Shown here piece by piece: positions 1 through 64,000 of a DNA stretch of 64,000 nucleotides. The DNA lies in NCBI GenBank assembly GCA_963971285.1, contig OZ020244.1, positions 930,001 to 994,000 on the forward strand. Direction: 5' to 3'. Every line of letters starts with the position of its first letter. Positions within the stretch are counted from its first letter, which is position 1. Origin of the DNA: Astropecten irregularis. Its lineage: Eukaryota > Echinodermata > Asteroidea > Paxillosida > Astropectinidae. Position numbers and translations under genes: made by a program. A model generated the notes under the pieces. The model saw nothing but the letters and a program-made list of their open reading frames with translations. It made no database searches and was not told the DNA's origin.

Positions 1-507
1 GTCTCACAGTTAGAGAAAGTTGAAATAATAAAAGGCAGGCATACAGGTAGCCATATGCCAGAAAATCAATCTGCTTCCCTGTTACAGTTAGAGAAAGTTG
101 AAATAATAAAAGGCAGGCATACAGGTAGCCAGTTGCCAGAAAATCAATCTGCTTCCGTTTCACAGTTAGAGAAAGTTGAAATAATAAAAGGCAGGCATAC
201 AGGTAGCCATATGCCAGAAAATCAATCTGCTTCCCTGTTACAGTTAGAGAAAGTTGAAATAATAAAAGGCAGGCATACAGGTAGCCAGTTACCAGAAAAA
301 TCAATCTGCTTCCGTCTCACAGTTAGAGAAAGTTGAAATAATAAAAGGCAGGCATACAGGTAGCCAGTTGCCAGAAAATCAATCTGCTTCCCTCTCACAG
401 TTAGAGAAAGTTGAAATAATAAAAGGCAGGCATACAGGTAGCCAGATGCCAGAAAATCAATCTGCTTCTGTCTCACAGTTAGAGAAAGTTGAAATAATAA
501 AATAATA
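1..507. repeat. 78-bp tandem repeat, about 6.5 copies
   Basis: The word CAGTTAGAGAAAGTTG recurs at 7, 85, 163, 241, 320, 398 and 476, a 78-bp period with one single-base insertion near 300. Because 78 is a multiple of three, the array stays open in one frame on each strand until that insertion shifts it. This explains two open frames here that do not look like real genes. The array is cut by the left window edge, so its full size is unknown. Confidence 0.95.
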
Positions 508-580
508 AATTCCGCTGATTTATAGCTTAGCATGAAAACTGACACAGCAATATATTCTGCTGAAGCATCTCCATGAAACT

Positions 581-787
581 GGGGCGTTTTATCAAAGATA
601 GGTTCTGGCTCAGGCTCCGAAAATCTAGAGCAGCAGCTCTGTTTTCTTGTTCGACCAGAGAATCTACTTCCGAATCACAGCCAAAAGTCTCTTTTAATTT
701 GTACCTGTAATTTTAAAACGTATTCATGAAATGGAGCCGGAGCTAGGGCCTGAGCCGGAGCTGGACCAGAGCTTTGAGGAAGGCCCC
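581..787. mobile_element. Foldback MITE with GGCTCC-rich inverted ends, copy 1
   Basis: The left end (GGGGCGTTTTATCAAAG, then a GGCTCAGGCTCC-type stretch) is inverted at the right end (GGAGCC/GAGCTGG words, then CTTTGAGGAAGGCCCC). The middle, with TTCTTGTTCGACCAGAGAAT, matches the interiors of copies at 20.5, 47.8 and 50.5 kb. No coding sequence is present, so it is a small non-autonomous element. This copy is degraded; the 20.5-kb copy shows the ends best. Confidence 0.7.
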
Positions 788-964
788 TGGTCTCTTGTGA
801 GTTATGATTTGTATCATGTCTGGTACACTGACTTCACTGATTGCATAGGCCTAGACTGTATTTGAATTCCCCAGACTAAGGACACTGTTGCTATGTATCA
901 AGATATTGAGCAAGCTCTTACATTGTTACACAAGCTGGGTTTATTCATCTCAACATACCATGGT

Positions 965-1076
965 TGACTCAGTTCACTGCCAATTATTACATGGTTAACA
1001 ATCCTGCTTTGCTGCCTAATGTATATTAAGCAAAGACTACTGATCTTCTGCAGTGATCTATGGGAGAGATTGCTCT
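965..1076 (+). pseudogene. Fragment of the PAN-FReD gene (5' part of the PAN domain), broken
   Basis: About 110 bases align with codons 24 to 58 of the intact PAN-FReD gene at 35.9 kb, sharing words such as CCAATTATTACA, GTATAT.AAGCAAAGACT and TCTTCTGCAGTGAT. The glutamine codon CAA of the intact gene (residue 45) is TAA here, and the match stops abruptly at both sides with no fibrinogen domain following. It is a dead partial copy in the same orientation as the intact gene. Flanking sequence from 800 to 964 and from 1077 to 1530 shows no further similarity that I can see. Confidence 0.8.
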
Positions 1077-1534
1077 ACACAAGGCTCTGTTAACTTTTAT
1101 CATGACAGGGCTGTCTATCAATCTGCATTTGGCAAACACTGTTATTATTGAGAAAAAAAGTCTTACTCACTTTTGCAGTGAGTCGGCAGTACTATGCCTG
1201 TGCACTAATAGCTTGTTGTTGCTTGCAGATATTGAACCAATGCCATTGGATCAGCATTTACATCAAGTTCCTATAGGAGAAGAGAATTACACATTCCTGT
1301 TACTAATCTCACATTTACTGTTTGATTTCAATTTTGAGGTCAGCAAACAAGTGTTTGGAAACTTGGCAGAGTTTTGAGTTTTGTAGTTTAATAATGCTTG
1401 ATAAAATAATTATTCAGAATAGTCACAAATATGCTGCTATACTGAGGGGAGTCAGTGACATGCAAAACAACACTCAACATGCATGCAATAGAAACAATGG
1501 TAAGCATAATTATGGCTTCTGACTGGCCATCATA

Positions 1535-2237
1535 GGGCTGGATAGCTCAGATGGTACAGCACTGGTGTGACAGTTAATGGGTTATATGGCTTCTGACTGG
1601 CACCCTGATCAAAGACTTTAGGGCCCATCATAGGGCTGGATAGCTCAGATGGTAGAGCACTGGTATGGCAGTTAATGGGTTATATGGCTTCACTCTGGCA
1701 CCCTGAGCAAAGACTTTAGGGGGGGCATCATAGGGCTGGATAGCTCAGATGGTAGAGCACTGGTGTGACAGTTAATGGGTTATATGGCTTCTGACTGGCA
1801 CCCTGAGCAAAGGGGCCCATCATATGGCTAGATAGCTCAGATGGTAGAGCACTGGTGTGACAGTTGTTGGGTTATATTGCTTCTGACTGGCACCCTGATC
1901 AAAGACTTTAGTGGCCCATCATAGGGCTGGATAGCTCAGATGGTAGAGCACTGGTATGGCAGTTGTTGGGTTATATGGCTTCTGACTGGCACCCTGAGCA
2001 AAGACTTTAGGGGCCCATAGGGCTGGATAGCTCAGATGGTAGAGCACTGGTATGGCAGTTGTTGGGTTATATGGCTTCTGACTGGCACCCTGAGCAAAGA
2101 CTTTAGTGGCCCATCATAGGGCTGGATAGCTCAGATGGTAGAGCACTGGTATGACAGTTAATGGGTTATATGGCTTCTGACTGGCACCCTGAGCAAAGAC
2201 TTTAGGGGGCCCATCATAGGGCTGGATAGCTCAGATG
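1535..2237 (+). repeat. Tandem array of tRNA-like 5' halves (about 98-bp unit, 8 copies)
   Basis: Units begin at about 1535, 1633, 1733, 1825, 1924, 2020, 2119 and 2219, each with GGGCTGGATAGCTCAGATGG, then TAGAGCACTGG. This reads as a tRNA acceptor strand, D arm (GCTC...GAGC) and RNA polymerase III A box. The rest of the unit (ATGGCTTCTGACTGGCACCCTGA and on) has no T arm and no B box. The ATGGCTTCTGACTG block also lies just upstream of the tRNA-like sequence at 48.46 kb, so both probably derive from one tRNA-derived SINE family. Confidence 0.85.
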
Positions 2238-2315
2238 TGAGTACACTATTAATCTGTCATAGTTTCCAGTCCAAGTCACCCTAAGCAATTACTGAATATG
2301 AGAATTTGAACCAAC

Positions 2316-2487
2316 CTCCACATATGCCATTGTTGATACAAGGATTGATGAGAACAGCTATCTGTATTTCTAGAAGTTGAGACACTGCACCTGTCAGATC
2401 TTCAGCTAAGACTAGGAAGCTGTCCCATCCATAATAGTTGGCATTTGGTGCATAGGTCAAGGTAGTCATAGCCCAAGTCATGGTATC
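2316..2487 (-). CDS. Exon G: cadherin-like module end plus start of an EGF module
   Basis: The minus strand has a pyrimidine-rich acceptor (TGATCTTTCTACAG) followed by an open 172-nt exon beginning DTMTWAMTT. It contains [20 protein letters not shown], the Y-x-P-N-x-N-Y-x-G-x-D-S-F signature typical of cadherin-like/tandem-95 beta-sandwich repeats. It then reads [17 protein letters not shown] and INNGIC, which is the beginning of an EGF repeat. The proposed donor is GGAG followed by GTTGGT, a weaker site than the acceptor. The combination indicates an extracellular mosaic protein. It is the most 3' exon of the minus-strand gene in this window. Confidence 0.65.
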
Positions 2488-5400
2488 CTGTAGAAAGATC
2501 ACATAATCATGTAACATCATTGGAAAGAGGATCCAACAGACACAATGAAGATATCATTAGCTTTGCATTGGACTCAAGTCAAGTCTTAGACAGTGTCCCA
2601 AATCTCAGGCTCCGGCTGCAAATTACACACGCACCTACTGACCTATGGCAACCACAGTGACTGCAGCTGTTTCCATAGACTTGTGTGTTATTTGCAGCGG
2701 CAGCCAGAGATTTGGGGCAAAGCTTTATTTTCCCTTCCATTTGATGGCCACATTATCAGTTATCATTGTTGGATAACCATAGTGTTTGTCTCCCTCTAGT
2801 GATCATATGTTTAGTCAGGAGTTACCACTCAAGTGAGTGTCTGTCTCCCTCTAGTGATCATGTTTAGTCAGGAGTTTTGTCTCCCTCTAGTGATCATATG
2901 TTTAGTCAGGAGTTACCACTCAAGTGAGTGTCTGTCTCCCTCTAGTGATCATATGTTTAGTCAGGAGTTACCACTCAAGTGAGTGTCTGTCTCCCTCTAG
3001 TGATCATATGTTTAGTCAGGAGTTACCACTCAAGTGAGTGTCTGTCTCCCTCTAGTGATCATATGTTTAGTCAGGAGTTACCACTCAAGTGAGTGTCTGT
3101 CTCCCTCTAGTGATCATATGTTTAGTCAGGAGTTACCACTCAAGTGAGTGTCTGTCTCCCTCTAGTGATCATATGTTTAGTGAGGAGTTACCACTCAAGT
3201 GAGTGTCTGTCTCCCTCTAGTGTTCATATGTTTAGTCAGGAGTTACCACTCAAGTCAGTGTCTGTCTAACTCTAGTGATCATATGTTTAGTCAGGAGTTA
3301 CCACTCAAGTGAGTGTCTGTCTCCCTCTAGTGATCATATGTTTAGTCAGGAGTTACCACTCAAGTGAGTGTCTGTCTCCCTCTAGTGATCATATGATTAG
3401 TCAGGAGTTACCACTCAAGTGAGTGTCTGTCTCCCTCTAGTATTCATATGTTTAGTCAGGAGTTACCACTCAAGTGAGTGTCTGTCTCCCTCTAGTGATC
3501 TTATGTTTAGTCAGGAGTTACCACTCAAGTGAGTGTCTGTCTCCCTCTAGTTTATATGTCTGTGATTGCTACAGTCCTTGACATCTGTGTCAGTGTTCAA
3601 GTTCCATATGTAGGTAACAGGTGCAGAATTGTAACTTGACGAGCAGGATCTTTCTCAAAGTCTATAAAACCTTGTAGCCTTTGAAAAAGATCCTGCTTGC
3701 ATCAAACCACTAATATAAAAGATGAATTCTTACTGTTATTCCAGTAGATAAGTTTGGGTTTGGCCTCTGCTCAGTTGCCTGGTGTGTTGAGACTAATGTT
3801 AATCAACATTGGGTCCTGTAGCTCAGTCTGTCTAAGACTAGCGATGTAGAACTGTGGCTCATACACAAACTGTATCCTACAGGAATAAAGAACATTACAG
3901 TTGAGTGCAGGTTGGGTCTAAGCGACATACATGTACTGAGTAATTATAGGCTCACTTAGTAATAAGACTCAATCAATTTGCAAGAATGTATTACTAATTT
4001 TACACTGTTGTACTGAACTTTTGAAAACTGTCAAATCTATTTAGGATGATGCAAGTAACGATATGATCTGTTTGATAATCAATCTGCTTGTTTGTCCATT
4101 CATGCAAGTAAGGGAACAAAATCAAGAATATGAAGTTTTACAAGACTGTTTCTACATTCAAATATCAAAGTGATAATGGACAGTTACAAGTGACAATTTC
4201 TCAGCCATTTGAGAGTGTATTTCTGTATAACAGCAAACACAAAGAGAAAAACTCTGACTACAAACCTGGCAGTCTGGATGTGTACTGGATGGTGTATAAG
4301 GGATAGGTGATATATGGCATGTACTCAGGAGCAGCATTGGATGTAAATTCCTCATGAACTCTATCAGCATCCAGTAAGCCTAGCACTAGTGATCCACCTC
4401 ACTGCAATCCTAGAAATCAATAACAATCAGGTAAGCAGGTTAGTTTGGTCAAGACACAGTAAATTCCTCATGAACTCTATCAGCATCCAGTAAGCCTAGC
4501 ACTAGTGACCCACCTCACTGCAATCCTAGAAATCAATACCAATCGTGTAAGCAGGTTAGTTTGGTCAAGACACAGTAAATTCCTCATGAACTCTATCAGC
4601 ATCCAGTAAGCCTAGCACTAGTGATCCACCTCACTGCAATCCTAGAAATCAATAACAATCAGGTTAGCAGGTAAGTTTGGTCAAGACAGAGTAAATTCCT
4701 CATGAACTCTATCAGCATCCAGTAAGCCTAGCACTAGTGATCCACCTCACTGCAATCCTAGAAATCAATAACAATCAGGTAAGCAGGTTAGTTTGGTTAA
4801 GACACAGTAAATTCCTCATGAACTCTATCAGCATCCAGTAAGCCTAGCACTAGTGATCCACCTCACTGCAATCCTAGAAATCAATAACAATCAGGTAAGC
4901 AGGTTAGCTTGGTCAAGACACAGTAAATTCCTCATGAACTCTATCAGCATCCAGTAAGCCTAGCACTAGTGATCCACCTCACTGCAATCCTAGAAATTAA
5001 TAACAATCAGGTAAGCAGGTAAGTTTGGTCAAGACACAGTAAATTCCTCATGAACTCTATCAGCATCCAGTAAGCCTAGCACTAGTGATCCACCTCACTG
5101 CAATCCTAGAAATCAATAACAATCGTGTAAGCAGGTTAGTTTGGTCAAGACATAGTAAATTCCTCATGAACTCTATCAGCATCCAGTAAGCCTAGCACTA
5201 GTGATCCACCTCACTGCAATCCTAGAAATTAATAACAATCAGGTAAGCAGGTTAGTTTGGTCAAGACACAGTTAAATTCCTCATGAACTCTATCAGCATC
5301 CAGTAAGCCTAGCACTAGTGATCCACCTCACTGCAATCCTAGGAATCAATAACAATCGTGTAAGCAGGTTAGTTTGGTCAAGACACAGTAAATTCCTCAT

Positions 5401-8400
5401 GAACTCTAAAAGCATCCAGTAAGCCAAAATAATAATAACTATAATTGCACCAAGGCAATGACCAGTGCACCAAGGCAATGACCAGGGGCACCAAGACAAT
5501 GACCAGGGGCACCAAGGCAATGACCAGGGGCACCAAGACAATGACCAGGGGCACCAAGACAATGACCAGGGGCACCAAGGCAATGACCAGGGGCACCAAG
5601 ACAATGACCAGGGGCACCAAGGCAATGACCAGTGCACCAAGACAATGACCAGTGCACCAAGGCAATGACCAGGCAGCACAAAGGCAATAACAAGTGCACC
5701 AAGACAATGAACAGGGGCACAAAGGCAATGACCAGTGCACCAAGGCAATGACCAGAAGCACCAAGACAATGACCAGTGCACCAAGGCAATGACCAGGGGC
5801 ACCAAGACAATGATCAGTGCACCAAGGCACTGATCAGGGGCACCAAGCCAATGACCAGTGCACCAAGGCAATAACCAGTGCACCAAGGCAATGACCAGGA
5901 GCACCAAGGCAATGACCAGGAACACCAAGGCAATGACCAGGGGCACCAAGGCAATGGCCAGTGCACCTAGGCAATGACCAGGAGCACCAAGGCAAGGACC
6001 GGGAAGCACCAAGGCAAGGACCGGGAAGCACCAAGGCAATGACCAGGAGCACCAATGCAATGACCAGGGGCACCAAGGCAATGACCAGGAGCACCAAGGC
6101 AATGACCAGGTGCACCAAGGCAATGACCAGGAGCACCAAGGCAATGACCAGGAGCACCAAGGCAATGACCAGGAGCACCAAGGCAATGACCAGGAGCACC
6201 AAGGCAATGACCAGGAGCACCAAGGCAATGACCAGGAGCACCAAGGCAATGACCAGGAGCACCAAGGCAATGACCAGGAGCACCAAGGCAATGACCAGGC
6301 AGCACCAAGGCAATGACCATTGCACCAAGGCAATGACCAGGAACACAAAGGCAATGGCCAGGGGCACCAAGCCAATGACCGGGAAGCACCAAGGCAATGA
6401 CCAGTGCACCAAGACAATGACCAGGGGCACCAAGGCAATGACCAGGGGCACCAAGACAATGACCAGTGCACCAAGGCAATCTTAACAGAAATTAAAATGG
6501 AATGGAATTACCTCTGATTATCCATTCATCAGGAGTGAAATCCACACATGTTTCATGTTCTACTTCAACTCTGGTTTCATTGATGATTAATCCTGGTGCA
6601 GGTGGAGTCAAGTCAGCTATGATTGCTACTGATGAGATGATGTTCTCATATGCTACGTAGTTCAGCAGTTCTATGTTGAAGTAGTAGAGATTATTGTAAT
6701 CCAGATGGACTGAGTCATGACTGAACTCCACTGTATGACCGATACCAAGACGCTCATAGTGTGTCAAGAGACCATACTGGAAGGAAGAAAGGTCAAATGA
6801 AAAGCAAATGAATCTGAAACTGAAATATTATCACCACTGACATGAGCTGGTGCAGAGCTCTCCAAAGGTTTTCTATCTTCCTCTGTCTCTTGAAACCTAA
6901 GGCAATTCAGGAAATTAATTGATCATGACAGGTGAATAAAAATGCCAGAATGATCTGCTAACTGGTGAAATATGAAGAATTATTTGCTAAATCAAGCAGC
7001 AATTCTTCAAGTACACAACTGTAATATTGAGTCCTCGGATATTACCCTTCACATTTGGTCATCCTTGGGGGTAATAGACATTTCATTTTATCCATCTGAC
7101 GTTTTGATCCTAGCATGATGTTCAATAAAGATCCGGTTTTGATTTAAAGGTCCAGCCCTTCTAACTCCAAGATATTTATACATTTCAGGTTATTATTTTG
7201 GCTGATGAGCAGTTTACAGCAGTTTATTACATGTCTTGATTAGAAGTCAGTGTATTATCCAGTTTGCTTAGGTCATCCCTAGGAACATTCAAGTGAGTGT
7301 CTGTCTCCCTCTAGTTTATATGTCTGTGATTGCTACAGTCCTTGACACCTGTGTCAGTGTTCAAGTTCCATATGTAGGTAACAGGTGCAGAATTATAACT
7401 TGACTAGCAGGATCTTTATCAAAGTCTATAAAACCTTGTAGCCTTTGAAAAAGATCCTGCTTGCATCAAACCACTAATATAAATGAAGAATTCTTACTGT
7501 TATTCCAGTAGATAAGTCTGGGTTTGGTCTCTGTCCAGTTGCCTGGTATGTTGAGACTAAAATTAATCAACATTGTGTCCTTTAGCTCAGTCTGTCCAAG
7601 ATGTAGAACTGTGGCTCATACACAAACTGTATCCTACAGGAATAAAGAACAATACAGTTGAGTGCAGGTTGGGTCTAAGCGACATACATGTACTGAGTAA
7701 TTGGGCTCACTTAGTAATTAGACTCAATCAATTTGCAAGAATTTATTACTAATTTTGCACTGATGTACTGATTTTTTCAATGCTGTCAATTCTATTTAGG
7801 ATGATGCAAGAAACAATCTGATCTGTTTGATAATCAATCTGATTGTTTGTCCATTCGCGCAAGTAAGGAAACAAAATCAAGAATTTGATGTTTTACAAGA
7901 CTGTTTCTACATTCAAATAGCAAAGTGATAATGGACAGTTACAAGTGACAATTTCTCAGCCATTTGAGAGTGTATTTCTGTATAACAGCAAACACAAAGA
8001 GAAAAACTCTGACTACAAACCTGGCAGTCTGGATGTGTACTGGATGGTGTATAAGGGATAGGTGATATGGCATGTACTCAGGAGCAGCATTGGATGTAAA
8101 TTCCTCATGAACTCTATCAGCATCCAGTAAGCCTAGCACTAGTGATCCACCTCACTGCAATCCTAGAAATCAATAACAATCAGGTTAGCAGGTTAGTTTG
8201 GTCAAGACACAGTAAATTCCTCAGGAACTCTATCAGCATCCAGTAAGCCTAGCACTAGTGATCCACCTCACTGCAATCCTAGAAATCAATAACAATCAGG
8301 TTAGCAGGTTAGTTTGGTCAAGACACAGTAAATTCCTCATGAACTCTATCAGCATCCAGTAAGCCTAGCACTAGTGATCCACCTCACTGCAATCCTAGAA

Positions 8401-11400
8401 ATCAATAACAATCAGGTAAGCAGGTTATTTTGGTCAAGACACAGTAAATTCCTCATGAACTCTATCAGCATCCAGTAAGCCTAGCACTAGTGACCCACCT
8501 CACTGCAATCCTAGAAATCAATAACAATCAGGTAAGCAGGTTAGTTTGGTCAAGACACAGTAAATTCCTCAGGAACTCTATCAGCATCCAGTAAGCCTAG
8601 CACTAGTGATCCACCTCACTGCAATCCTATAAATCAATAACAATCAGGTAAGCAGGTTATTTTGGTCAAGACACAGTAAATTCCTCATGAACTCTATCAG
8701 CATCCAGTAAGCCTAGCACTAGTGACCCACCTCACTGCAATCCTAGAAATCAATAACAATCAGGTAAGCAGGTTAGTTTGGTCAAGACACAGTAAATTCC
8801 TCAGGAACTCTATCAGCATCCAGTAAGCCTAGCACTAGTGATCCACCTCACTGCAATCCTAGAAATCAATAACAATCAGGTAAGCAGGTTATTTTGGTCA
8901 AGACACAGTAAATTCCTCATGAACTCTATCAGCATCCAGTAAGCCTAGCACTAGTGACCCACCTCACTGCAATCCTAGAAATCAATAACAATCAGGTAAG
9001 CAGGTTAGTTTGGTCAAGACACAGTAAATTCCTCATGAACTCTATCAGCATCCAGTAAGCCTAGCACTAGTGACCCACCTCACTGCAATCCTAGAAATCA
9101 ATAACAAACAGGTAAGCAGGTTAGTTTGGTCAAGACACAGTAAATTCCTCATGAACTCTATCAGCATCCAGTAAGCCTAGCACTAGTGATCCACCTCACT
9201 GCAATCCTAGAAATCAATAACAATCAGGTTAGCAGGTTAGTTTGGTTAAGACACAGTAAATTCCTCATGAACTCTATCAACATCCAGTAAGCCTAGCACT
9301 AGTGATCCACCTCACTGCAATCCTAGAAATCAATAACAATCAGGTAAGCAGGTTAGTTTGGTCAAGACACAATATTTTCCTCATGAACTCTATCAACATC
9401 CAGAAAGCCTAGCACTAGTGATCAACCTCACTGCAATCCTAGAAATCAATAACAATCAGGTAAGCAGGTTAGTTTGGTCAAGACACAGTAAATTCCTCAT
9501 GAACTCTATCAGCATCCAGTAAGCCTAGCACTAGTGATCAACCTCACTGCAATCCTAGAAATCAATAACAATCAGGTAAGCAGGTTAGTTTGGTCAAGAC
9601 ACAGTAAATTCCTCATGAACTCTATCAGCATCCAGTAAGCCTAGCACTAGTGATCAACCTCACTGCAATCCTAGAAATCAATAACAATCAGGTAAGCAGG
9701 TTAGTTTGGTCAAGACACAGTAAATTCCTCATTAACTCTATCAGCATCCAGTAAGCCTAGCACTAGTGATCCACCTCACTGCAATCCTAGAAATCAATAA
9801 CAATCAGGTAAGCAGGTTAGTTTGGTCAAGACACAGTAAATTCCTCATGAACTCTATCAGCATCCAGTAAGCCTAGCACTAGTGATCCACCTCACTGCAA
9901 TCCTAGAAATCAATAACAATCAGGTAAGCAGGTTAGTTTGGTTAAGACACAGTAAATTCCTCATGAACTCTATCAGCATCCAGTAAGCCTAGCACTAGTG
10001 ATCCACCTCACTGCAATCCTAGAAATCAATAACAATCAGGTTAGCAGGTTAGTTTGGTCACGACACAGTAAATTCCTCATGAACTCTATCAACATCCAGT
10101 AAGCCTAGCACTAGTGATCCACCTCACTGCAATCCTAGAAATCAATAACAATCAGGTTAGCAGGTTAGTTTGGTCAAGACACAGTAAATTCCTCAGGAAC
10201 TCTATCAGCATCCAGTAAGCCTAGCACTAGTGACCCACCTCACTGCAATCCTAGAAATCAATAACAATCAGGTAAGCAGGTTAGTTTGGTCAAGACACAG
10301 TAAATTCCTCATGAACTCTATCAGCATCCAGTAAGCCTAGCACTAGTGATCCACCTCACTGCAATCCTAGAAATCAATAACAATCAGGTAAGCAGGTTAG
10401 TTTGGTTAAGACACAGTAAATTCCTCATGAACTCTTTCAACATCCAGTAAGCCTAGCACTAGTGATCCACCTCACTGCAATCCTAGAAATCAATAACAAT
10501 CAGGTAAGCAGGTTAGTTTGGTCAAGACACAGTAAATTCCTCATGAACTCTATCAGCATCCAGTAAGCCTAGCACTAGTGATCAACCTCACTGCAATCCT
10601 AGAAATCAATAACAATCAGGTAAGCAGGTTAGTTTGGTCAAGACACAGTAAATTCCTCATTAACTCTATCAGCATCCAGTAAGCCTAGCACTAGTGATCC
10701 ACCTCACTGCAATCCTAGAAATCAATAACAATCAGGTAAGCAGGTTAGTTTGGTCAAGACACAGTAAATTCCTCATGAACTCTATCAGCATCCAGTAAGC
10801 CTAGCACTAGTGATCCACCTCACTGCAATCCTAGAAATCAATAACAATCAGGTAAGCAGGTTAGTTTGGTTAAGACACAGTAAATTCCTCATGAACTCTA
10901 TCAGCATCCAGTAAGCCTAGCACTAGTGATCCACCTCACTGCAATCCTAGAAATCAATAACAATCAGGTTAGCAGGTTAGTTTGGTCAAGACACAGTAAA
11001 TTCCTCATGAACTCTATCAACATCCAGTAAGCCTAGCACTAGTGATCCACCTCACTGCAATCCTAGAAATCAATAACAATCAGGTTAGCAGGTTAGTTTG
11101 GTCAAGACACAGTAAATTCCTCAGGAACTCTATCAGCATCCAGTAAGCCTAGCACTAGTGACCCACCTCACTGCAATCCTAGAAATCAATAACAATCAGG
11201 TAAGCAGGTTAGTTTGGTCAAGACACAGTAAATTCCTCATGAACTCTATCAGCATCCAGTAAGCCTAGCACTAGTGATCCACCTCACTGCAATCCTAGAA
11301 ATCAATAACAATCAGGTAAGCAGGTTAGTTTGGTCAAGACACAGTAAATTCCTCATGAACTCTATCAGCATCCAGTAAGCCTAGCACTAGTGATCCACCT

Positions 11401-14400
11401 CACTGCAATCCTAGAAATCAATAACAATCAGGTAAGCAGGTTAGTTTGGTTAAGACACAGTAAATTCCTCATGAACTCTATCAGCATCCAGTAAGCCTAG
11501 CACTAGTGATCCACCTCACTGCAATCCTAGAAATCAATAACAATCAGGTAAGCAGGTTAGTTTGGTCAAGACACAGTAAATTCCTCATGAACTCTATCAG
11601 CATCCAGTAAGCCTAGCACTAGTGATCCACCTCACTGCAATCCTAGAAATCAATAACAATCAGGTAAGCAGGTTAGTTTGGTTAAGACACAGTAAATTCC
11701 TCATGAACTCTATCAGCATCCAGTAAGCCTAAATAATAATAACTATTGCACCAAGGCAATGACCAGTGCAAAAAGGCAATGACCAGTGCACCAAGGCAAT
11801 GACCAGAAGCACCAAGACAATGACCAGGAGCACCAAGACAATGACCAGGGGCACCAAGGCAATGACCAGGCAATAACAAGTGCACCAAGACATTGACCAG
11901 GGGCACCAAGGCAATGACCAGGGGCACCAAGGCAATAACCAGGGGCACCAGGGCAATGACCAGGCAATAACAAGTGCACCAAGACATTGACCAGGGGCAC
12001 CAAGCCAATGACCAGTGCACCAAGGCAATGACCAGAAGCACCAAGACAATGACCAGTGCACCAAGGCAATGACCAGGGGCACCAAGACAATGACCAGTGC
12101 ACCAAGGAAATGACCAGGGGCACCAAGCCAATGACCAGTGCACCAAGGCAATGACCAGGGGCACCAAGGCAATGGCCAGGGGCACCAAGCCAATGACCAG
12201 GAACACCAAGACAATGACCAGGCAACACCAAGGCAATGACCAGGGGCACCAAGGCAATGACCAGGCAGCACCAAGGCAATGACCAGTGCACCAAGACAAT
12301 GACCAGGGGCACCAAGGCAATGACCAGTGCACCAAGGCAATGACCAGTGCACCAAGCAATGACCAGGGGCACCAAGACAATGACCAGGCAACACCAAGGC
12401 AATGACCAGGGGCACCAAGGCAATGACCAGGCAGCACCAAGGCAATGACCAGTGCACCAAGACAATGACCAGGGGCACCAAGGCAATGACCAGTGCACCA
12501 AGGCAATGACCAGTGCACCAAGCAATGACCAGGGGCACCAAGACAATGACCAGGCAACACCAAGGCAATGACCAGGGGCACCAAGGCAATGACCAGGCAG
12601 CACCAAGGCAATGACCAGTGCACCAAGACAATGACCAGGGGCACCAAGGCAATGACCAGTGCACCAAGGCAATGACCAGTGCACCAAGCAATGACCAGGG
12701 GCACCAAGGCAGTGACCAGGGGCACCAAGACAATGACCAGTGCACCAAGGCAATCTTAACAGAAATTAAAATGGAATGGAATTACCTCTGATTATCCATT
12801 CATCAGGAGTAAAATCCACACATGTTTCATGTTCTACTTCATCTCTGGTTTCATTGATGATTAATCCTGGTGCAGGTGGAATCAAGTCAGCTATGATTGC
12901 TACTGATGAGATGATGTTCTCATATGCTACGTAGTTCAGCAGTTCTATGTTGAAGTAGTAGATATTATTGTGATCCAGATGGACTGAGTCATGACTGAAC
13001 TCCACTGTATGACCAATACCAAGACGCTCATAGTGTGTCAAGAGACCATACTGGAAGGAAGAAAGGTCAAATGAAAAGCAAATGAATCTGAAACTGAAAT
13101 ATTATCACCACTGACATGAGCTGGTGCAGAGCTCTCCAAAGGTTTGCTATCTTCCTCTGTCTCTTGAAACCTAAGGCAATTCAGGAAATTAATTGATCAT
13201 GACAGGTGAATAAAAATGCCAGAATGATCTGCTAACTGGTAAAATATGAAGAATTATTTGCTAAGTCAAGTGAGTGTCTGTCTCCCTCTAGCTTATATGT
13301 CTGTGATTGCTACAGTCCTTGACACCTGTGTCAGTGTTCAAGTTTCATATGTAGGTAACAGGTGCAGAATTATAACTTGACTAGCAGAATCTTTCTCAAA
13401 GTCTATAAAACCTTGTAGCCTTTGAAAAAGATCCTGCTTGCATCAAACCACTAATATAAATGAAGAATTCTTACTGTTATTCCAGTAGATAAGTCTGGGT
13501 TTGGTCTCTGTCCAGTTGCCTCGTGTGTTGAGACTAATATTAATCAACATTGGGTCCTGTAGCTCAGTCTGTCCAAGATGTAGAACTGTGGCTCATACAC
13601 AAACTGTATCCTACAGGAATAAAGAACATTACAGTTGAGTGCAGGTTGGGTCTAAGTGACATACATGTACTGAGTAATTAGGCTCACTTAGTAATTAGAC
13701 TCAATCAATTTGCAAGAATGTATTACTAATTTTGCACTGATGTACTGATCTTTTCAAAACGGTCAAATCTATTTAGGATGATGCAAGTAACAATCTGATT
13801 TGTTTGATAATCAATCTGCTTGTTTGTCCATTCGTGCGAGTAAGGAAACAAAATCAAGTATTTGAAGTTTTACAAGACTGTTCCTACATTCAAATATCAA
13901 AGTGATAATGGACAGTTACAAGTGACAATTTCTCAGTCATTTGAGAGTGTATTTCTGTATAACAGCAAACACAAAGAGAAAAACTCTGACTACAAACCTG
14001 GCAGTCTGGATGTGTACTGGATGGTGTATAAGGGATAGGTGATATGGCATGTACTCAGGAGCAGCATTGGATGTAAATTCCTCATGAACTCTATCAGCAT
14101 CCAGTAAGCCTAGCACTAGTGATCCACCTCACTGCAATCCTAGAAATTAATAACGATCGTGTAAGCAGGTTAGTTTGGTCAAGACACAGTAAATTCCTCA
14201 TGAACTCTATCAGCATCCAGTAAGCCTAGCACTAGTGATCCACCTCACTGCAATCCTAGAAATTAATAACAATCAGGTAAGCAGGTTAGTTTGGTCAAGA
14301 CACAGTAAATTCCTCATGAACTCTATCAGCATCCAGTAAGCCTAGCACAAGTGATCCATCTCACTGCAATCCTAGAAATCAATAACAATCAGGTAAGCAG

Positions 14401-17400
14401 GTTAGTTTGGTCAAGACACAGTAAATTCCTCATGAACTCTATCAGCATCCAGTAAGCCTAGCACAAGTGATCCACCTCACTGCAATCCTAGAAATCAATA
14501 ACAATCAGGTAAGCAGGTTAGTTTGGTCAAGACACAGTAAATTCCTCATGAACTCTATCAGCATCCAGTAAGCCTAGCACTAGTGATCCACCTCACTGCA
14601 ATCCTAGAAATCAATAACAATCAGGTAAGCAGGTTAGTTTGGTCAAGACACAGTAAATTCCTCATGAACTCTATCAGCATCCAGTAAGCCTAGCACTAGT
14701 GATCCACCTCACTGCAATCCTAGAAATCAATAACAATCAGGTAAGCAGGTTAGTTTGGTCAAGACACAGTATTTCCCTCATGAACTCTATCAACATCCAG
14801 TAAGCATAGCACTAGTGATCCATCTCACTGCAATCCTAGAAATCAATAACAATCAGGTAAGCAGGTTAGTTTGGTTAAAACACAGTAAATTCCTCATGAA
14901 CTCTATCAGCATCCAGTAAGCATAGCACTAGTGATCCACCTCAGTGCAATCCTAGAAATCAATAACAATCAGGTAAGCAGGTTAGTTTGGTTAAAACACA
15001 GTAAATTCCTCATGAACTCTATCAGCATCCAGTAAGCCAAAATAATAATAACTATTGCACCAAGGCAATGACCAGTGCAAAAAGGCAATGACCAGTGCAC
15101 CAAGGCAATGACCAGGGGCACCAAGACAATGACCAGAAGCACCAAGGCAACGACCAGAAGCACCAACACAATGACCAGGAGCACCAAGACAATGACCAGG
15201 GGCACCAAGGCAATGACCAGGGGCACCAAGACAATGACCAGGGGCACCAAGGCAATGACCAGTGCACCAAGACAATGACCAGTGCACCAAGGCAATGACC
15301 AGGCAGCACAAAGGCAATAACAAGTGCACCAAGGCAATGACCAGTGCACCAAGGCAATGACCAGGCAGCACAAAGGCAATAACAAGTGCACCAAGACAAT
15401 GACCAGGGGCACAAAGGCAATGACCAGTGCACCAATGCAATGACCAGAAGCACCAAGACAATGACCAGTGCACCAAGGCAATGACCAGGGGCACCAAGAC
15501 AATGATCAGTGCACCAAGGCAATGATCAGGGGCACCAAGCCAATGACCAGGGGCACCAAGGCAATGGCCAGGGGCACCAAGCCAATGACCAGGAACACCA
15601 AGGCAATGACCAGGGGCACCAAGCCAATGACCAGTGCACCAAGGCAATGACCAGTGCACCAAGGCAATGACCAGTGCACCAAGGCAATGACCAGGAGCAC
15701 CAAGGCAATGACCAGGAACACCAAGGCAATGACCAGGGGCACCAAGGCAATGGCCAGTGCACCTAGGCAATGACCAGGAGCACCAAGGCAAGGACCGGGA
15801 AGCACCAAGGCAATGACCAGGAGCACCAATGCAATGACCAGGGGCACTAAGGCAATGACCAGGAGCACCAAGGCAATGACCAGGAGCACCAAGGCAATGA
15901 CCAGGAGCACCAAGGCAATGACCAGGAGCACCAAGGCAATGACCAGGAGCACCAAGGCAATGACCAGGAGCACCAAGGCAATGACCAGGAGCACCAAAGC
16001 AATGACCAGGAGCACCAAGGCAATGACCAGGAGCACCAAGGCAATGACCAGGAGCACCAAGGCAATGACCAGGAGCACCAAGGCAATGACCAGGAGCACC
16101 AAGGCAATGACCAGGCAGCACCAAGGCAATGACCATTGCACCTAGGCAATGACCAGGAACACAAAGGCAATGGCCAGGGGCACCAAGCCAATGACCGGGA
16201 AGCACCTAGGCAATGACCAGGAACACCAAGACAATAACCAGGCAGCACCAAGGCAATGATCAGGGGCACCAAGGCAATGACCAGTGCACCAAGACAATGA
16301 CCAGTGCACCAAGGCAATGACCAGGCAGCACCAAGGCAATGACCAGTGCACCAAGACAATGACCAGGGGCACCAAGGCAATGACCAGTGTACCAAGGCAA
16401 TGGCCAGTGCACCAGGCAATGACCAGGGGCACCAAGGCAATGACCAGGGGCACCAAGACAATGACCAGTGCACCAAGGCAATCTTAACAGAAATTAAAAT
16501 GGAATGGAATTACCTCTGATTATCCATTCATCAGGAGTGAAATCCACACATGTTTCATGTTCTACTTCATCTCTGGTTTCATTGATGATTAATCCTGGTG
16601 CAGGTGGAATCAAGTCAGCTATGATTGCTACTGATGAGATGATGTTCTCATATGCTACGTAGTTCAGCAGTTCTATGTTGAAGTAGTAGAGATTATTGTG
16701 ATCCAGATGGACTGAGTCATGACTGAACTCCACTGTATGACCGATACCAAGACGCTCATAGTGTGTCAAGAGACCATACTGGAAGGAAGAAAGGTCAAAT
16801 GAAAAGCAAATGAATCTGAAACTGAAATATTATCACCACTGACATGAGCTGGTGCAGAGCTCTCCAAAGGTTTGCTATCTTCCTCTGTCTCTTGAAACCT
16901 AAGGCAATTCAGGAAATTAATTGATCATGACAGGTGAATAAAAATGCCAGAATGATCTGCTAACTGGTGAAATATGAAGAATTATTTGCTATATCGAGCA
17001 GCAATTCCTCAAGTACACGATCGTAATATTGAGTCCTAAGATATGACTCTTTGAGAATATTACCCTTCACATTTGGTCAACCTTGGTGGTAATAGACAGT
17101 TAGTATTATCTATCTGACGTTTTGATCCTAGCAGGATTTTCAAAAAAGATCCTGCTTGGATTAAAAGGTATGCCCCTTTTAACTCCCAAGCATTTGATAC
17201 ATTTCAGGTTATTATTTTGGCTGATGAGCAGTTTACAGCAGTTTATTACATGTATTGATTAGAAGTCAGTGTATTATCCAGTTTGCTTAGGTCATCTCTA
17301 GGAACAAAGTAAAGTAGCACCTGTGAAATGATGGCTGATGGTCCAGCAAACTCGGTCTTGAAGATGATGTTACTCCCTCCAGGAACAGTACCAACCTGGT

Positions 17401-18368
17401 ATTAGAAGGTGACTAAGCTCCTATCATCAGCTGCAGCTATCTCTAGCTGGAAGGCTGGCTGTGTATAATCTAGTCCAGGTATCTGCTCTACATCACACCT
17501 GTTGCCACCTGCTGCACTCCTTCTAGTTACTCCATCCTTTACATGATTGAAAGAAGGTATTGAAGAATCAAATGTTATCAGCCTTGTCAAACAAATCTTT
17601 GTATCAGTGCTTAAAGGTGCATGTTCACATTACAATTTGGTTTAGATTTCCATCATGGAAATATGTTGTCTGTCAAGTTCCATGCAATGGGTGAAGATGC
17701 CCTACAAGTTACAGTTAATAATATGTAAATATATTCAAAATAATGTAGCGGTAGCTAATGGCCCTTTCACATAGGACCTTGTTGCAGTGATGCAACAAAA
17801 TATTGGTAATGCTTTAAGTTTCAAGGTATTTAAGGAGAGAAACTTTAATGCTGGTTGGTAATGCTAAAAAGCCAGGCCAGGCCTGCGCTTTGCCTGGGTT
17901 GTTGGGCTTCTATAATCCATAGACTTGAACTATCAACTTCAAGCCCTGCTTTGTCCTGCATCATAGTTTGCACTATTAATGAACTAAAAGACTGAGTCCA
18001 TATTGATCATGGACAAAATTCAGAAGCCAGGCTTTGTAGTGAAGTTCAGGGCTGACAAGAGAAGGATTTCAGGCCTGAAGGCCAGGGCTTGGCCAGGCTT
18101 TTCAGTGGTCGAGCCCTGGCCCGTATTAAAGTTTCTTTCCTAAGAGAATAGATTCAAGTTACCACTGCTGTTGAGTAGTCTTCAATAGCAGGTGGAGATG
18201 AATCAAGTCTCTTAGTGTCAACATCAAATATATTGCTATGTATTGAAGAGGCTTGGTATCTCCACAGATCTGTCTTGTATAGAGTCTTGCGACCAAAGAA
18301 AGGAACCTTCAAGGTGACTAAACCTTTGAGATGGAGTATCAACGGAATCATCTATATCCATCTTCAGT
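2316..18368 (-). CDS. Gene model: large extracellular mosaic protein, exons on the minus strand, apparently decaying
   Basis: Read on the minus strand, the exons run F (18.3 kb), E (17.5 kb), then A-B-C three times, then G (2.4 kb). E ends in phase 0 and A starts in phase 0. A ends in phase 1 and B needs phase 1. B ends in phase 2 and C needs phase 2. This agreement supports a real exon order. The content (D-x-TPP-x-PG motif, cadherin-like beta-strand motif, start of an EGF module) points to a secreted or cell-surface adhesion or matrix protein. Exon C ends in phase 1 while the next A and G need phase 0, so exons are missing from this model or skipped. Several exons carry stops or frameshifts. 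The protein family is not named with certainty, and promoter and first exon are not seen. Confidence 0.5.
2597..2716. mobile_element. Short palindromic element, ~34-bp inverted ends
   Basis: CCCAAATCTC.GGCT..GCTGCAAAT.ACACAC at 2597-2630 is repeated in inverted orientation at 2683-2716 with about 3-4 mismatches, around a 50-bp centre. The structure fits a minimal MITE or a long hairpin. No second copy was noticed in the window. Confidence 0.7.
2785..3551. repeat. 55-bp tandem repeat, about 14 copies
   Basis: TCTGTCTCCCTCTAGTGATC recurs every 55 bp (for example 2932, 2987, 3042, 3097, 3152), with one shortened unit near 2860-2880. The last unit runs into TTTATATGTCTGTGATTGCT. That same junction begins the second and third copies of the large duplication at 7.29 and 13.27 kb, so a single 55-bp unit marks each duplication start. 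Confidence 0.95.
3734..3876 (-). pseudogene. Exon C, copy 1, with premature stop
   Basis: The acceptor TTCTTTATTCCTGTAG and the donor AACA followed by GTAAGAATT bound a 143-nt exon. In phase 2 it reads [20 protein letters not shown], then [14 protein letters not shown], then TGA. In copies 2 and 3 the codon at that place is TGG (N-W-T-E-T). This copy keeps the 7 bp missing from the others but has gained a stop, so its frame closes about 35 codons in. The protein family is not recognised. Confidence 0.55.
4266..4379 (-). pseudogene. Exon B, copy 1, with 2-bp insertion
   Basis: This copy of exon B starts after the acceptor GTGCTAG and reads [20 protein letters not shown], then loses frame. It carries GATATATGG where the other two copies have GATATGG. 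It is 114 nt against 112 nt, and the extra two bases shift the frame near the middle. The donor (GCCAG followed by GTTTGT) is intact. Its first ~37 nt are the segment multiplied in the adjoining 116-bp array. Confidence 0.6.
4380..5425 (-). repeat. 116-bp tandem array 1, 9 units
   Basis: The word CATGAACTCTATCAGCATCC recurs every 116 bp from the true exon B copy at 4352 to 5396. Read on the minus strand, each unit contains the splice acceptor sequence GGATCACTAGTGCTAG, the first ~37 nt of exon B, and about 80 nt of intron. The array ends at 5425, right at the exon-start boundary, where an AAATAATAATA tract and then the 21-bp minisatellite begin. Confidence 0.95.
5448..6480. repeat. 21-bp minisatellite, array 1
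   Basis: About 49 units of GCACCAAGGCAATGACCAGG-type sequence fill this stretch, with frequent G/A and GGG/GTG variants. The unit length is a multiple of three, so long open frames exist on both strands and in several frames (up to 393 codons). These are artefacts of the repeat. It lies inside the intron between exons A and B of module 1. Confidence 0.95.
6512..6776 (-). CDS. Exon A, copy 1: extracellular domain with D-x-TPP-x-PG motif
   Basis: A strong minus-strand acceptor (CCTTTCTTCCTTCCAG) opens a 265-nt exon that ends at CAGAG followed by GTAATTCC. The 88 complete codons start [20 protein letters not shown] and carry [14 protein letters not shown] at residues 54-67. D-x-TPP-x-PG is common in fibronectin-III/Ig-like repeats of large invertebrate extracellular proteins. 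There is a single cysteine, at residue 77. Phase is 0 in, 1 out. Compared with copies 2 and 3 it has Y27 (H), T57 (I) and V70 (D). The exon is open and looks intact. Exact domain family not assigned. Confidence 0.7.
6777..7290. other. Intron flank of exon A, shared between modules
   Basis: No coding signal was seen. From 7107 there is a degenerate TTTTGATCCTAGCA...AAAGATCC block that matches 17115-17160 and is related to the motif of the 60-bp array at 48.9 kb. The end at 7290 is the duplication breakpoint. Confidence 0.6.
7498..7633 (-). pseudogene. Exon C, copy 2, with 7-bp deletion
   Basis: It has the same acceptor and donor as copy 1, but 136 nt rather than 143. Seven bases are missing at the ATC-GCTAGTCTTAG position of copy 1, shifting the frame after FYIL. 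The downstream part keeps the TGG codon that is a stop in copy 1 (N-W-T-E-T-K-P). The lesion is therefore complementary to that of copy 1. Confidence 0.55.
8021..8132 (-). CDS. Exon B, copy 2, open
   Basis: This is a 112-nt exon bounded by GTGCTAG and by GCCAG followed by GTTTGT. In phase 1 it reads [20 protein letters not shown], then [16 protein letters not shown], without a stop, and leaves phase 2 for exon C. Phase agreement with exon A (phase 1 out) supports this acceptor rather than the better pyrimidine tract a little upstream (TTATTGATTTCTAG), use of which would bring in-frame stops. Confidence 0.6.
8133..11730 (-). repeat. 116-bp tandem array 2, 31 units, with higher-order structure
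   Basis: Thirty-one 116-bp periods separate the first and last CTC..GAACTCTATCA words (8104 and 11701). Variant markers recur about 928 bp apart: CATTAACTC near 9730 and 10660, CAACATCC near 10090 and 11017, CAGGAACTC near 10195 and 11122. That means a block of eight units was itself duplicated. GTTATTTTGGTC variants recur every 232 bp near 8424, 8655 and 8887, a two-unit pattern. Each unit carries a copy of the exon B acceptor. Confidence 0.95.
11747..12754. repeat. 21-bp minisatellite, array 2
   Basis: These are units of the same GCACCAAGGCAATGACCAG family as array 1. A block starting at GCAACACCAAGG near 12222 repeats near 12388 and 12554, a period of about 166 bp or eight units, so this array also expanded in blocks. 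Long open frames in several phases are repeat artefacts. Confidence 0.95.
12786..13050 (-). CDS. Exon A, copy 2
   Basis: This is 265 nt with the same acceptor (CTTTCTTCCTTCCAG) and donor (CAGAG followed by GTAATT) as copy 1. It encodes the same 88 residues with H27, I30, I57 and D70. The TPPAPG motif and the single cysteine at residue 77 are kept. It is open throughout. The few differences from copies 1 and 3 indicate a recent duplication. Confidence 0.7.
13475..13610 (-). pseudogene. Exon C, copy 3, with 7-bp deletion
   Basis: It is 136 nt with the same 7-bp deletion as copy 2 and an intact acceptor and donor. After [13 protein letters not shown] the frame reaches TGA. The other frame then reads [20 protein letters not shown], which resembles the continuation seen in copy 1. 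Sharing the deletion suggests copies 2 and 3 are closer to each other than to copy 1. Confidence 0.55.
13998..14109 (-). CDS. Exon B, copy 3, open
   Basis: This is a 112-nt exon identical in layout to copy 2 ([20 protein letters not shown], then [16 protein letters not shown]), entering in phase 1 and leaving in phase 2. It is bordered on the right by the 8-unit 116-bp array whose units repeat its first ~37 nt. Confidence 0.6.
14110..15038 (-). repeat. 116-bp tandem array 3, 8 units
   Basis: Eight 116-bp periods run between 14083 and 15011. Variants such as CATAGCAC for CCTAGCAC and GTTAAAACAC mark the right-hand units. It ends at AGTAAGCC, then AAAATAATAATA and the 21-bp minisatellite, the same junction as arrays 1 and 2. 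Confidence 0.95.
15055..16482. repeat. 21-bp minisatellite, array 3
   Basis: This is the longest of the three arrays, about 68 units. A homogeneous run of GAGCACCAAGGCAATGACCAG covers roughly 15840-16110, matching a similar run in array 1 at 6040-6295. All long open frames here are repeat artefacts (7-residue periodic peptides in several frames on both strands). Confidence 0.95.
16514..16778 (-). CDS. Exon A, copy 3
   Basis: This 265-nt exon has intact acceptor and donor and the same 88-codon reading as copies 1 and 2 (H27, I57, D70). It follows exon E upstream in transcription: E ends in phase 0 and this exon begins in phase 0 (TAT GGT CTC), so the E-to-A junction is consistent. The TPPAPG motif is at residues 57-62. 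Confidence 0.7.
17321..17590 (-). pseudogene. Exon E: extracellular repeat domain with one in-frame stop
   Basis: The minus strand reads [20 protein letters not shown], then [17 protein letters not shown], then TAA (17402-17404). It then continues in the same frame [20 protein letters not shown] and PSAIISQ to a donor CACAG followed by GTGCT. The sense of the frame on both sides of the stop shows one domain interrupted by a single codon, either a mutation or a base-calling error. Phase out is 0. The upstream acceptor is uncertain, so the 5' limit is approximate. The family resembles uncharacterised invertebrate extracellular repeats. Confidence 0.55.
17834..18140. mobile_element. TIR element with TAA target duplication
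   Basis: GGAGAGAAACTTTAATGCTGG at the left is inverted at the right as CCGTATTAAAGTTTCTTTCC, and both sides are flanked by TAA (17831-17833 and 18141-18143). The interior has GGCCAGGCCTG/CAGGCCTGAAGGCC words shared with the related element at 47605-48104. A 3-bp TWA target site is typical of PIF/Harbinger elements. There is no coding capacity, so it is non-autonomous. Confidence 0.65.
18163..18368 (-). pseudogene. Candidate exon F of the minus-strand gene, probably frame-broken
   Basis: The acceptor GGCATCCACAG and the donor CAGCAGTG followed by GTAACTT bound 206 nt. One frame reads [20 protein letters not shown], then [20 protein letters not shown], and stays open through the donor in phase 0, but it begins with TGA and TAG codons just after the acceptor. 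Another frame is open at the start and closes later. The splice sites suggest a real exon, and the frames suggest it is broken. Low confidence. Confidence 0.35.
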
Positions 18369-19507
18369 CTGTGGATGCCATGGAAACAAGAAAGACAAAA
18401 AGTAAGAAATGAAATGATAATATTTACAGAATATCAACAGATGGGAAATTATAGGAACTATAATTCAACAGAGCTTGCAATAATCTTTTCTCAACAAGCC
18501 ACCACAGCTTAGGCCAAAAAACAAAAATCTCCAGCTTCTGGTCACCACGCAAATTGCTGTAGACCTGAGTGTCTGCAAAATAAAGAAGTTTTTTATTTTT
18601 GACAAAACGATTTCCAAACTTACTTGACCGGCAGGAATTCTGCTACCGTGTAATTTTAAAGTGTTTTGGTGGGTGGGGTTGATTTAAGGTAGAATTAGAA
18701 ATGTATGGTGATTAGGAATGGTCTCGGCCTCCATGTACTTAATCTGGGCACTTTTATCAAATGACGTCATTCGTGTCTGAATTAGTTCGCTGTGGCTTAA
18801 TATTACACATGATTCTATGGGAACTGGCTGTGGATGCTTCCGAACACGGCGAGTAATTTCCAGCCATATCCAATTGATTCTGACCCACCGACCACCGTCT
18901 GTGAACCGGACAAACAAAGTGTGGTCTTATGTCCTGCTCATGTACAGGGCTGGAAATAAGGTTTGGTGAGGGCAAGGCCAAATGGCCTTGGTAATTTTCA
19001 AATTTTGGGGGCACCAAGGCCATTTGGAAGGGCACGGAGGCCAAATACTCTTTAGCTGTAGGGCACCAAGGCAAAAATTAAAAACTGAAGTTTTATAGAG
19101 TGACCATAAACCAAAACAGCCTTCTTTGTTTCCTCTTTAAACCTCACTCAAATATACTTTCTTTCCATTAAATGTTGTAAAAACCGGCCGTCGGGATTCG
19201 CGGTGTACTCCCAATGTCCCAATGAAATCAGACATGTGCATACACATGTGCATGTGCTTTTATGTACATGTACACATGTACAATACCCCAGTAGTGCGAC
19301 TTTTTATATATTTCTTTCTCGTTGACAACCTAAAGAAATTAACATAAAAAAACAGAGCTGTTTTGAAATTTGTCTCACTTACTGGGCTGTCAGAACTCCT
19401 ACATTTTAACGATTTTTTACTTCATCGATCCCATAATGCAGTAATAGCTGTAGCCCTATTTCTCATTGTTTACAATGTTGACATACATGATAATATAAAC
19501 TATAAAG
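18369..19507. other. Stretch without a convincing gene
   Basis: No exon with good splice sites was recognised. Around 18960-19080 there is a GGCAAGGCCAAATGGCC / GGGCACCAAGGC word cluster that resembles the 21-bp minisatellite motif but is not tandem. Around 19220-19285 there are overlapping ACATGT/GTACATGT palindromic words. Confidence 0.5.
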
Positions 19508-20037
19508 TTTAACTTAGGCAGTGGATATTTTGCCGGCGACGGCAAAAGTTCCGAAAAGCTATTTTGCCGGTAAGTGTTTTCTGATTGGTCACTACCCGTG
19601 ACGTATTTGTTGCCGGCAACGCGTGCGGGAGCTGTATCGAACTCACCACTGATTTGGTCTCTGGCCCGTTCGCCTGGAGCGGTACTTTTTGCTGCCTTTA
19701 ACGCAAGCATATTTCAACTCAAAATAAATAAGCGCTTCGTTGCCCTTGACGTTAATTCGTTTGGCAGCTGCAGCCAGCGTATGGGTGTCTCCGTTTCCAG
19801 TAGCTTATTTTTTGCTGCCTCTCGAAGTTGGAAATAGCATGTTCAACCTCTTTGAAACTAGATAATTTGTCGCCGACATGTAACACGCTCGTCGTCGACG
19901 CCATGATTATCTGAGCTGAGGTGCGCGCGCCGGTAGGAGATGACGTCATTACCAGCCAATCAGAAAACACTTACCGGCAAAATAGCGTTTCGGAACTTTT
20001 GCCGTCGCCGGAAAAAAAAAAAAACTGCCTTTAACTT
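19508..20037. mobile_element. Non-autonomous TIR element with 8-bp target duplication
   Basis: The element (19516-20029) starts AGGCAGTGGATATTTTGCC and ends in ACTGCC. Its ends share about 75 bp of inverted repeat containing CGACGGCAAAAGTTCCGAAA and CCGGTAAGTGTTTTCTGATT. The sequence TTTAACTT stands on both sides (19508-19515 and 20030-20037), a clean 8-bp target duplication. An 8-bp duplication fits hAT, P or Merlin superfamilies; I cannot choose by end sequence alone. No transposase is present. Confidence 0.85.
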
Positions 20038-20518
20038 ATGAATATGATGTCAAAATTGTAAACAGATCGCCTCAAAATGCCTGAAATCAAGTCAAATGAT
20101 TCCATGAAAGCACCTGCCGGCTTCTACACATGTCAAAGACGAACACGTGGTACTTTAGTGGTACTTACGATTATTTTCTGGACTGCAATTTCGACAAATT
20201 TGTCGCCTGTCAACATCGAACATGCATCAAGTTGTTGAAGACTCAATCTCAATACGTTTGTACACTGCAAAGATTCCCATGCGCTTTAGCAATGAGTTCA
20301 CGTACAATGTTATTACACGGAGACTGGGAACTTGACACAATGTCACAGACTTTGCCAATTTATATCAAAGACTGTTTTATGTTACACTTATAGGCAAACA
20401 CGTGGAACAACATGGCGTTTGAGTTAACGGTGGCATGAAACAGTCATCGATGTTTAGCAAAGCCTAGCCTGTGACATGCGTCGTAGTTCCCAGACTTCGT
20501 GTAATGTACGTACATATG
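20038..20518. other. Non-coding stretch, nothing recognised
   Basis: An 87-codon open frame exists but has no family resemblance or splice context. I see no gene here. Confidence 0.4.
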
Positions 20519-20759
20519 GGCCCTTTTCCAAACCTCGGCTCCGGCTCAGGCTCCGGCTCCGGCGCTGTCGTCCATATGCTGAAAATATAGGTTGTAGCTT
20601 TTCATTGAAGCTGAATCTCTTTTTTCTTGTTCAAAATAGACTATTTACTTCCAAACCGTAGCCAAAAGCCTCTATTTCGATACCCGTTATTTTATAATGA
20701 ATTCACGAAATGGAGCCGGAGCCGGAGCCTGAGCTGGAGCCGAGGTTTGGAAAAGGGCC
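20519..20759. mobile_element. Foldback MITE with GGCTCC-rich inverted ends, copy 2 (best preserved)
   Basis: GGCCCTTTTCCAAACCTCGG followed by GGCTCCGGCTCAGGCTCC-type hexamers on the left mirrors GGAGCC-type hexamers followed by CCGAGGTTTGGAAAAGGGCC on the right. The ~100-bp centre includes GAAAATATAGGTTGTAGC and TTTTTTCTTGTTCAAAATAG. It is about 241 bp long with no coding sequence. A possible 3-bp duplication (ATG) flanks it. Confidence 0.85.
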
Positions 20760-22089
20760 ATGGGCTCATTGCTAAAGCGCGTAAGGATTTGTAATACAGG
20801 CTCTATATGGTGCTCACTTGATACTCAAATTGGTGTAGGCCAAATTTATGACCCTACTGCGTCTTCGTCGGGGCTTTGAATTGTGTCTTCAATGGTATAA
20901 TATTTCATGTTTTGGACGAAACTAGACTATGTGGTGGGTAATTCCGATGTAAAGGTTAACCTAACGTTAAAAGTTAAAACGATTTACCCACGTATCTGGG
21001 CGGACAAATTTAGAGGTGGGCAGATTTTAAGTTTACACCCACCTGATACACATTAACAAGCTGCACACGTACCACTGTGTAGGAATACGGCGTTAACTGT
21101 TTAAAGGGAATACAACATTGTTACCATGATCAAAATATGTTTTGGACATATTTTGGTGTTTGGTTTTACTCTTTTCTAGATAAATAGAGCATTTCAGGCA
21201 GAAACGTGTTCACAGCATGTTTCTACCAGCACCATCTTTATACCCTGTAAGTTATACGTTAATCTGTAAACATTTTCTGTTTTGGATTGTTACCAATGTT
21301 GAAACACGCCCTTTAATTGGTCAAACATTCACGAGGTGAGGACCGTAAAGTGACAATAGCGCCCTCAGTCGGACAAATAATACAAGTTTATCATTTTCAG
21401 ACATTGCAACTTCTTCAAGTTCTTGATGCAAATTTCTCATATTTTTACCCCAAAATACCTCATTATTTCGTGCTTTCGTGCATTTTTCTGCATTAAATTA
21501 TGTTCGTGAGTCTTCTGGAATTTCGAACCGTGACTGCAGAAGTGTTCAGTACCTGCATGCCGCTTTGCCAAGAACTTTGATTGTTTGAAAGTTTCACACT
21601 GAACTAATTTCTAATGAAAGTTGCGTCTTCCTTTTGGTGGGAACCAAATTTCGTCTGACTTTTCGACTCCCTTTGCAAGTCTGATAGAGGATTGTTGGAG
21701 AATTAGAGCTTTTAGGATAATTCAGACAAGAATTTGGCTGAAGGGAAGGTGTAATGCGAGCACACCAAGATGGACATGACAGGATGAGGTGAGCATGGTG
21801 AGTTTTTAAATGTTGTTTACATTTGTTGAGTGCAATCTTTCAACATGCGCAATCTTTAACCCTTTGTCCGAAGTGACTTGTTTTTAAAGAAAACCTGTGA
21901 GGCTGTGTCCAATGTTTTTAACCTAGGCCTAACTGAAGTGAAGGTAGCTACATGCCGAAGTTGAAAAAATCCCAAATGAATGTTAAATTCAAAATTGCGC
22001 ACGGCCCAGTTTAAAACTTGCGCAGGCGTCACAATTGCGCTCAACACGTGTACTGTACTGTACATCATGTACGTGTATATTGGTAATGG
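20760..22089. other. Non-coding stretch with old repeats
   Basis: 21115-21310 is a decayed half of the TTAA element family described at 26045 (GTTTCTACCAGCACCATCTT and CTGTAAGTTATACGTTAATC). 21826-21955 is a ~125-bp repeat with about 90% match to 53946-54070. No exon was recognised. Confidence 0.55.
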
Positions 22090-22375
22090 CGGCAGTTGTT
22101 GCGATGATCGTAACCCTAGGTCTGACATGGGGCCCTTAATTGCTTGTCCGGCGGGCGACTCAAATTTTGTTGAAATAAAGTGTAGAACAAAAATATTCCA
22201 ATGCCCGGCACCGTATTTTTTTAAACATTGACTAAAAAATATGCGGTCGAAAAAACCATACGCTGCCCGGCCGCGATATTATGTACATGTTCCCGTACCG
22301 ACCAAAATCCTACCGCGTACGGCAGATCTTCAGCCGACCAAGCCTGCACAGTACGTACGGTGTGCATGTAGTCTT

Positions 22376-22446
22376 CTAGTTGCGATGATCGTAACCCTAA
22401 GGTCCCAGTCCCTGGTCAGACCTAGGGTTACGATCATCGCAACTAG
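22376..22446. repeat. Near-perfect palindrome, 28-bp arms
   Basis: CTAGTTGCGATGATCGTAAC plus CCTAAGGTC is followed after about 14 bases by GACCTAGGGTTACGATCATC plus GCAACTAG. One arm also occurs alone at 22096-22123. In RNA it would form a stable hairpin. It could be the core of a small foldback element, with the copy at 22.1 kb as a dispersed arm. Confidence 0.85.
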
Positions 22447-23861
22447 TAGTCTTCCTGCCCACACGTGGTTGAAACTGGTGCACGTTGTTTTGATATCGTA
22501 ACTTTTACGTGTGGCCGTGTGGGTTGGATACCAGTCGTAGAACACTCGAGATTATGACCATGCTGACTGCATGATGCATCGTGTTTACGTCTTCTCGATG
22601 CAATCGTTGCCGCCTGGGAATTTTTCTCACGACGTTTGTTTTTAGATCAAGCACATGTACGTGAAAAGTGTGTTTCTTCTTGGACAAAATTACTGAAATT
22701 CAAGTAAGATTTAGCTGATCACGAAAATGCGATTTACGGTATGGTCAGAATATTTGTAATTGCATACATCGTGTTTGATGTCGGTGTTCATTGTCGATGT
22801 TCAAAAGAAGTTTTGCTTGGTCTGTCATGTCGGTAGAAATAGCGCAAAATAAAACTTGGCATCCTTAAAAATTAGCGGAAATCAGCTTAAAGTCGGGTTG
22901 TTTTGGGAGGGTCTGGTCAATTCAATGAGCTGTAATTTTTAAGCACGCCTGGCGCGGCGACCCGGCACTCAATCAACAGCCATTACGCAACATACTTCCG
23001 GGATGGATGGGATCTTAATTTATTATGGCCGTCATACTCGTTTTATTTAGTTGATATTTTGTTTTACAAGTAATCTTATTATATTTCGAATAAACTGATT
23101 TGTATTAATTAAACCAAAATAAACATCAGGCCATAATGGTTTTGAATAATTTTTTCAAGTGCAAGAAAACATTTAATTGCTAGCACAAAACTGAAGCTGA
23201 TGTGCACTTTTGTTCATATAAAAGTGTTGCCTTCCAACTTTAGTTGCGATTGTAATATTATTTGCAATTAGCGTACAATTTTTTCAAACGAATACTGACA
23301 TTTGGTTGAACTTACTAGATATGAGCTCTGGAGTATAAAGTAGTTACCGGCAACACTTGTTTGCCGAAATGGCAAATAACGATGTCTTGTTATCAGTTTT
23401 AAGTTTGATTGAAAAAATAGCATAAAACATATGCGGGCGAGTTGAAAAGCTGGCGGCCTACCCAAAACTCTGGCTGGGTAGTCCGGCTGGCGACTGAAAA
23501 AAAAAGTTAAGGGAGAGCCCTGATAAATGCATTACATTTCACATTCGTGTGTAAGTTTATAGGAGCCTACACGTATATTAATTTTTTAAAATGCATTATT
23601 AAACAATATTTACAAGATATTTAGTGTCAAAATTTCGAAGATTTTCCTAAAATAGATTACCGCGGTAGATGCTCTTCCAGAAAAACGTCTAGCCAATCAG
23701 AGATGCCACGTACATAAAAACAACAAAAACAGCAACGTATCTGACAGAATGACCAATTAGACCATATTGCAAATAGTGACTGCTGGGTGTTGTGGGATGC
23801 ACAAGGGTGGAAAGGGCGCCACCACCTGCTTACTCTTGGTCAGTTTATCTGTGCACTTTGT
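22447..23861. other. Non-coding stretch, nothing recognised
   Basis: No exon, RNA gene or tandem repeat was seen. Base composition alternates between AT-rich tracts and short CpG-rich patches. Confidence 0.4.
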
Positions 23862-25256
23862 CACATGAATTACTAGTTTAGATTGCCAGACGTTATTATC
23901 ATTATAATGCGCGATAAGCCGCCACTCCACGAGAGGGCGTATCATGACAATCCGCTAGCGACGCACGAGTGCACGACCGCTAACTTGACTTCAGAAACAA
24001 CGTCTAGACGATTTCTGAATTTTTACAGTAATGCGCGCGCACCTACTTTGCCTAACTTATGACACTCGCCTGAATAATAGCGCCAAACAATGCATATTCA
24101 TATGTATCTTATCCCCTGACTCCCCTTGCTGCCTTACATACGTATGTAGGCCCTACTGTATATGTACTGTACATCGTGTACGTATACATGATTGTACAGA
24201 ATATTCGATTGTACAGAATGTACACGTACATAATAAGTACATGGAGGAGGGTAGGGACATTACACAATGTTGAAGTACATGTGTGTACTGGGCCCAATTT
24301 TGTTCATGGAATCCGTTGCCGTTAGCAAAAATTCTTCGCTTACGGTAGCAGACTTGTTTTGGTTACGGTTAGCATATTTCACGGGAGAGTTTTCTTTTTG
24401 GTAATAGTAAGCAAGGAATTTCTGCAGAATGCATACGACATCCCGTTAGCAGAAAATAATCACGGTTACCCTAGAATTAATTCTTCGCTAACCGGAAGTC
24501 TTGCTTATGCGTGAAATCTATTTGAATAACAAGTCGACTGGTGGGACAATTCGACTTGATAGGCCTACAGGTCGACCGGCGGTGTACGCATGCTGTGTAT
24601 CGAAGCGAACTACGGCGTGCCCGTTGGCTCAACGCGCGCTAAATAATAATGGTCCCGTCCGCTGAGACAGGTGTAGCACTACTCTGTTTACACGTGTTGT
24701 GCTATACAGCGACAACTTAAAAATGACTGTAACCTGCTGGAAAATGGCCGAAAAGTCAGCTTGGGGGGACTTTGTATGAGGCTGTACTGTCTATCAATTC
24801 ACAGCAAATTGGGTATTAGTTACGTTAACCTGCCAACTGGATTTGTAAAGAGCATTATTTTCCTAGCAACACCTATATATAGCCCCTGTAATCATAGATT
24901 CCCGAATGTCAAACAGAAAGAGAAATGACCGGAAGAAGTCAGTCGTGTAGTGTGTTACCCTTGCCTAGTAACAGAGGGACGCCGCGTAGGCCTACCTGGC
25001 TATTTTGAAATTCCGTGGCATGTGTGCACATGTGTGAAGCGCAAATTATTCAACAATATCGTGCACGCTATATTTCCCCCCATTTTCTGGGGGAAATTTT
25101 CAGAAATCGTTTAGACGTTGTTTCTGAAGTCAAGTTAGTATATAGTCATGCACTCGTGCGTCGCTAGCGAATTGTCATGATACGCCCTCTCGTGGTGGCG
25201 GGTTATCGCGCATAACGATAACAACGTCTAGCAATCTAGACTAATGAATTACATGC
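23862..25256. mobile_element. Foldback structure: ~160-bp inverted repeats around 1.07 kb
   Basis: 23862-24022 (with CACGAGAGGGCGTATCATGA, CGCTAGCGACGCACGAGTGC and AACTTGACTTCAGAAACAAC) is repeated inverted at 25095-25256 at roughly 90% identity. A weaker outer pair, AACGTCTAGCCAAT near 23686 and ATTGGCTAGACGTTT near 25950, suggests the element may extend to about 23.66-25.98 kb. No transposase is visible in between, so it is most simply a non-autonomous DNA element. Confidence 0.75.
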
Positions 25257-26044
25257 AGATCGACCAAGATGTATCCATTCAATGCTTTGCTGAAGTGCCC
25301 TAGCTCTCTTGGTAAAAATACTATATATGCCTTGTACGTATCCCTGATTGCATAGCACAAGATGGTGGACTCGCTATGGACAAAGTCTTATCGAGCGATG
25401 AGGAATTTTGCCAGAAACATTGCTACATCATGTGCCTTTCCCTTGCAAGAAAAGTGACATGCAACAAGTTGTCAGAATGTTGTTCTGCAGTGGCAACATT
25501 TATAGGGCAAATTCATGCAGGCCGTAATTGCACGATGTTTCATGTATGCACACACTAAAATGTACAGTACATGCATGATGTAGGCCAATGTACATAATAC
25601 ATGTATGTATACATGTACGTATACTACATTCATTGTATTTGCTATACGACAAACAATGTTCATGTTATTAATTTCGAGTGTAAAAAGTAAAAACATATTA
25701 GGCCTACACAAATTAAAGAAGCACAGTAGCGTTGCCACTCACCAGTACACTAAAGACAAGAGGCCTTTGTCATGTTTGTTGTGCAGTTTTAGTCATTACA
25801 GCACAATTTCTAAGAACCGAGCCCATGGATGTTTCATAGTTGCATGTCACTACTGCATGGATATATTTGCAGGGGAAAACCACATTCAAAACGTTTCTGA
25901 CAAAATTCTTCCTTGATATTTCTTCCGTAGACGAGTCCACCATCATTGGCTAGACGTTTGTGGACAGGCGTCTATCCATAGTAGAATATCCTCACAATTA
26001 TAAATGAGACTTTCTTTTCAATATTGTAAAATGATGCATACATA

Positions 26045-26418
26045 TTAAAGGTAGTATCATACTTTGGTAAGAAGCCAAAACAGAAATGTTCACAGATTTA
26101 CTAGTTACAGGAGGGTATGAAGATGGTGGTTGTAGAAACATACCTTTAAAATTGTTCCGCCTAAAAAGGTGAATTTATCCAGAAAAGAGTAAAACAACGA
26201 CCGGAAATCTTTTTGATCTTTTAAAAGATCAAAAATAAAAGAGAAAAGACTTAATAAGAAATACTGTGGCTGTTTTCCACTGTTTTCTTAAAAAATTGGC
26301 AAAGTATGGGACTGAAATTTTCACAGATGACTGTTACTGAATACTGTATCTGTCTTGGTATTTTTGCCCATGAATCTGTATTTCTTTGATAAAAACCAAA
26401 ATATGATACTACCTTTAA
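26045..26418. mobile_element. TTAA-flanked TIR element, copy 1
   Basis: TTAAAGGTAGTATCATACTT at the left is inverted at the right (ATGATACTACCTTTAA), so both ends carry TTAA. The centre contains a second palindrome, TTTTGATCTTTTAAAAGATCAAAA. Copies lie at 53419-53792 (opposite interior orientation) and 56719-57084. TTAA target sites are the hallmark of piggyBac-type (also some Kolobok) elements. It is about 370 bp and non-coding. Confidence 0.85.
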
Positions 26419-26816
26419 ACGTGTTAAAAGTCTTGGAAATAAAGTTGTATTTTTCTGAATAGGCTGTATATATGTTTATAAAGGTTTAACTCCCACCCCT
26501 TTACTGGGTCATAATTTATGATAAATACACAAGGTCCATTGAATAAATACACATAAAAATTGAGACAGTACTATAACTACCAGATAGGACAGAGCTGGAA
26601 TTGGAAAAAAAACTCTTTGAATAATAATTTTATGATTTTAATGCCATGTGCACTGCAGTATATTGTGGTATTCAGGATACCACACTTGCCACAGGAATAA
26701 TCATGTGTAGTTACCTGTGGTATGCAGGATGGTTAGGGTTAAACAACTGAATCAGTCAAATGGTAAATGTGAGGTTAGTAACATGAATATATATGTAATT
26801 CTCATCTCTTAAATAG

Positions 26817-26920
26817 GAATTGGGTGTTGGCCTAAAGGCATCGGTTCGCTATCAGCAAAACAACGATCTAATGGATCACAGGAACAGAACTACAGACTAC
26901 AGACTACACAAATGAGTACG
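26817..26920 (+). other. Untranslated-exon-like block, paralogue of 42384-42486
   Basis: An acceptor (CTCATCTCTTAAATAG) and a strong donor (TACG followed by GTAAGT) bound 104 nt that align with a 103-nt block at 42.38 kb (GGCCTAA.GGCAT.GGTTC and ACAGG...AGAACT shared). The flanking intron sequence (GTAAATGTGAGGTTAGTAAC before, GTGTTCAAAGTTCCA after) is also similar. No long open frame is present. It may be a 5' untranslated exon of the PAN-FReD gene downstream, which is inference. Confidence 0.45.
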
Positions 26921-27469
26921 GTAAGTCTTAGCACTCTTTTTCTACTAGTAAAAAACCAGTGTTCAAAGTTCCAGAAACTAGGAAAATCCCGCATAAAGGG
27001 TGCTTTGCTGTAGACAGTAATTTAGGAAATGTACAAAACAATTTGTTTAGAGTAAAGTGTACAATTTCTCTTCTATTTTATGATTGGGTGCTAAATGTGA
27101 AGCAGTGTTGAAGGAATATCGTGTTTGGGAGAAATTACTGTGAAATTATTCTTAGTGAAACAGTTTGGTGAAACATTGGACTTGTAAAAGATCCATCCTG
27201 CAGATGATGTAGGACATACTCATTGGATGATACACAGTACATGATGAAGCAAAACAACGTTGCTGGCCTTGTCAACATTGAGAGTGAATCAAGTCACACG
27301 CTCTATTTTGTTGTCAAAGGAGACTACTGTGTGTACAATTTACCCAAATTACTTTTGTGATCAGTGGAAAATATTGTGACATTTCAAATATCTCAAAGAG
27401 ACTGCCAAACAAACAAAAACAATGTCAGCAAAAAGTAAGCTACAGAGTATTTGAATGGAACTAAGCGGG

Positions 27470-27790
27470 CCCCAGACCCCATGTCACATATGTGCATGAT
27501 GTATGGTCCATTCTCAGCAACATTTCTTTGAGCATCTCATACTTATCAGCAGAGAAGACTCATGATGCTTGTAGAAACCAAACAATTGATATTCTGGTGC
27601 TACCTCTCCACACACAAGCAATACATGCTGGGTATATACTGAGGAATATGGTTCACTGTACTGTACAAGACCATTATATGATGAATCATTCACCAGAGAA
27701 AAACTAGACCTGAACACAATATCCCCTGAATGGTAAACTGAAGACCATGATAATAATGCTGTCATATTTTACTTAGTGAAATTACAGCGT
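27470..27790. repeat. Dispersed repeat, partner of 29310-29690
   Basis: GGCCCC.GACCCCATG, GGTCCATTCTCAGCAACATT, AAACTGAAGACCA.GATAAT and ATGCTGTCATA recur in the same order at 29.3-29.7 kb with insertions between them. Two diverged copies of an unidentified repeat are the simplest reading. Confidence 0.6.
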
Positions 27791-29309
27791 AAGATGGATG
27801 TCAATGTTTATTCCATTTACGAAGAATCAATTGTATTATCAGTAGGACAGTATGAATAATAAACAATTTAACCCACATACTGACACATACATAATGACAC
27901 ATACAAGTGAGCCTAGATGACTCACCTCAACCAAGCTAAATTTTAAAATAATTTTTGAAATGTAGACCTACTTTTATCCAACTCAACAGTATTGTTTCTT
28001 TTTCAGATATATTTTCTATTGATTTAGTGTTTTCCATCCATTTGTTGGTGGTGGATGAAAACAAATATTGGAAATTATGTGATGTAATTGGGTAAACGGT
28101 ATGATTACTGCAATGCACAGATATATCAGTACATGCATGCCATGTACTGACTATGTCATAACTGCAGAAAGGACTGCAATAATTGCCCATACTACAAACT
28201 GTTCACTTTCAAACTGTTGATCAGCACCTTCATTCTGAAATTATCACTTATTTGTTTCTTTGGTAGTATAACACAATACATTTATATCACAGGATTATTG
28301 TGCATGCTGGAAGTGAAGCCTTATGCTCCAGGGTCTTTATTTATTTCCCAGAAATGTGAATGAACAAAGATTTGTTTTTGTAATTGTTGGTATAGGCCTA
28401 TTCAGTTACATTCTACAACATACTGGTATTCCACAACTGTGAGTGTTTCATTATTCTATCACTGTGCGGGTAATATTTCTCATGTTCAAGAGGAATAAAC
28501 AAGGGCCTTACACTGTATATACTACATATGTACATGTATGTAGGTGAAATTAGTTTATTATTGGCCTGTTTGACAAGACTCAACCCCATTTCTGACAGAC
28601 GTGCCAGCGTTGCATCAAACTAAATAGATTAGGAGCGACTCTAGGTCGACCCAATTCAGATTTTGGTTTCAGACAGGCGGACTGAATACATTCTAGTAGT
28701 CCTAAGAACAAGGCCTACAAACAAATGAACAATGCGGCCATAGCAACAGCTCTGAAGCTGTCGCATCTATGCAACACGTCACAGCTACGACTTAACGATG
28801 CATCGCAAATCGAGTTGCCACGCGTCGCGGAGCTTTATGAAATCGGCCCCAGGTGTGTCAATTTATTATTCAGTGTTTAAAATTCAATTTGCCATCACTT
28901 TAGGGTAAATATTCTACATACAGACTTTTTGTATCATTCAGATTTGTTTGATTGTTTTGAAGTACTTTATCATTATTATTACTTTCGTCAATAAGATTCG
29001 TCATGCATGTAAGCGCCCCAGGCATTGTACCTCGAAAGCCTGATGAAACCTTTTATGGAAATATGATGAGAAGAAGATACAGTTTTAGAGGTTGGAGGAA
29101 AAACCCCAGAGTAATTAATTATTCTGGGTGAAACCCGCAGAATCAGGTAGGGACTGAAAACCAAATCTACTTGTACTGTGGACCGTAGCCGGACTTGGAC
29201 CCGGTCAGCCAGAGGTGAAAGTCAAGGAAAGAACTGCTATGCCAACATGATTATAGGATCAGTGATTAATATAAAAATGTGTAAAGATATATATAACTGA
29301 GTGCTATTA
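27791..29309. other. Non-coding stretch, nothing certain
   Basis: Around 29070-29160 there is a GAGGTTGGAGGAAAAACCCC / AATTATTCTGGGTGAAACCC passage of the kind seen in dispersed invertebrate repeats. No exon was recognised. Confidence 0.4.
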
Positions 29310-29690
29310 ACCAGGCCCCGGACCCCATGCTGCAAGGGCTTCGCACTTTGCACACGCAGGGTCCATTCTCAGCAACATTTCTTTGTTCACCTTTACTTGG
29401 AAGATATGGTTAATAAAATAATACTTTGAAAGTGAATAAGAACTAATTGGGTGTACTAGTGTAAAAAGGGGTTATTCTAGAGAAGGTTCATGTCCCTGGC
29501 AGAAAACAAATGACTGCTCCTGCAGTAATTGCACTTTGCAATTATGATGAATAATTGAACACATAAGTGCTGAAACGAATCCCTTGAATTATAAACTGAA
29601 GACCAGGATAATAGTATAGATCTACACAAATTACTCTCATACAATAACATGCTGTCATACATGTACAGTGTACTTTACTTAATGAAATTA
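29310..29690. repeat. Dispersed repeat, partner of 27470-27790
   Basis: It contains the same ordered words as the copy at 27.5 kb. It ends just before the left arm of the inverted repeat that starts at 29700. Confidence 0.6.
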
Positions 29691-29699
29691 CAGGGCAAT

Positions 29700-29976
29700 G
29701 TGCATAGCTAAAGAAGAAAGGTAAAATTGATAAGCATCTCAATGTTAGGAGTAAGACATTGCGTGGAATCAGTTAAGTGGGTGTACACTGATCATCTGCC
29801 ATGCTGGGTAAATGATGTTCCTTCTGTGCAATATAGTATAGTATTTGTAAAAGAAAATAAACATAACTTATGAAAATCTCCTGATTTACACATGCCTTCC
29901 ATAGTCAATCCATCAACTGCATCATAAACGTATCACAACAACACTTGATGCCACATGCATAAACCCTATGGGACTG
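29700..29976. repeat. Left arm of a 277-bp inverted repeat
   Basis: It matches the reverse complement of 31342-31620 at roughly 95% (for example GTAAAATTGATAAGCATCTC and CAACTGCATCATAAACGTAT). The arms are 1.37 kb apart. The sequence after the left arm (ACCAGTTTCGTACACC...TTATCCACAC, 29990-30050) also recurs as a direct repeat at 31990-32075. Confidence 0.9.
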
Positions 29977-30049
29977 TTTTGTATTAACCAGTTTCGTACA
30001 CCACAAAATCAATTATCCACACCGTACCACCTTTCTTTGGTGTTGCAAC

Positions 30050-31341
30050 TTTAAAGAAACAAAGATTTGTTTTCCAGTTTCCCCAGCACTTGTCATCATT
30101 GTGGAGTATATGTTCTGAAAAACTTTGATTTATTCTCTCATTGATATTATATTATATTGATCATTTGGATAAGTTGAGTTGTCTACTCTTCACAGGATTG
30201 ATATATAGCATAGTGACCTTTGTGCTTGCTGGTAGGACAAACATATATGTACATGTACTAGTTATAAGCAATGGGTCATGGGTTCAACTTCCAGTGTAGT
30301 CAGCTTTTTCTTCATTCAATGCTAGGCCATGGAATTGGCATTTAATGGGTTGTGTAATTTTGTACACCATAGTCACTATCATTGTTGTATCTTGATTTGT
30401 ACATTTAATGTTATTGTTGAGACACACTGGGATCATAAAATGTCTAGATATCAAATTGTTCTTCAATTTCCCTGTTCACCTTTGCCATCAACTATGATGG
30501 AAACTGTTTAGTGATTGGTTAGAACCTGTATCTTGTTAATCTCATCTTGTCAGAGCAACCTTAATGAGCTCAGTTTGAAACTAATACCATGCTCAGTTGC
30601 ATGGTTGGATAATTATAATATTTACCCATAGGTTATCAGGTCCACATTCATACAAACATTTCATTAACCCAGATTGGTTATAAACCAGCGGGCAGCACTG
30701 CACATGGTTTAACACCATGTGCATTCACACTACATGCAGTGTCTGACATAGCTGAACTTTTGGAGCACTCTAGTTCTTGCTCAAAATGGCACAGATCAGA
30801 GTGACATGGAAGCGATTGGTTGCAATTCAGATTATGATTATTAAAAAATGTCATCCAAGAAATGTCTTCACCGGGCAAGAAGGCTAGTTACTTGCAATGG
30901 GATTGTTTGTTGTTCTCAACACACAGCCATGATGGCAACTATATTGTGTGTGGCAAGTGAGTAGCTCATGTAGCATGAATGTGAGTAAGAAATGTGACAT
31001 GTCATTATGCAATATGTCTGCCTTTAACCCAAGACAGTCTATGGGATGGTAAACCCTGCTTGATTTCACACTACAGTACTAACCCTAGGGTTAGGCTAAA
31101 TTACCATCCTTAACCCTGGACATGAGCAGGGTTAACGAATCCCAAGGTAACAGCCAATTTGTTCTCCTTAACCTAATGTTAGATGGAAAAAGTCTAGTGT
31201 GAATGCACTTTAGCAATCAGTTTAGAAATAACCTGAGGAATCTCAGAGTTAGTATTTGATTGTAACCTACATGTACAGTTTACTGAAGTTTAACCTGTGA
31301 CAACTAGGAGGCATTTACTTTGAAAACACAATTTTTCAGTT
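30050..31341. other. Spacer of the inverted repeat; no gene seen
   Basis: AT-rich sequence without an exon or RNA gene that I can support. ACTAACCCTAGGGTTAGG near 31078 is a short perfect palindrome. Confidence 0.4.
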
Positions 31342-31620
31342 CAGTCCCATAGGGTTTATGTATGTGACGTCAAGTGTTGTTGTGATACGTTTATGATGCA
31401 GTTGATGGATTGACTATGGAAGGCATGTGTAAATCAGGAGATTTTCATAAGTTATGTTTATTTTCTTTTACAAATACTATACATACTGCACAGAAGGAAC
31501 ATTATTTACCCAGCATGGCAGATGATCAGTGTACACCCACTTAACAGATTCCACGCAATGTCTTACTCCTAACATTGAGATGCTTATCAATTTTACATTT
31601 CTTCTTTACCCAGTATGCAC
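31342..31620. repeat. Right arm of the 277-bp inverted repeat
   Basis: Inverted partner of 29700-29976. A 68-codon open frame across it reflects no recognisable protein. The few differences between the arms (GATGCC against GACGTC) show they are separate copies, not an assembly duplication of one read. Confidence 0.9.
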
Positions 31621-32355
31621 ATTGTATGCATTTGTGAAATATGTGACTTACATGTTGTTAAGTGAGAAATACAATGACTGCTGTGCATTGTCTTGGAATA
31701 TGGGGAAATGTGAAGGTGGTTTCAACAAGGAATAAATGGATGTACTTTAGAGAGGTTCACTGCTGAAAGGCCATTTGTAATGAATTATTGAGCACAGAGC
31801 TACATGTATTAACATGAATATAGATTAGGATAATGGAAGATGCAAAGTAATGGCATACTTAACTTGAATTATTCAGACTTCCATTAGACCTGCACCAATC
31901 TGTAGGCTAAAAGGTCAAATGAGCACCACGTACCCTCCCTGAAACTAATCAGCTACTCTCTACAGTCTGCAGTTCTATACTTGTTCATATTAATTAACCA
32001 GTTTTGTACACCGCAAAGTCAATTATCCACACTGTACCAAATTTCTTGGGTGTGCATGTGGCGGCCTTAAAGTTTTGTTTGGCAGTTCCCCAGGTCAAAG
32101 TCTCAACTTATACCAAATAATTTTCGTACGAGTAAATTTGTTGCTTAGATTAATAATCACTTTGTAACATTATTATGTTACACTGGTTTAGATGGGAAAT
32201 TGCATAACTTAAGAATAATGATTCAATTCCCATGACCCCAAATGTGTATCTGTTAATATACTTTCTAATATTAACCTGATTACCTTATCTTCTATGAAAT
32301 ATTACAATAGTTCTGTGTCAGTGAACAGAACTCAGTCTTTCCTGGGTCATATGTT

Positions 32356-34877
32356 TATGACAAAACCAGGGGCTTATGTATGAGATGACAAAACCAGGGG
32401 CTTATGTATGAGATGACAAAACCAGGGGCTTATGTATGAGATGACAAAACCAGGGGCTTGTGTATAGATGACAAAACCAGGGGCATATGTATGAGATGAC
32501 AAAACCAGGGGCTTGTGTATGAGATGACAAAACCAGGGGCTTATGTATGAGATGACAAAACCAGGGGCTTGTGTATAGATGACAAAACCAGGGGCTTGTG
32601 TATGAGATGACAAAACCAGGGGCTTATGTATGAGATGACAAAACCAGGGGCTTATGTATGAGATGACAAAACCAGAGGCTTATGTATGAGATGACAAAAC
32701 CAGAGGCTTATGTATGAGATGACAAAACTAGTGGCTTATGTATGAGATGACAAAACCAGGGGCTTATGTATGAGATGACAAAACCAGGGGCTTGTGTATG
32801 AGATGACAAAACCAGGGGCTTGTGTATAGATGACAAAACCAGGGGCATATGTATGAGATGACAAAACCAGGGGCTTGTGTATGAGATGACAAAACCAGGG
32901 GCTTATGTATGAGATGACAAAACCAGGGGCTTGTGTATGAGATGACAAAACCAGGGGCTTATGTATGAGATGACAAAACCAGGGGCTTATGTATGAGATG
33001 ACAAAACCAGGGGCTTATGTATGAGATGACAAAACTAGTGGCTTATGTATGAGATGACAAAACCAGGGGCTTATGTATGAGATGACAAAACCAGGGGCTT
33101 GTGTATGAGATGACAAAACCAGGGGCTTGTGTATAGATGACAAAACCAGGGGCATATGTATGAGATGACAAAACCAGGGGCTTGTGTATGAGATGACAAA
33201 ACCAGGGGCTTATGTATGAGATGACAAAACCAGGGGCTTGTGTATGAGATGACAAAACCAGGGGCTTATGTATGAGATGACAAAACCAGGGGCTTATGTA
33301 TGAGATGACAAAACCAGGGGCTTGTGTATAGATGACAAAACCAGGGGCTTGTGTATAGATGACAAAACCAGAGGCTTATGTATGAGATGACAAAACCAGG
33401 GGCTTATGTATAGATGACAAAACCAGGGGCTTGTGTATGAGATGACAAAACCAGAGGCTTATGTATGAGATGACAAAACCAGGGGCTTGTGTATAGATGA
33501 CAAAACCAGGGGCTTGTGTATGAGATGACAAAACCAGGGGCTTATGTATGAGATGACAAAACCAGAGGCTTATGTATGAGATGACAAAACCAGGGGCTTA
33601 TGTATGAGATGACAAAACCAGGGGCTTGTGTATAGATGACAAAACCAGGGGCATATGTATGAGATGACAAAACCAGGGGCTTGTGTATGAGATGACAAAA
33701 CCAGGGGCTTATGTATGAGATGACAAAACCAGGGGCTTGTGTATAGATGACAAAACCAGGGGCTTATGTATGAGATGACAAAACCAGGGGCTTGTGTATA
33801 GATGACAAAACCAGGGGCTTATGTATGAGATGACAAAACCAGGGGCTTGTGTATAGATGACAAAACCAGCTAGGCTTATGTATGAGATGACAAAACCAGG
33901 GGCTTGTGTATAGATGACAAAACCAGGGGCTTATGTATGAGATGACAAAACCAGGGGCTTATGTATGAGATGACAAAACCAGGGGCTTGTGTATAGATGA
34001 CAAAACCAGGGGCTTGTGTATGAGATGACAAAACTAGTGGCTTATGTATGAGATGACAAAACCAGGGGCTTGTGTATAGATGACAAAACCAGGGGCTTAT
34101 GTATGAGATGACAAAACCAGGGGCTTGTGTATAGATGACAAAACCAGAGGCTTATGTATGAGATGACAAAACCAGGGGCTTGTGTATAGATGACAAAACC
34201 AGGGGCTTATGTATGAGATGACAAAACCAGGGGCTTGTGTATGAGATGACAAAACTAGTGGCTTATGTATGAGATGACAAAACCAGGGGCTTGTGTATAG
34301 ATGACAAAACCAGGGGCTTATGTATGAGATTACAAAACCAGGAGCTTGTGTATAGATGACAAAACCAGGGGCTTATGTATGAGATGACAAAACCAGGGGC
34401 TTGTGTATAGATGACAAAACCAGGGGCTTATGTATGAGATGACAAAACCAGGGGCTTGTGTATAGATGACAAAACCAGAGGCTTATGTATGAGATGACAA
34501 AACCAGGGGCTTGTGTATAGATGACAAAACCAGGGGCTTATGTATGAGATGACAAAACCAGGGGCTTGTGTATAGATGACAAAACCAGGGGCTTATGTAT
34601 GAGATGACAAAACCAGGGGCTTGTGTATAGATGACAAAACCAGGGGCTTATGTATGAGATGACAAAACCAGGGGCTTGTGTATAGATGACAAAACCAGGG
34701 GCTTGTGTATGAGATGACAAAACCAGGGGCTTATGTATGAGATGACAAAACCAGGGGCTTGTGTATAGATGACAAAACCAGGGGCTTGTGTATGAGATGA
34801 CAAAACCAGGGGCTTGTGTATAGATGACAAAACCAGGGGCTTATGTATGAGATGACAAAACCAGGGGCTTGTGTATT
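32356..34877. repeat. 26/28-bp minisatellite, roughly 90 units
   Basis: GATGACAAAACCAGGGGCTT is followed either by ATGTATGA (28-bp unit) or by GTGTATA (26-bp unit), with minor AGAGGC, CTAGTGGC and GGGGCATA variants. Runs of the two unit types alternate regularly in the right half. The array stops about 60 bp before a CCAAT box and about 1.0 kb before the PAN-FReD start codon. Open frames of 60-79 codons inside it are artefacts. Confidence 0.97.
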
Positions 34878-34938
34878 GAGTGTAGGTTATGAATTAAGCA
34901 TGTGCACTGGAGGACCTAATATATATGAAGCGCATTGA

Positions 34939-34943
34939 CCAAT
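34939..34943 (+). promoter_or_regulatory. CCAAT box, candidate promoter element of the PAN-FReD gene
   Basis: GACCAATCAGC is a full CCAAT-box context, about 230 bases upstream of a strong donor site (35171) and directly after the minisatellite. The promoter role is inferred from position. Confidence 0.35.
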
Positions 34944-34974
34944 CAGCTACGTGTATTGTGAGGGGTCTGGGTGC

Positions 34975-35170
34975 CTTTCCTTTACCTGGTGTTGTGTGCC
35001 AGCAGGGATCTTATCAGTCGTTGTGTTGTCAGTGTGTTGATATGAAGTTGTGTGGTTTTGATGTTCAAGGGAAGTGTATTGCCAGGTAGCTAAATGTGAG
35101 ATTCAGTCATCAGTATTAAGTGGAATTGTGTTAGCTCTTGACATTTGGGCCTAAGGAGGTGGAACGCTAG
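34975..35170 (+). other. Candidate 5' untranslated exon of the PAN-FReD gene
   Basis: The sequence ends in AACGCTAG followed by GTGAGTGT, a consensus donor. A matching acceptor (CTTGTTTTACATGTACACAG) lies at 35855, 51 bases before the start codon. The left limit is a guess placed after the CCAAT box, and no start site motif was seen. Confidence 0.4.
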
Positions 35171-35906
35171 GTGAGTGTTACTAGGTACACACATGTAGAC
35201 TGTTAAACTGAGAGTGATTGGGGGTCTTGAGGACAGAGTGTTCAGTAGAATCATTTGAGTGTGATTCTGGTCATTAAGCTTAATGTACACTTAGCAGTAG
35301 CACTGTTGGGCACAGTCTTTAACCTCTGCCACAGTTTATTAAAAGACGGTTCCTTTCAAATTGCACAGCCTACTTTAAAACTTGTGCAGTTGTCAAAATT
35401 GTGCTCGACATCATTGTCCATTTTACACTTCAATCAATCAAGTGTTTTAAAATATTTCTTGCACTCATTATCCCCAATCCACCTGCATACTACAGTGTAC
35501 CACACATGGTTATTCCCACAGTGTGATAAGTGTGGTATCCTGTGTTTTATGTGGTAATGCGTTATTTAGGAATAATTTCCTCTGTGTGAGATTGCTACTG
35601 TTAAGGTAAGGGTTACAGTGGGTTGCATCACATACAAATGACTTTGTCATTTGCTGTTATCAGCTCAACATGTGTTATACCTATATAGGTTTGGCTTCAA
35701 TTCTGCATTTTATAAGGAAAATTGTATTATCTCTTAAAGAGATGGACATCCTCTGCAGGAAATTGATAAATCAGATAGTATCAAATTATTGTGCACAGAT
35801 TGTTTTATATCTCATTTGATACAATACCATTCATTCTTGTTTTACATGTACACAGGAAACATCTGAACTGACTGTGTAACCCAGCAAAATCCCAACAAGC
35901 TTCACC

Positions 35907-36905
35907 ATGAGAGGGAAGGTGGCCATTGTGGTCTTCATTCTGAGTGCTATGATGGTGATCTGTCAAGGGGAGTGTCTGACTCGGTTCACTCCCAATTATT
36001 ACAAGGCCAACAATCGTGCTTTACTGCATCATGTATATCAAGCAAAGACTGCATCTTCTGCAGTGATATGTGGTACAGATTGCTCCATGGATCCTCACTG
36101 TGCATCGTTCAACTATCATGAGAGTAACCACCTCTGTGAAATGAATAATGTCAATAGAAGTATGGATGCCTGCAACTTTGTTACACTACAAGGAAGTGCC
36201 TACTATGACAATAACTATGAAACACCATTATTTGCAGCATCTTTACATGCCAAGTACCAAAGCTGCCTGATGTTGCTTCAAGCTGGTCACCATGACAATG
36301 GCATCTATACCATCTATCCTCTTGGAATGAGTGATGGCATACAGGTATACTGTGACATGACAACTGCTGGTGGAGGCTGGATAGTATTTCAGAGGCGTCA
36401 AGATGGCTCTGTTGACTTTTACCGTGACTGGGCTGACTACCAATCTGGATTTGGCAATCTATCGGGTGAGTTCTGGTTGGGTAACAATAATTTGCATAAT
36501 TTGACTACTTATGGGAAATTTGAGCTGAGAGTAGATCTAGAGGATTGGGAGGGAGGCACAGCATGGGCAGAATATGGTCAGTTTGAAATCATAGGTGAGA
36601 AATATACACTCAATATTGGCTCATATAATACTATGAGTACGGCTGGAAATTCGATGGGTTATCACAATACACACAATTTCTCTGCAAAAAATAAAGATAA
36701 TGATGCATGGTCAGGTGTAAACTGTGCACAGGAATGGGATGGTGCATGGTGGTTCAATGCATGCTTTGGTTCTGGCTCTCACCTCAACGGCAAATACTAC
36801 AATCATGCCAATGAAGGCAGTCCACAAGGTGTACAATGGTATCACTGGAAGGGATGTTATTATTCCCTGAAGGAATGCAGCATGAAAATCAGGGAAATCC
36901 TGTAA
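35907..36905 (+). CDS. Secreted PAN/apple plus fibrinogen-related domain protein (332 aa)
   Basis: An uninterrupted 332-codon frame. Residues 1-22 form a signal peptide (MRGKVAIVVFILSAMMVICQ). Residues 23-89 carry six cysteines (23, 55, 59, 65, 77, 89) spaced as in a PAN/apple module. Residues 119-332 are a fibrinogen-related domain with the hallmark GGGWIVFQRRQDGSVDFYRD (155-174), GFGNLSGEFWLGN, AWWFNAC (280-286) and MKIREIL at the end. FReDs such as ficolins bind acetylated sugars and act in innate recognition outside the cell. A K-D-N-D-A stretch (263-267) lies at the usual calcium-site position. An extra cysteine pair, C317 and C324, stands where typical FReDs have none, near W-K-G and L-K. 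The start ATG is preceded by CCAACAAGCTTCACC. A poly(A) signal follows at 37035. Confidence 0.93.
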   Translation: MRGKVAIVVFILSAMMVICQGECLTRFTPNYYKANNRALLHHVYQAKTASSAVICGTDCSMDPHCASFNYHESNHLCEMNNVNRSMDACNFVTLQGSAYYDNNYETPLFAASLHAKYQSCLMLLQAGHHDNGIYTIYPLGMSDGIQVYCDMTTAGGGWIVFQRRQDGSVDFYRDWADYQSGFGNLSGEFWLGNNNLHNLTTYGKFELRVDLEDWEGGTAWAEYGQFEIIGEKYTLNIGSYNTMSTAGNSMGYHNTHNFSAKNKDNDAWSGVNCAQEWDGAWWFNACFGSGSHLNGKYYNHANEGSPQGVQWYHWKGCYYSLKECSMKIREIL

Positions 36906-37034
36906 ACAAAATAACTTACAATGTTTCTGTACAAAACACAGAAATTGATCCACATTCTAATCCGCAAACAATTACATGTAAGACAGTTTCACAGGGTATC
37001 CAATTAGTTTGTATACTTCTACTCAGGGCAGCAA

Positions 37035-37040
37035 AATAAA
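37035..37040 (+). terminator. Poly(A) signal AATAAA of the PAN-FReD gene
   Basis: AATAAA lies 130 bases after the stop codon in an AT-rich stretch (CAAAATAAACTAATCAAATA), a normal 3' untranslated length for a compact gene. It supports the gene ending here. Confidence 0.65.
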
Positions 37041-38808
37041 CTAATCAAATAATATATATATTATAATTGTCAATAATTCAATCCTAAGTAGCCATGCCAA
37101 TGATTTCATGAAAAGATAAAGTATATAAATTGCATAGAAGGGAATATAAAGAAATTATCTTAATTCATGATTGTATATCAAACCCAAATCTATAAGGACA
37201 TCATTTTCACATGTTGGGGCACTGATGAATGAATAATGTATGTGAGACATGATGGCTGTCCTTAACCAGATCAACCCTGACACTTATGCATGTAATGTGC
37301 ACATTTGTATGACATTGTATTTAATAGTGACTGTTTTTGTGTTTGCATATTAGTACCTTCATGTATATCAATGTACAAGGCTTTATTAACCTTCATTTGG
37401 CTACTGTAGTTATTAGACTGATTGGGTGCATACATTTGCAGAGTTGCTTTTGTTTTCTGGTTTTACAAACTGACAAATTGACCGGCACACACACTGATGC
37501 ACATGACTAAAATCAGTTTCATAAATGGATGAAATGAAACCTATCTCTGTGTCACTTGCTGAAACAAATGTGTTGAATAATGCCCTAAGTCAACAAAGTA
37601 TTGCATAATCATTTGAGTAAAATGACTCAGCTGTTTCACTGATACCTGACAAATGTTGCACCTAATTGCAAATCCTGTCTACTGGCCTGTATTAAGAGCT
37701 GTATTGAAATACTATTTATCAAGTACTGTTTTAGCATTGTAATATTGGTGACAGTGCCATTTAATCTAAATAGACATAGTTTGACTTTGACCAAATGTAT
37801 AGAGGTTTGTGACCCACTCTGTCAGAATGAGTCATAAGCAACACATTTGACGGACTGAGATGTGCACATGTATGTGATCACTAAGGGTAAACTGGGAGAT
37901 TTCAAATGGTATATGTAGGAAGCCTGTGGCATAATGTGTTGTTGAAATGTCAGTTAAGGAATTCTGTTGAATATTTCTGATGATGTCTTTCTGTGTTCAA
38001 ACATTCAAAACTGACAAATTTGGCTAAATCTGACTAGTTCACACAGAGTGGGTCACAAAATATCAAGAATTGATTTTAATAGCATTGTAATATCAATTGA
38101 CATTGTGATGTAATCTAGATGGAACTATTTATCATGTATTGTGTGAGTTCTGTGATATTTTTGTATGAGTGAATGATTATTGAAATTTTAGAAAACTGTA
38201 TTCGTGACAGAGCTATTTAATGGTATGGTACATCATTGATCAAGTCATTTCCGAAGAGAGAAAATACATTGAAGTCATTTTGTTTGAAAAACAAATGCAC
38301 CTACCCCACTGCTGTACAAGGGTAAAAGGAAAACAAATAGAAATTTGGCTTTTAAACTGAAACTAAACAATGATATTATTGTTGTTGATCAATAATGTAC
38401 CCTACCTTTAAGTACTCTGAGATGTACTGCCTTTGCTTTTACCTGATATTTGGTCAACAAATATATCCATACATTTCAGCATACACAAACTAATAATAAT
38501 ACTACAACTAGACTAAGGCCAATCACATTTGGGAAATATTGAATATCTTGAATTTACTGAAGCTATGTTGGGAGACAAATGAAGTACAATGTACATGTAA
38601 AAGCACAGACATGACATCTGTAATGTTAGTAGACATGGTGTAATATTGGTATATGGAAACTGTTACTTGAGTATTGTCTTAATATTGTGACGTCATTGGT
38701 GATGTGAGGTGATGATTTAATTACGTACATTCTCAAATTGTAGGCAATTAGCTTTGAAGAAATTTTTGAAATGTATTAAAATAAGCTTATAGCCATTTGG
38801 CACTTTTC
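37041..38808. other. AT-rich flank downstream of the PAN-FReD gene
   Basis: No exon, tandem repeat or RNA gene was recognised. The two phrases GACCCACTCTGTCAGA (37811) and GAGTGGGTCACAAA (38046) hint at an old foldback element of about 240 bp, not pursued further. Confidence 0.4.
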
Positions 38809-39126
38809 AATCAATGATGGATCCAAGTTTTCAAGATGCTATCTCTTGGTGTGTCTTTGATGAGCAAACCATGTGACCACAGCCTTCTTGAACTAAACTT
38901 CAGACAGCAAAACATTGGAATGCAAGCTACAGTAAGAGGTTGTGTTGTGAGGGTCAATGTTGAAATATCTGAAATGGCTCATGTGATAGCATCTTTAGAA
39001 TGAAAATGAATGTGAAAATTCTTTAAAATGTACATTGTTTGGCATAGCTTAACAAGGAAGCAAATTTTGAATTGATTTATGAACTGAAAAAATTAAGGCT
39101 TTTATAGTTTGGATCCGTCAATGATT
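38809..39126. mobile_element. Small TIR element, copy 1 (TCAATGATGGATCC ends)
   Basis: AATCAATGATGGATCC at the left is inverted at the right as GGATCCGTCAATGATT. The interior is AT-rich with AGATGCTATCTCTTGG near the left end; the second copy at 39659-39876 has a related left end. The two share end sequence but differ in length, as expected for internally deleted derivatives. Confidence 0.55.
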
Positions 39127-39658
39127 CATAATTTTGTTGTTATTTGAAAAAAAAAAAAAATATTGTACTTAAAAGTGATTTTTAATATTTGATTGTTTTC
39201 CGCACTTCTGAAATGATGATTAAAATTAGGCACAAATTTAACATATCTTGACCTTTTTTCTAGATTTAGTATATAATTGATGTGTTATAGAAAACTTATA
39301 TTCACTGACCCTTACCGAATCAACATAAACAATGAAACTTATTTAACATATGCTGTATAAACTGAAACATCTAAATTTATAATTGAATAATATTGGTTTA
39401 AGTGCAAGACTAATTCGTCTTTGCTGAAAATGGAAATCATGAGCAATTTTATAACTGAAATGTACATTACTGTTTTTGTTACAATGAGTGCAGAAAGATT
39501 CTGTCAAGATCAAATTGACAATTACATAATCTAAGCCTTTGAAAGATTTTACAAATTATAATGCCCCTTTAAACGTTGATATTTTGATAATATTTAGATA
39601 TTTAAATTTATTGTTTATTAATGTTAAGCACTTTTAATGAATGCTTTTACTTAAAGTT

Positions 39659-39876
39659 AATCAATGATGGATCCAACTTACCATAATGCTATTTCATTGC
39701 TATTTTAAAAATGAAAAGAAATTTGAACTCAAAAGATAGCATTTTGTTTTTACATGAAAACTATGTTTTTTGATAATTATGTTCAGAAAAGTCTCAAAAT
39801 TCTGTTTGAATAATATAAAAAAGAAAATGTATCTAAATTGCAGAAAAATACAAACACTTTGGATCGATCAATGATT
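39659..39876. mobile_element. Small TIR element, copy 2 (TCAATGATGGATCC ends)
   Basis: AATCAATGATGGATCCAA at the left and GGATCGATCAATGATT at the right, 218 bp in all. It follows copy 1 by about 530 bp in the same orientation. Confidence 0.55.
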
Positions 39877-40841
39877 AACACTTATATCAGTGTGAATAAA
39901 TGGATGTTAAATGTTTTTATAATGTAAAATACCACAAGTCCACTATACAGAAACTGAGGTTAGGAAATGCTTGAAATATGGACAAGTGTCATACCACTGT
40001 ATTACCAGTAACCTTTTATATGTTGAATTATTCAAATACTGAGAATGATATAAGTAATTAACCTTTCCATTGCAAGCTGAAAATGTTTGGATAATAGCCT
40101 TGTTACCCTTAAAGAATCCATGCCTTACCAAGTCTTGAGTTGAAGGAAGGTATTAATATTCATTCCTAAATATTCATTTATAACATGATTTGAAAAATTG
40201 TTTGATATTGAAATCACACACATAGATTTAACAGCCTGACTAAACAGCAACTTCATCTGCTACTTGTGTTGCTGCACAAGTTAAATATTCTTTAATTATA
40301 TAAGTCCACGAATGAATGTTTTCTCTCAAACTCTAAGGATAGGTATTGTTACCCCAAGATAAGTTATGAAAAGAATGATCCCAAATAATAGTTTGTAAAA
40401 TGATGGATATTTTGAAATAAATGAAGCATTTAATGTGGTGAAATTATAGAATGTATTCAATTTTGCCTTAATTTGTGTTTGTCTGTGTGTCAGTGCTTAC
40501 AGGTATTCATCATTTCCTTTATATTAATGATCCTTTGTTTGGGTGTTGCTAATGAATAATACTCTTCCGTGAAAAGTGTTATAATTGCCTTTATAGGACT
40601 CTGCCATAGTATTCCACTGAAAGCAGTAAAAACATTTATTACACAGAATTTATACCCTTTACACCCAAGCCAAGGACAAGGCACAATGATGTTAGATATA
40701 AATATAAGCTAACTGGTCATTAATCGCCGTCAGAGGGCGGCAAACACTTTATATTGAACAGTTTTGTTTGTGCTTTCGAGAAAAATAAAATAATTCAGTG
40801 ATCTGACACCACTTAAGTTATCTGCTGCCCTCTATCACACT
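39877..40841. other. Non-coding stretch, nothing recognised
   Basis: AT-rich, without splice-bounded frames. GCCGTCAGAGGGCGGCAAAC near 40728 and TGCTGCCCTCTATCACAC near 40822 are CpG-bearing repeat-like words close to the candidate promoter that follows. Confidence 0.4.
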
Positions 40842-40854
40842 GTTACTTAGCAAC
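40842..40854 (+). promoter_or_regulatory. X-box-like (RFX-type) motif
   Basis: GTTACTTAGCAAC is close to the RFX X-box pattern GTNRCC-(0-3)-RGYAAC, with one deviation in the left half site and a second GGCAAC half site just after. RFX X-boxes mark promoters of ciliary genes in animals. It stands 0.66 kb upstream of the exon reading MAPKGK, farther than usual, so the link is only suggestive. Confidence 0.3.
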
Positions 40855-41077
40855 GGCAACCTGGGGCAAAGGGACATGACCCTATTTTTACACTTTGACA
40901 CGCGACAAACATTGTTCACATTCCTGACATTCTGCAGCGCACTTCAGAACAACAACATTGTTCAGAATGGCGACACATGGCGTTCACTTACAAGGAATGC
41001 AGTGGTTTTATTGAGGCATGCAATTGGGCTCAAAACGTGAAAGAAAATATGAACACTTTACTGGATTAATAAATTTT

Positions 41078-41328
41078 TGGCCAATTTCATGGCCCATATG
41101 CTTAGCACAAAAAAATTAGTTTGCTTACCATGAAATTTGTTTCTTAATAAAAATAGGATTAACAACCAAATGTTCATGTTTTGTGTATCACATGTGATTG
41201 TTATTTGGCTGTTGTTCGCTGATCATGAATATCAAACGGAATTTTTAATGGTGGTTTGTTTTATTGGGCAAGACATTTTTGTGCTTAGCAATTCTGTATG
41301 TGCTTAGCAGCTCCATGAAATTGACCCC
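41078..41328. mobile_element. MITE with CAATTTCATGG / GCTTAGCA inverted ends
   Basis: GGCCAATTTCATGG...GCTTAGCAC on the left is inverted on the right as GTGCTTAGCAGCTCCATGAA ATTGACCCC, 251 bp apart. Short and non-coding. It lies between the X-box-like motif and the MAPKGK exon. Confidence 0.6.
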
Positions 41329-41508
41329 ATATAGTACCAATGTAAAGATATCAGAATGTCGGTTACCAGACTGCTCACTATGCATTATCCTATAGCCTTC
41401 ACAATCCTGGACACCAGACTATATGTCATGTTTAGTTGTTTACCTCCAATAAAGTCACGTACACGTGTGAAGAGTTTGCTGTAAAACTTGCTACAAAGAA
41501 GTCGTAAA

Positions 41509-41526
41509 ATGGCTCCAAAAGGAAAG
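41509..41526 (+). CDS. First coding exon (MAPKGK) of an unrecognised plus-strand gene
   Basis: ATG GCT CCA AAA GGA AAG is followed directly by a consensus donor GTAAGC. It encodes M-A-P-K-G-K and leaves phase 0. The next plus-strand exon that accepts phase 0 is 47372-47573. A MAPKGK-type basic start is frequent in axonemal and ciliary proteins, which agrees with the X-box-like motif upstream, but the protein is not identified. The ATG is the first in this stretch after AAGAAGTCGTAAA. Confidence 0.45.
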
Positions 41527-42383
41527 GTAAGCAGTGTCAGTTGTAATTTCCATAAACTATTGGTCGAGGGGACTTTATTCTAAGCAGCAATGGCCGTTCT
41601 GGAGAATATTTGGTCGATTTTTCAAGATTAAACATTCACTTGTCTCGCTCGGTTGTCGATGTGATACTGTGTGCTGTGCATATAACATGTACAGTATAGT
41701 CTGTACAGTACAGTGTTTGTTAGGCACTTGCAGACATTACTCCATTACGATTATTTTCAGACATAAATAGCTTCTACTGTGAACATGGTAAAGCAACTCC
41801 CCTAATAAATACATTTTTTGTGAATTCCTCTTGAAAAAAAAGTGGAAATTGTTTGAAACTCAAAGAGGGCAGGCCGCAGGGCTTTGACTTTTTGGGGGCA
41901 AAACCTTTCAGTAGGCCTAGTTTTGGGACAAAATGGCATGACACGTCTGACAGGCTGTTTTCAAGTTCGCAACAAGCAGGAAAGACAAAGAAAATGAATT
42001 TTTAACACAGGAATATTGTCAAAATTTGTTCAATCTATGGTTTAAAGGACTCACATTTGCTTAAAGTCACAAATCACATTTTGGAACAAGTTGTTTAAGA
42101 AGTGAAAATATTTGTAATGCCATTTGTTGCATATTTTTTTAAGGCAACTACGGCCCAACTATTTTGAACATGGACCCATGTTGAGATGTCATATAATGCA
42201 TTCAATCTGAAGTCTTAGCCCAAGTTGCACCTCGTCTCAGTCATTGCAAATTGTGACTGACGTCTCAGACCTCAAACCCTGCCAACTTTCCATAAACCTT
42301 ATAGCTTACTTACATCCAAATGGAAATCCCAACAGTAAATGTGAGATTGGTAACAGTGAAGTGTAATTTGCTTTCTCTTATAG

Positions 42384-42486
42384 GAATGGAGAGAGAATGC
42401 TGGCCTAAGGGCATTGGTTCATGTAACAACAAGCTAATGAGTAATGGTGCACAGGCATAGAACTCAGTGACCTGCTGCAAAAGTGG
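42384..42486 (+). other. Untranslated-exon-like block, paralogue of 26817-26920
   Basis: The acceptor TTGCTTTCTCTTATAG and the donor AGTGG followed by GTAAGA bound 103 nt resembling the 104-nt block at 26.8 kb, together with similar flanking intron sequence. Its only ATGs are followed quickly by stops. It may be a leader exon for the EGF exons downstream, by analogy only. Confidence 0.45.
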
Positions 42487-42699
42487 GTAAGATTGTGCCT
42501 ACTTTTCTCAGTCATAAATAGTGTTCAAAATTCCATCAATTAGAAAAATCTTGAAGAAAGTTTGCTCAACTGTAGAAAGTAATTTGAATGTAATGCTCTT
42601 CTCTTTTAGGCATGGGGTGCTTCTGCAAATGTTAACCAATGCTGAGTGAATAATGTTTTTTGGGGAAGATAATTTAGAATTAGATATTTCATTTTTCAG

Positions 42700-43540
42700 T
42701 TTGGCGTATCTTCTGCCCTACGTCGGCTGCCGACGGCAGACCAATGTTAGACGGGCTGACAATTGTTTAGGTTCCCCGGTGGCAGTTGTGTGTCGGTCTG
42801 CAGTTGGCATATCTTTGGCCTTCCGTAGGCTGCCGACGGCTGACCAATGTCAGGCTGGCAGACAATTGTTTAGGTCCGCTGGTGACAGTTGTCTGTCTGT
42901 CCGCAGTTGGAATATATTCGGCCCTCTGTCGGCTGCCAACGGCGGGAGGACAATTGTTTAGGTCCGCCGGTGGCACTCGTCTGTCAGTCCGCCATTGGGT
43001 ATCTTCAGTCATCTATTGGCTGCCGACGGCGGACCGATTTTAGGAGGGTTGACAACTGGTCCGCCGGTGGCAGTGGTCTGTTTGGTCCGCCGTTGGCATA
43101 TCTGCGGCCTTCCGTTGACTCCAGACGGTGGACCAATGCAACATGGGCGGACGTTGTTTAGGTCCGCTGGTGGCAGTCATCTGCTGGTCCGCAGTTGGCA
43201 TATCTTCGGCCCTCTATCTTCTGCCAACAGCGGACCGATGTCGGGCAGGCGGACAATTGCTTTAGTCCACCGGTGGCAGTCGTCTTCCAGTCCGCAAGTG
43301 GCGTATCTTCGGCCCTCTGTCGGCTGCCAATGGTGGGAGGACAATATTGTGTTGGTCTGCTGGTGGCAGTCGTCTGTCAGTCCGCCGTTGGCGTATCTTC
43401 CGGTCATTCTTTTGGCTGCTGACGGCGGACTCATTTTAGGAGGGTTGACAACTGTTAAGGTCCCCCAGTGGCAGTGGTCTGTTGGTCTGCTGTCAGCGTA
43501 TCTGCGGCCTTCCGTTTGCTGCTGACGGCATACTGATGTT
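42700..43540. repeat. ~105-bp degenerate tandem repeat, block 1 (about 8 units)
   Basis: Units share GGTCCGC.GGTGGCAGT, GTCTGTCGGTCCGCAGTTGG, CGTATCTTCGGCC and TCGGCTGCCGACGGC, with many substitutions. It is CpG-rich against the AT-rich surroundings. Blocks of the same repeat recur at 45735-45935 and 46700-47160 on either side of the 59-bp array. Confidence 0.9.
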
Positions 43541-43681
43541 AGGCATGCATGATACAATATCCCATCAGTGCAAGAGCCTATGCAAGTCCAAAAGTGAATA
43601 ATATCCCTATTTGTATGTCTTTGTACAAGATTTCCTGGCAGAATTCTAATTTGTTATGATTTGTATCTGTACATCATGCAG

Positions 43682-43810
43682 ATAGGAATGAATGTGAGGA
43701 AGGCACATTCCTGTGTCACCCTAATGCAACCTGCATCTACAATTATGGCAGCTACACATGCGACTGTAAAGAGGGATTCACTGGAGATGGAAAAGTCTGC
43801 ATACCACTGG
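43682..43810 (+). CDS. EGF-like domain exon
   Basis: A 129-nt exon lies between the acceptor ACATCATGCAG and the donor ACTGG followed by GTAAGG. In phase 1-1 it encodes NECEEGTFLCHPNATCIYNY, then GSYTCDCKEGFTGDGKVCIP. Six cysteines and the N-E-C-E, N-Y-G-S-Y-x-C and G-x-G-x-x-C patterns define a complete EGF repeat; the start resembles calcium-binding EGF (D/N-x-N-E-C). Phase 1-1 is usual for shuffled EGF exons. It belongs to an extracellular protein. The adjoining exon of matching phase is at 46438. Confidence 0.85.
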
Positions 43811-44209
43811 GTAAGGCAAAAACAATTTTTCTTTAGCTCCGTTCAGACTGGACTTCTTTTTAGTAAACCTCACTGAGACTCTGAGTACTTTACCTATTTT
43901 GAGTCCAGTCCGAATAGTAAACTTTCCTCTTTTACTTTAGTGGAGTCCAGTGATTAGCTTTACCTGCCAACCTCTGCCTGGTAAAAGTGACCATGGGTTC
44001 GATTTCACGCAGCCCTACGATAGATCATAACTTGAGTTGCGAAGGATAACCCATCGTATCCTACGTCGGGCTGCAATGCATCATAACTCCTCCGATTGAT
44101 GGATAGTAAGCTACTTACTATGAGTTTAGTGAATTCGATCCCTGGCCACTTTAACCAAGATGATTAATCCAGAGCATAATACAGCACTCGGTAAATCCCA
44201 ACCAGTGGA

Positions 44210-45722
44210 CTGTCGTTGGCTGCAGACAGTGGACCGATATTGCACGGGCAGACCTTTGTTATATTGGTCCGCTGTTGTATGCCGACAGTGGACCGACCGA
44301 TATTGCACGGGCAGACCTTTGTTATATTGGTCCGCTGTTGGATGCTGACAGTGGACCGATATTGCACGGGCAGACCTTTGTTATATTGGTCCGCTGTTGG
44401 ATGTCGACAGTGGACCGATATTGCACGGGCGGACCTTTGTTATATTGGTCTGCTGTTGGATGCTGACAGTGGACCGATATTGCACGGGCAGACCTTTGTT
44501 ATATTGGTCCGCTGTTGGCTGCCGACAGTGGACCGTTATTGCACGGGCAGATCGACCTTTGTTATATTGGTCCGCTGTTGGATGCCGACAGTGGACCGAT
44601 ATTGCACGGGCAGACCTTTTTTATATTGGTCCGCTGTTGGCTGCCGACAGTGGACTGATATTGCACGGGCAGACCTTTGTTATATTGGTCCGCTGTTGGA
44701 TGCTGACAGTGGACCGATATTGCACGGGCAGACCTTTGTTATATTGGTCCGCTGTTGGATGCTGACAGTGGACCGATATTGCACGGGCAGACCTTTGTTA
44801 TATTGGTCTGCTGTTGGATGCTGACAGTGGACCGATATTGCACGGGCAGACCTTTGTTATATTGGTCCGCTGTTGTCTGCCGACAGTGGACCGATATTGC
44901 ACGGGCGGATTTTTGTTATATTGGTCCGCTGTTGGCTGCCGACAGTGGACCGATATTGCACGGGCGGACCTTTGTTATATTGGTCCGCTGTTAGATGCCG
45001 ACAGTGGACCGATATTGCACGGAGGACCTTTGTTATATTGGTCCGCTGTTGGCTGCCGACAGTGGACCGATATTGCACGGGCAGACCTTTGTTATATTGG
45101 TCCGCTGTTGGATGTCGACAGTGGACCTATATTGCACGGGCGGACCTTTGTTATATTGGTCCGCTGTTGGCTGCCGACAGTGGACCGATATTGCGCGGGC
45201 GGACCTTTGTTTTATTCGTCTGCTGTTGGCTGCCGACAGTGGACCAATATTGCTCGGGCAGACCTTTGTTATATTGGTCCGCTGTTGGATGCTGACAGTG
45301 GACCGATATTGCACGGGCAGACCTTTGTTATATTGGTCCGCTGTTGGTTGCCGACAGTGGACCGATATTGCACGGGCAGACCTTTGTTATATTGGTCAGC
45401 TGTTGGCTGCCGACAGTGGACCGATATTGCACAGGCGGACCTTTGTTATATTGGTCTGCTGTTGGCTGCTGACAGTGGACCAATATTGCACGGGCAGACC
45501 TTTGTTATATTGGTCCACTGTTGGCTGCCGACAGTGGACCGATATTGCACGGGCAGACCTTTGTTATATTGGTCCGCTGTTGGCTGCCGACAGTGGACCG
45601 ATATTGCACGGGCGGACCTTTGTTATATTGGTCCGCTGTTGGCTGCCGACAGTGGACCGATATTGCACGGGCAGACCTTTGTTATATTGGTCCGCTTTTG
45701 GATGCCGACAGTGGACCACTTA
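44210..45722. repeat. 59-bp tandem repeat, about 25 units
   Basis: GACAGTGGACCGATATTGCA, then CGGGCAGACCTTTGTTATAT, then TGGTCCGCTGTTGG.TGC repeats every 59 bp with 62-bp variants near 44285 and 44550. The words GGACCGAT and GTCCGC.GTTGG are shared with the 105-bp repeat, so this array probably grew from part of a 105-bp unit. Open frames up to 308 codons are artefacts of the repeat. Confidence 0.97.
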
Positions 45723-45734
45723 GTTACGGGCCAC

Positions 45735-45935
45735 AGATGAGCCATTAGTGGACCACTATCGGCTGCCGAAGACGGACTACCTTCAGACAGAAGACAATTG
45801 TTTAGGTCCGTTAGTGGCAGTTGTCTGTCGGTCCGCAGTTGGGGTATCCTCGGCCCTCTGTCGGCTGCCAACGGCAGACCGATGTCAGACGTGCGGAAAA
45901 TTTTTGAATCGGTCTGCTGGTGGCAGAAAACTTAT
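45735..45935. repeat. ~105-bp repeat, block 2 (about 2 units)
   Basis: GTTTAGGTCCGTTAGTGGCA and GTCTGTCGGTCCGCAGTTGG continue the 105-bp family to the right of the 59-bp array, which indicates the 59-bp array lies inside a once continuous 105-bp block. Confidence 0.85.
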
Positions 45936-46437
45936 TTGATAGGGGCTACTTTTATTTTTTTAAAGAACATTGGGTCGGTGTAAGTTTCACCATGGGGCCA
46001 CCGTAAACCTGAAGCCTTTGTGTAACATCAGGACAATTGATTGTTTCCACTTTGGGTGAATGTGGGTTTGAAAATAATGTTACTTGTTAGTGCCGTACGT
46101 TAAGCTACGCCCTACGGTTGAACCTTTGCTTTCAAAGCATATATTTTTCCAGCATTGTCATGGAATAATTGCCCCATCTGGGCAATGTACGTTCAAATGT
46201 GGACATATCATCGGCTAAGTAATAATCAGTTGTCCCAATGTTATACCAGCAGTCTGGCCTGTGAATTAGGGATGAGGACAATAAAAGCAAATACAAGTGA
46301 GAAACAATGGCATATGTTATGATCATAAAAATGTGCATACAATTTCTTCCATGCAAATAACCACTGTTGACATATTCAAGAATTAACTAATCAAAATGTC
46401 AGAGCCTCCTAACTCCAAGCATAATCTCTTTTTTCAG
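45936..46437. other. Intron without recognised features
   Basis: No tandem repeat or RNA gene was seen. It ends in the pyrimidine-rich acceptor of the next EGF-like exon. Confidence 0.4.
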
Positions 46438-46608
46438 ATCCAAGAACCTGTGCAGATCTGCCGTGTTTCAACGGGGGTGTTGAGTGTCGTGATCTGTCCC
46501 TTGATGACATCCTACCGACCATCAACCTAGACACCACTCCTCTCATCAAGCTCTTCCAATGTGGACCTTGCCCTGATGGCTGCTTTGGTAGCAGAGAAAT
46601 TTGTGAAG
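46438..46608 (+). CDS. EGF-like exon with CGPCP motif (thrombospondin/nidogen-like)
   Basis: The acceptor ATAATCTCTTTTTTCAG opens a 171-nt exon ending GAAG before GTAAAA, phase 1-1. It encodes DPRTCADLPCFNGGVECRDL, a linker with TINLDTTPLIKLF, then QCGPCPDGCFGSREICEG. C-x-D-x-P-C-F-N-G-G and C-G-P-C-P-D-G are typical of EGF-like modules in thrombospondins and related matrix proteins, here with a longer insertion than usual before the CGPCP part. It can be spliced in phase to the EGF exon at 43682. Confidence 0.8.
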
Positions 46609-46699
46609 GTAAAATTGTCCAACAGATTTCAAGTTGGTTGATTAGCTGCCGTTGTTTAAGGATGAACTCAGATGGGTGGGCGGAACCGGAACAAAATCA

Positions 46700-47160
46700 A
46701 CCCTGGTCCGCTGGTGGGAGTTGTCTGTCGGTCCACAGTTGGCATAACTTCGGCCCTCTGTTGGCTGCTGACTGCGAACCGATGTCAGGCGGGTGGACAA
46801 TTGTTTTGGTCCGCTGGTGGCAGTTGTCTGTTGGTCAGCAGTTGTCATATCTTCGGTCTTCCGTCAGCTGCCGAAGGGGGACCGATGTCAGGCGGGCGGA
46901 CAATTGTTTACGTCTGCCGGTGGCAGTCATCTGCCGGTCCGCAGTTGGCGTATCTTTGGCCTTCCGTTGGATGCCGATGGTTGACAGATGTCATGTGGGT
47001 GGACAATTCTCTTTAGGTCCACTGGTGGCAGTTGTATGTCGGTCCGCAGTTGGTTTATCTTTGGCCTTCCGTTGGATGCCGATGGTTGACAGATGTCATG
47101 TGGGTGGACAATTCTTTAGTTCCACTGGTGGCAGTTGTATGTCGGTCCGCAGTTGGCTAA
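46700..47160. repeat. ~105-bp repeat, block 3 (about 4 units)
   Basis: GGTCCGCTGGTGG.AGTTGTC and GTCGGTCCGCAGTTGG recur about every 105-115 bp. The last two units (from 46935 and 47040) are almost identical to each other, so they are the youngest. Confidence 0.9.
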
Positions 47161-47184
47161 TCCTATACAATAGGTAACCTTAAT

Positions 47185-47280
47185 ATAATCTCAGGATGTA
47201 TGTTTCAGGCACGCGATCAGTGATCCTTCTGAGCTGCAAGATCACTGATCACGTGCCTGAAACAAACAGGCTCAGATTAT
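47185..47280. ncRNA. Long hairpin, ~41-bp arms and 14-nt loop (miRNA-like or MITE)
   Basis: ATAATCTCAGG and TGTTTCAGGCACGCGATCAG then TGATC pair with GATCACTGATCACGTGCCTG then AAACA and AGATTAT. The inner 25 bp have one mismatch and the outer 16 a few. Size and shape suit a pre-miRNA, but a small palindromic element would look the same. It sits about 90 bp before the exon at 47372. Confidence 0.4.
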
Positions 47281-47371
47281 GTGGGATCACGTTGCAAGTA
47301 TCATGTTGCAATTGGGACGTCTTTTCATTGGTTGTGCTTGATGTTCAAACTTGATTGAATTTGTCTTTTAG

Positions 47372-47573
47372 TTGGGAGATGTTACTGTGTCGTTGAGCTC
47401 CGAGACATCCAGCCGCAAATCAAGGCACGGCACTGCATCCAAGGTTACCAAGGCAACCACAGCTATAGGGAACATGAAGAAGATTGACAAGTCAGGGTCA
47501 CTTGGAAACGACCAACAGAACAAAGCAAAGAAGAAGCAGTTCAAGCAAATCCTCAAGAAAAGGAAACGATCTG
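47372..47573 (+). CDS. Basic, lysine-rich internal exon of the MAPKGK gene
   Basis: The acceptor TTGAATTTGTCTTTTAG and the consensus donor ATCTG followed by GTAAGT bound 202 nt, phase 0 in, 1 out. It encodes LGDVTVSLSSETSSRKSRHG, a middle with KKIDKSGSLGNDQQNK, and AKKKQFKQILKKRKRS at the end. It is strongly basic with no cysteine, so intracellular, unlike the EGF exons just upstream. Phase fits the MAPKGK exon (0) before and the 48649 exon (1) after. The phase-1 frame also runs about 38 codons before a stop and is less protein-like. Family not recognised. Confidence 0.6.
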
Positions 47574-47604
47574 GTAAGTCTTACAATGGAGGGTATTTCA
47601 GTTA

Positions 47605-48104
47605 GGGAGAGAAACGTTGATACTGGTCCAGCTCAGCAGTTGAAAAGCCTGGCCTTCAGGCCTGAAATCCTCCCTTTACTAGCTCTGAACTTCACTACAA
47701 CAGAGCTGCTTAGAATCAATACAGCCAGGCCACTGGATGGCTTGCCCAGACTGAAGTCCTGCCCACATCAAGTTTGAGATGTCGCTATTGTTCGGCAAAT
47801 GGATACAGTGTACTGCCTTTCTCAAAGCTTGGCTCCGGCTCAGGCTCCAGCTCCAGCTCCAGCTCTGTCTCCATTTTGTGAATCCAGTGTAAAATTGCAG
47901 GTATTAAAATAGAGACTTTTTGCTACAGGTCGGAAGTAGATTCTCTGGTTTGCAAAAAGAAAACAGCTTCAATGAAAAACCACAACGTATATTTTCAGCA
48001 TATGGATTACAGAGACAAAGCCTGAGTCGGAACAAAACTTTGAGAAAGGCCCCTGGCTTGGCATTTCAATGGCTGGGCCCAACCAGTATTACATTCTCTC
48101 TCCC
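47605..48104. mobile_element. TIR element with TTA duplication, split by a nested MITE
   Basis: GGGAGAGAAACGTTGATACT and its inverted partner AGTATTACATTCTCTCTCCC form the ends, flanked by TTA on both sides (47602-47604, 48105-48107). It belongs with the element at 17834-18140 (shared GAAAAGCCTGGCC and CAGGCCTGAAAT words). A copy of the GGCTCC foldback MITE (47815-48050) is inserted inside. The TTA site is compatible with PIF/Harbinger. Confidence 0.65.
47815..48050. mobile_element. Foldback MITE with GGCTCC-rich ends, copy 3 (nested)
   Basis: GCCTTTCTCAAAGCTTGGCTCC at the left and AAACTTTGAGAAAGGC at the right with CAGCTCCAGCTCC-type hexamers. The interior (GGTCGGAAGTAGATTCTCTGG, ATATTTTCAGCATATGGATT) reads in the opposite sense to copy 2. 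It interrupts the TTA element and so is younger than it. Confidence 0.75.
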
Positions 48105-48458
48105 TTAATGTAAATTATTTTCTAGATTTTTTACAGGTTTTGTTTAGGTCAAAGTCATGGTTCTGTCTTTGATATTTAAGTTATTTGAATTACAAAGTAA
48201 TGTGTATGATTTTGAATGTGTTTTCTAAAACACAATTATTGCAATTCAGTATGTTTCCCTTGTGGTTATTTGGAGATAATATTAATTAAAAAGCCGCATC
48301 CTCTTTGAGTTATCCCCCATGTACCGTTCCCAGGTTGCAGCAATTGCTGCATGTATCGATGAAATGATCCCTGGGATATGGCGGTGTGTGCATGGTTTCA
48401 TGGCTTCTGACTGCTAAATGAACAAAGATAATTGACTATTGGGAACACCACCGACGTA

Positions 48459-48532
48459 GGGCTCGATAGCTCAGTTGGTAGAGCGCCTGTACTGTATTCA
48501 GGAGGTCGCAGGTTTGAATCCTGCTCCAGTCA
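48459..48532 (+). repeat. tRNA-like sequence, probably the head of a SINE
   Basis: It has a D arm (GCTCAGTTGGTAGAGC), an anticodon-like stem-loop (CCTGT ACTGTAT TCAGG), a variable region and a T arm with a good B box (GGTTTGAATCC), so both RNA polymerase III boxes are present. The acceptor strands GGGCTCG and TCCAGTC pair badly, and loop position 33 is C rather than T. It is therefore not a sound tRNA gene but a tRNA-derived repeat, related to the 98-bp array at 1.5 kb by the ATGGCTTCTGACTG block at 48400. Confidence 0.65.
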
Positions 48533-48648
48533 ATCTTTGTGGATATTTGATGATTGTGTTTTCTATACATTATACTCATTAGTCTTTCTTTGTTTCAGTG
48601 AGCTTGCTCCCTTGTTGTAATTGTTGTCTCGGTCTTTTTTTTTGACAG

Positions 48649-48752
48649 ATAAATTGGAAACTAGTCTATCCGATGAGCTGACTCAAGCCATGAACTTCTT
48701 AGGAGACAGAGGTGACGAAAACAACTATGACTTTGACAAAGACTTCATGTAG
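48649..48752 (+). CDS. Acidic exon, possibly the last exon of the MAPKGK gene
   Basis: The acceptor GGTCTTTTTTTTTGACAG precedes (G)AT AAA TTG in phase 1, in step with the exon at 47372. It encodes DKLETSLSDELTQAMNFLGD, then RGDENNYDFDKDFM and TAG. Read as terminal, the protein MAPKGK to DKDFM would be about 107 residues, with a basic first part and an acidic tail. The bases around the stop (CATGTAGGTAATC) also contain possible donors, so the frame could instead continue to later exons. No family recognised. Confidence 0.5.
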
Positions 48753-48851
48753 GTAATCTACACACAAAATAACTTCATGCAGATATAATGTTTTACTGGA
48801 GTACTGGTTGTACAAATTATACAAGCCATCAAATTGCATGCCCAGTGTTAG

Positions 48852-49845
48852 GAGGGCCTGACGTTTTAATCCTAGCAGGATCTTTCTCAAAGGCTAAATG
48901 GTCAGAGTTAGGAGGGCCTGATGTTTCGATCCTAGCAGGATCTTTCTCGAAGGCTAAATGGTCAGAGTTAGGAGGGCCTGATGTTTCAATCCTAGCAAGA
49001 TCTTTCTCAAAGGCTAAATGGTCAGAGTTAGGAGGGCCTGTTGTTTCGATCCTAGCAAGATCTTTCTCAAAGGCTAAATGGTCAGAGTTAGGCGGGCCTG
49101 ATGTTTCAATCTTAGCAAGATCTTTCTCAAAGGCTAAATGATCAGAGTTAGGAGGGCCTGATGTTTCAATCCTAGCAAGATCTTTCTCAAAGGCTAAATG
49201 ATCAGAGTTAGGAGGGCCTGATGTTTCAATCCTAGCAAGATCTTTCTCAAAGGCTAAATGGTCAGAGTTAGGAGGGCCTGATGTTACAATCCTATCAGGA
49301 TCTTTCTCAAAGGCTTAATGGTCAGAGTTAGGAGGGCCTGATGTTACAATCCTATCAGGATCTTCCTCAAAGGCTGAATGGTCAGAGTTAGGAGGGCCTG
49401 ATGTTTCAATCCTAGCAAGATCTTTCTCATTGTCTGCCCAGAGTTAGGAGGCCCTGATGTTTCAATCCTAGCAAGATCTTTCTCATTGGTTGGCCAGAGT
49501 TAGGAGGCCCTGATGTTTTAATCCTAGCAGGATCTTTCTTAAAGGCTAAATGGTCAGAGTTACGAGGGCTTGATGTTTCAATCCTTGCAGGATCTTTCTT
49601 AAAGGCTAAATTGTCAGAGTTAGGAGGCCCTGATGTTTCAATCCTTGCAGGATCTTTCTTAAAGGCTAAATGGTCAGAGTTACGAGGGCTTGATGTTTCA
49701 ATCCTTGCAGGATCTTTCTTAAAGGCTAAATTGTCAGAGTTAGGAGGCCCTGATGTTTCAATCCTTGCAGGATCTTTCTTAAAGGCTAAATGGTCAGAGT
49801 TACGAGTGCTTGATGTTTCAATCTATGCAGGATCTTTCTTAAAGG
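48852..49845. repeat. 60-bp tandem repeat, about 17 units
   Basis: GGTCAGAGTTAGGAGGGCCT, then GATGTTTCAATCCTAGCAAG, then ATCTTTCTCAAAGGCTAAAT recurs every 60 bp. The last six units (from 49500) alternate two variants (TACGAGGGCTTG and TAGGAGGCCCTG), a 120-bp higher-order pattern. The core TCCTAGCAGGATCTTTCTCA also occurs singly in the minus-strand gene region (3.65, 7.1, 17.1 kb). Multiple-of-three length explains its open frames. Confidence 0.97.
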
Positions 49846-49908
49846 CAGTTTGCAGCAGTTTATGATAAAACTTGAAACTATGCATGGTGGAAGTACTAAA
49901 AGAAGGTA

Positions 49909-50222
49909 GGTTTGCGGTGACACCATGTAATCTCTTCTGTGAGAGTGTGATGTTCTGAGAAGAACTGGTGGTATTATCTCGCCGTTCCGAACAGTATGCT
50001 CTGTCCGTCCTCATGAGGGTGACAGGACGGTGTCACTCGTTCGCACTTCTCGTAAGGTCTCAATGTTTCGACTAGCCTGCTCTAGTCATCTGATCTAACT
50101 TAAAGACGCCTTCCTGATGATGACTACAGCAGGTTAGTCGAAATGTTGAGACCTTACAAGATGTGCGATCGAAATAAAAGTGCGAAAGTACGAAAGATTC
50201 TTACATGGTGTTTCCGCAAACC
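49909..50222. mobile_element. Foldback element 1 (TTTGCGGT...CACCATG ends)
   Basis: GGTTTGCGGTGACACCATGT at the left is inverted at the right as ACATGGTGTTTCCGCAAACC. Inside lies a near-perfect 107-bp hairpin (50052-50158) with arms GTAAGGTCTCAATGTTTCGA plus CTAGCCTGCT. It also contains AGTATGCTCTGTCCGTC, shared with the neighbouring element. No coding sequence. Confidence 0.75.
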
Positions 50223-50245
50223 AAACCACATCTCATAGGGTAAAT

Positions 50246-50487
50246 GATTTTGCAGTAACGCCTAGAGACATAGATTATACTCTGTTATGAGTTGGGTGGT
50301 TCTATAAAGAGCTAGTTAACTTGACGCTCCGGCCAGTATGCTCTGATGTTTTCAGGAGAAATTCTCCTGAATTTTCCTGAAGACGGACAGAGCATACTGT
50401 CTAAAACGTCAAGTTAACCGGATCTTTTCAGAGCCACACAACTCATAACAGAGTATGATTTATGTCTCATGGTGTTACCGCAAAATC
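50246..50487. mobile_element. Foldback element 2, same end family
   Basis: GATTTTGCAGTAACGCCTAG plus AGACATAGATTATACTCTGT at the left is inverted at the right (ACAGAGTATGATTTATGTCTC, GGTGTTACCGCAAAATC). Arms reach about 110 bp through CGTCAAGTTAAC to GCATACTG. It lies 24 bp from foldback element 1 and shares its terminal motif and the AGAGCATACTG core. Confidence 0.75.
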
Positions 50488-50494
50488 AATCATA

Positions 50495-50736
50495 GGGCAT
50501 GCCGTGTTTACGAAACGGAGGCTCAGGCTCTGTCTCAGGTTCCGGCTCCATTTCGCGAATCCATTCTGAAATAACGGGTATCAAAATAGGGACTTTTGGC
50601 TGCGGTTCTGAAGTAGATTCTCTGGTTTGAAAAGGAAAACAGAGTTTCAGCTTCAATGTAATACCACAACCTATATTTTCAGCACATGGATGACAGAGCT
50701 GGAGCCTGAGCCTGAGCCGCTGTTTCGTAAACGCCC
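50495..50736. mobile_element. Foldback MITE with GGCTCC-rich ends, copy 4
   Basis: GTGTTTACGAAACGGAGGCTCAG-type start mirrors CCTGAGCCGCTGTTTCGTAA and ACGCCC at the end. The interior (TTGGCTGCGGTTCTGAAGTA, ATATTTTCAGCACATGG) matches copy 3. It sits 8 bp after foldback element 2, so three elements lie side by side. Confidence 0.75.
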
Positions 50737-53418
50737 TTAAATCTAACTGATAAACTCTGAGTTGTTCCACCTCCTACTCAGTGCTGGTAGCCACTGATCA
50801 TTGGTGATTGTATACATGAGCAAGACCTATTTGAGCAATCTCAAACTCTGTATTGTACACAACAAATGTTTGACATTTTATTAGCTAAGAAAGTTAAAGG
50901 TCAATGTCGGTAGGCTATTAATATGAGATGAAATGTTTGTACTTTATAACATGTATGTGGTACATTGAGGAAGACCTAACAGATGTTCTTACTTTATAAG
51001 ATGCATGTTGTACATTACGTAGTCCCAGCGCTCTTGTCTAACCAACAATAGTCATTTGTATTAAAACTGTTTACTCTGCAATCAAATACTACTCATTGTA
51101 TTTAAAGAAAGCAAGCCTGATTGTTTCCTTGTCAACACAATAACATATTGTTCTTTTTTCATAATTCTTGATGGGATATTGCCTTTAGGAATGAGTCTTA
51201 AAGGTATAATACATGATTGGTAAAGGTCACAGAACAGCACGCACACTTTGTCTGATCCAGCATGTACATGGAATGATAAACCTGTGAAAATTGTAGCTCA
51301 ATCGGACATCTGGGTCACGAGAAAATAGCAAAAACCTGACTCAATTTTTCTTATAAAACATAAAGAATGGTTTTGATCTTACCCGGAGATCAAAACTGTT
51401 TTCGGTCTTTGTTCAACTAATTTCTGGATAAATACACCATTTCTGGCATTAATATTTTAACAGTGTGTTTCTGTCAGCACCATCTTCATATCCTGAAAGT
51501 TATAGGTATTAAATCAGTGAACATTTCTGTTCAGGTATGTTACCAAACCTGTACTGTACCTTTTAGTTGCTTATAAATAAATGATGGTACAAAAATGTAA
51601 TTTTTTCTTGGAAATTAAGTACTGTACCTCAAGTATTTAAGTTGGGTACATAGCTATTTTTGTTTTCATTGACATACTTTTTTAGTTCCCTCAAAATAAT
51701 ACCTTGCTCTTACTGAATATAATTTTTAGTTTCTCATAATATTGCTCTATAGAATAATTATTTGATTGATAACGCTAATTTTATGGTTTTTCGGTTTGGA
51801 TGCTCACCACAAAACAGCCACCAAAATGAGAAAAAGAGGATTAAGAAACTCACTTTATCATTGACTTATGGAGAAAAGAGAACAGATCCAATGATGTAAA
51901 CCACCAATGGTGGATGGAATTATACCATTACCTCATAATATACCTTATTCCCTTTGTGAAAGAAGTAATAAAACCAACAAGATATTATTGTTTGGACATT
52001 ATAGTGGAACAGATTTGTTTCTTTGCTTCTTCTTTTTGCAGTATATTTGTTGTTTTGTTTTTGTTCTTTGTTTATATATTTGTTGTTGTTGAGTTTTGAT
52101 TTTAGTGTTCTGTTTTGCTATGTTTTTGTTTTAACAAAACTATTTGTCAGATATATGCAGTCTTTTCTTCTAAAATTGCTGTTAAGAATCGAAATTTCGT
52201 AGTATAAGGCTTGATAAACAGAACTGTCTGGGTTGGCCACTGAACATGGATAAACTACTGAGCAACACCGCAACTTCGTGAAAAATATAGGTGGCCCCTG
52301 AATATGGATAATTTTCTGAGCGCTACTGTTCCTATGCTCAACAGCGCCCTCTCATGACTTTTCATAATCTCCGTGGTCTTTCTTTCTACCACCACCATCC
52401 ATACACTATGTGAATGTTGAAATAAAATTAAACAATTAATTAAACAGGATTGGCAACCACATTTTCATGTGCGATGTTTACTGCTTTTGACTTGTATTTT
52501 GCCATTATTTGCTGAGCATAGCTGTACATTCGCAAGGAGTTTTGGCTGGCATACTGATTTTATTTACCAATTAGGCCGAGGTTTTGGTGCTTAGGCAAAT
52601 TGAATACATGTAGGTCAATACAATCAGTCCGCAGAGCTCATTAGTTTTGTGCATACCCTCATTTTTGAAAGCGTTTGGTGAGCCCTGCGTGGAAGCCTTG
52701 TAGAAAAAATATGTTGACCTAGTTCATGAGAGCAGTGGACTTTTAACTTTGAGTTGTTTGGATGAAATCAGGCCTTAATGTCACTCTACCTTTTTCATTT
52801 TGTGGAGGGGACTTTTTTTCGGCACCGCTCAATTTGGCTGTTTTTAGGGATACATTCTGGTGAGTTTTTAGCTGAAAGTCACTGGTTAACCTATACCAAA
52901 TTGAAAAAAAAAAAAAAAAATCATATTTCAGCTTTGTTTTGCTGTATGGGTTGATTGCTTTAGAAACTTGTGAGTACATGTATTTTGACTTTTTTAATGG
53001 GACTGGCCTTTGGGAAATAATTATTGGTCGGCGTCAGCTCGCAATGTAAATAGCGCCCTCTCTGTGCTCTCTTCCCGTGAGAAAAAACGCCCTCTGTAGT
53101 CCACATCTGATACATATAGCGCCATGTTGAAACGTGAGTTTATGATTTTGTGTTGAAATTGAACCGTACGTTTTACCTTTAAAAAGGCCATGTCTTCTTA
53201 GAAAACTGTGTTCAAAATGGACATTACGGTATAAGGCATCAAAACAAATCAAATTTAGGGCCGATAACGCCATTCAATGTTGAAAAATTATAAAAATTTG
53301 TTGCTGCCGTAGTGCCGTTTGGTTCTCGTGTAGGCTAGTATTATTAATAGCAGGGACCATGGTTATGGGTGGGGGCGTGGCCAGGTTTGAGCCTATGAGG
53401 GAGTAGATCAAGTGCAGG
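50737..53418. other. Non-coding stretch with old repeats
   Basis: 51199-51575 is a strongly decayed TTAA element (AGCACCATCTTCATATCCTG, TTAGTTGAACAAAGACC-type centre). 53045-53160 carries the CGCCCTCTGTAGTCCACATC block that recurs in the 55.8-57.4 kb modules. A poly(A) tract lies at 52903-52920. No exon was recognised. Confidence 0.5.
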
Positions 53419-53792
53419 TTAAATGTAGTATCATACTTTGGTTTTTTTCAAAGAAGTGCAGATTCATGGGAAAAAATATCAAGGAAGATATAGTAACAGT
53501 CATCTGTGAAAATTTCAGTCCCATACGGTGCCCACTTTTCAAGAAAACAGTGAAAAATTGCCACAGTAGGCCTATTTCTTAATTTTTTTCTCTGTATTTT
53601 TGATCCTTTAAAAGATCAAAAGATTTTCGGTTGTTTTAGTAATTTCTGGATATATACACCATTTCAGGCGGAAAAATTGTAACGGTATGTTTGTACCACC
53701 GCCATCTTCATACCAGTATACCATGTAAGTTATACGTAAATCTGTGAAAATGTCTGTTTTGGTTTCTTACCAAAGTATGATACTACCTTTAA
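53419..53792. mobile_element. TTAA-flanked TIR element, copy 2
   Basis: TTAAATGTAGTATCATACTT on the left, AAGTATGATACTACCTTTAA on the right, 374 bp. The interior runs opposite to copies 1 and 3 (GATTCATGGGAAAAA...then the GTACCACCGCCATCTTCATA half). Confidence 0.85.
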
Positions 53793-53945
53793 GCATGACT
53801 AGTAGTGGCTATATAGTAGTTATATTCCAGCTTAGTAAAATTCACTTCAAACTCAGAACCTTCCCTTTCCCCATGTCACCAACTTCTAAAAGTAAAAATG
53901 TAGTTTTCTGACATCAACATAAACTAAAAGTAGCATAGCCTAGCC

Positions 53946-54070
53946 TGTTGAGTGCAATCTTTCAACCTGTGCAATCTTTAACCATTTGTCTGAAGTGACT
54001 TGTTTCTAAAGAAAACCTGTGAGGCTGTGTGCAATGTTTTTAACCTAGGCCTAATTGAAGTGAAGGTAGC
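53946..54070. repeat. ~125-bp dispersed repeat, partner of 21826-21955
   Basis: TTGAGTGCAATCTTTCAACC, AAAACCTGTGAGGCTGTGTG and TTTTTAACCTAGGCCTAA match 21.83-21.95 kb in the same orientation with about 10% difference. Identity unknown. Confidence 0.75.
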
Positions 54071-54527
54071 TATGTGTATTAACATCCTTGTGGGTGTCCG
54101 ATCAAAAGATAAAATGACATAATTTGTGTCTTTGGAAGTTACTGGTAATACTGAATAGTGAATAATGCGTTTTTTTTGGTGCGGGTATACCGGCTTGTCA
54201 AAATTGGGAACCGCCCATGCTGAGATCTTTCATGTATTATTTTAGTCTTCAGAAAGTATAATTCTAGACACCTTTTGCAAGTAAAAAAACATGTTTGTAA
54301 TGTTCATTTCAGCAGTTGATGCAGTGCACTTATCTCATCCACTGACCGTCCATTCATCTGAGAGATACATCTGAAAACAGTGAAATCATGACTGGTTAGC
54401 TTATTGAAAGGTGAACTATGACAAAATTTACTGGAGCGGATTGGAACCTGCAACCCCCCTGGATACTGTACCGATGTTTTACCAAGCTTCATCATGTGTT
54501 TATCAGTAGCCTACTGTCCCTGTGAAG

Positions 54528-54780
54528 GCTACTCAACCAGCCAGCCTCATCACCTGCTAACATCCAGTAACCTACAGTAGTCTCCCTATGAAGGTTACCA
54601 GCCAGCCAGCTTCATCACCTGCTAACATCCAGTAAACTAGTCTCCCTTTGAAGGCTACTCAACCAGCCAGCCTCATCACCTGCTAACATCCAGTAACCTA
54701 CTCTCCCTTTGAAGGCTACTCCATCAGTCAGCCTCATCGACTGGTTACCAGTATTTCCCTGTGAACTGTGACCAATCAGC
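54528..54780. repeat. ~63-bp tandem repeat (4 units), start of the ATG-donor module
   Basis: CCAGCCAGCCTCATCACCTG, CTAACATCCAGTAA and CTCCCT.TGAAGG repeat four times. It leads into the first copy of the block ending in ATGACCCAACATGTTCCTG. Confidence 0.75.
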
Positions 54781-54793
54781 CAGTCAGCCAGCT

Positions 54794-54812
54794 ATGACCC
54801 AACATGTTCCTG
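54794..54812 (+). other. ATG plus splice-donor block, copy 1 of 4
   Basis: CAGCCAGCT is followed by ATGACCCAACATGTTCCTG and then a perfect donor GTAAGTTC. It reads M-T-Q-H-V-P and leaves phase 1. The same 19 bases and donor occur at 55956, 56589 and 57552 inside larger repeated modules. These could be duplicated tiny first exons or simply part of a repeat; no acceptor partner is proven. Confidence 0.4.
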
Positions 54813-54924
54813 GTAAGTTCTTTTCAGATTCAATGTTAAAATAAAATAAGATGTACATCTGTTGTTGCACGATGTTGTCAACGCTAGAGATCGTGACGTT
54901 TCGTTTGAAAATTGCGATACTTCA

Positions 54925-55120
54925 TCAGGGGATGTCAGTAGTCACGTTGGATCCAAGGTGTATGACGATGTACCGTGTGTCCCTTCCCCCAGACGTGTTC
55001 TGTAACCGTCGAGCCATCAGTGCATGCAAGCCTGACATCCCTCCAGTGTTCCTTGATCCGCTCATCAATGGGGCTACCTGTCTCTCCGATATACACGCTG
55101 TTGCTGATGTCAGACTTGCA
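54925..55120 (-). mobile_element. Penelope-like element C-terminal (GIY-YIG) fragment, minus strand
   Basis: The minus strand reads CKSDISNSVYIGETGSPIDE, then RIKEHWRDVRLA and VTEHVWGKGHTV. C-K-x-x-x-x-x-V-Y-I-G-E-T-G followed by R-I-x-E-H is the GIY-YIG endonuclease region found at the C terminus of Penelope-like retroelements. No reverse transcriptase part is present. It meets a second fragment head to head at about 55.11 kb. Confidence 0.55.
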
Positions 55121-55390
55121 CATGGATCGGCGGTTGTGGAACACATCTGGGGGAAGGGACACACCCAGAACTGGGATGAAGTCACGTTTGTGGACAGAGA
55201 CCTGCACTGGTTTACCCAATGGGTCAAGTAGGTCATCCATCTCCATCTCCATCCCAGCAACATCAACAGAGACAACGGCATGGAAATCCCTGAGGCGTGG
55301 ACCTGTACTGTGAGACAGCATGCAGTACCTGCTATGGCATGGACCAATCGGCCCCGTATCAACAACGCCACGCACCTTGGATCCTCCGGA
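55105..55390 (+). mobile_element. Penelope-like element C-terminal fragment, plus strand
   Basis: The plus strand reads DVRLAHGSAVVEHIWGKGHT, then QNWDEVTFVDRDLHWFTQWV, and after a frameshift NINRDNGMEIPEAW. The order G-S-A-V-x-E-H, D-R-D-x-H-W, N-I-N-R-D-x-G is the usual C-terminal tail after GIY-YIG in these elements. It is broken by the stop TAG at 55229-55231 and by the frameshift. Confidence 0.55.
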
Positions 55391-55569
55391 ACCGGATATA
55401 ATTAGGAGCTTCGAACTTGACTACTGCCATCATCTTATGAAGATTTGCAGTCTGCGTATGAAACGTTACAATCTCTATCGTTGACCACATCGTCAGTTTC
55501 CCTTGTGGTTATTTGATGATTATATGTTTCATTTTGTTTTATATGATCTCCACCATGATGAATAACCTT

Positions 55570-57660
55570 TTTGAATTTGTTCACTTTTAGATTCAATATT
55601 GTTCTTGCATGTTTAGCGCATAGATTGTAACCCCTTTGATAAGATAATAGCCTGTACTTTAGAAGTTGAGTGACTAGTGCAGTGCTCCGACTGGTAATTT
55701 TGGAACTGGGTACCCGGAACTCAATATAAAACATTGAAATTAAAAAATTGATGGAAATTAGGTAAACAAAAATGAGAAAAAACAACCTCTCTAGTCCATA
55801 TTTGACACATGTTGCGCCATATTAAAATGTGAGTTTATAATTTTGTAACAGTCCCCCTCTGAAGGCTACCCAGCCAGCCAGCCTCATCACCTGCTTACCA
55901 GTAACTTACCGGTAGTCTATCTGTGAAGTGTGACCAATCAGCCAGTCAGCCAGCTATGACCCAACATGTTCCTGGTAAGTTCTTTTCAGATTCAATGTTG
56001 TTCTTGCATGTTAAACACATAATAATTGTAGCCCCTTTGCTAAGATACTACCACAAGCCTGTTCTTTAATTAGAAGTGGAGTGACTATAGGGCTGTGCTT
56101 TCACTGGCAATTTTGGAACTGGGTACACGTTTCCCAAACGGGCTTGCACCGCAAATCAATATAAAACATTGAAATTGAAAAATTGATAAGAATAAGGTAG
56201 ATGAGGGATCAAACTGCCATTTGCAGTATTGCACCAAACACTGAGCTATGACAAACTCCTGGATGGGTTTTGTTAAACTTTGAAGTTGAGGGATTTTACA
56301 CTAAAGGTCAATGGGAGTTTACTTAATGTGGTGTGAGAAAAAGAAACGCCCTCTCTAGTCCATATCTGACACATGTAGTGCCATATTGAAATGGTTTATA
56401 ATTTTGTAACAGAGTCCCCCTCTCAAGGCTACTTATCAGCGAGTCGGCCAGCCAGCCTCATCACCAGTATCCCTGTGAAGTTTACCCAGCCTAGTCTCCC
56501 TTTGAAGGCTACTCCATCAGTCAGCCTCATCGCCTGCTTACCAGTATTTCCCCCTGTGAACTGTGACCTATCAGCCAGTCAGCCAGCTATGACCCAACAT
56601 GTTCCTGGTAAGTTCTTTTCAGATTCAATGTTAAAATAAATTGTGCTTATTTGATATCAACCACGATAAATAACTTTTTAAATTTGTTCACCTTTAGATT
56701 CAATGTTGTTCTTACATGTTAAAAGGTAGTATCATACTTTGGTAAGAAACCAAGACAGACATGTTCACAGATTTACGTATAACTTTCAGGGTATGAAGAT
56801 GGTGTTGGTAGAAGCATACCATAAACATTTTTCCACCTGAAATGGTATATTTATCCAGAAATTAGTAAAACAACGACCGAAAATCTTTTTGATCTTTTGA
56901 GAAATCAAAAATAAAAGAGAAAAGACTTAAGAAATACTGTGGCTGTTTTTCACTGTTTTCTCAAAAAGTGGGCACCGTATGGGACTGAAATTTTCACAGA
57001 TGACTGTTACAGTATCTCTCTTGATATTTCTGCCCATGAATCTGTATTTCTTTGATAAAAACCAAAGTATGATACTACCTTTAAGTGCATATATTGTAGC
57101 CCATTTCATAAGATATGAGCATGCTCTTTAGAAGTGGAGTGACTAGTGCTGTGCTTTTACTGATAATTGTGGAACCAGGAACCCGCAAATCAATATAAAT
57201 CATTGAAATTGAAAAATTAATAAGAATTAGGAAAATGAGGATTCCAACTACCATTTGCAGTATTGCACCAAACACTGAGAGACTCCTGGATGAGGTTTTT
57301 TGAACTATGAAGTTGAGGGATTTTAAGGTCAATTGGAGTTAAATTAGTGTGATGCACCCTTCCCGTGAGAAAATACACACTCTCTAATCCACATCTGACA
57401 CATGTAGCCAATACTGAAATGTGACTTTATTATTTTGTAACAGTCCCCCTCTGAAGGCTACCCAGCCAGCCAGCCAGCCTCATCACCTGCTTACCAGTAA
57501 CCTACCGGTAGTCTCCCTGTGAAGTGTGACCAATCAGCCAGTCAGCCAGCTATGACCCAACATGTTCCTGGTAAGTTCTTTACAGATTCAACTTTGTTCT
57601 TGTATGTTAAGCGCACGAACTCTAGCCCCCTTGCCAAGATACTAGCCTGTTCTTTAAAAG
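55570..57660 (+). repeat. Tandem modules carrying the ATG-donor block (copies 2-4)
   Basis: Each module runs from GATTCAATGTTGTTCTTGCA through AAAACATTGAAATT, CGCCCTCTCTAGTCCATATC and CCCCCTCTGAAGGCTACC to ATGACCCAACATGTTCCTG followed by GTAAGTTC (ATG at 55956, 56589 and 57552). Modules are about 0.6-1.0 kb, and the last is lengthened by a TTAA element at 56719-57084. The near-identity of the ATG-donor part and the looser match elsewhere are notable. Confidence 0.75.
56719..57084. mobile_element. TTAA-flanked TIR element, copy 3
   Basis: TTAAAAGGTAGTATCATACT to AGTATGATACTACCTTTAA, 366 bp, in the same interior orientation as copy 1 and inserted in one of the ATG-donor modules, so younger than that duplication or than that module. 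Confidence 0.85.
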
Positions 57661-57714
57661 AGGAGTGACCCGAGTAGGAGGCTTGCATCATGGCAATGCT
57701 CATGTCTGAGTACT

Positions 57715-59715
57715 TTAGGGAGCTCATCCAAAAGGTTACACCGCGGTGTCACCGCAATCACCGCGGTTTGGACGGGTCCTTAACAACCAGCCCACTTTCG
57801 ACAGTCCTTGCTTATTTAGCATATTAAAAGAACTGACTAACAAAACTCCCTATTGTTATTTTAACTACCCACTGAACGCGGTGGCCGCGGCGCAACCGCG
57901 GACGCCACAAACTCATTTCTGTCTGCCGCGGCCACCGCGTCTGATCTTGGAGACAAAAAACCAAACTATTACTTCCTCACTGAAAATACATTTTTGGGGG
58001 ACTTGGCTTGGACCATTTTCTCTGGGACCTGCATTATTTTGTCTCTACCAAACTATTATTTAATGGCCCCGGCTAAAAATACGTGTTTTTTTTTTTCAGG
58101 GACTTGGCCGACCATTTTCTCTGCGATCTGCATTATTTTGTCTCTACCAAACTATTATTACCCCCGCTGAAAATACGTTTTTTAGGACTTGGCCGACCAT
58201 TTTCTCTGGGACCTGCATTATTTTGTCTCTACCAAACTATTATTTCCCCGGGGGAAAATGTGTTTTTTAGGGACTTGGCCGACCATTTTCTCTGGGACCT
58301 GCATTATTTTGTCTCTACCAAACTATTATTACCCCCGCTGAAAATACGTTTTTATAAGGACTTGGCTGACCATTTTCTCTGGGACCTGCATTATTTGTCT
58401 CTACCAAACTATTATTACCCCCGGGGGAAAATACGTCTTTTAGGGACTTGGCCGACCATTTTCTCTGGGACCTGCATTATTTTGTCTCTACCAAACTATT
58501 ATTTCCCCGGGGGAAAATGTGTTTTTTAGGGACTTGGCCGACCATTTTCTCTGGGACCTGCATTATTTTGTCTCTACCAAACTATTATTACCCCCGGGGG
58601 AAAATACGTTTTTTAGGGACTTGGCCGACCATTTTCTCTGGGACCTGCATTATTTTGTCTCTACTAAACTATTATTACCCCCGGGGGAAAATACGTCTTT
58701 AAGGGACTTGGCCGACCATTTTCTCTGGGACCTGCATTATTTTGTCTCTACCAAACTATTATTACCCCCGGGGAAAAATACGTTTTTTAGGGACTTGGCC
58801 GACCATTTTCTCTGGGACCTGCATTATTTTGTCTCTACCAAACTATTATTTCCCTGGGGGAAAATACGTTTTTTAGGGACTTGGCCGACCATTTTTTTCT
58901 GGGACCTGCATTATTTGTCTCTACCAAACTATTATTACCCCCGGGGGAAAATACGTCTTTTAGGGACTTGGCCGACCATTTTCTCTGGGACCTGCATTAT
59001 TTTGTCTCTACCAAACTATTATTACCCCCGGGGGAAAATACGTTTTTTAGGGACTTGGCCGACCATTTTCTCTGGGACCTGCATTATTTTGTCTCTACCA
59101 AACTATTATTTCCCCGGGTGGAAATACGTTTTTTAGGGACTTGGCCGACCATTTTCTCTGGGACCTGCATTATTTTGTCTCTACCAAACTATTATTACCC
59201 CCGCTGAAAATACGTTTTTTAAGGACTTGGCCGACCATTTTCTCTGGGACCTGCATTATTTGTCTCTACCAAACTATTATTACCCCCGGGGGAAAATACG
59301 TCTTTTAGGGACTTGGCCGACCATTTTCTCTGGGACCTGCATTATTTTGTCTCTACCAAACTATTATTACCCCCGGGGAAAAATACGTCTTTTAGGGACT
59401 TGGCCGACAATTTTCTCTGGGACCTGCATTATTATGTCTCTACCAAACTATTATTTCCCTGGCTGAATACAGGATACAGTTTCGGCCAGCGGGAAATTTC
59501 ATTGATGAACCGCGACCACCGCGTTCGCTAGTGCATAATTCATAAGTTTCAACATAACAATAGCACTCGTCTTGAGGCTCTGCCTCATTAACTTGTCTCC
59601 GCATGGGTGATTTTTTGTGCAAAGGGCCGCGTTCCCCGCGGTCCTTGGCAACAAGCCTAAACCGTGGTGGCCGCGTGCGGTCAGACCGTGGCGACCTTTT
59701 GGATGAGCTCCCTTA
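57715..59715. mobile_element. 2-kb TIR element with TTA duplication carrying an 87-bp array
   Basis: GGGAGCTCATCCAAAAGGT begins the element at 57718, and its inverse ACCTTTTGGATGAGCTCCC-type end closes it at 59712. Similarity of the ends extends about 75 bp (CACCGC, CCGCGGTTTGGAC, TTGCCAAGG-type words). TTA stands at both sides (57715-57717, 59713-59715). The CCGCGG-rich subterminal parts (CGCGGTGGCCGCGG, GGCCACCGCGTC) flank an internal tandem array. TTA sites and GGG ends fit PIF/Harbinger. No transposase is present. Confidence 0.75.
57985..59462. repeat. 87-bp tandem repeat, about 17 units, inside the TIR element
   Basis: AAAATACGTTTTTTAGGGAC, TTGGCCGACCATTTTCTCTG, GGACCTGCATTATTTTGTCT and CTACCAAACTATTATTACCC repeat every 87 bp. 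Eighty-seven is 29 codons, so frames stay open for up to 205 codons with a 29-residue period (LADHFLWDLHYFVSTKLL). The frames restart in all three phases after 1-bp changes, which argues against coding. Confidence 0.95.
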
Positions 59716-60200
59716 ACAATCCGGACAACTCTCTATCCGAAAAGCCCCTTGCTTCCTGCATTTGAATATGCACTTAATCTTGTGAAAGTTTGCTCCCAGA
59801 CTACACAAATGGAAAACGTTCTTTACAAAGCACAGACAAAGCTTGACCCATTTGCATAATAATTTATTTGGTTTGTATCGTTTGCTTTGTGTAGTGAATG
59901 TACTGCAACTCATGGGCTGGCGCTGAAGCTTGGAAGTTACTGAGCAGCTGACTGGAAGAATCCTTGTAAGGTATTTCAACATCCATACCGTTTTTATTGA
60001 TCTAACTTGAGGCTAAAGCTTGGGACTTATTTCGCTACCGCCATGTGAGGCCCACAAAACCAACAGAAGGGACCTGTACAGATGACAAAGCCGAAAAAAG
60101 GATCCAGCTTTACCATGTATCTCAAGCCCTTTATTTTGCTTTTATTGGCCTTCAAGAATATATCCACCATGACATTTGCTGGACGGTGATCTTCTCAATT
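59716..60200. other. Flank between the TIR element and the retrotransposon
   Basis: No exon was recognised. The part from about 60000 may be the degraded 5' region of the non-LTR element. Confidence 0.4.
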
Positions 60201-60217
60201 TAACCTTAGACAGTCCT

Positions 60218-63090
60218 AGCAGGTGGCAGCGTGGAATGTTCTCTCTCTGGGAGATGATGATCATCATATTCTGCTATCATGAGAGCTCAGTCAGCGTCAT
60301 GTTGCAATTGCTGCTCTCTGAAAGGTACTCCGTCCAAAGAGCGGTGAAATCAGTATTGGTGGATACACTACTGGTCTGGCCGTCTCGATGGGTACCACTT
60401 GGGGGTAGCAGTTGCGGTTTTGGACTGGTTGACTCATATGGTAATGGAGGCTGTACCGATCAACGAGCGTATGATGAGGCTCTGGATTAAACACTCTTTG
60501 GGTGTTATCTCGGTGGTCTCAATGTATGCTCCGACTGAGGTGAGTTAGTCATCGGACAAGGATACATTCTACACCTAGCTCGAGTCTGTTCAGGATGGGT
60601 GTCTTCGCAGAGACACACTCTTGATCATGGGAGACTTCAATGCCTCCACCGGTGCTGACAGGGTCGAGACGTGTATTGGTCCCCATGGGTCTGGTATCAG
60701 GGATCAGAATGGCACTATAGGCTTCTTGATCTTGTAAAGGGTCGGGGACCTAGAGTTACTGGCTCCTGGTATCAGCGTCCGGAGCGGCATCGTTGGACTT
60801 GGTATTCCAATACCGGCGTTGTTGCGAAGGAGATCGATCATGTTCTCGTGAACGGTCATTGGAGGATTCTTCAGAACTGCCGGGTTTTTCAGAGTGCACA
60901 GTTCTCCAGCACTGATGACAGATTGCTTGTTGCAACTCTTCGGGTGCGGCTTAACTCCAGGAGGCTAGCTCCATCTAAGCAAAGGCTTGATGTGAGTTGT
61001 CTTCAGGATGGAGCCGTGGCAGATGAGTTTGAGCACAAGCTTTGTGATCGGCTTTGGGGAATGCCCACTCGGAAAGGCCTGGAGGTGATATGGAGTTTCT
61101 TCAAGGCCAACAATCTGTTGATTGCTGGTGAGAGGCTTGGATCTCTAAGAGTGGCCAGGAGGAGCTTTGTCTGATAGACAAGGGTCGGGAGGCTAGACTG
61201 AATGGCAACCTGGAAAGTTGAGTCGCTTGGCCATGCGATCTCTTAGGGCTGACAAGGAGGCGCATGTTCGGTCTGTGTGTGAGCGGATCAAGAATCACCC
61301 ATGGATGGGGGATTCTTTGGTCGCTTACAGGGGGATTCATGCATTGCGTTCCTCTAAGTTTGCCTCGGGGGTAGGCTCGGTCAGGTCTGCAAGCAGTGAG
61401 TTGCTGACGGAGGAGTCTGAGGTGAGGGCTAATTGTTGGGCATCCTACTTTGAGCAGTTGTACCATGCTGATACACCGGCTAGCTGCCTGAATATCTCAC
61501 AACCACCATAAGTTGCTGACCCACCAATCGACTGTGATCCACCTACGCTCTTGGAAACGAGTGCTGTGGTGAACAGCCTGAAAAGTGGGGAGGTGGCAGG
61601 GATCTGTGATATTCACGCAGAATTCTTAAAAGCTGGTGGAGACAGTGCAGTTGAGGCATTGCATAACATACTAGGTTCGCTATGGACCACTGGCGAGATC
61701 CCATCTGACTGGAAGAGGGGCATTCTAGTTCCTCTCTGGGCAAGGGAGATCGCCAGGATTGCATTGCCTATCGATGTGTGACATTGCTCTCTGTGCCCAG
61801 CAAGGTTCTTACTAAGATTCTTCTGGCTAGGATTCAACCTCAGTTGCTTATTAAGCATCAGCGACCTGAGCAGTCTGGGTTCACTCCAAAGAGATCGACG
61901 ATTGACCGTATTTTGGCACTGCAGGTCCTCTCGGAGCGCATGCACAAGTATCGTAGTAGGTTCTTTGCAGCCTATATCAATCTCCGCAAGGCGTTTGACT
62001 TTGTGGATCGTGGTGCCCTTTGGGGGCTTCTGTATTTCCGTGGGGTACCGCAGACTCTGATGACTCCACTGTTCAAACTATACTCAGGTACCGAGAGTGC
62101 TGGATGAGTTGTGCTGGTTCAATCTCTGAGTTCTTCCCAGTTTCGACTGGTGTGGGACAAGGAAGGGTTGAGGCTCCAACACTTTTCAACACTTGTATGG
62201 ACATTGGGTTATGGGGAGGACAGTGGAGGATTCAGGCTGTGGAGTAGTATTGTTCGCCGATGTCAGGGTAACTGACCTTGACTTTGCTGATGATGCTCTT
62301 ACCTTTGCGGAGACTCAGGAGCTGCTGGTGTGCGCTTTTGAGACAATGTGCTCCGAGTTGTAACCCCTGGGTCTAAAGGTGTCTTGGATAAAAACCAAGA
62401 TACAGGTCTTCAATGACTCTTTGGGTGATGCACTTCAGTCAGTCCCCGTATGTGGTGAGAATGTGGAATTGGTCGATAGGTTCACTTATCTCGGCAGTGA
62501 TATCTATTTCTTTGCAAGCTGTTATCATAAAGTCAGCAAGCGGATTGATAGGGCTTGTGGAGTGATGGACTCACTGGACCAGTCTGTGTGGCGTTTGCGA
62601 TATCTATGCAAGATGACAAAGATTTGGGTCTGAAGGTCCCTGGTCTTCCCTGTCTAACTCCATGGTTGTGAGACATGGACTTTGACTGGGGGCCAGGGAA
62701 GACGACTCAATGTCTTCGGTACTGGGTCTCTGAGGAGGATCCTTGGGTACCGCTGGTTGGACCGTGTGTCTAACAAGAGGTTACTCAGGGAAAGTCAGAT
62801 GAGACCCATTACCTGCATGATATGTGAGCGTCAGATGCAACTGTATGGTCATTTGGCTAGATTCCCTACAAGTGATCCTGCGGAGGTGAATTCTCTCTAT
62901 GAGAGAACCTCTTGGTAGGACTTGCCTGGTAGGGCGTCCGCATGACACACATATGGTTGCGTCAAATAGATCGTTATTATGCCGAGATGGGTATGCGTTG
63001 TGTGGCTGCCTCGGGGATCGACCAATCAGAAGACCGAAGGAGTACCACTCGAAGGTTGATTGATTGGACACAAAATGATGGTAGCAAAAT
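60218..63090 (+). mobile_element. Decayed non-LTR retrotransposon (AP endonuclease plus reverse transcriptase)
   Basis: Read across frames: AAWNVLSLGDDDHHILLS opens an AP-endonuclease domain, followed by GDFNAS-type bases near 60630 and RHRWTWYSNTGVVAKEIDHV (endonuclease end). The RT domain shows LLSVPSKVLTKILLARIQPQ, QSGFTPKRSTIDRI, the FVDRGALWGL stretch and the catalytic DFADD at 62280-62294. The C-terminal part has FTYLGSDI, a GCETWTLT-type stretch, RILGYRWLDRVSNKRLL and QMQLYGHLARFPTSDPAE. At least six frame changes or stops make it dead. The order is that of APE-type LINEs; clade not assigned. Confidence 0.85.
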
Positions 63091-63430
63091 AAATCCGAAG
63101 CTTAGCCTCAAGCCTCACTTTGTATTAAAAGCCTCTAGTTGTGGATACATTTAGCATTTCGCCATACCATTGCCCAAAATCAATTTATATGACTCTTTAG
63201 TAATTATCGTTATCTTGATTTATTTCAACTTTGATCTTTGTGTTCATTATTTGCTTGACCAAAATATGGCAATAATTAATTACTACCTTCTTGCTATTGA
63301 ACCTGCGTCCGCTCTGTTTAGGGATTTATTTGCTTGCTAGCTAGTTTTTACTTAACTGACTTAAGTCCGTTATATTTGCATAGAACTTGGATTGATTTTC
63401 TCCTTTTATTGATTTTATTTGTTTCTACAG
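63091..63430. other. Intron-like AT-rich stretch
   Basis: No feature was recognised apart from the pyrimidine-rich end (TTTATTTGTTTCTACAG) that forms the acceptor of the next exon. Confidence 0.4.
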
Positions 63431-63523
63431 GCCAGCTTACCATTTGAGGACCTCATTATCAATTGTTTCCATGACGATGCTTCACCTTCAAGTGACAAGA
63501 AGAAGAGCCCCATCATAAAGTAA
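63431..63523 (+). CDS. Short exon, unrecognised, ending in TAA or a donor
   Basis: After the acceptor GTTTCTACAG the phase-0 frame reads ASLPFEDLIINCFHDDASPS, then SDKKKSPIIK, then TAA. The bases AAAG TAAATG also form a possible donor (GTAAATG), so the exon may be terminal or internal. It does not join the exon at 48649 in a sensible frame, so another exon or gene lies between. No family assigned. Confidence 0.4.
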   Translation, partial: ASLPFEDLIINCFHDDASPSSDKKKSPIIK

Positions 63524-63939
63524 ATGCTAGTATTATTTGGTTTTTAAACTCATGTGATTGAAATCTTAAGCAAAACATTACTCACAACCAGCCCAAAACT
63601 TTCACATTTTCAAAATATAAATCTTTGAATTGGCATGAAAGCTACACTGATATTTCTACACTTTAAGCACATACCATATCATTTTTTGTATGTCCCAAAA
63701 AGCAACAGAAAATTACACGTAGTTTACAATTACCAAAACCTTTAAAATGTGACAAAAACCAAAATGCTCTGCCCAAACTGAAGATATTCTGGATGAATGT
63801 TTTGAAAATGGTGTTCAAACACATGAGTTTAAAACTGTTAATTTGTTTATTAAGGCTAAAATGCAGAAACCTGCTAAAATGATCAATTGGATGTACTGCT
63901 TGGTGAATTAAGGAGACAAAATGAGTTCACTAAATTTCC
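63524..63939. other. Non-coding stretch, nothing recognised
   Basis: AT-rich intron or 3' flank with no exon that I can support. Confidence 0.4.
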
Positions 63940-64000
63940 TTCCCTTGGGTGGGAATGTCAGAAACTTTGTGCATCTCTTCCCTGGAGTGGGAATGTCAGA
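63940..64000. repeat. Start of a tandem repeat at the window edge (2 units seen)
   Basis: TTCCCTTGGGTGGGAATGTC and TTCCCTGGAGTGGGAATGTC lie 38 bp apart at the very end. Another minisatellite probably begins here and continues outside. Confidence 0.45.

Follow-up and report, generated by a model that had tools for sequence, protein, structure and literature searches.

The 116-bp arrays and their setting

The stretch of DNA analysed here (the window) comprises 64,000 nucleotides and corresponds to positions 930001-994000 of contig C1 in an assembly of 475.7 Mb. Three tandem arrays of a 116-bp unit lie in it, all read on the minus strand: copy 1 at 4343..5425 with nine full units (TRF score 2017), copy 2 at 8096..11731 with 31 (TRF score 6950) and copy 3 at 14073..15038 with eight (TRF score 1792). 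Unit match within the arrays is 96-97%, and a partial unit of 37-39 nt is found at the minus-strand 5' edge of each. Modules of the type TAG/GATTGCA, where the slash marks the proposed intron-exon boundary, number 48 (9+31+8), so that the counts given in an earlier note on this DNA are reproduced. On the minus strand each of the three arrays is followed immediately by exon sequence. The same note was correct in kind when it described a unit that multiplies a splice acceptor and an exon start directly 5' of an exon, called exon B. Copy 2 was also considered as a strict higher-order repeat, an idea dropped because a lag of eight units is barely better than a lag of one (2.26 vs 2.53 differences). 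Unrelated minisatellites are abundant in the window, and ARAGORN run on positions 1200-2600 returned no tRNA.

The arrays sit in a tandem triplication whose pieces are 91-97% identical. On the minus strand each copy contains, in this order, exon A, an array of a 21-bp unit, the 116-bp array, exon B and exon C; homology, reading frames and splice motifs served to infer the exon models. In the three copies the 21-bp array occupies 5447..6480, 11747..12754 and 15057..16482, respectively. Exon A, on the minus strand at 6512..6776, 12786..13050 and 16514..16778, has the same length and 3' end in the three copies and is without 31 nt that are present near the 3' end of its homologue on contig C30. 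The idea that this 3' end is an unrelated junction was rejected, since in the alignment the gap of 31 nt is internal and the donor region is still present.

The window copies carry lesions in exons B and C. Exon B of copy 1 (4266..4409, minus strand, 144 nt), re-bounded by homology so as to start at TTTCTAG/GATTG, has an in-frame TGA at codon 4, and the 142-nt exons B of copies 2 (8021..8162, minus strand) and 3 (13998..14139, minus strand) also contain an in-frame TGA. Exon C, again on the minus strand, carries an in-frame TGA in copy 1 (3734..3876), while in copies 2 (7498..7633) and 3 (13475..13610) it is 7 nt shorter than in copy 1 and its frame is shifted. A coding-like conserved region, termed U, lies upstream of the third exon A (17301..17630, minus strand) and has an in-frame TAA at a codon that reads TAC in 9 of the 11 copies found, the window included.

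In the homologous copies on contigs C30, C27, C12, C10 and C19, the exon that precedes exon B is not exon A but another one, exon Z, whose end and the start of exon B are both in phase 1; exons A and B are separated by about 18-31 kb in C27 and C30. Judged by this exon order, the exon next to exon A in the window is not the one that followed it ancestrally. A Pfam search with the joined protein of exons A and B returned no family; the exons themselves point to a source gene that would encode a large modular extracellular protein.

Boundary of exon B and make-up of the unit

The earlier note had placed the acceptor of exon B at ACTAGTGCTAG. When the 7868 AGs of the window are ranked by means of a simple weight matrix, this site falls at the 56th percentile, whereas TTTCTAG/GATTG, 30 nt upstream of it, reaches the 97th; with the same matrix the acceptors of exon A stand at the 99.8 percentile and those of exon C at 99.2-99.8. 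Homologous sequences came from the same genome, namely from seven paralogues without an array and from two array-bearing copies with open frames. In six of the seven array-free loci an acceptor occupies the TTTCTAG position (the seventh, L038, has CCTG and not AG). On this comparison the acceptor of exon B is likely to be TTTCTAG/GATTGCAG, and the site formerly proposed would lie 30 nt inside the exon. It follows that 49 nt of the unit would come from the 3' end of the intron, including a CTAAC, a pyrimidine tract and the AG, and 67 nt from the start of exon B. The repeated part of the exon is thus 67 of 142-144 nt, and not its first third as had been supposed. In addition, every array ends in a module that belongs to the exon itself, which leaves 8, 30 and 7 candidate decoys ahead of the genuine acceptor and not the 9 to 31 announced before. 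These corrections carry a caution, as repeat-free homologues were needed to locate the likely exon boundary.

A rival proposal is that the ACTAGTGCTAG/GCTTACTGG acceptor is the one used in the C1 and C15 copies, being joined in frame to exon A (CAGAG) with the TGA skipped. Exon A does end in phase 1 and GGC TTA CTG would continue its frame; in other words, this weak GCTAG, 30 nt downstream of TTTCTAG, would keep the frame and avoid the stop in these copies. The site is also well preserved, with GTGCTAG retained in 46 of the 48 window units; the statement that every unit carries it holds for most of them and fails for two of the eight units of copy 3. However, its pyrimidine tract is poor, its rank is far below that of the AG 30 nt upstream, and in the homologues the acceptor sits at the upstream position. 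Moreover, copy 1 would enter exon C out of frame, and copies 2 and 3 would meet a stop in exon C. We therefore regard this proposal as very unlikely and retain the TTTCTAG boundary.

Other derivations of the unit were tried and rejected. The motif TTATTATTATTTAG, at the 5' edge of the array, could be thought of as the original acceptor of exon B, but it is absent from that place in the C30 and array-free copies. A 79-nt segment of the unit is not an inserted element flanked by a 37-bp target-site duplication, because in the loci L022 and L021 it is seen to be the native intron end together with the exon start. Finally, splicing of the unit on the plus strand would combine the donor CAG/GTAAGC, which ranks at the 99.5th percentile, with an acceptor that reaches just the 84th; no plus-strand gene across the arrays was noticed in the lists of open reading frames.

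Related loci and evolution of the units

Throughout the genome the unit has at least 131 matches, on C1 (from 35 kb to 1.22 Mb), C15 and C30. At 17 loci exon B is attached; each of them has an additional copy of the exon start, complete or partial, ahead of the exon, and in all 17 the exon itself forms the final unit. A further locus, L018, has units but no exon B. This bears on the suggestion that the arrays are an ordinary intronic satellite touching an exon by chance. The wealth of unrelated minisatellites in the window speaks for it; against it, the unit includes 67 nt of exon B, its last copy is the exon at all 17 loci with exon B, and one C30 gene has a second array that apparently spans an exon-donor boundary. 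A chance contact is hence extremely improbable.

Among 18 paralogous arrays (paralogues, not alleles) a chain walk counts from 1 to 31 full units, with a single module plus a partial unit in L015, L018 and L020. In L016, L019, L021 and L022 a piece of intron precedes the first exon piece too, which gives one module more than the chain walk. Most C1 and C15 arrays start about 30 nt inside the exon, after the sequence that flanks the 21-bp array. The former claim that the array ends within a base or two of the exon start is therefore right in that the 5' edge lies a few bases from the start then assumed, and wrong in that this point is intra-exonic. At the C30 loci, a complete module and native intron stand at the 5' edge (the first module follows native intron ending in CTCAATGTACGAAACTAACC in L022 and in CTCGATGTACAAGGAATTTACTGTGTC in L021); the edge in C1 and C15 is thus best read as the truncation of an older array. 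In the C30 genes, exon Z ends in CAGGGAG and the last module bears GATTGCAGCGAGG.

On C1, a 39-Mb contig, the places all fall within 1.25 Mb of its start, and on C15, of 21.7 Mb, within 0.41 Mb of its end, a clustering at contig ends that a subtelomeric duplicon would fit. The in-frame TGA is found in 15 of 15 readable C1 and C15 exons B, and the two C30 exons have CGA. In one C1/C15 copy, L011, no further stop or net frame shift was seen in exons B and C, and the last ~14 residues of exon B differ in frame from those of the open copies. The two array-bearing C30 genes, in the stretches C30:173-204 kb and C30:1.806-1.840 Mb, are open through exons Z, B and C. Array-free exons B, all without stops, occur at seven loci (one on C27, three on C12, one on C10 and two on C19); since the four C12 and C10 loci are near-identical, they amount to about three independent sequences.

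A tree was built from the remainder of exon B and exon C with 19 rows, namely 16 array-bearing loci (L017 and L018 being left out) and three of the seven array-free ones, two of which are identical. A branch with support 100/100 separates array-bearing from array-free sequences, and the 14 C1 and C15 rows form a 99/99 branch. This topology fits a single founding duplication, which it does not prove.

The units were compared with one another after three of the 116 had been dropped as out of register. The AG is intact in all 113 in-register units and the CTAAC in 102 of them. The mean number of differences is 3.09 within a locus against 4.35 between loci, a gap that none of 500 label shuffles reached, with the within-locus means of L013 (17.67) and L022 (15.00) retained even though they look inflated by indels. 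The nearest neighbour of a unit comes from its own locus in 41.8 of 110 cases against 12.8 expected, and concerted evolution within clusters is a modest effect. Part of the sharing among units reflects the recent duplication of whole loci.

With respect to selection, dN/dS over exons B and C is 0.13-0.25 for each C30 copy against three array-free loci and 0.66 between the two C30 copies. In exon B taken by itself, the C30 copies differ by seven nonsynonymous and two synonymous changes (dN/dS 1.31), too few to judge but at odds with what would be expected under firm constraint, and the C30 genes may be losing constraint too. Rows of exon A involving L017, out of frame through an indel, were ignored.

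One C30 gene also contains, at L030:8748-9425, an array of a 133-bp unit made of about 118 nt of exon-like sequence and 15 nt starting with GTGAGT, this motif being the sole guide to the end of the exon. It has five donor-like sites (four GTGAGT and one GCGAGT), the first of which is the exon's own; the other C30 copy has two, one of them without GT. If this is right, arrays across an acceptor and across a donor boundary occur together in one gene, a hint that such a process is recurrent in the lineage.

Splicing, origin and comparison with known systems

The earlier note had raised the possibility that the arrays act on splicing as decoys. In general terms, the genuine acceptor of exon B would face competition from the tandem ones, and the length of the array would determine the amount of productive mRNA. 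The conservation of the AG and CTAAC is in keeping with this, and so is L022 on C30, where the upstream module scores 2.9 and the genuine acceptor 0.6; moreover, reading on from a decoy hits a stop, also in C30 as deduced from the sequence. At the window the functional reading is not supported, given the in-frame stop of exon B and the further frame lesions. In any transcript, genuine and decoy TTTCTAG acceptors would both lead to a stop there, so that the window array is most likely satellite DNA in a pseudogene, idle at the RNA level. The C30 genes may harbour candidate decoys, as in L022 with one extra, better-scoring module. As a general account of the arrays, however, we hold the competition of acceptors to be unlikely.

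The reading that we prefer and consider probable is that the arrays are a mirage, as tandem repeats across intron-exon boundaries are called in amphioxus, born in an ancestral gene and now persisting as satellite in a copied pseudogene fragment, with no splicing role in the window. In the ancestral gene a segment would have been duplicated head to tail in which 49 nt from the end of the intron before exon B (a branch-point-like CTAAC, a pyrimidine tract and TTTCTAG) were followed by the initial 67 nt of that exon. The exon end of the unit, AATTTAC, shares six of seven bases with the native intron flank AATGTAC, which suggests tandem duplication by microhomology, with the reservation that there are only two native flanks and that they differ from each other. 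Later, slippage or unequal exchange would have changed the copy number. In C30, a 21-bp array is also found in the intron after exon A; the derived fragment therefore probably arose by deletion between two satellites, with loss of exon Z and of most of the A-B interval (28-31 kb by the C30 spacing). The fragment, with 31 nt less in exon A and the TGA in exon B, would then have spread over C1 and C15, where it occupies at least 16 places, the three of the window included. Against a pseudogene nature of these copies speak the weak GCTAG that would avoid the TGA, the lack of a further stop in exons B and C of L011 and the TAC at the codon of region U in 9 of 11 copies. A broader conjecture, namely that mirage formation is recurrent, also in echinoderms, that the TTTCTAG modules of C30 are poison acceptors, that array length sets splicing and that an array stop spread by homogenisation helped to kill the C1 and C15 copies, seems to us improbable as a whole.

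The host is not an amphioxus. AAA stands for Asn at four of four aligned positions of mitochondrial COX1 (reference 5j4z_BN, a solved mitochondrial COX1; a fifth AAA fell outside the query), an assignment typical of the echinoderm mitochondrial code (table 9) and also of some flatworms. An echinoderm host is thus the likely one, and the COX1 itself looks deuterostome-like. Genes of the GFP family were not found either: the family search had no match at E<=0.001, although it was equally silent in control genomes, and a lancelet-type query gave a best E of 2.5.

How a satellite arises in this way is indeed unusual, as the earlier note had stated, but the phenomenon already bears the name of mirage in amphioxus (PMC3087553). 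Mirages are described for Adh3, the globins BflGb6 and BflGb9, and, as additional cases, troponin C and PGBD5 (PMC3087553, PMC3902484). In the BflGb6 mirage a unit of 150-160 bp joins the 3' end of an intron to the 5' part of the following exon 2; two haplotypes have six and three copies, and the units evolve in concert. For the amphioxus mirages RT-PCR suggested regular splicing (PMC3087553). The arrays described here correspond to it in that, on paralogue homology, the unit spans an intron-exon boundary, the tandem copies abut the genuine exon and units evolve in concert within a cluster. They differ in their probable echinoderm rather than cephalochordate host, in reaching 31 units and in being dispersed inside a duplicated pseudogene fragment. 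A search of the open-licence literature with 'echinoderm' as the only taxon term returned just the PGBD5 paper, and one on mirages just the globin paper, so that no earlier echinoderm mirage came up in these searches.

Two further systems are related. The minisatellite of human IFI6 (6-16) likewise multiplies a splice signal, with multiple donor sites and two repeat units used as alternative donors (PMC4526556); there it is the donor and use in mRNA is reported, while here it is the acceptor. In the potato RdRp gene an intron is reported to have been gained by tandem genomic duplication (PMC4974935); the likeness is a tandem duplication within a gene that involves splice signals, the difference that no new exon or intron is shown for the 116-bp arrays. 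One genome here offers genes without arrays, open genes with one and three additional modules, and dead copies in which the additional modules range from 0 to 30. This is a dose series made by nature, suited to the question of how the spliceosome chooses among near-identical acceptors. The 116-bp arrays are probably of the mirage kind, and boundary-spanning arrays are now placed beyond the lineage from which the descriptions found had come.

Splice-like signals in the arrays

Splice-site scoring of the consensus unit of the 116-bp arrays (window 4343-15038), read on the plus strand, identifies a moderate acceptor (84th percentile) followed, 17 nt downstream, by a strong donor, CAG|GTAAGC (99.5th percentile). 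In two array-bearing gene copies of contig C30 a 133-bp unit is repeated (L030:8748-9425 and L032:2100-2374), composed of about 118 nt of exon-like sequence and then 15 nt starting with GTGAGT. This array apparently spans a donor-side exon boundary. Its donor-like sites number five in L030, one of them GCGAGT, and two in L032, one being ATGAGT.

Stop codon in region U

Region U, a coding-like stretch upstream of exon A copy 3, carries an in-frame TAA (window 17402-17404) that is common to the window copy and to L020, a locus with a single 116-bp module and a partial unit; the remaining nine of the 11 copies found have TAC at this position.

Other minisatellites

Arrays are abundant across the window. 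Long minisatellites with 28-bp (32357-34876), 59-bp (44215-45717) and 87-bp (58092-59459) units differ in unit sequence from the other arrays. A 99-bp array (1527-2237) and its 109-bp counterpart (L032:3616-4082) both carry in their unit GGGCTGGATAGCTCAGATGGTAGAGC, which resembles a tRNA 5′ half; ARAGORN detected no tRNA in window 1200-2600, an interval covering the 99-bp array.

COX1 matches on other contigs

The COX1 match on contig C131 (L039) is full-length and, under standard reading, free of in-frame stops; this contig is perhaps a bacterial one within the assembly. A partial COX1 at C25:9951047-9952018 (L041), similar to that of contig C168, may represent a nuclear copy of mitochondrial DNA.
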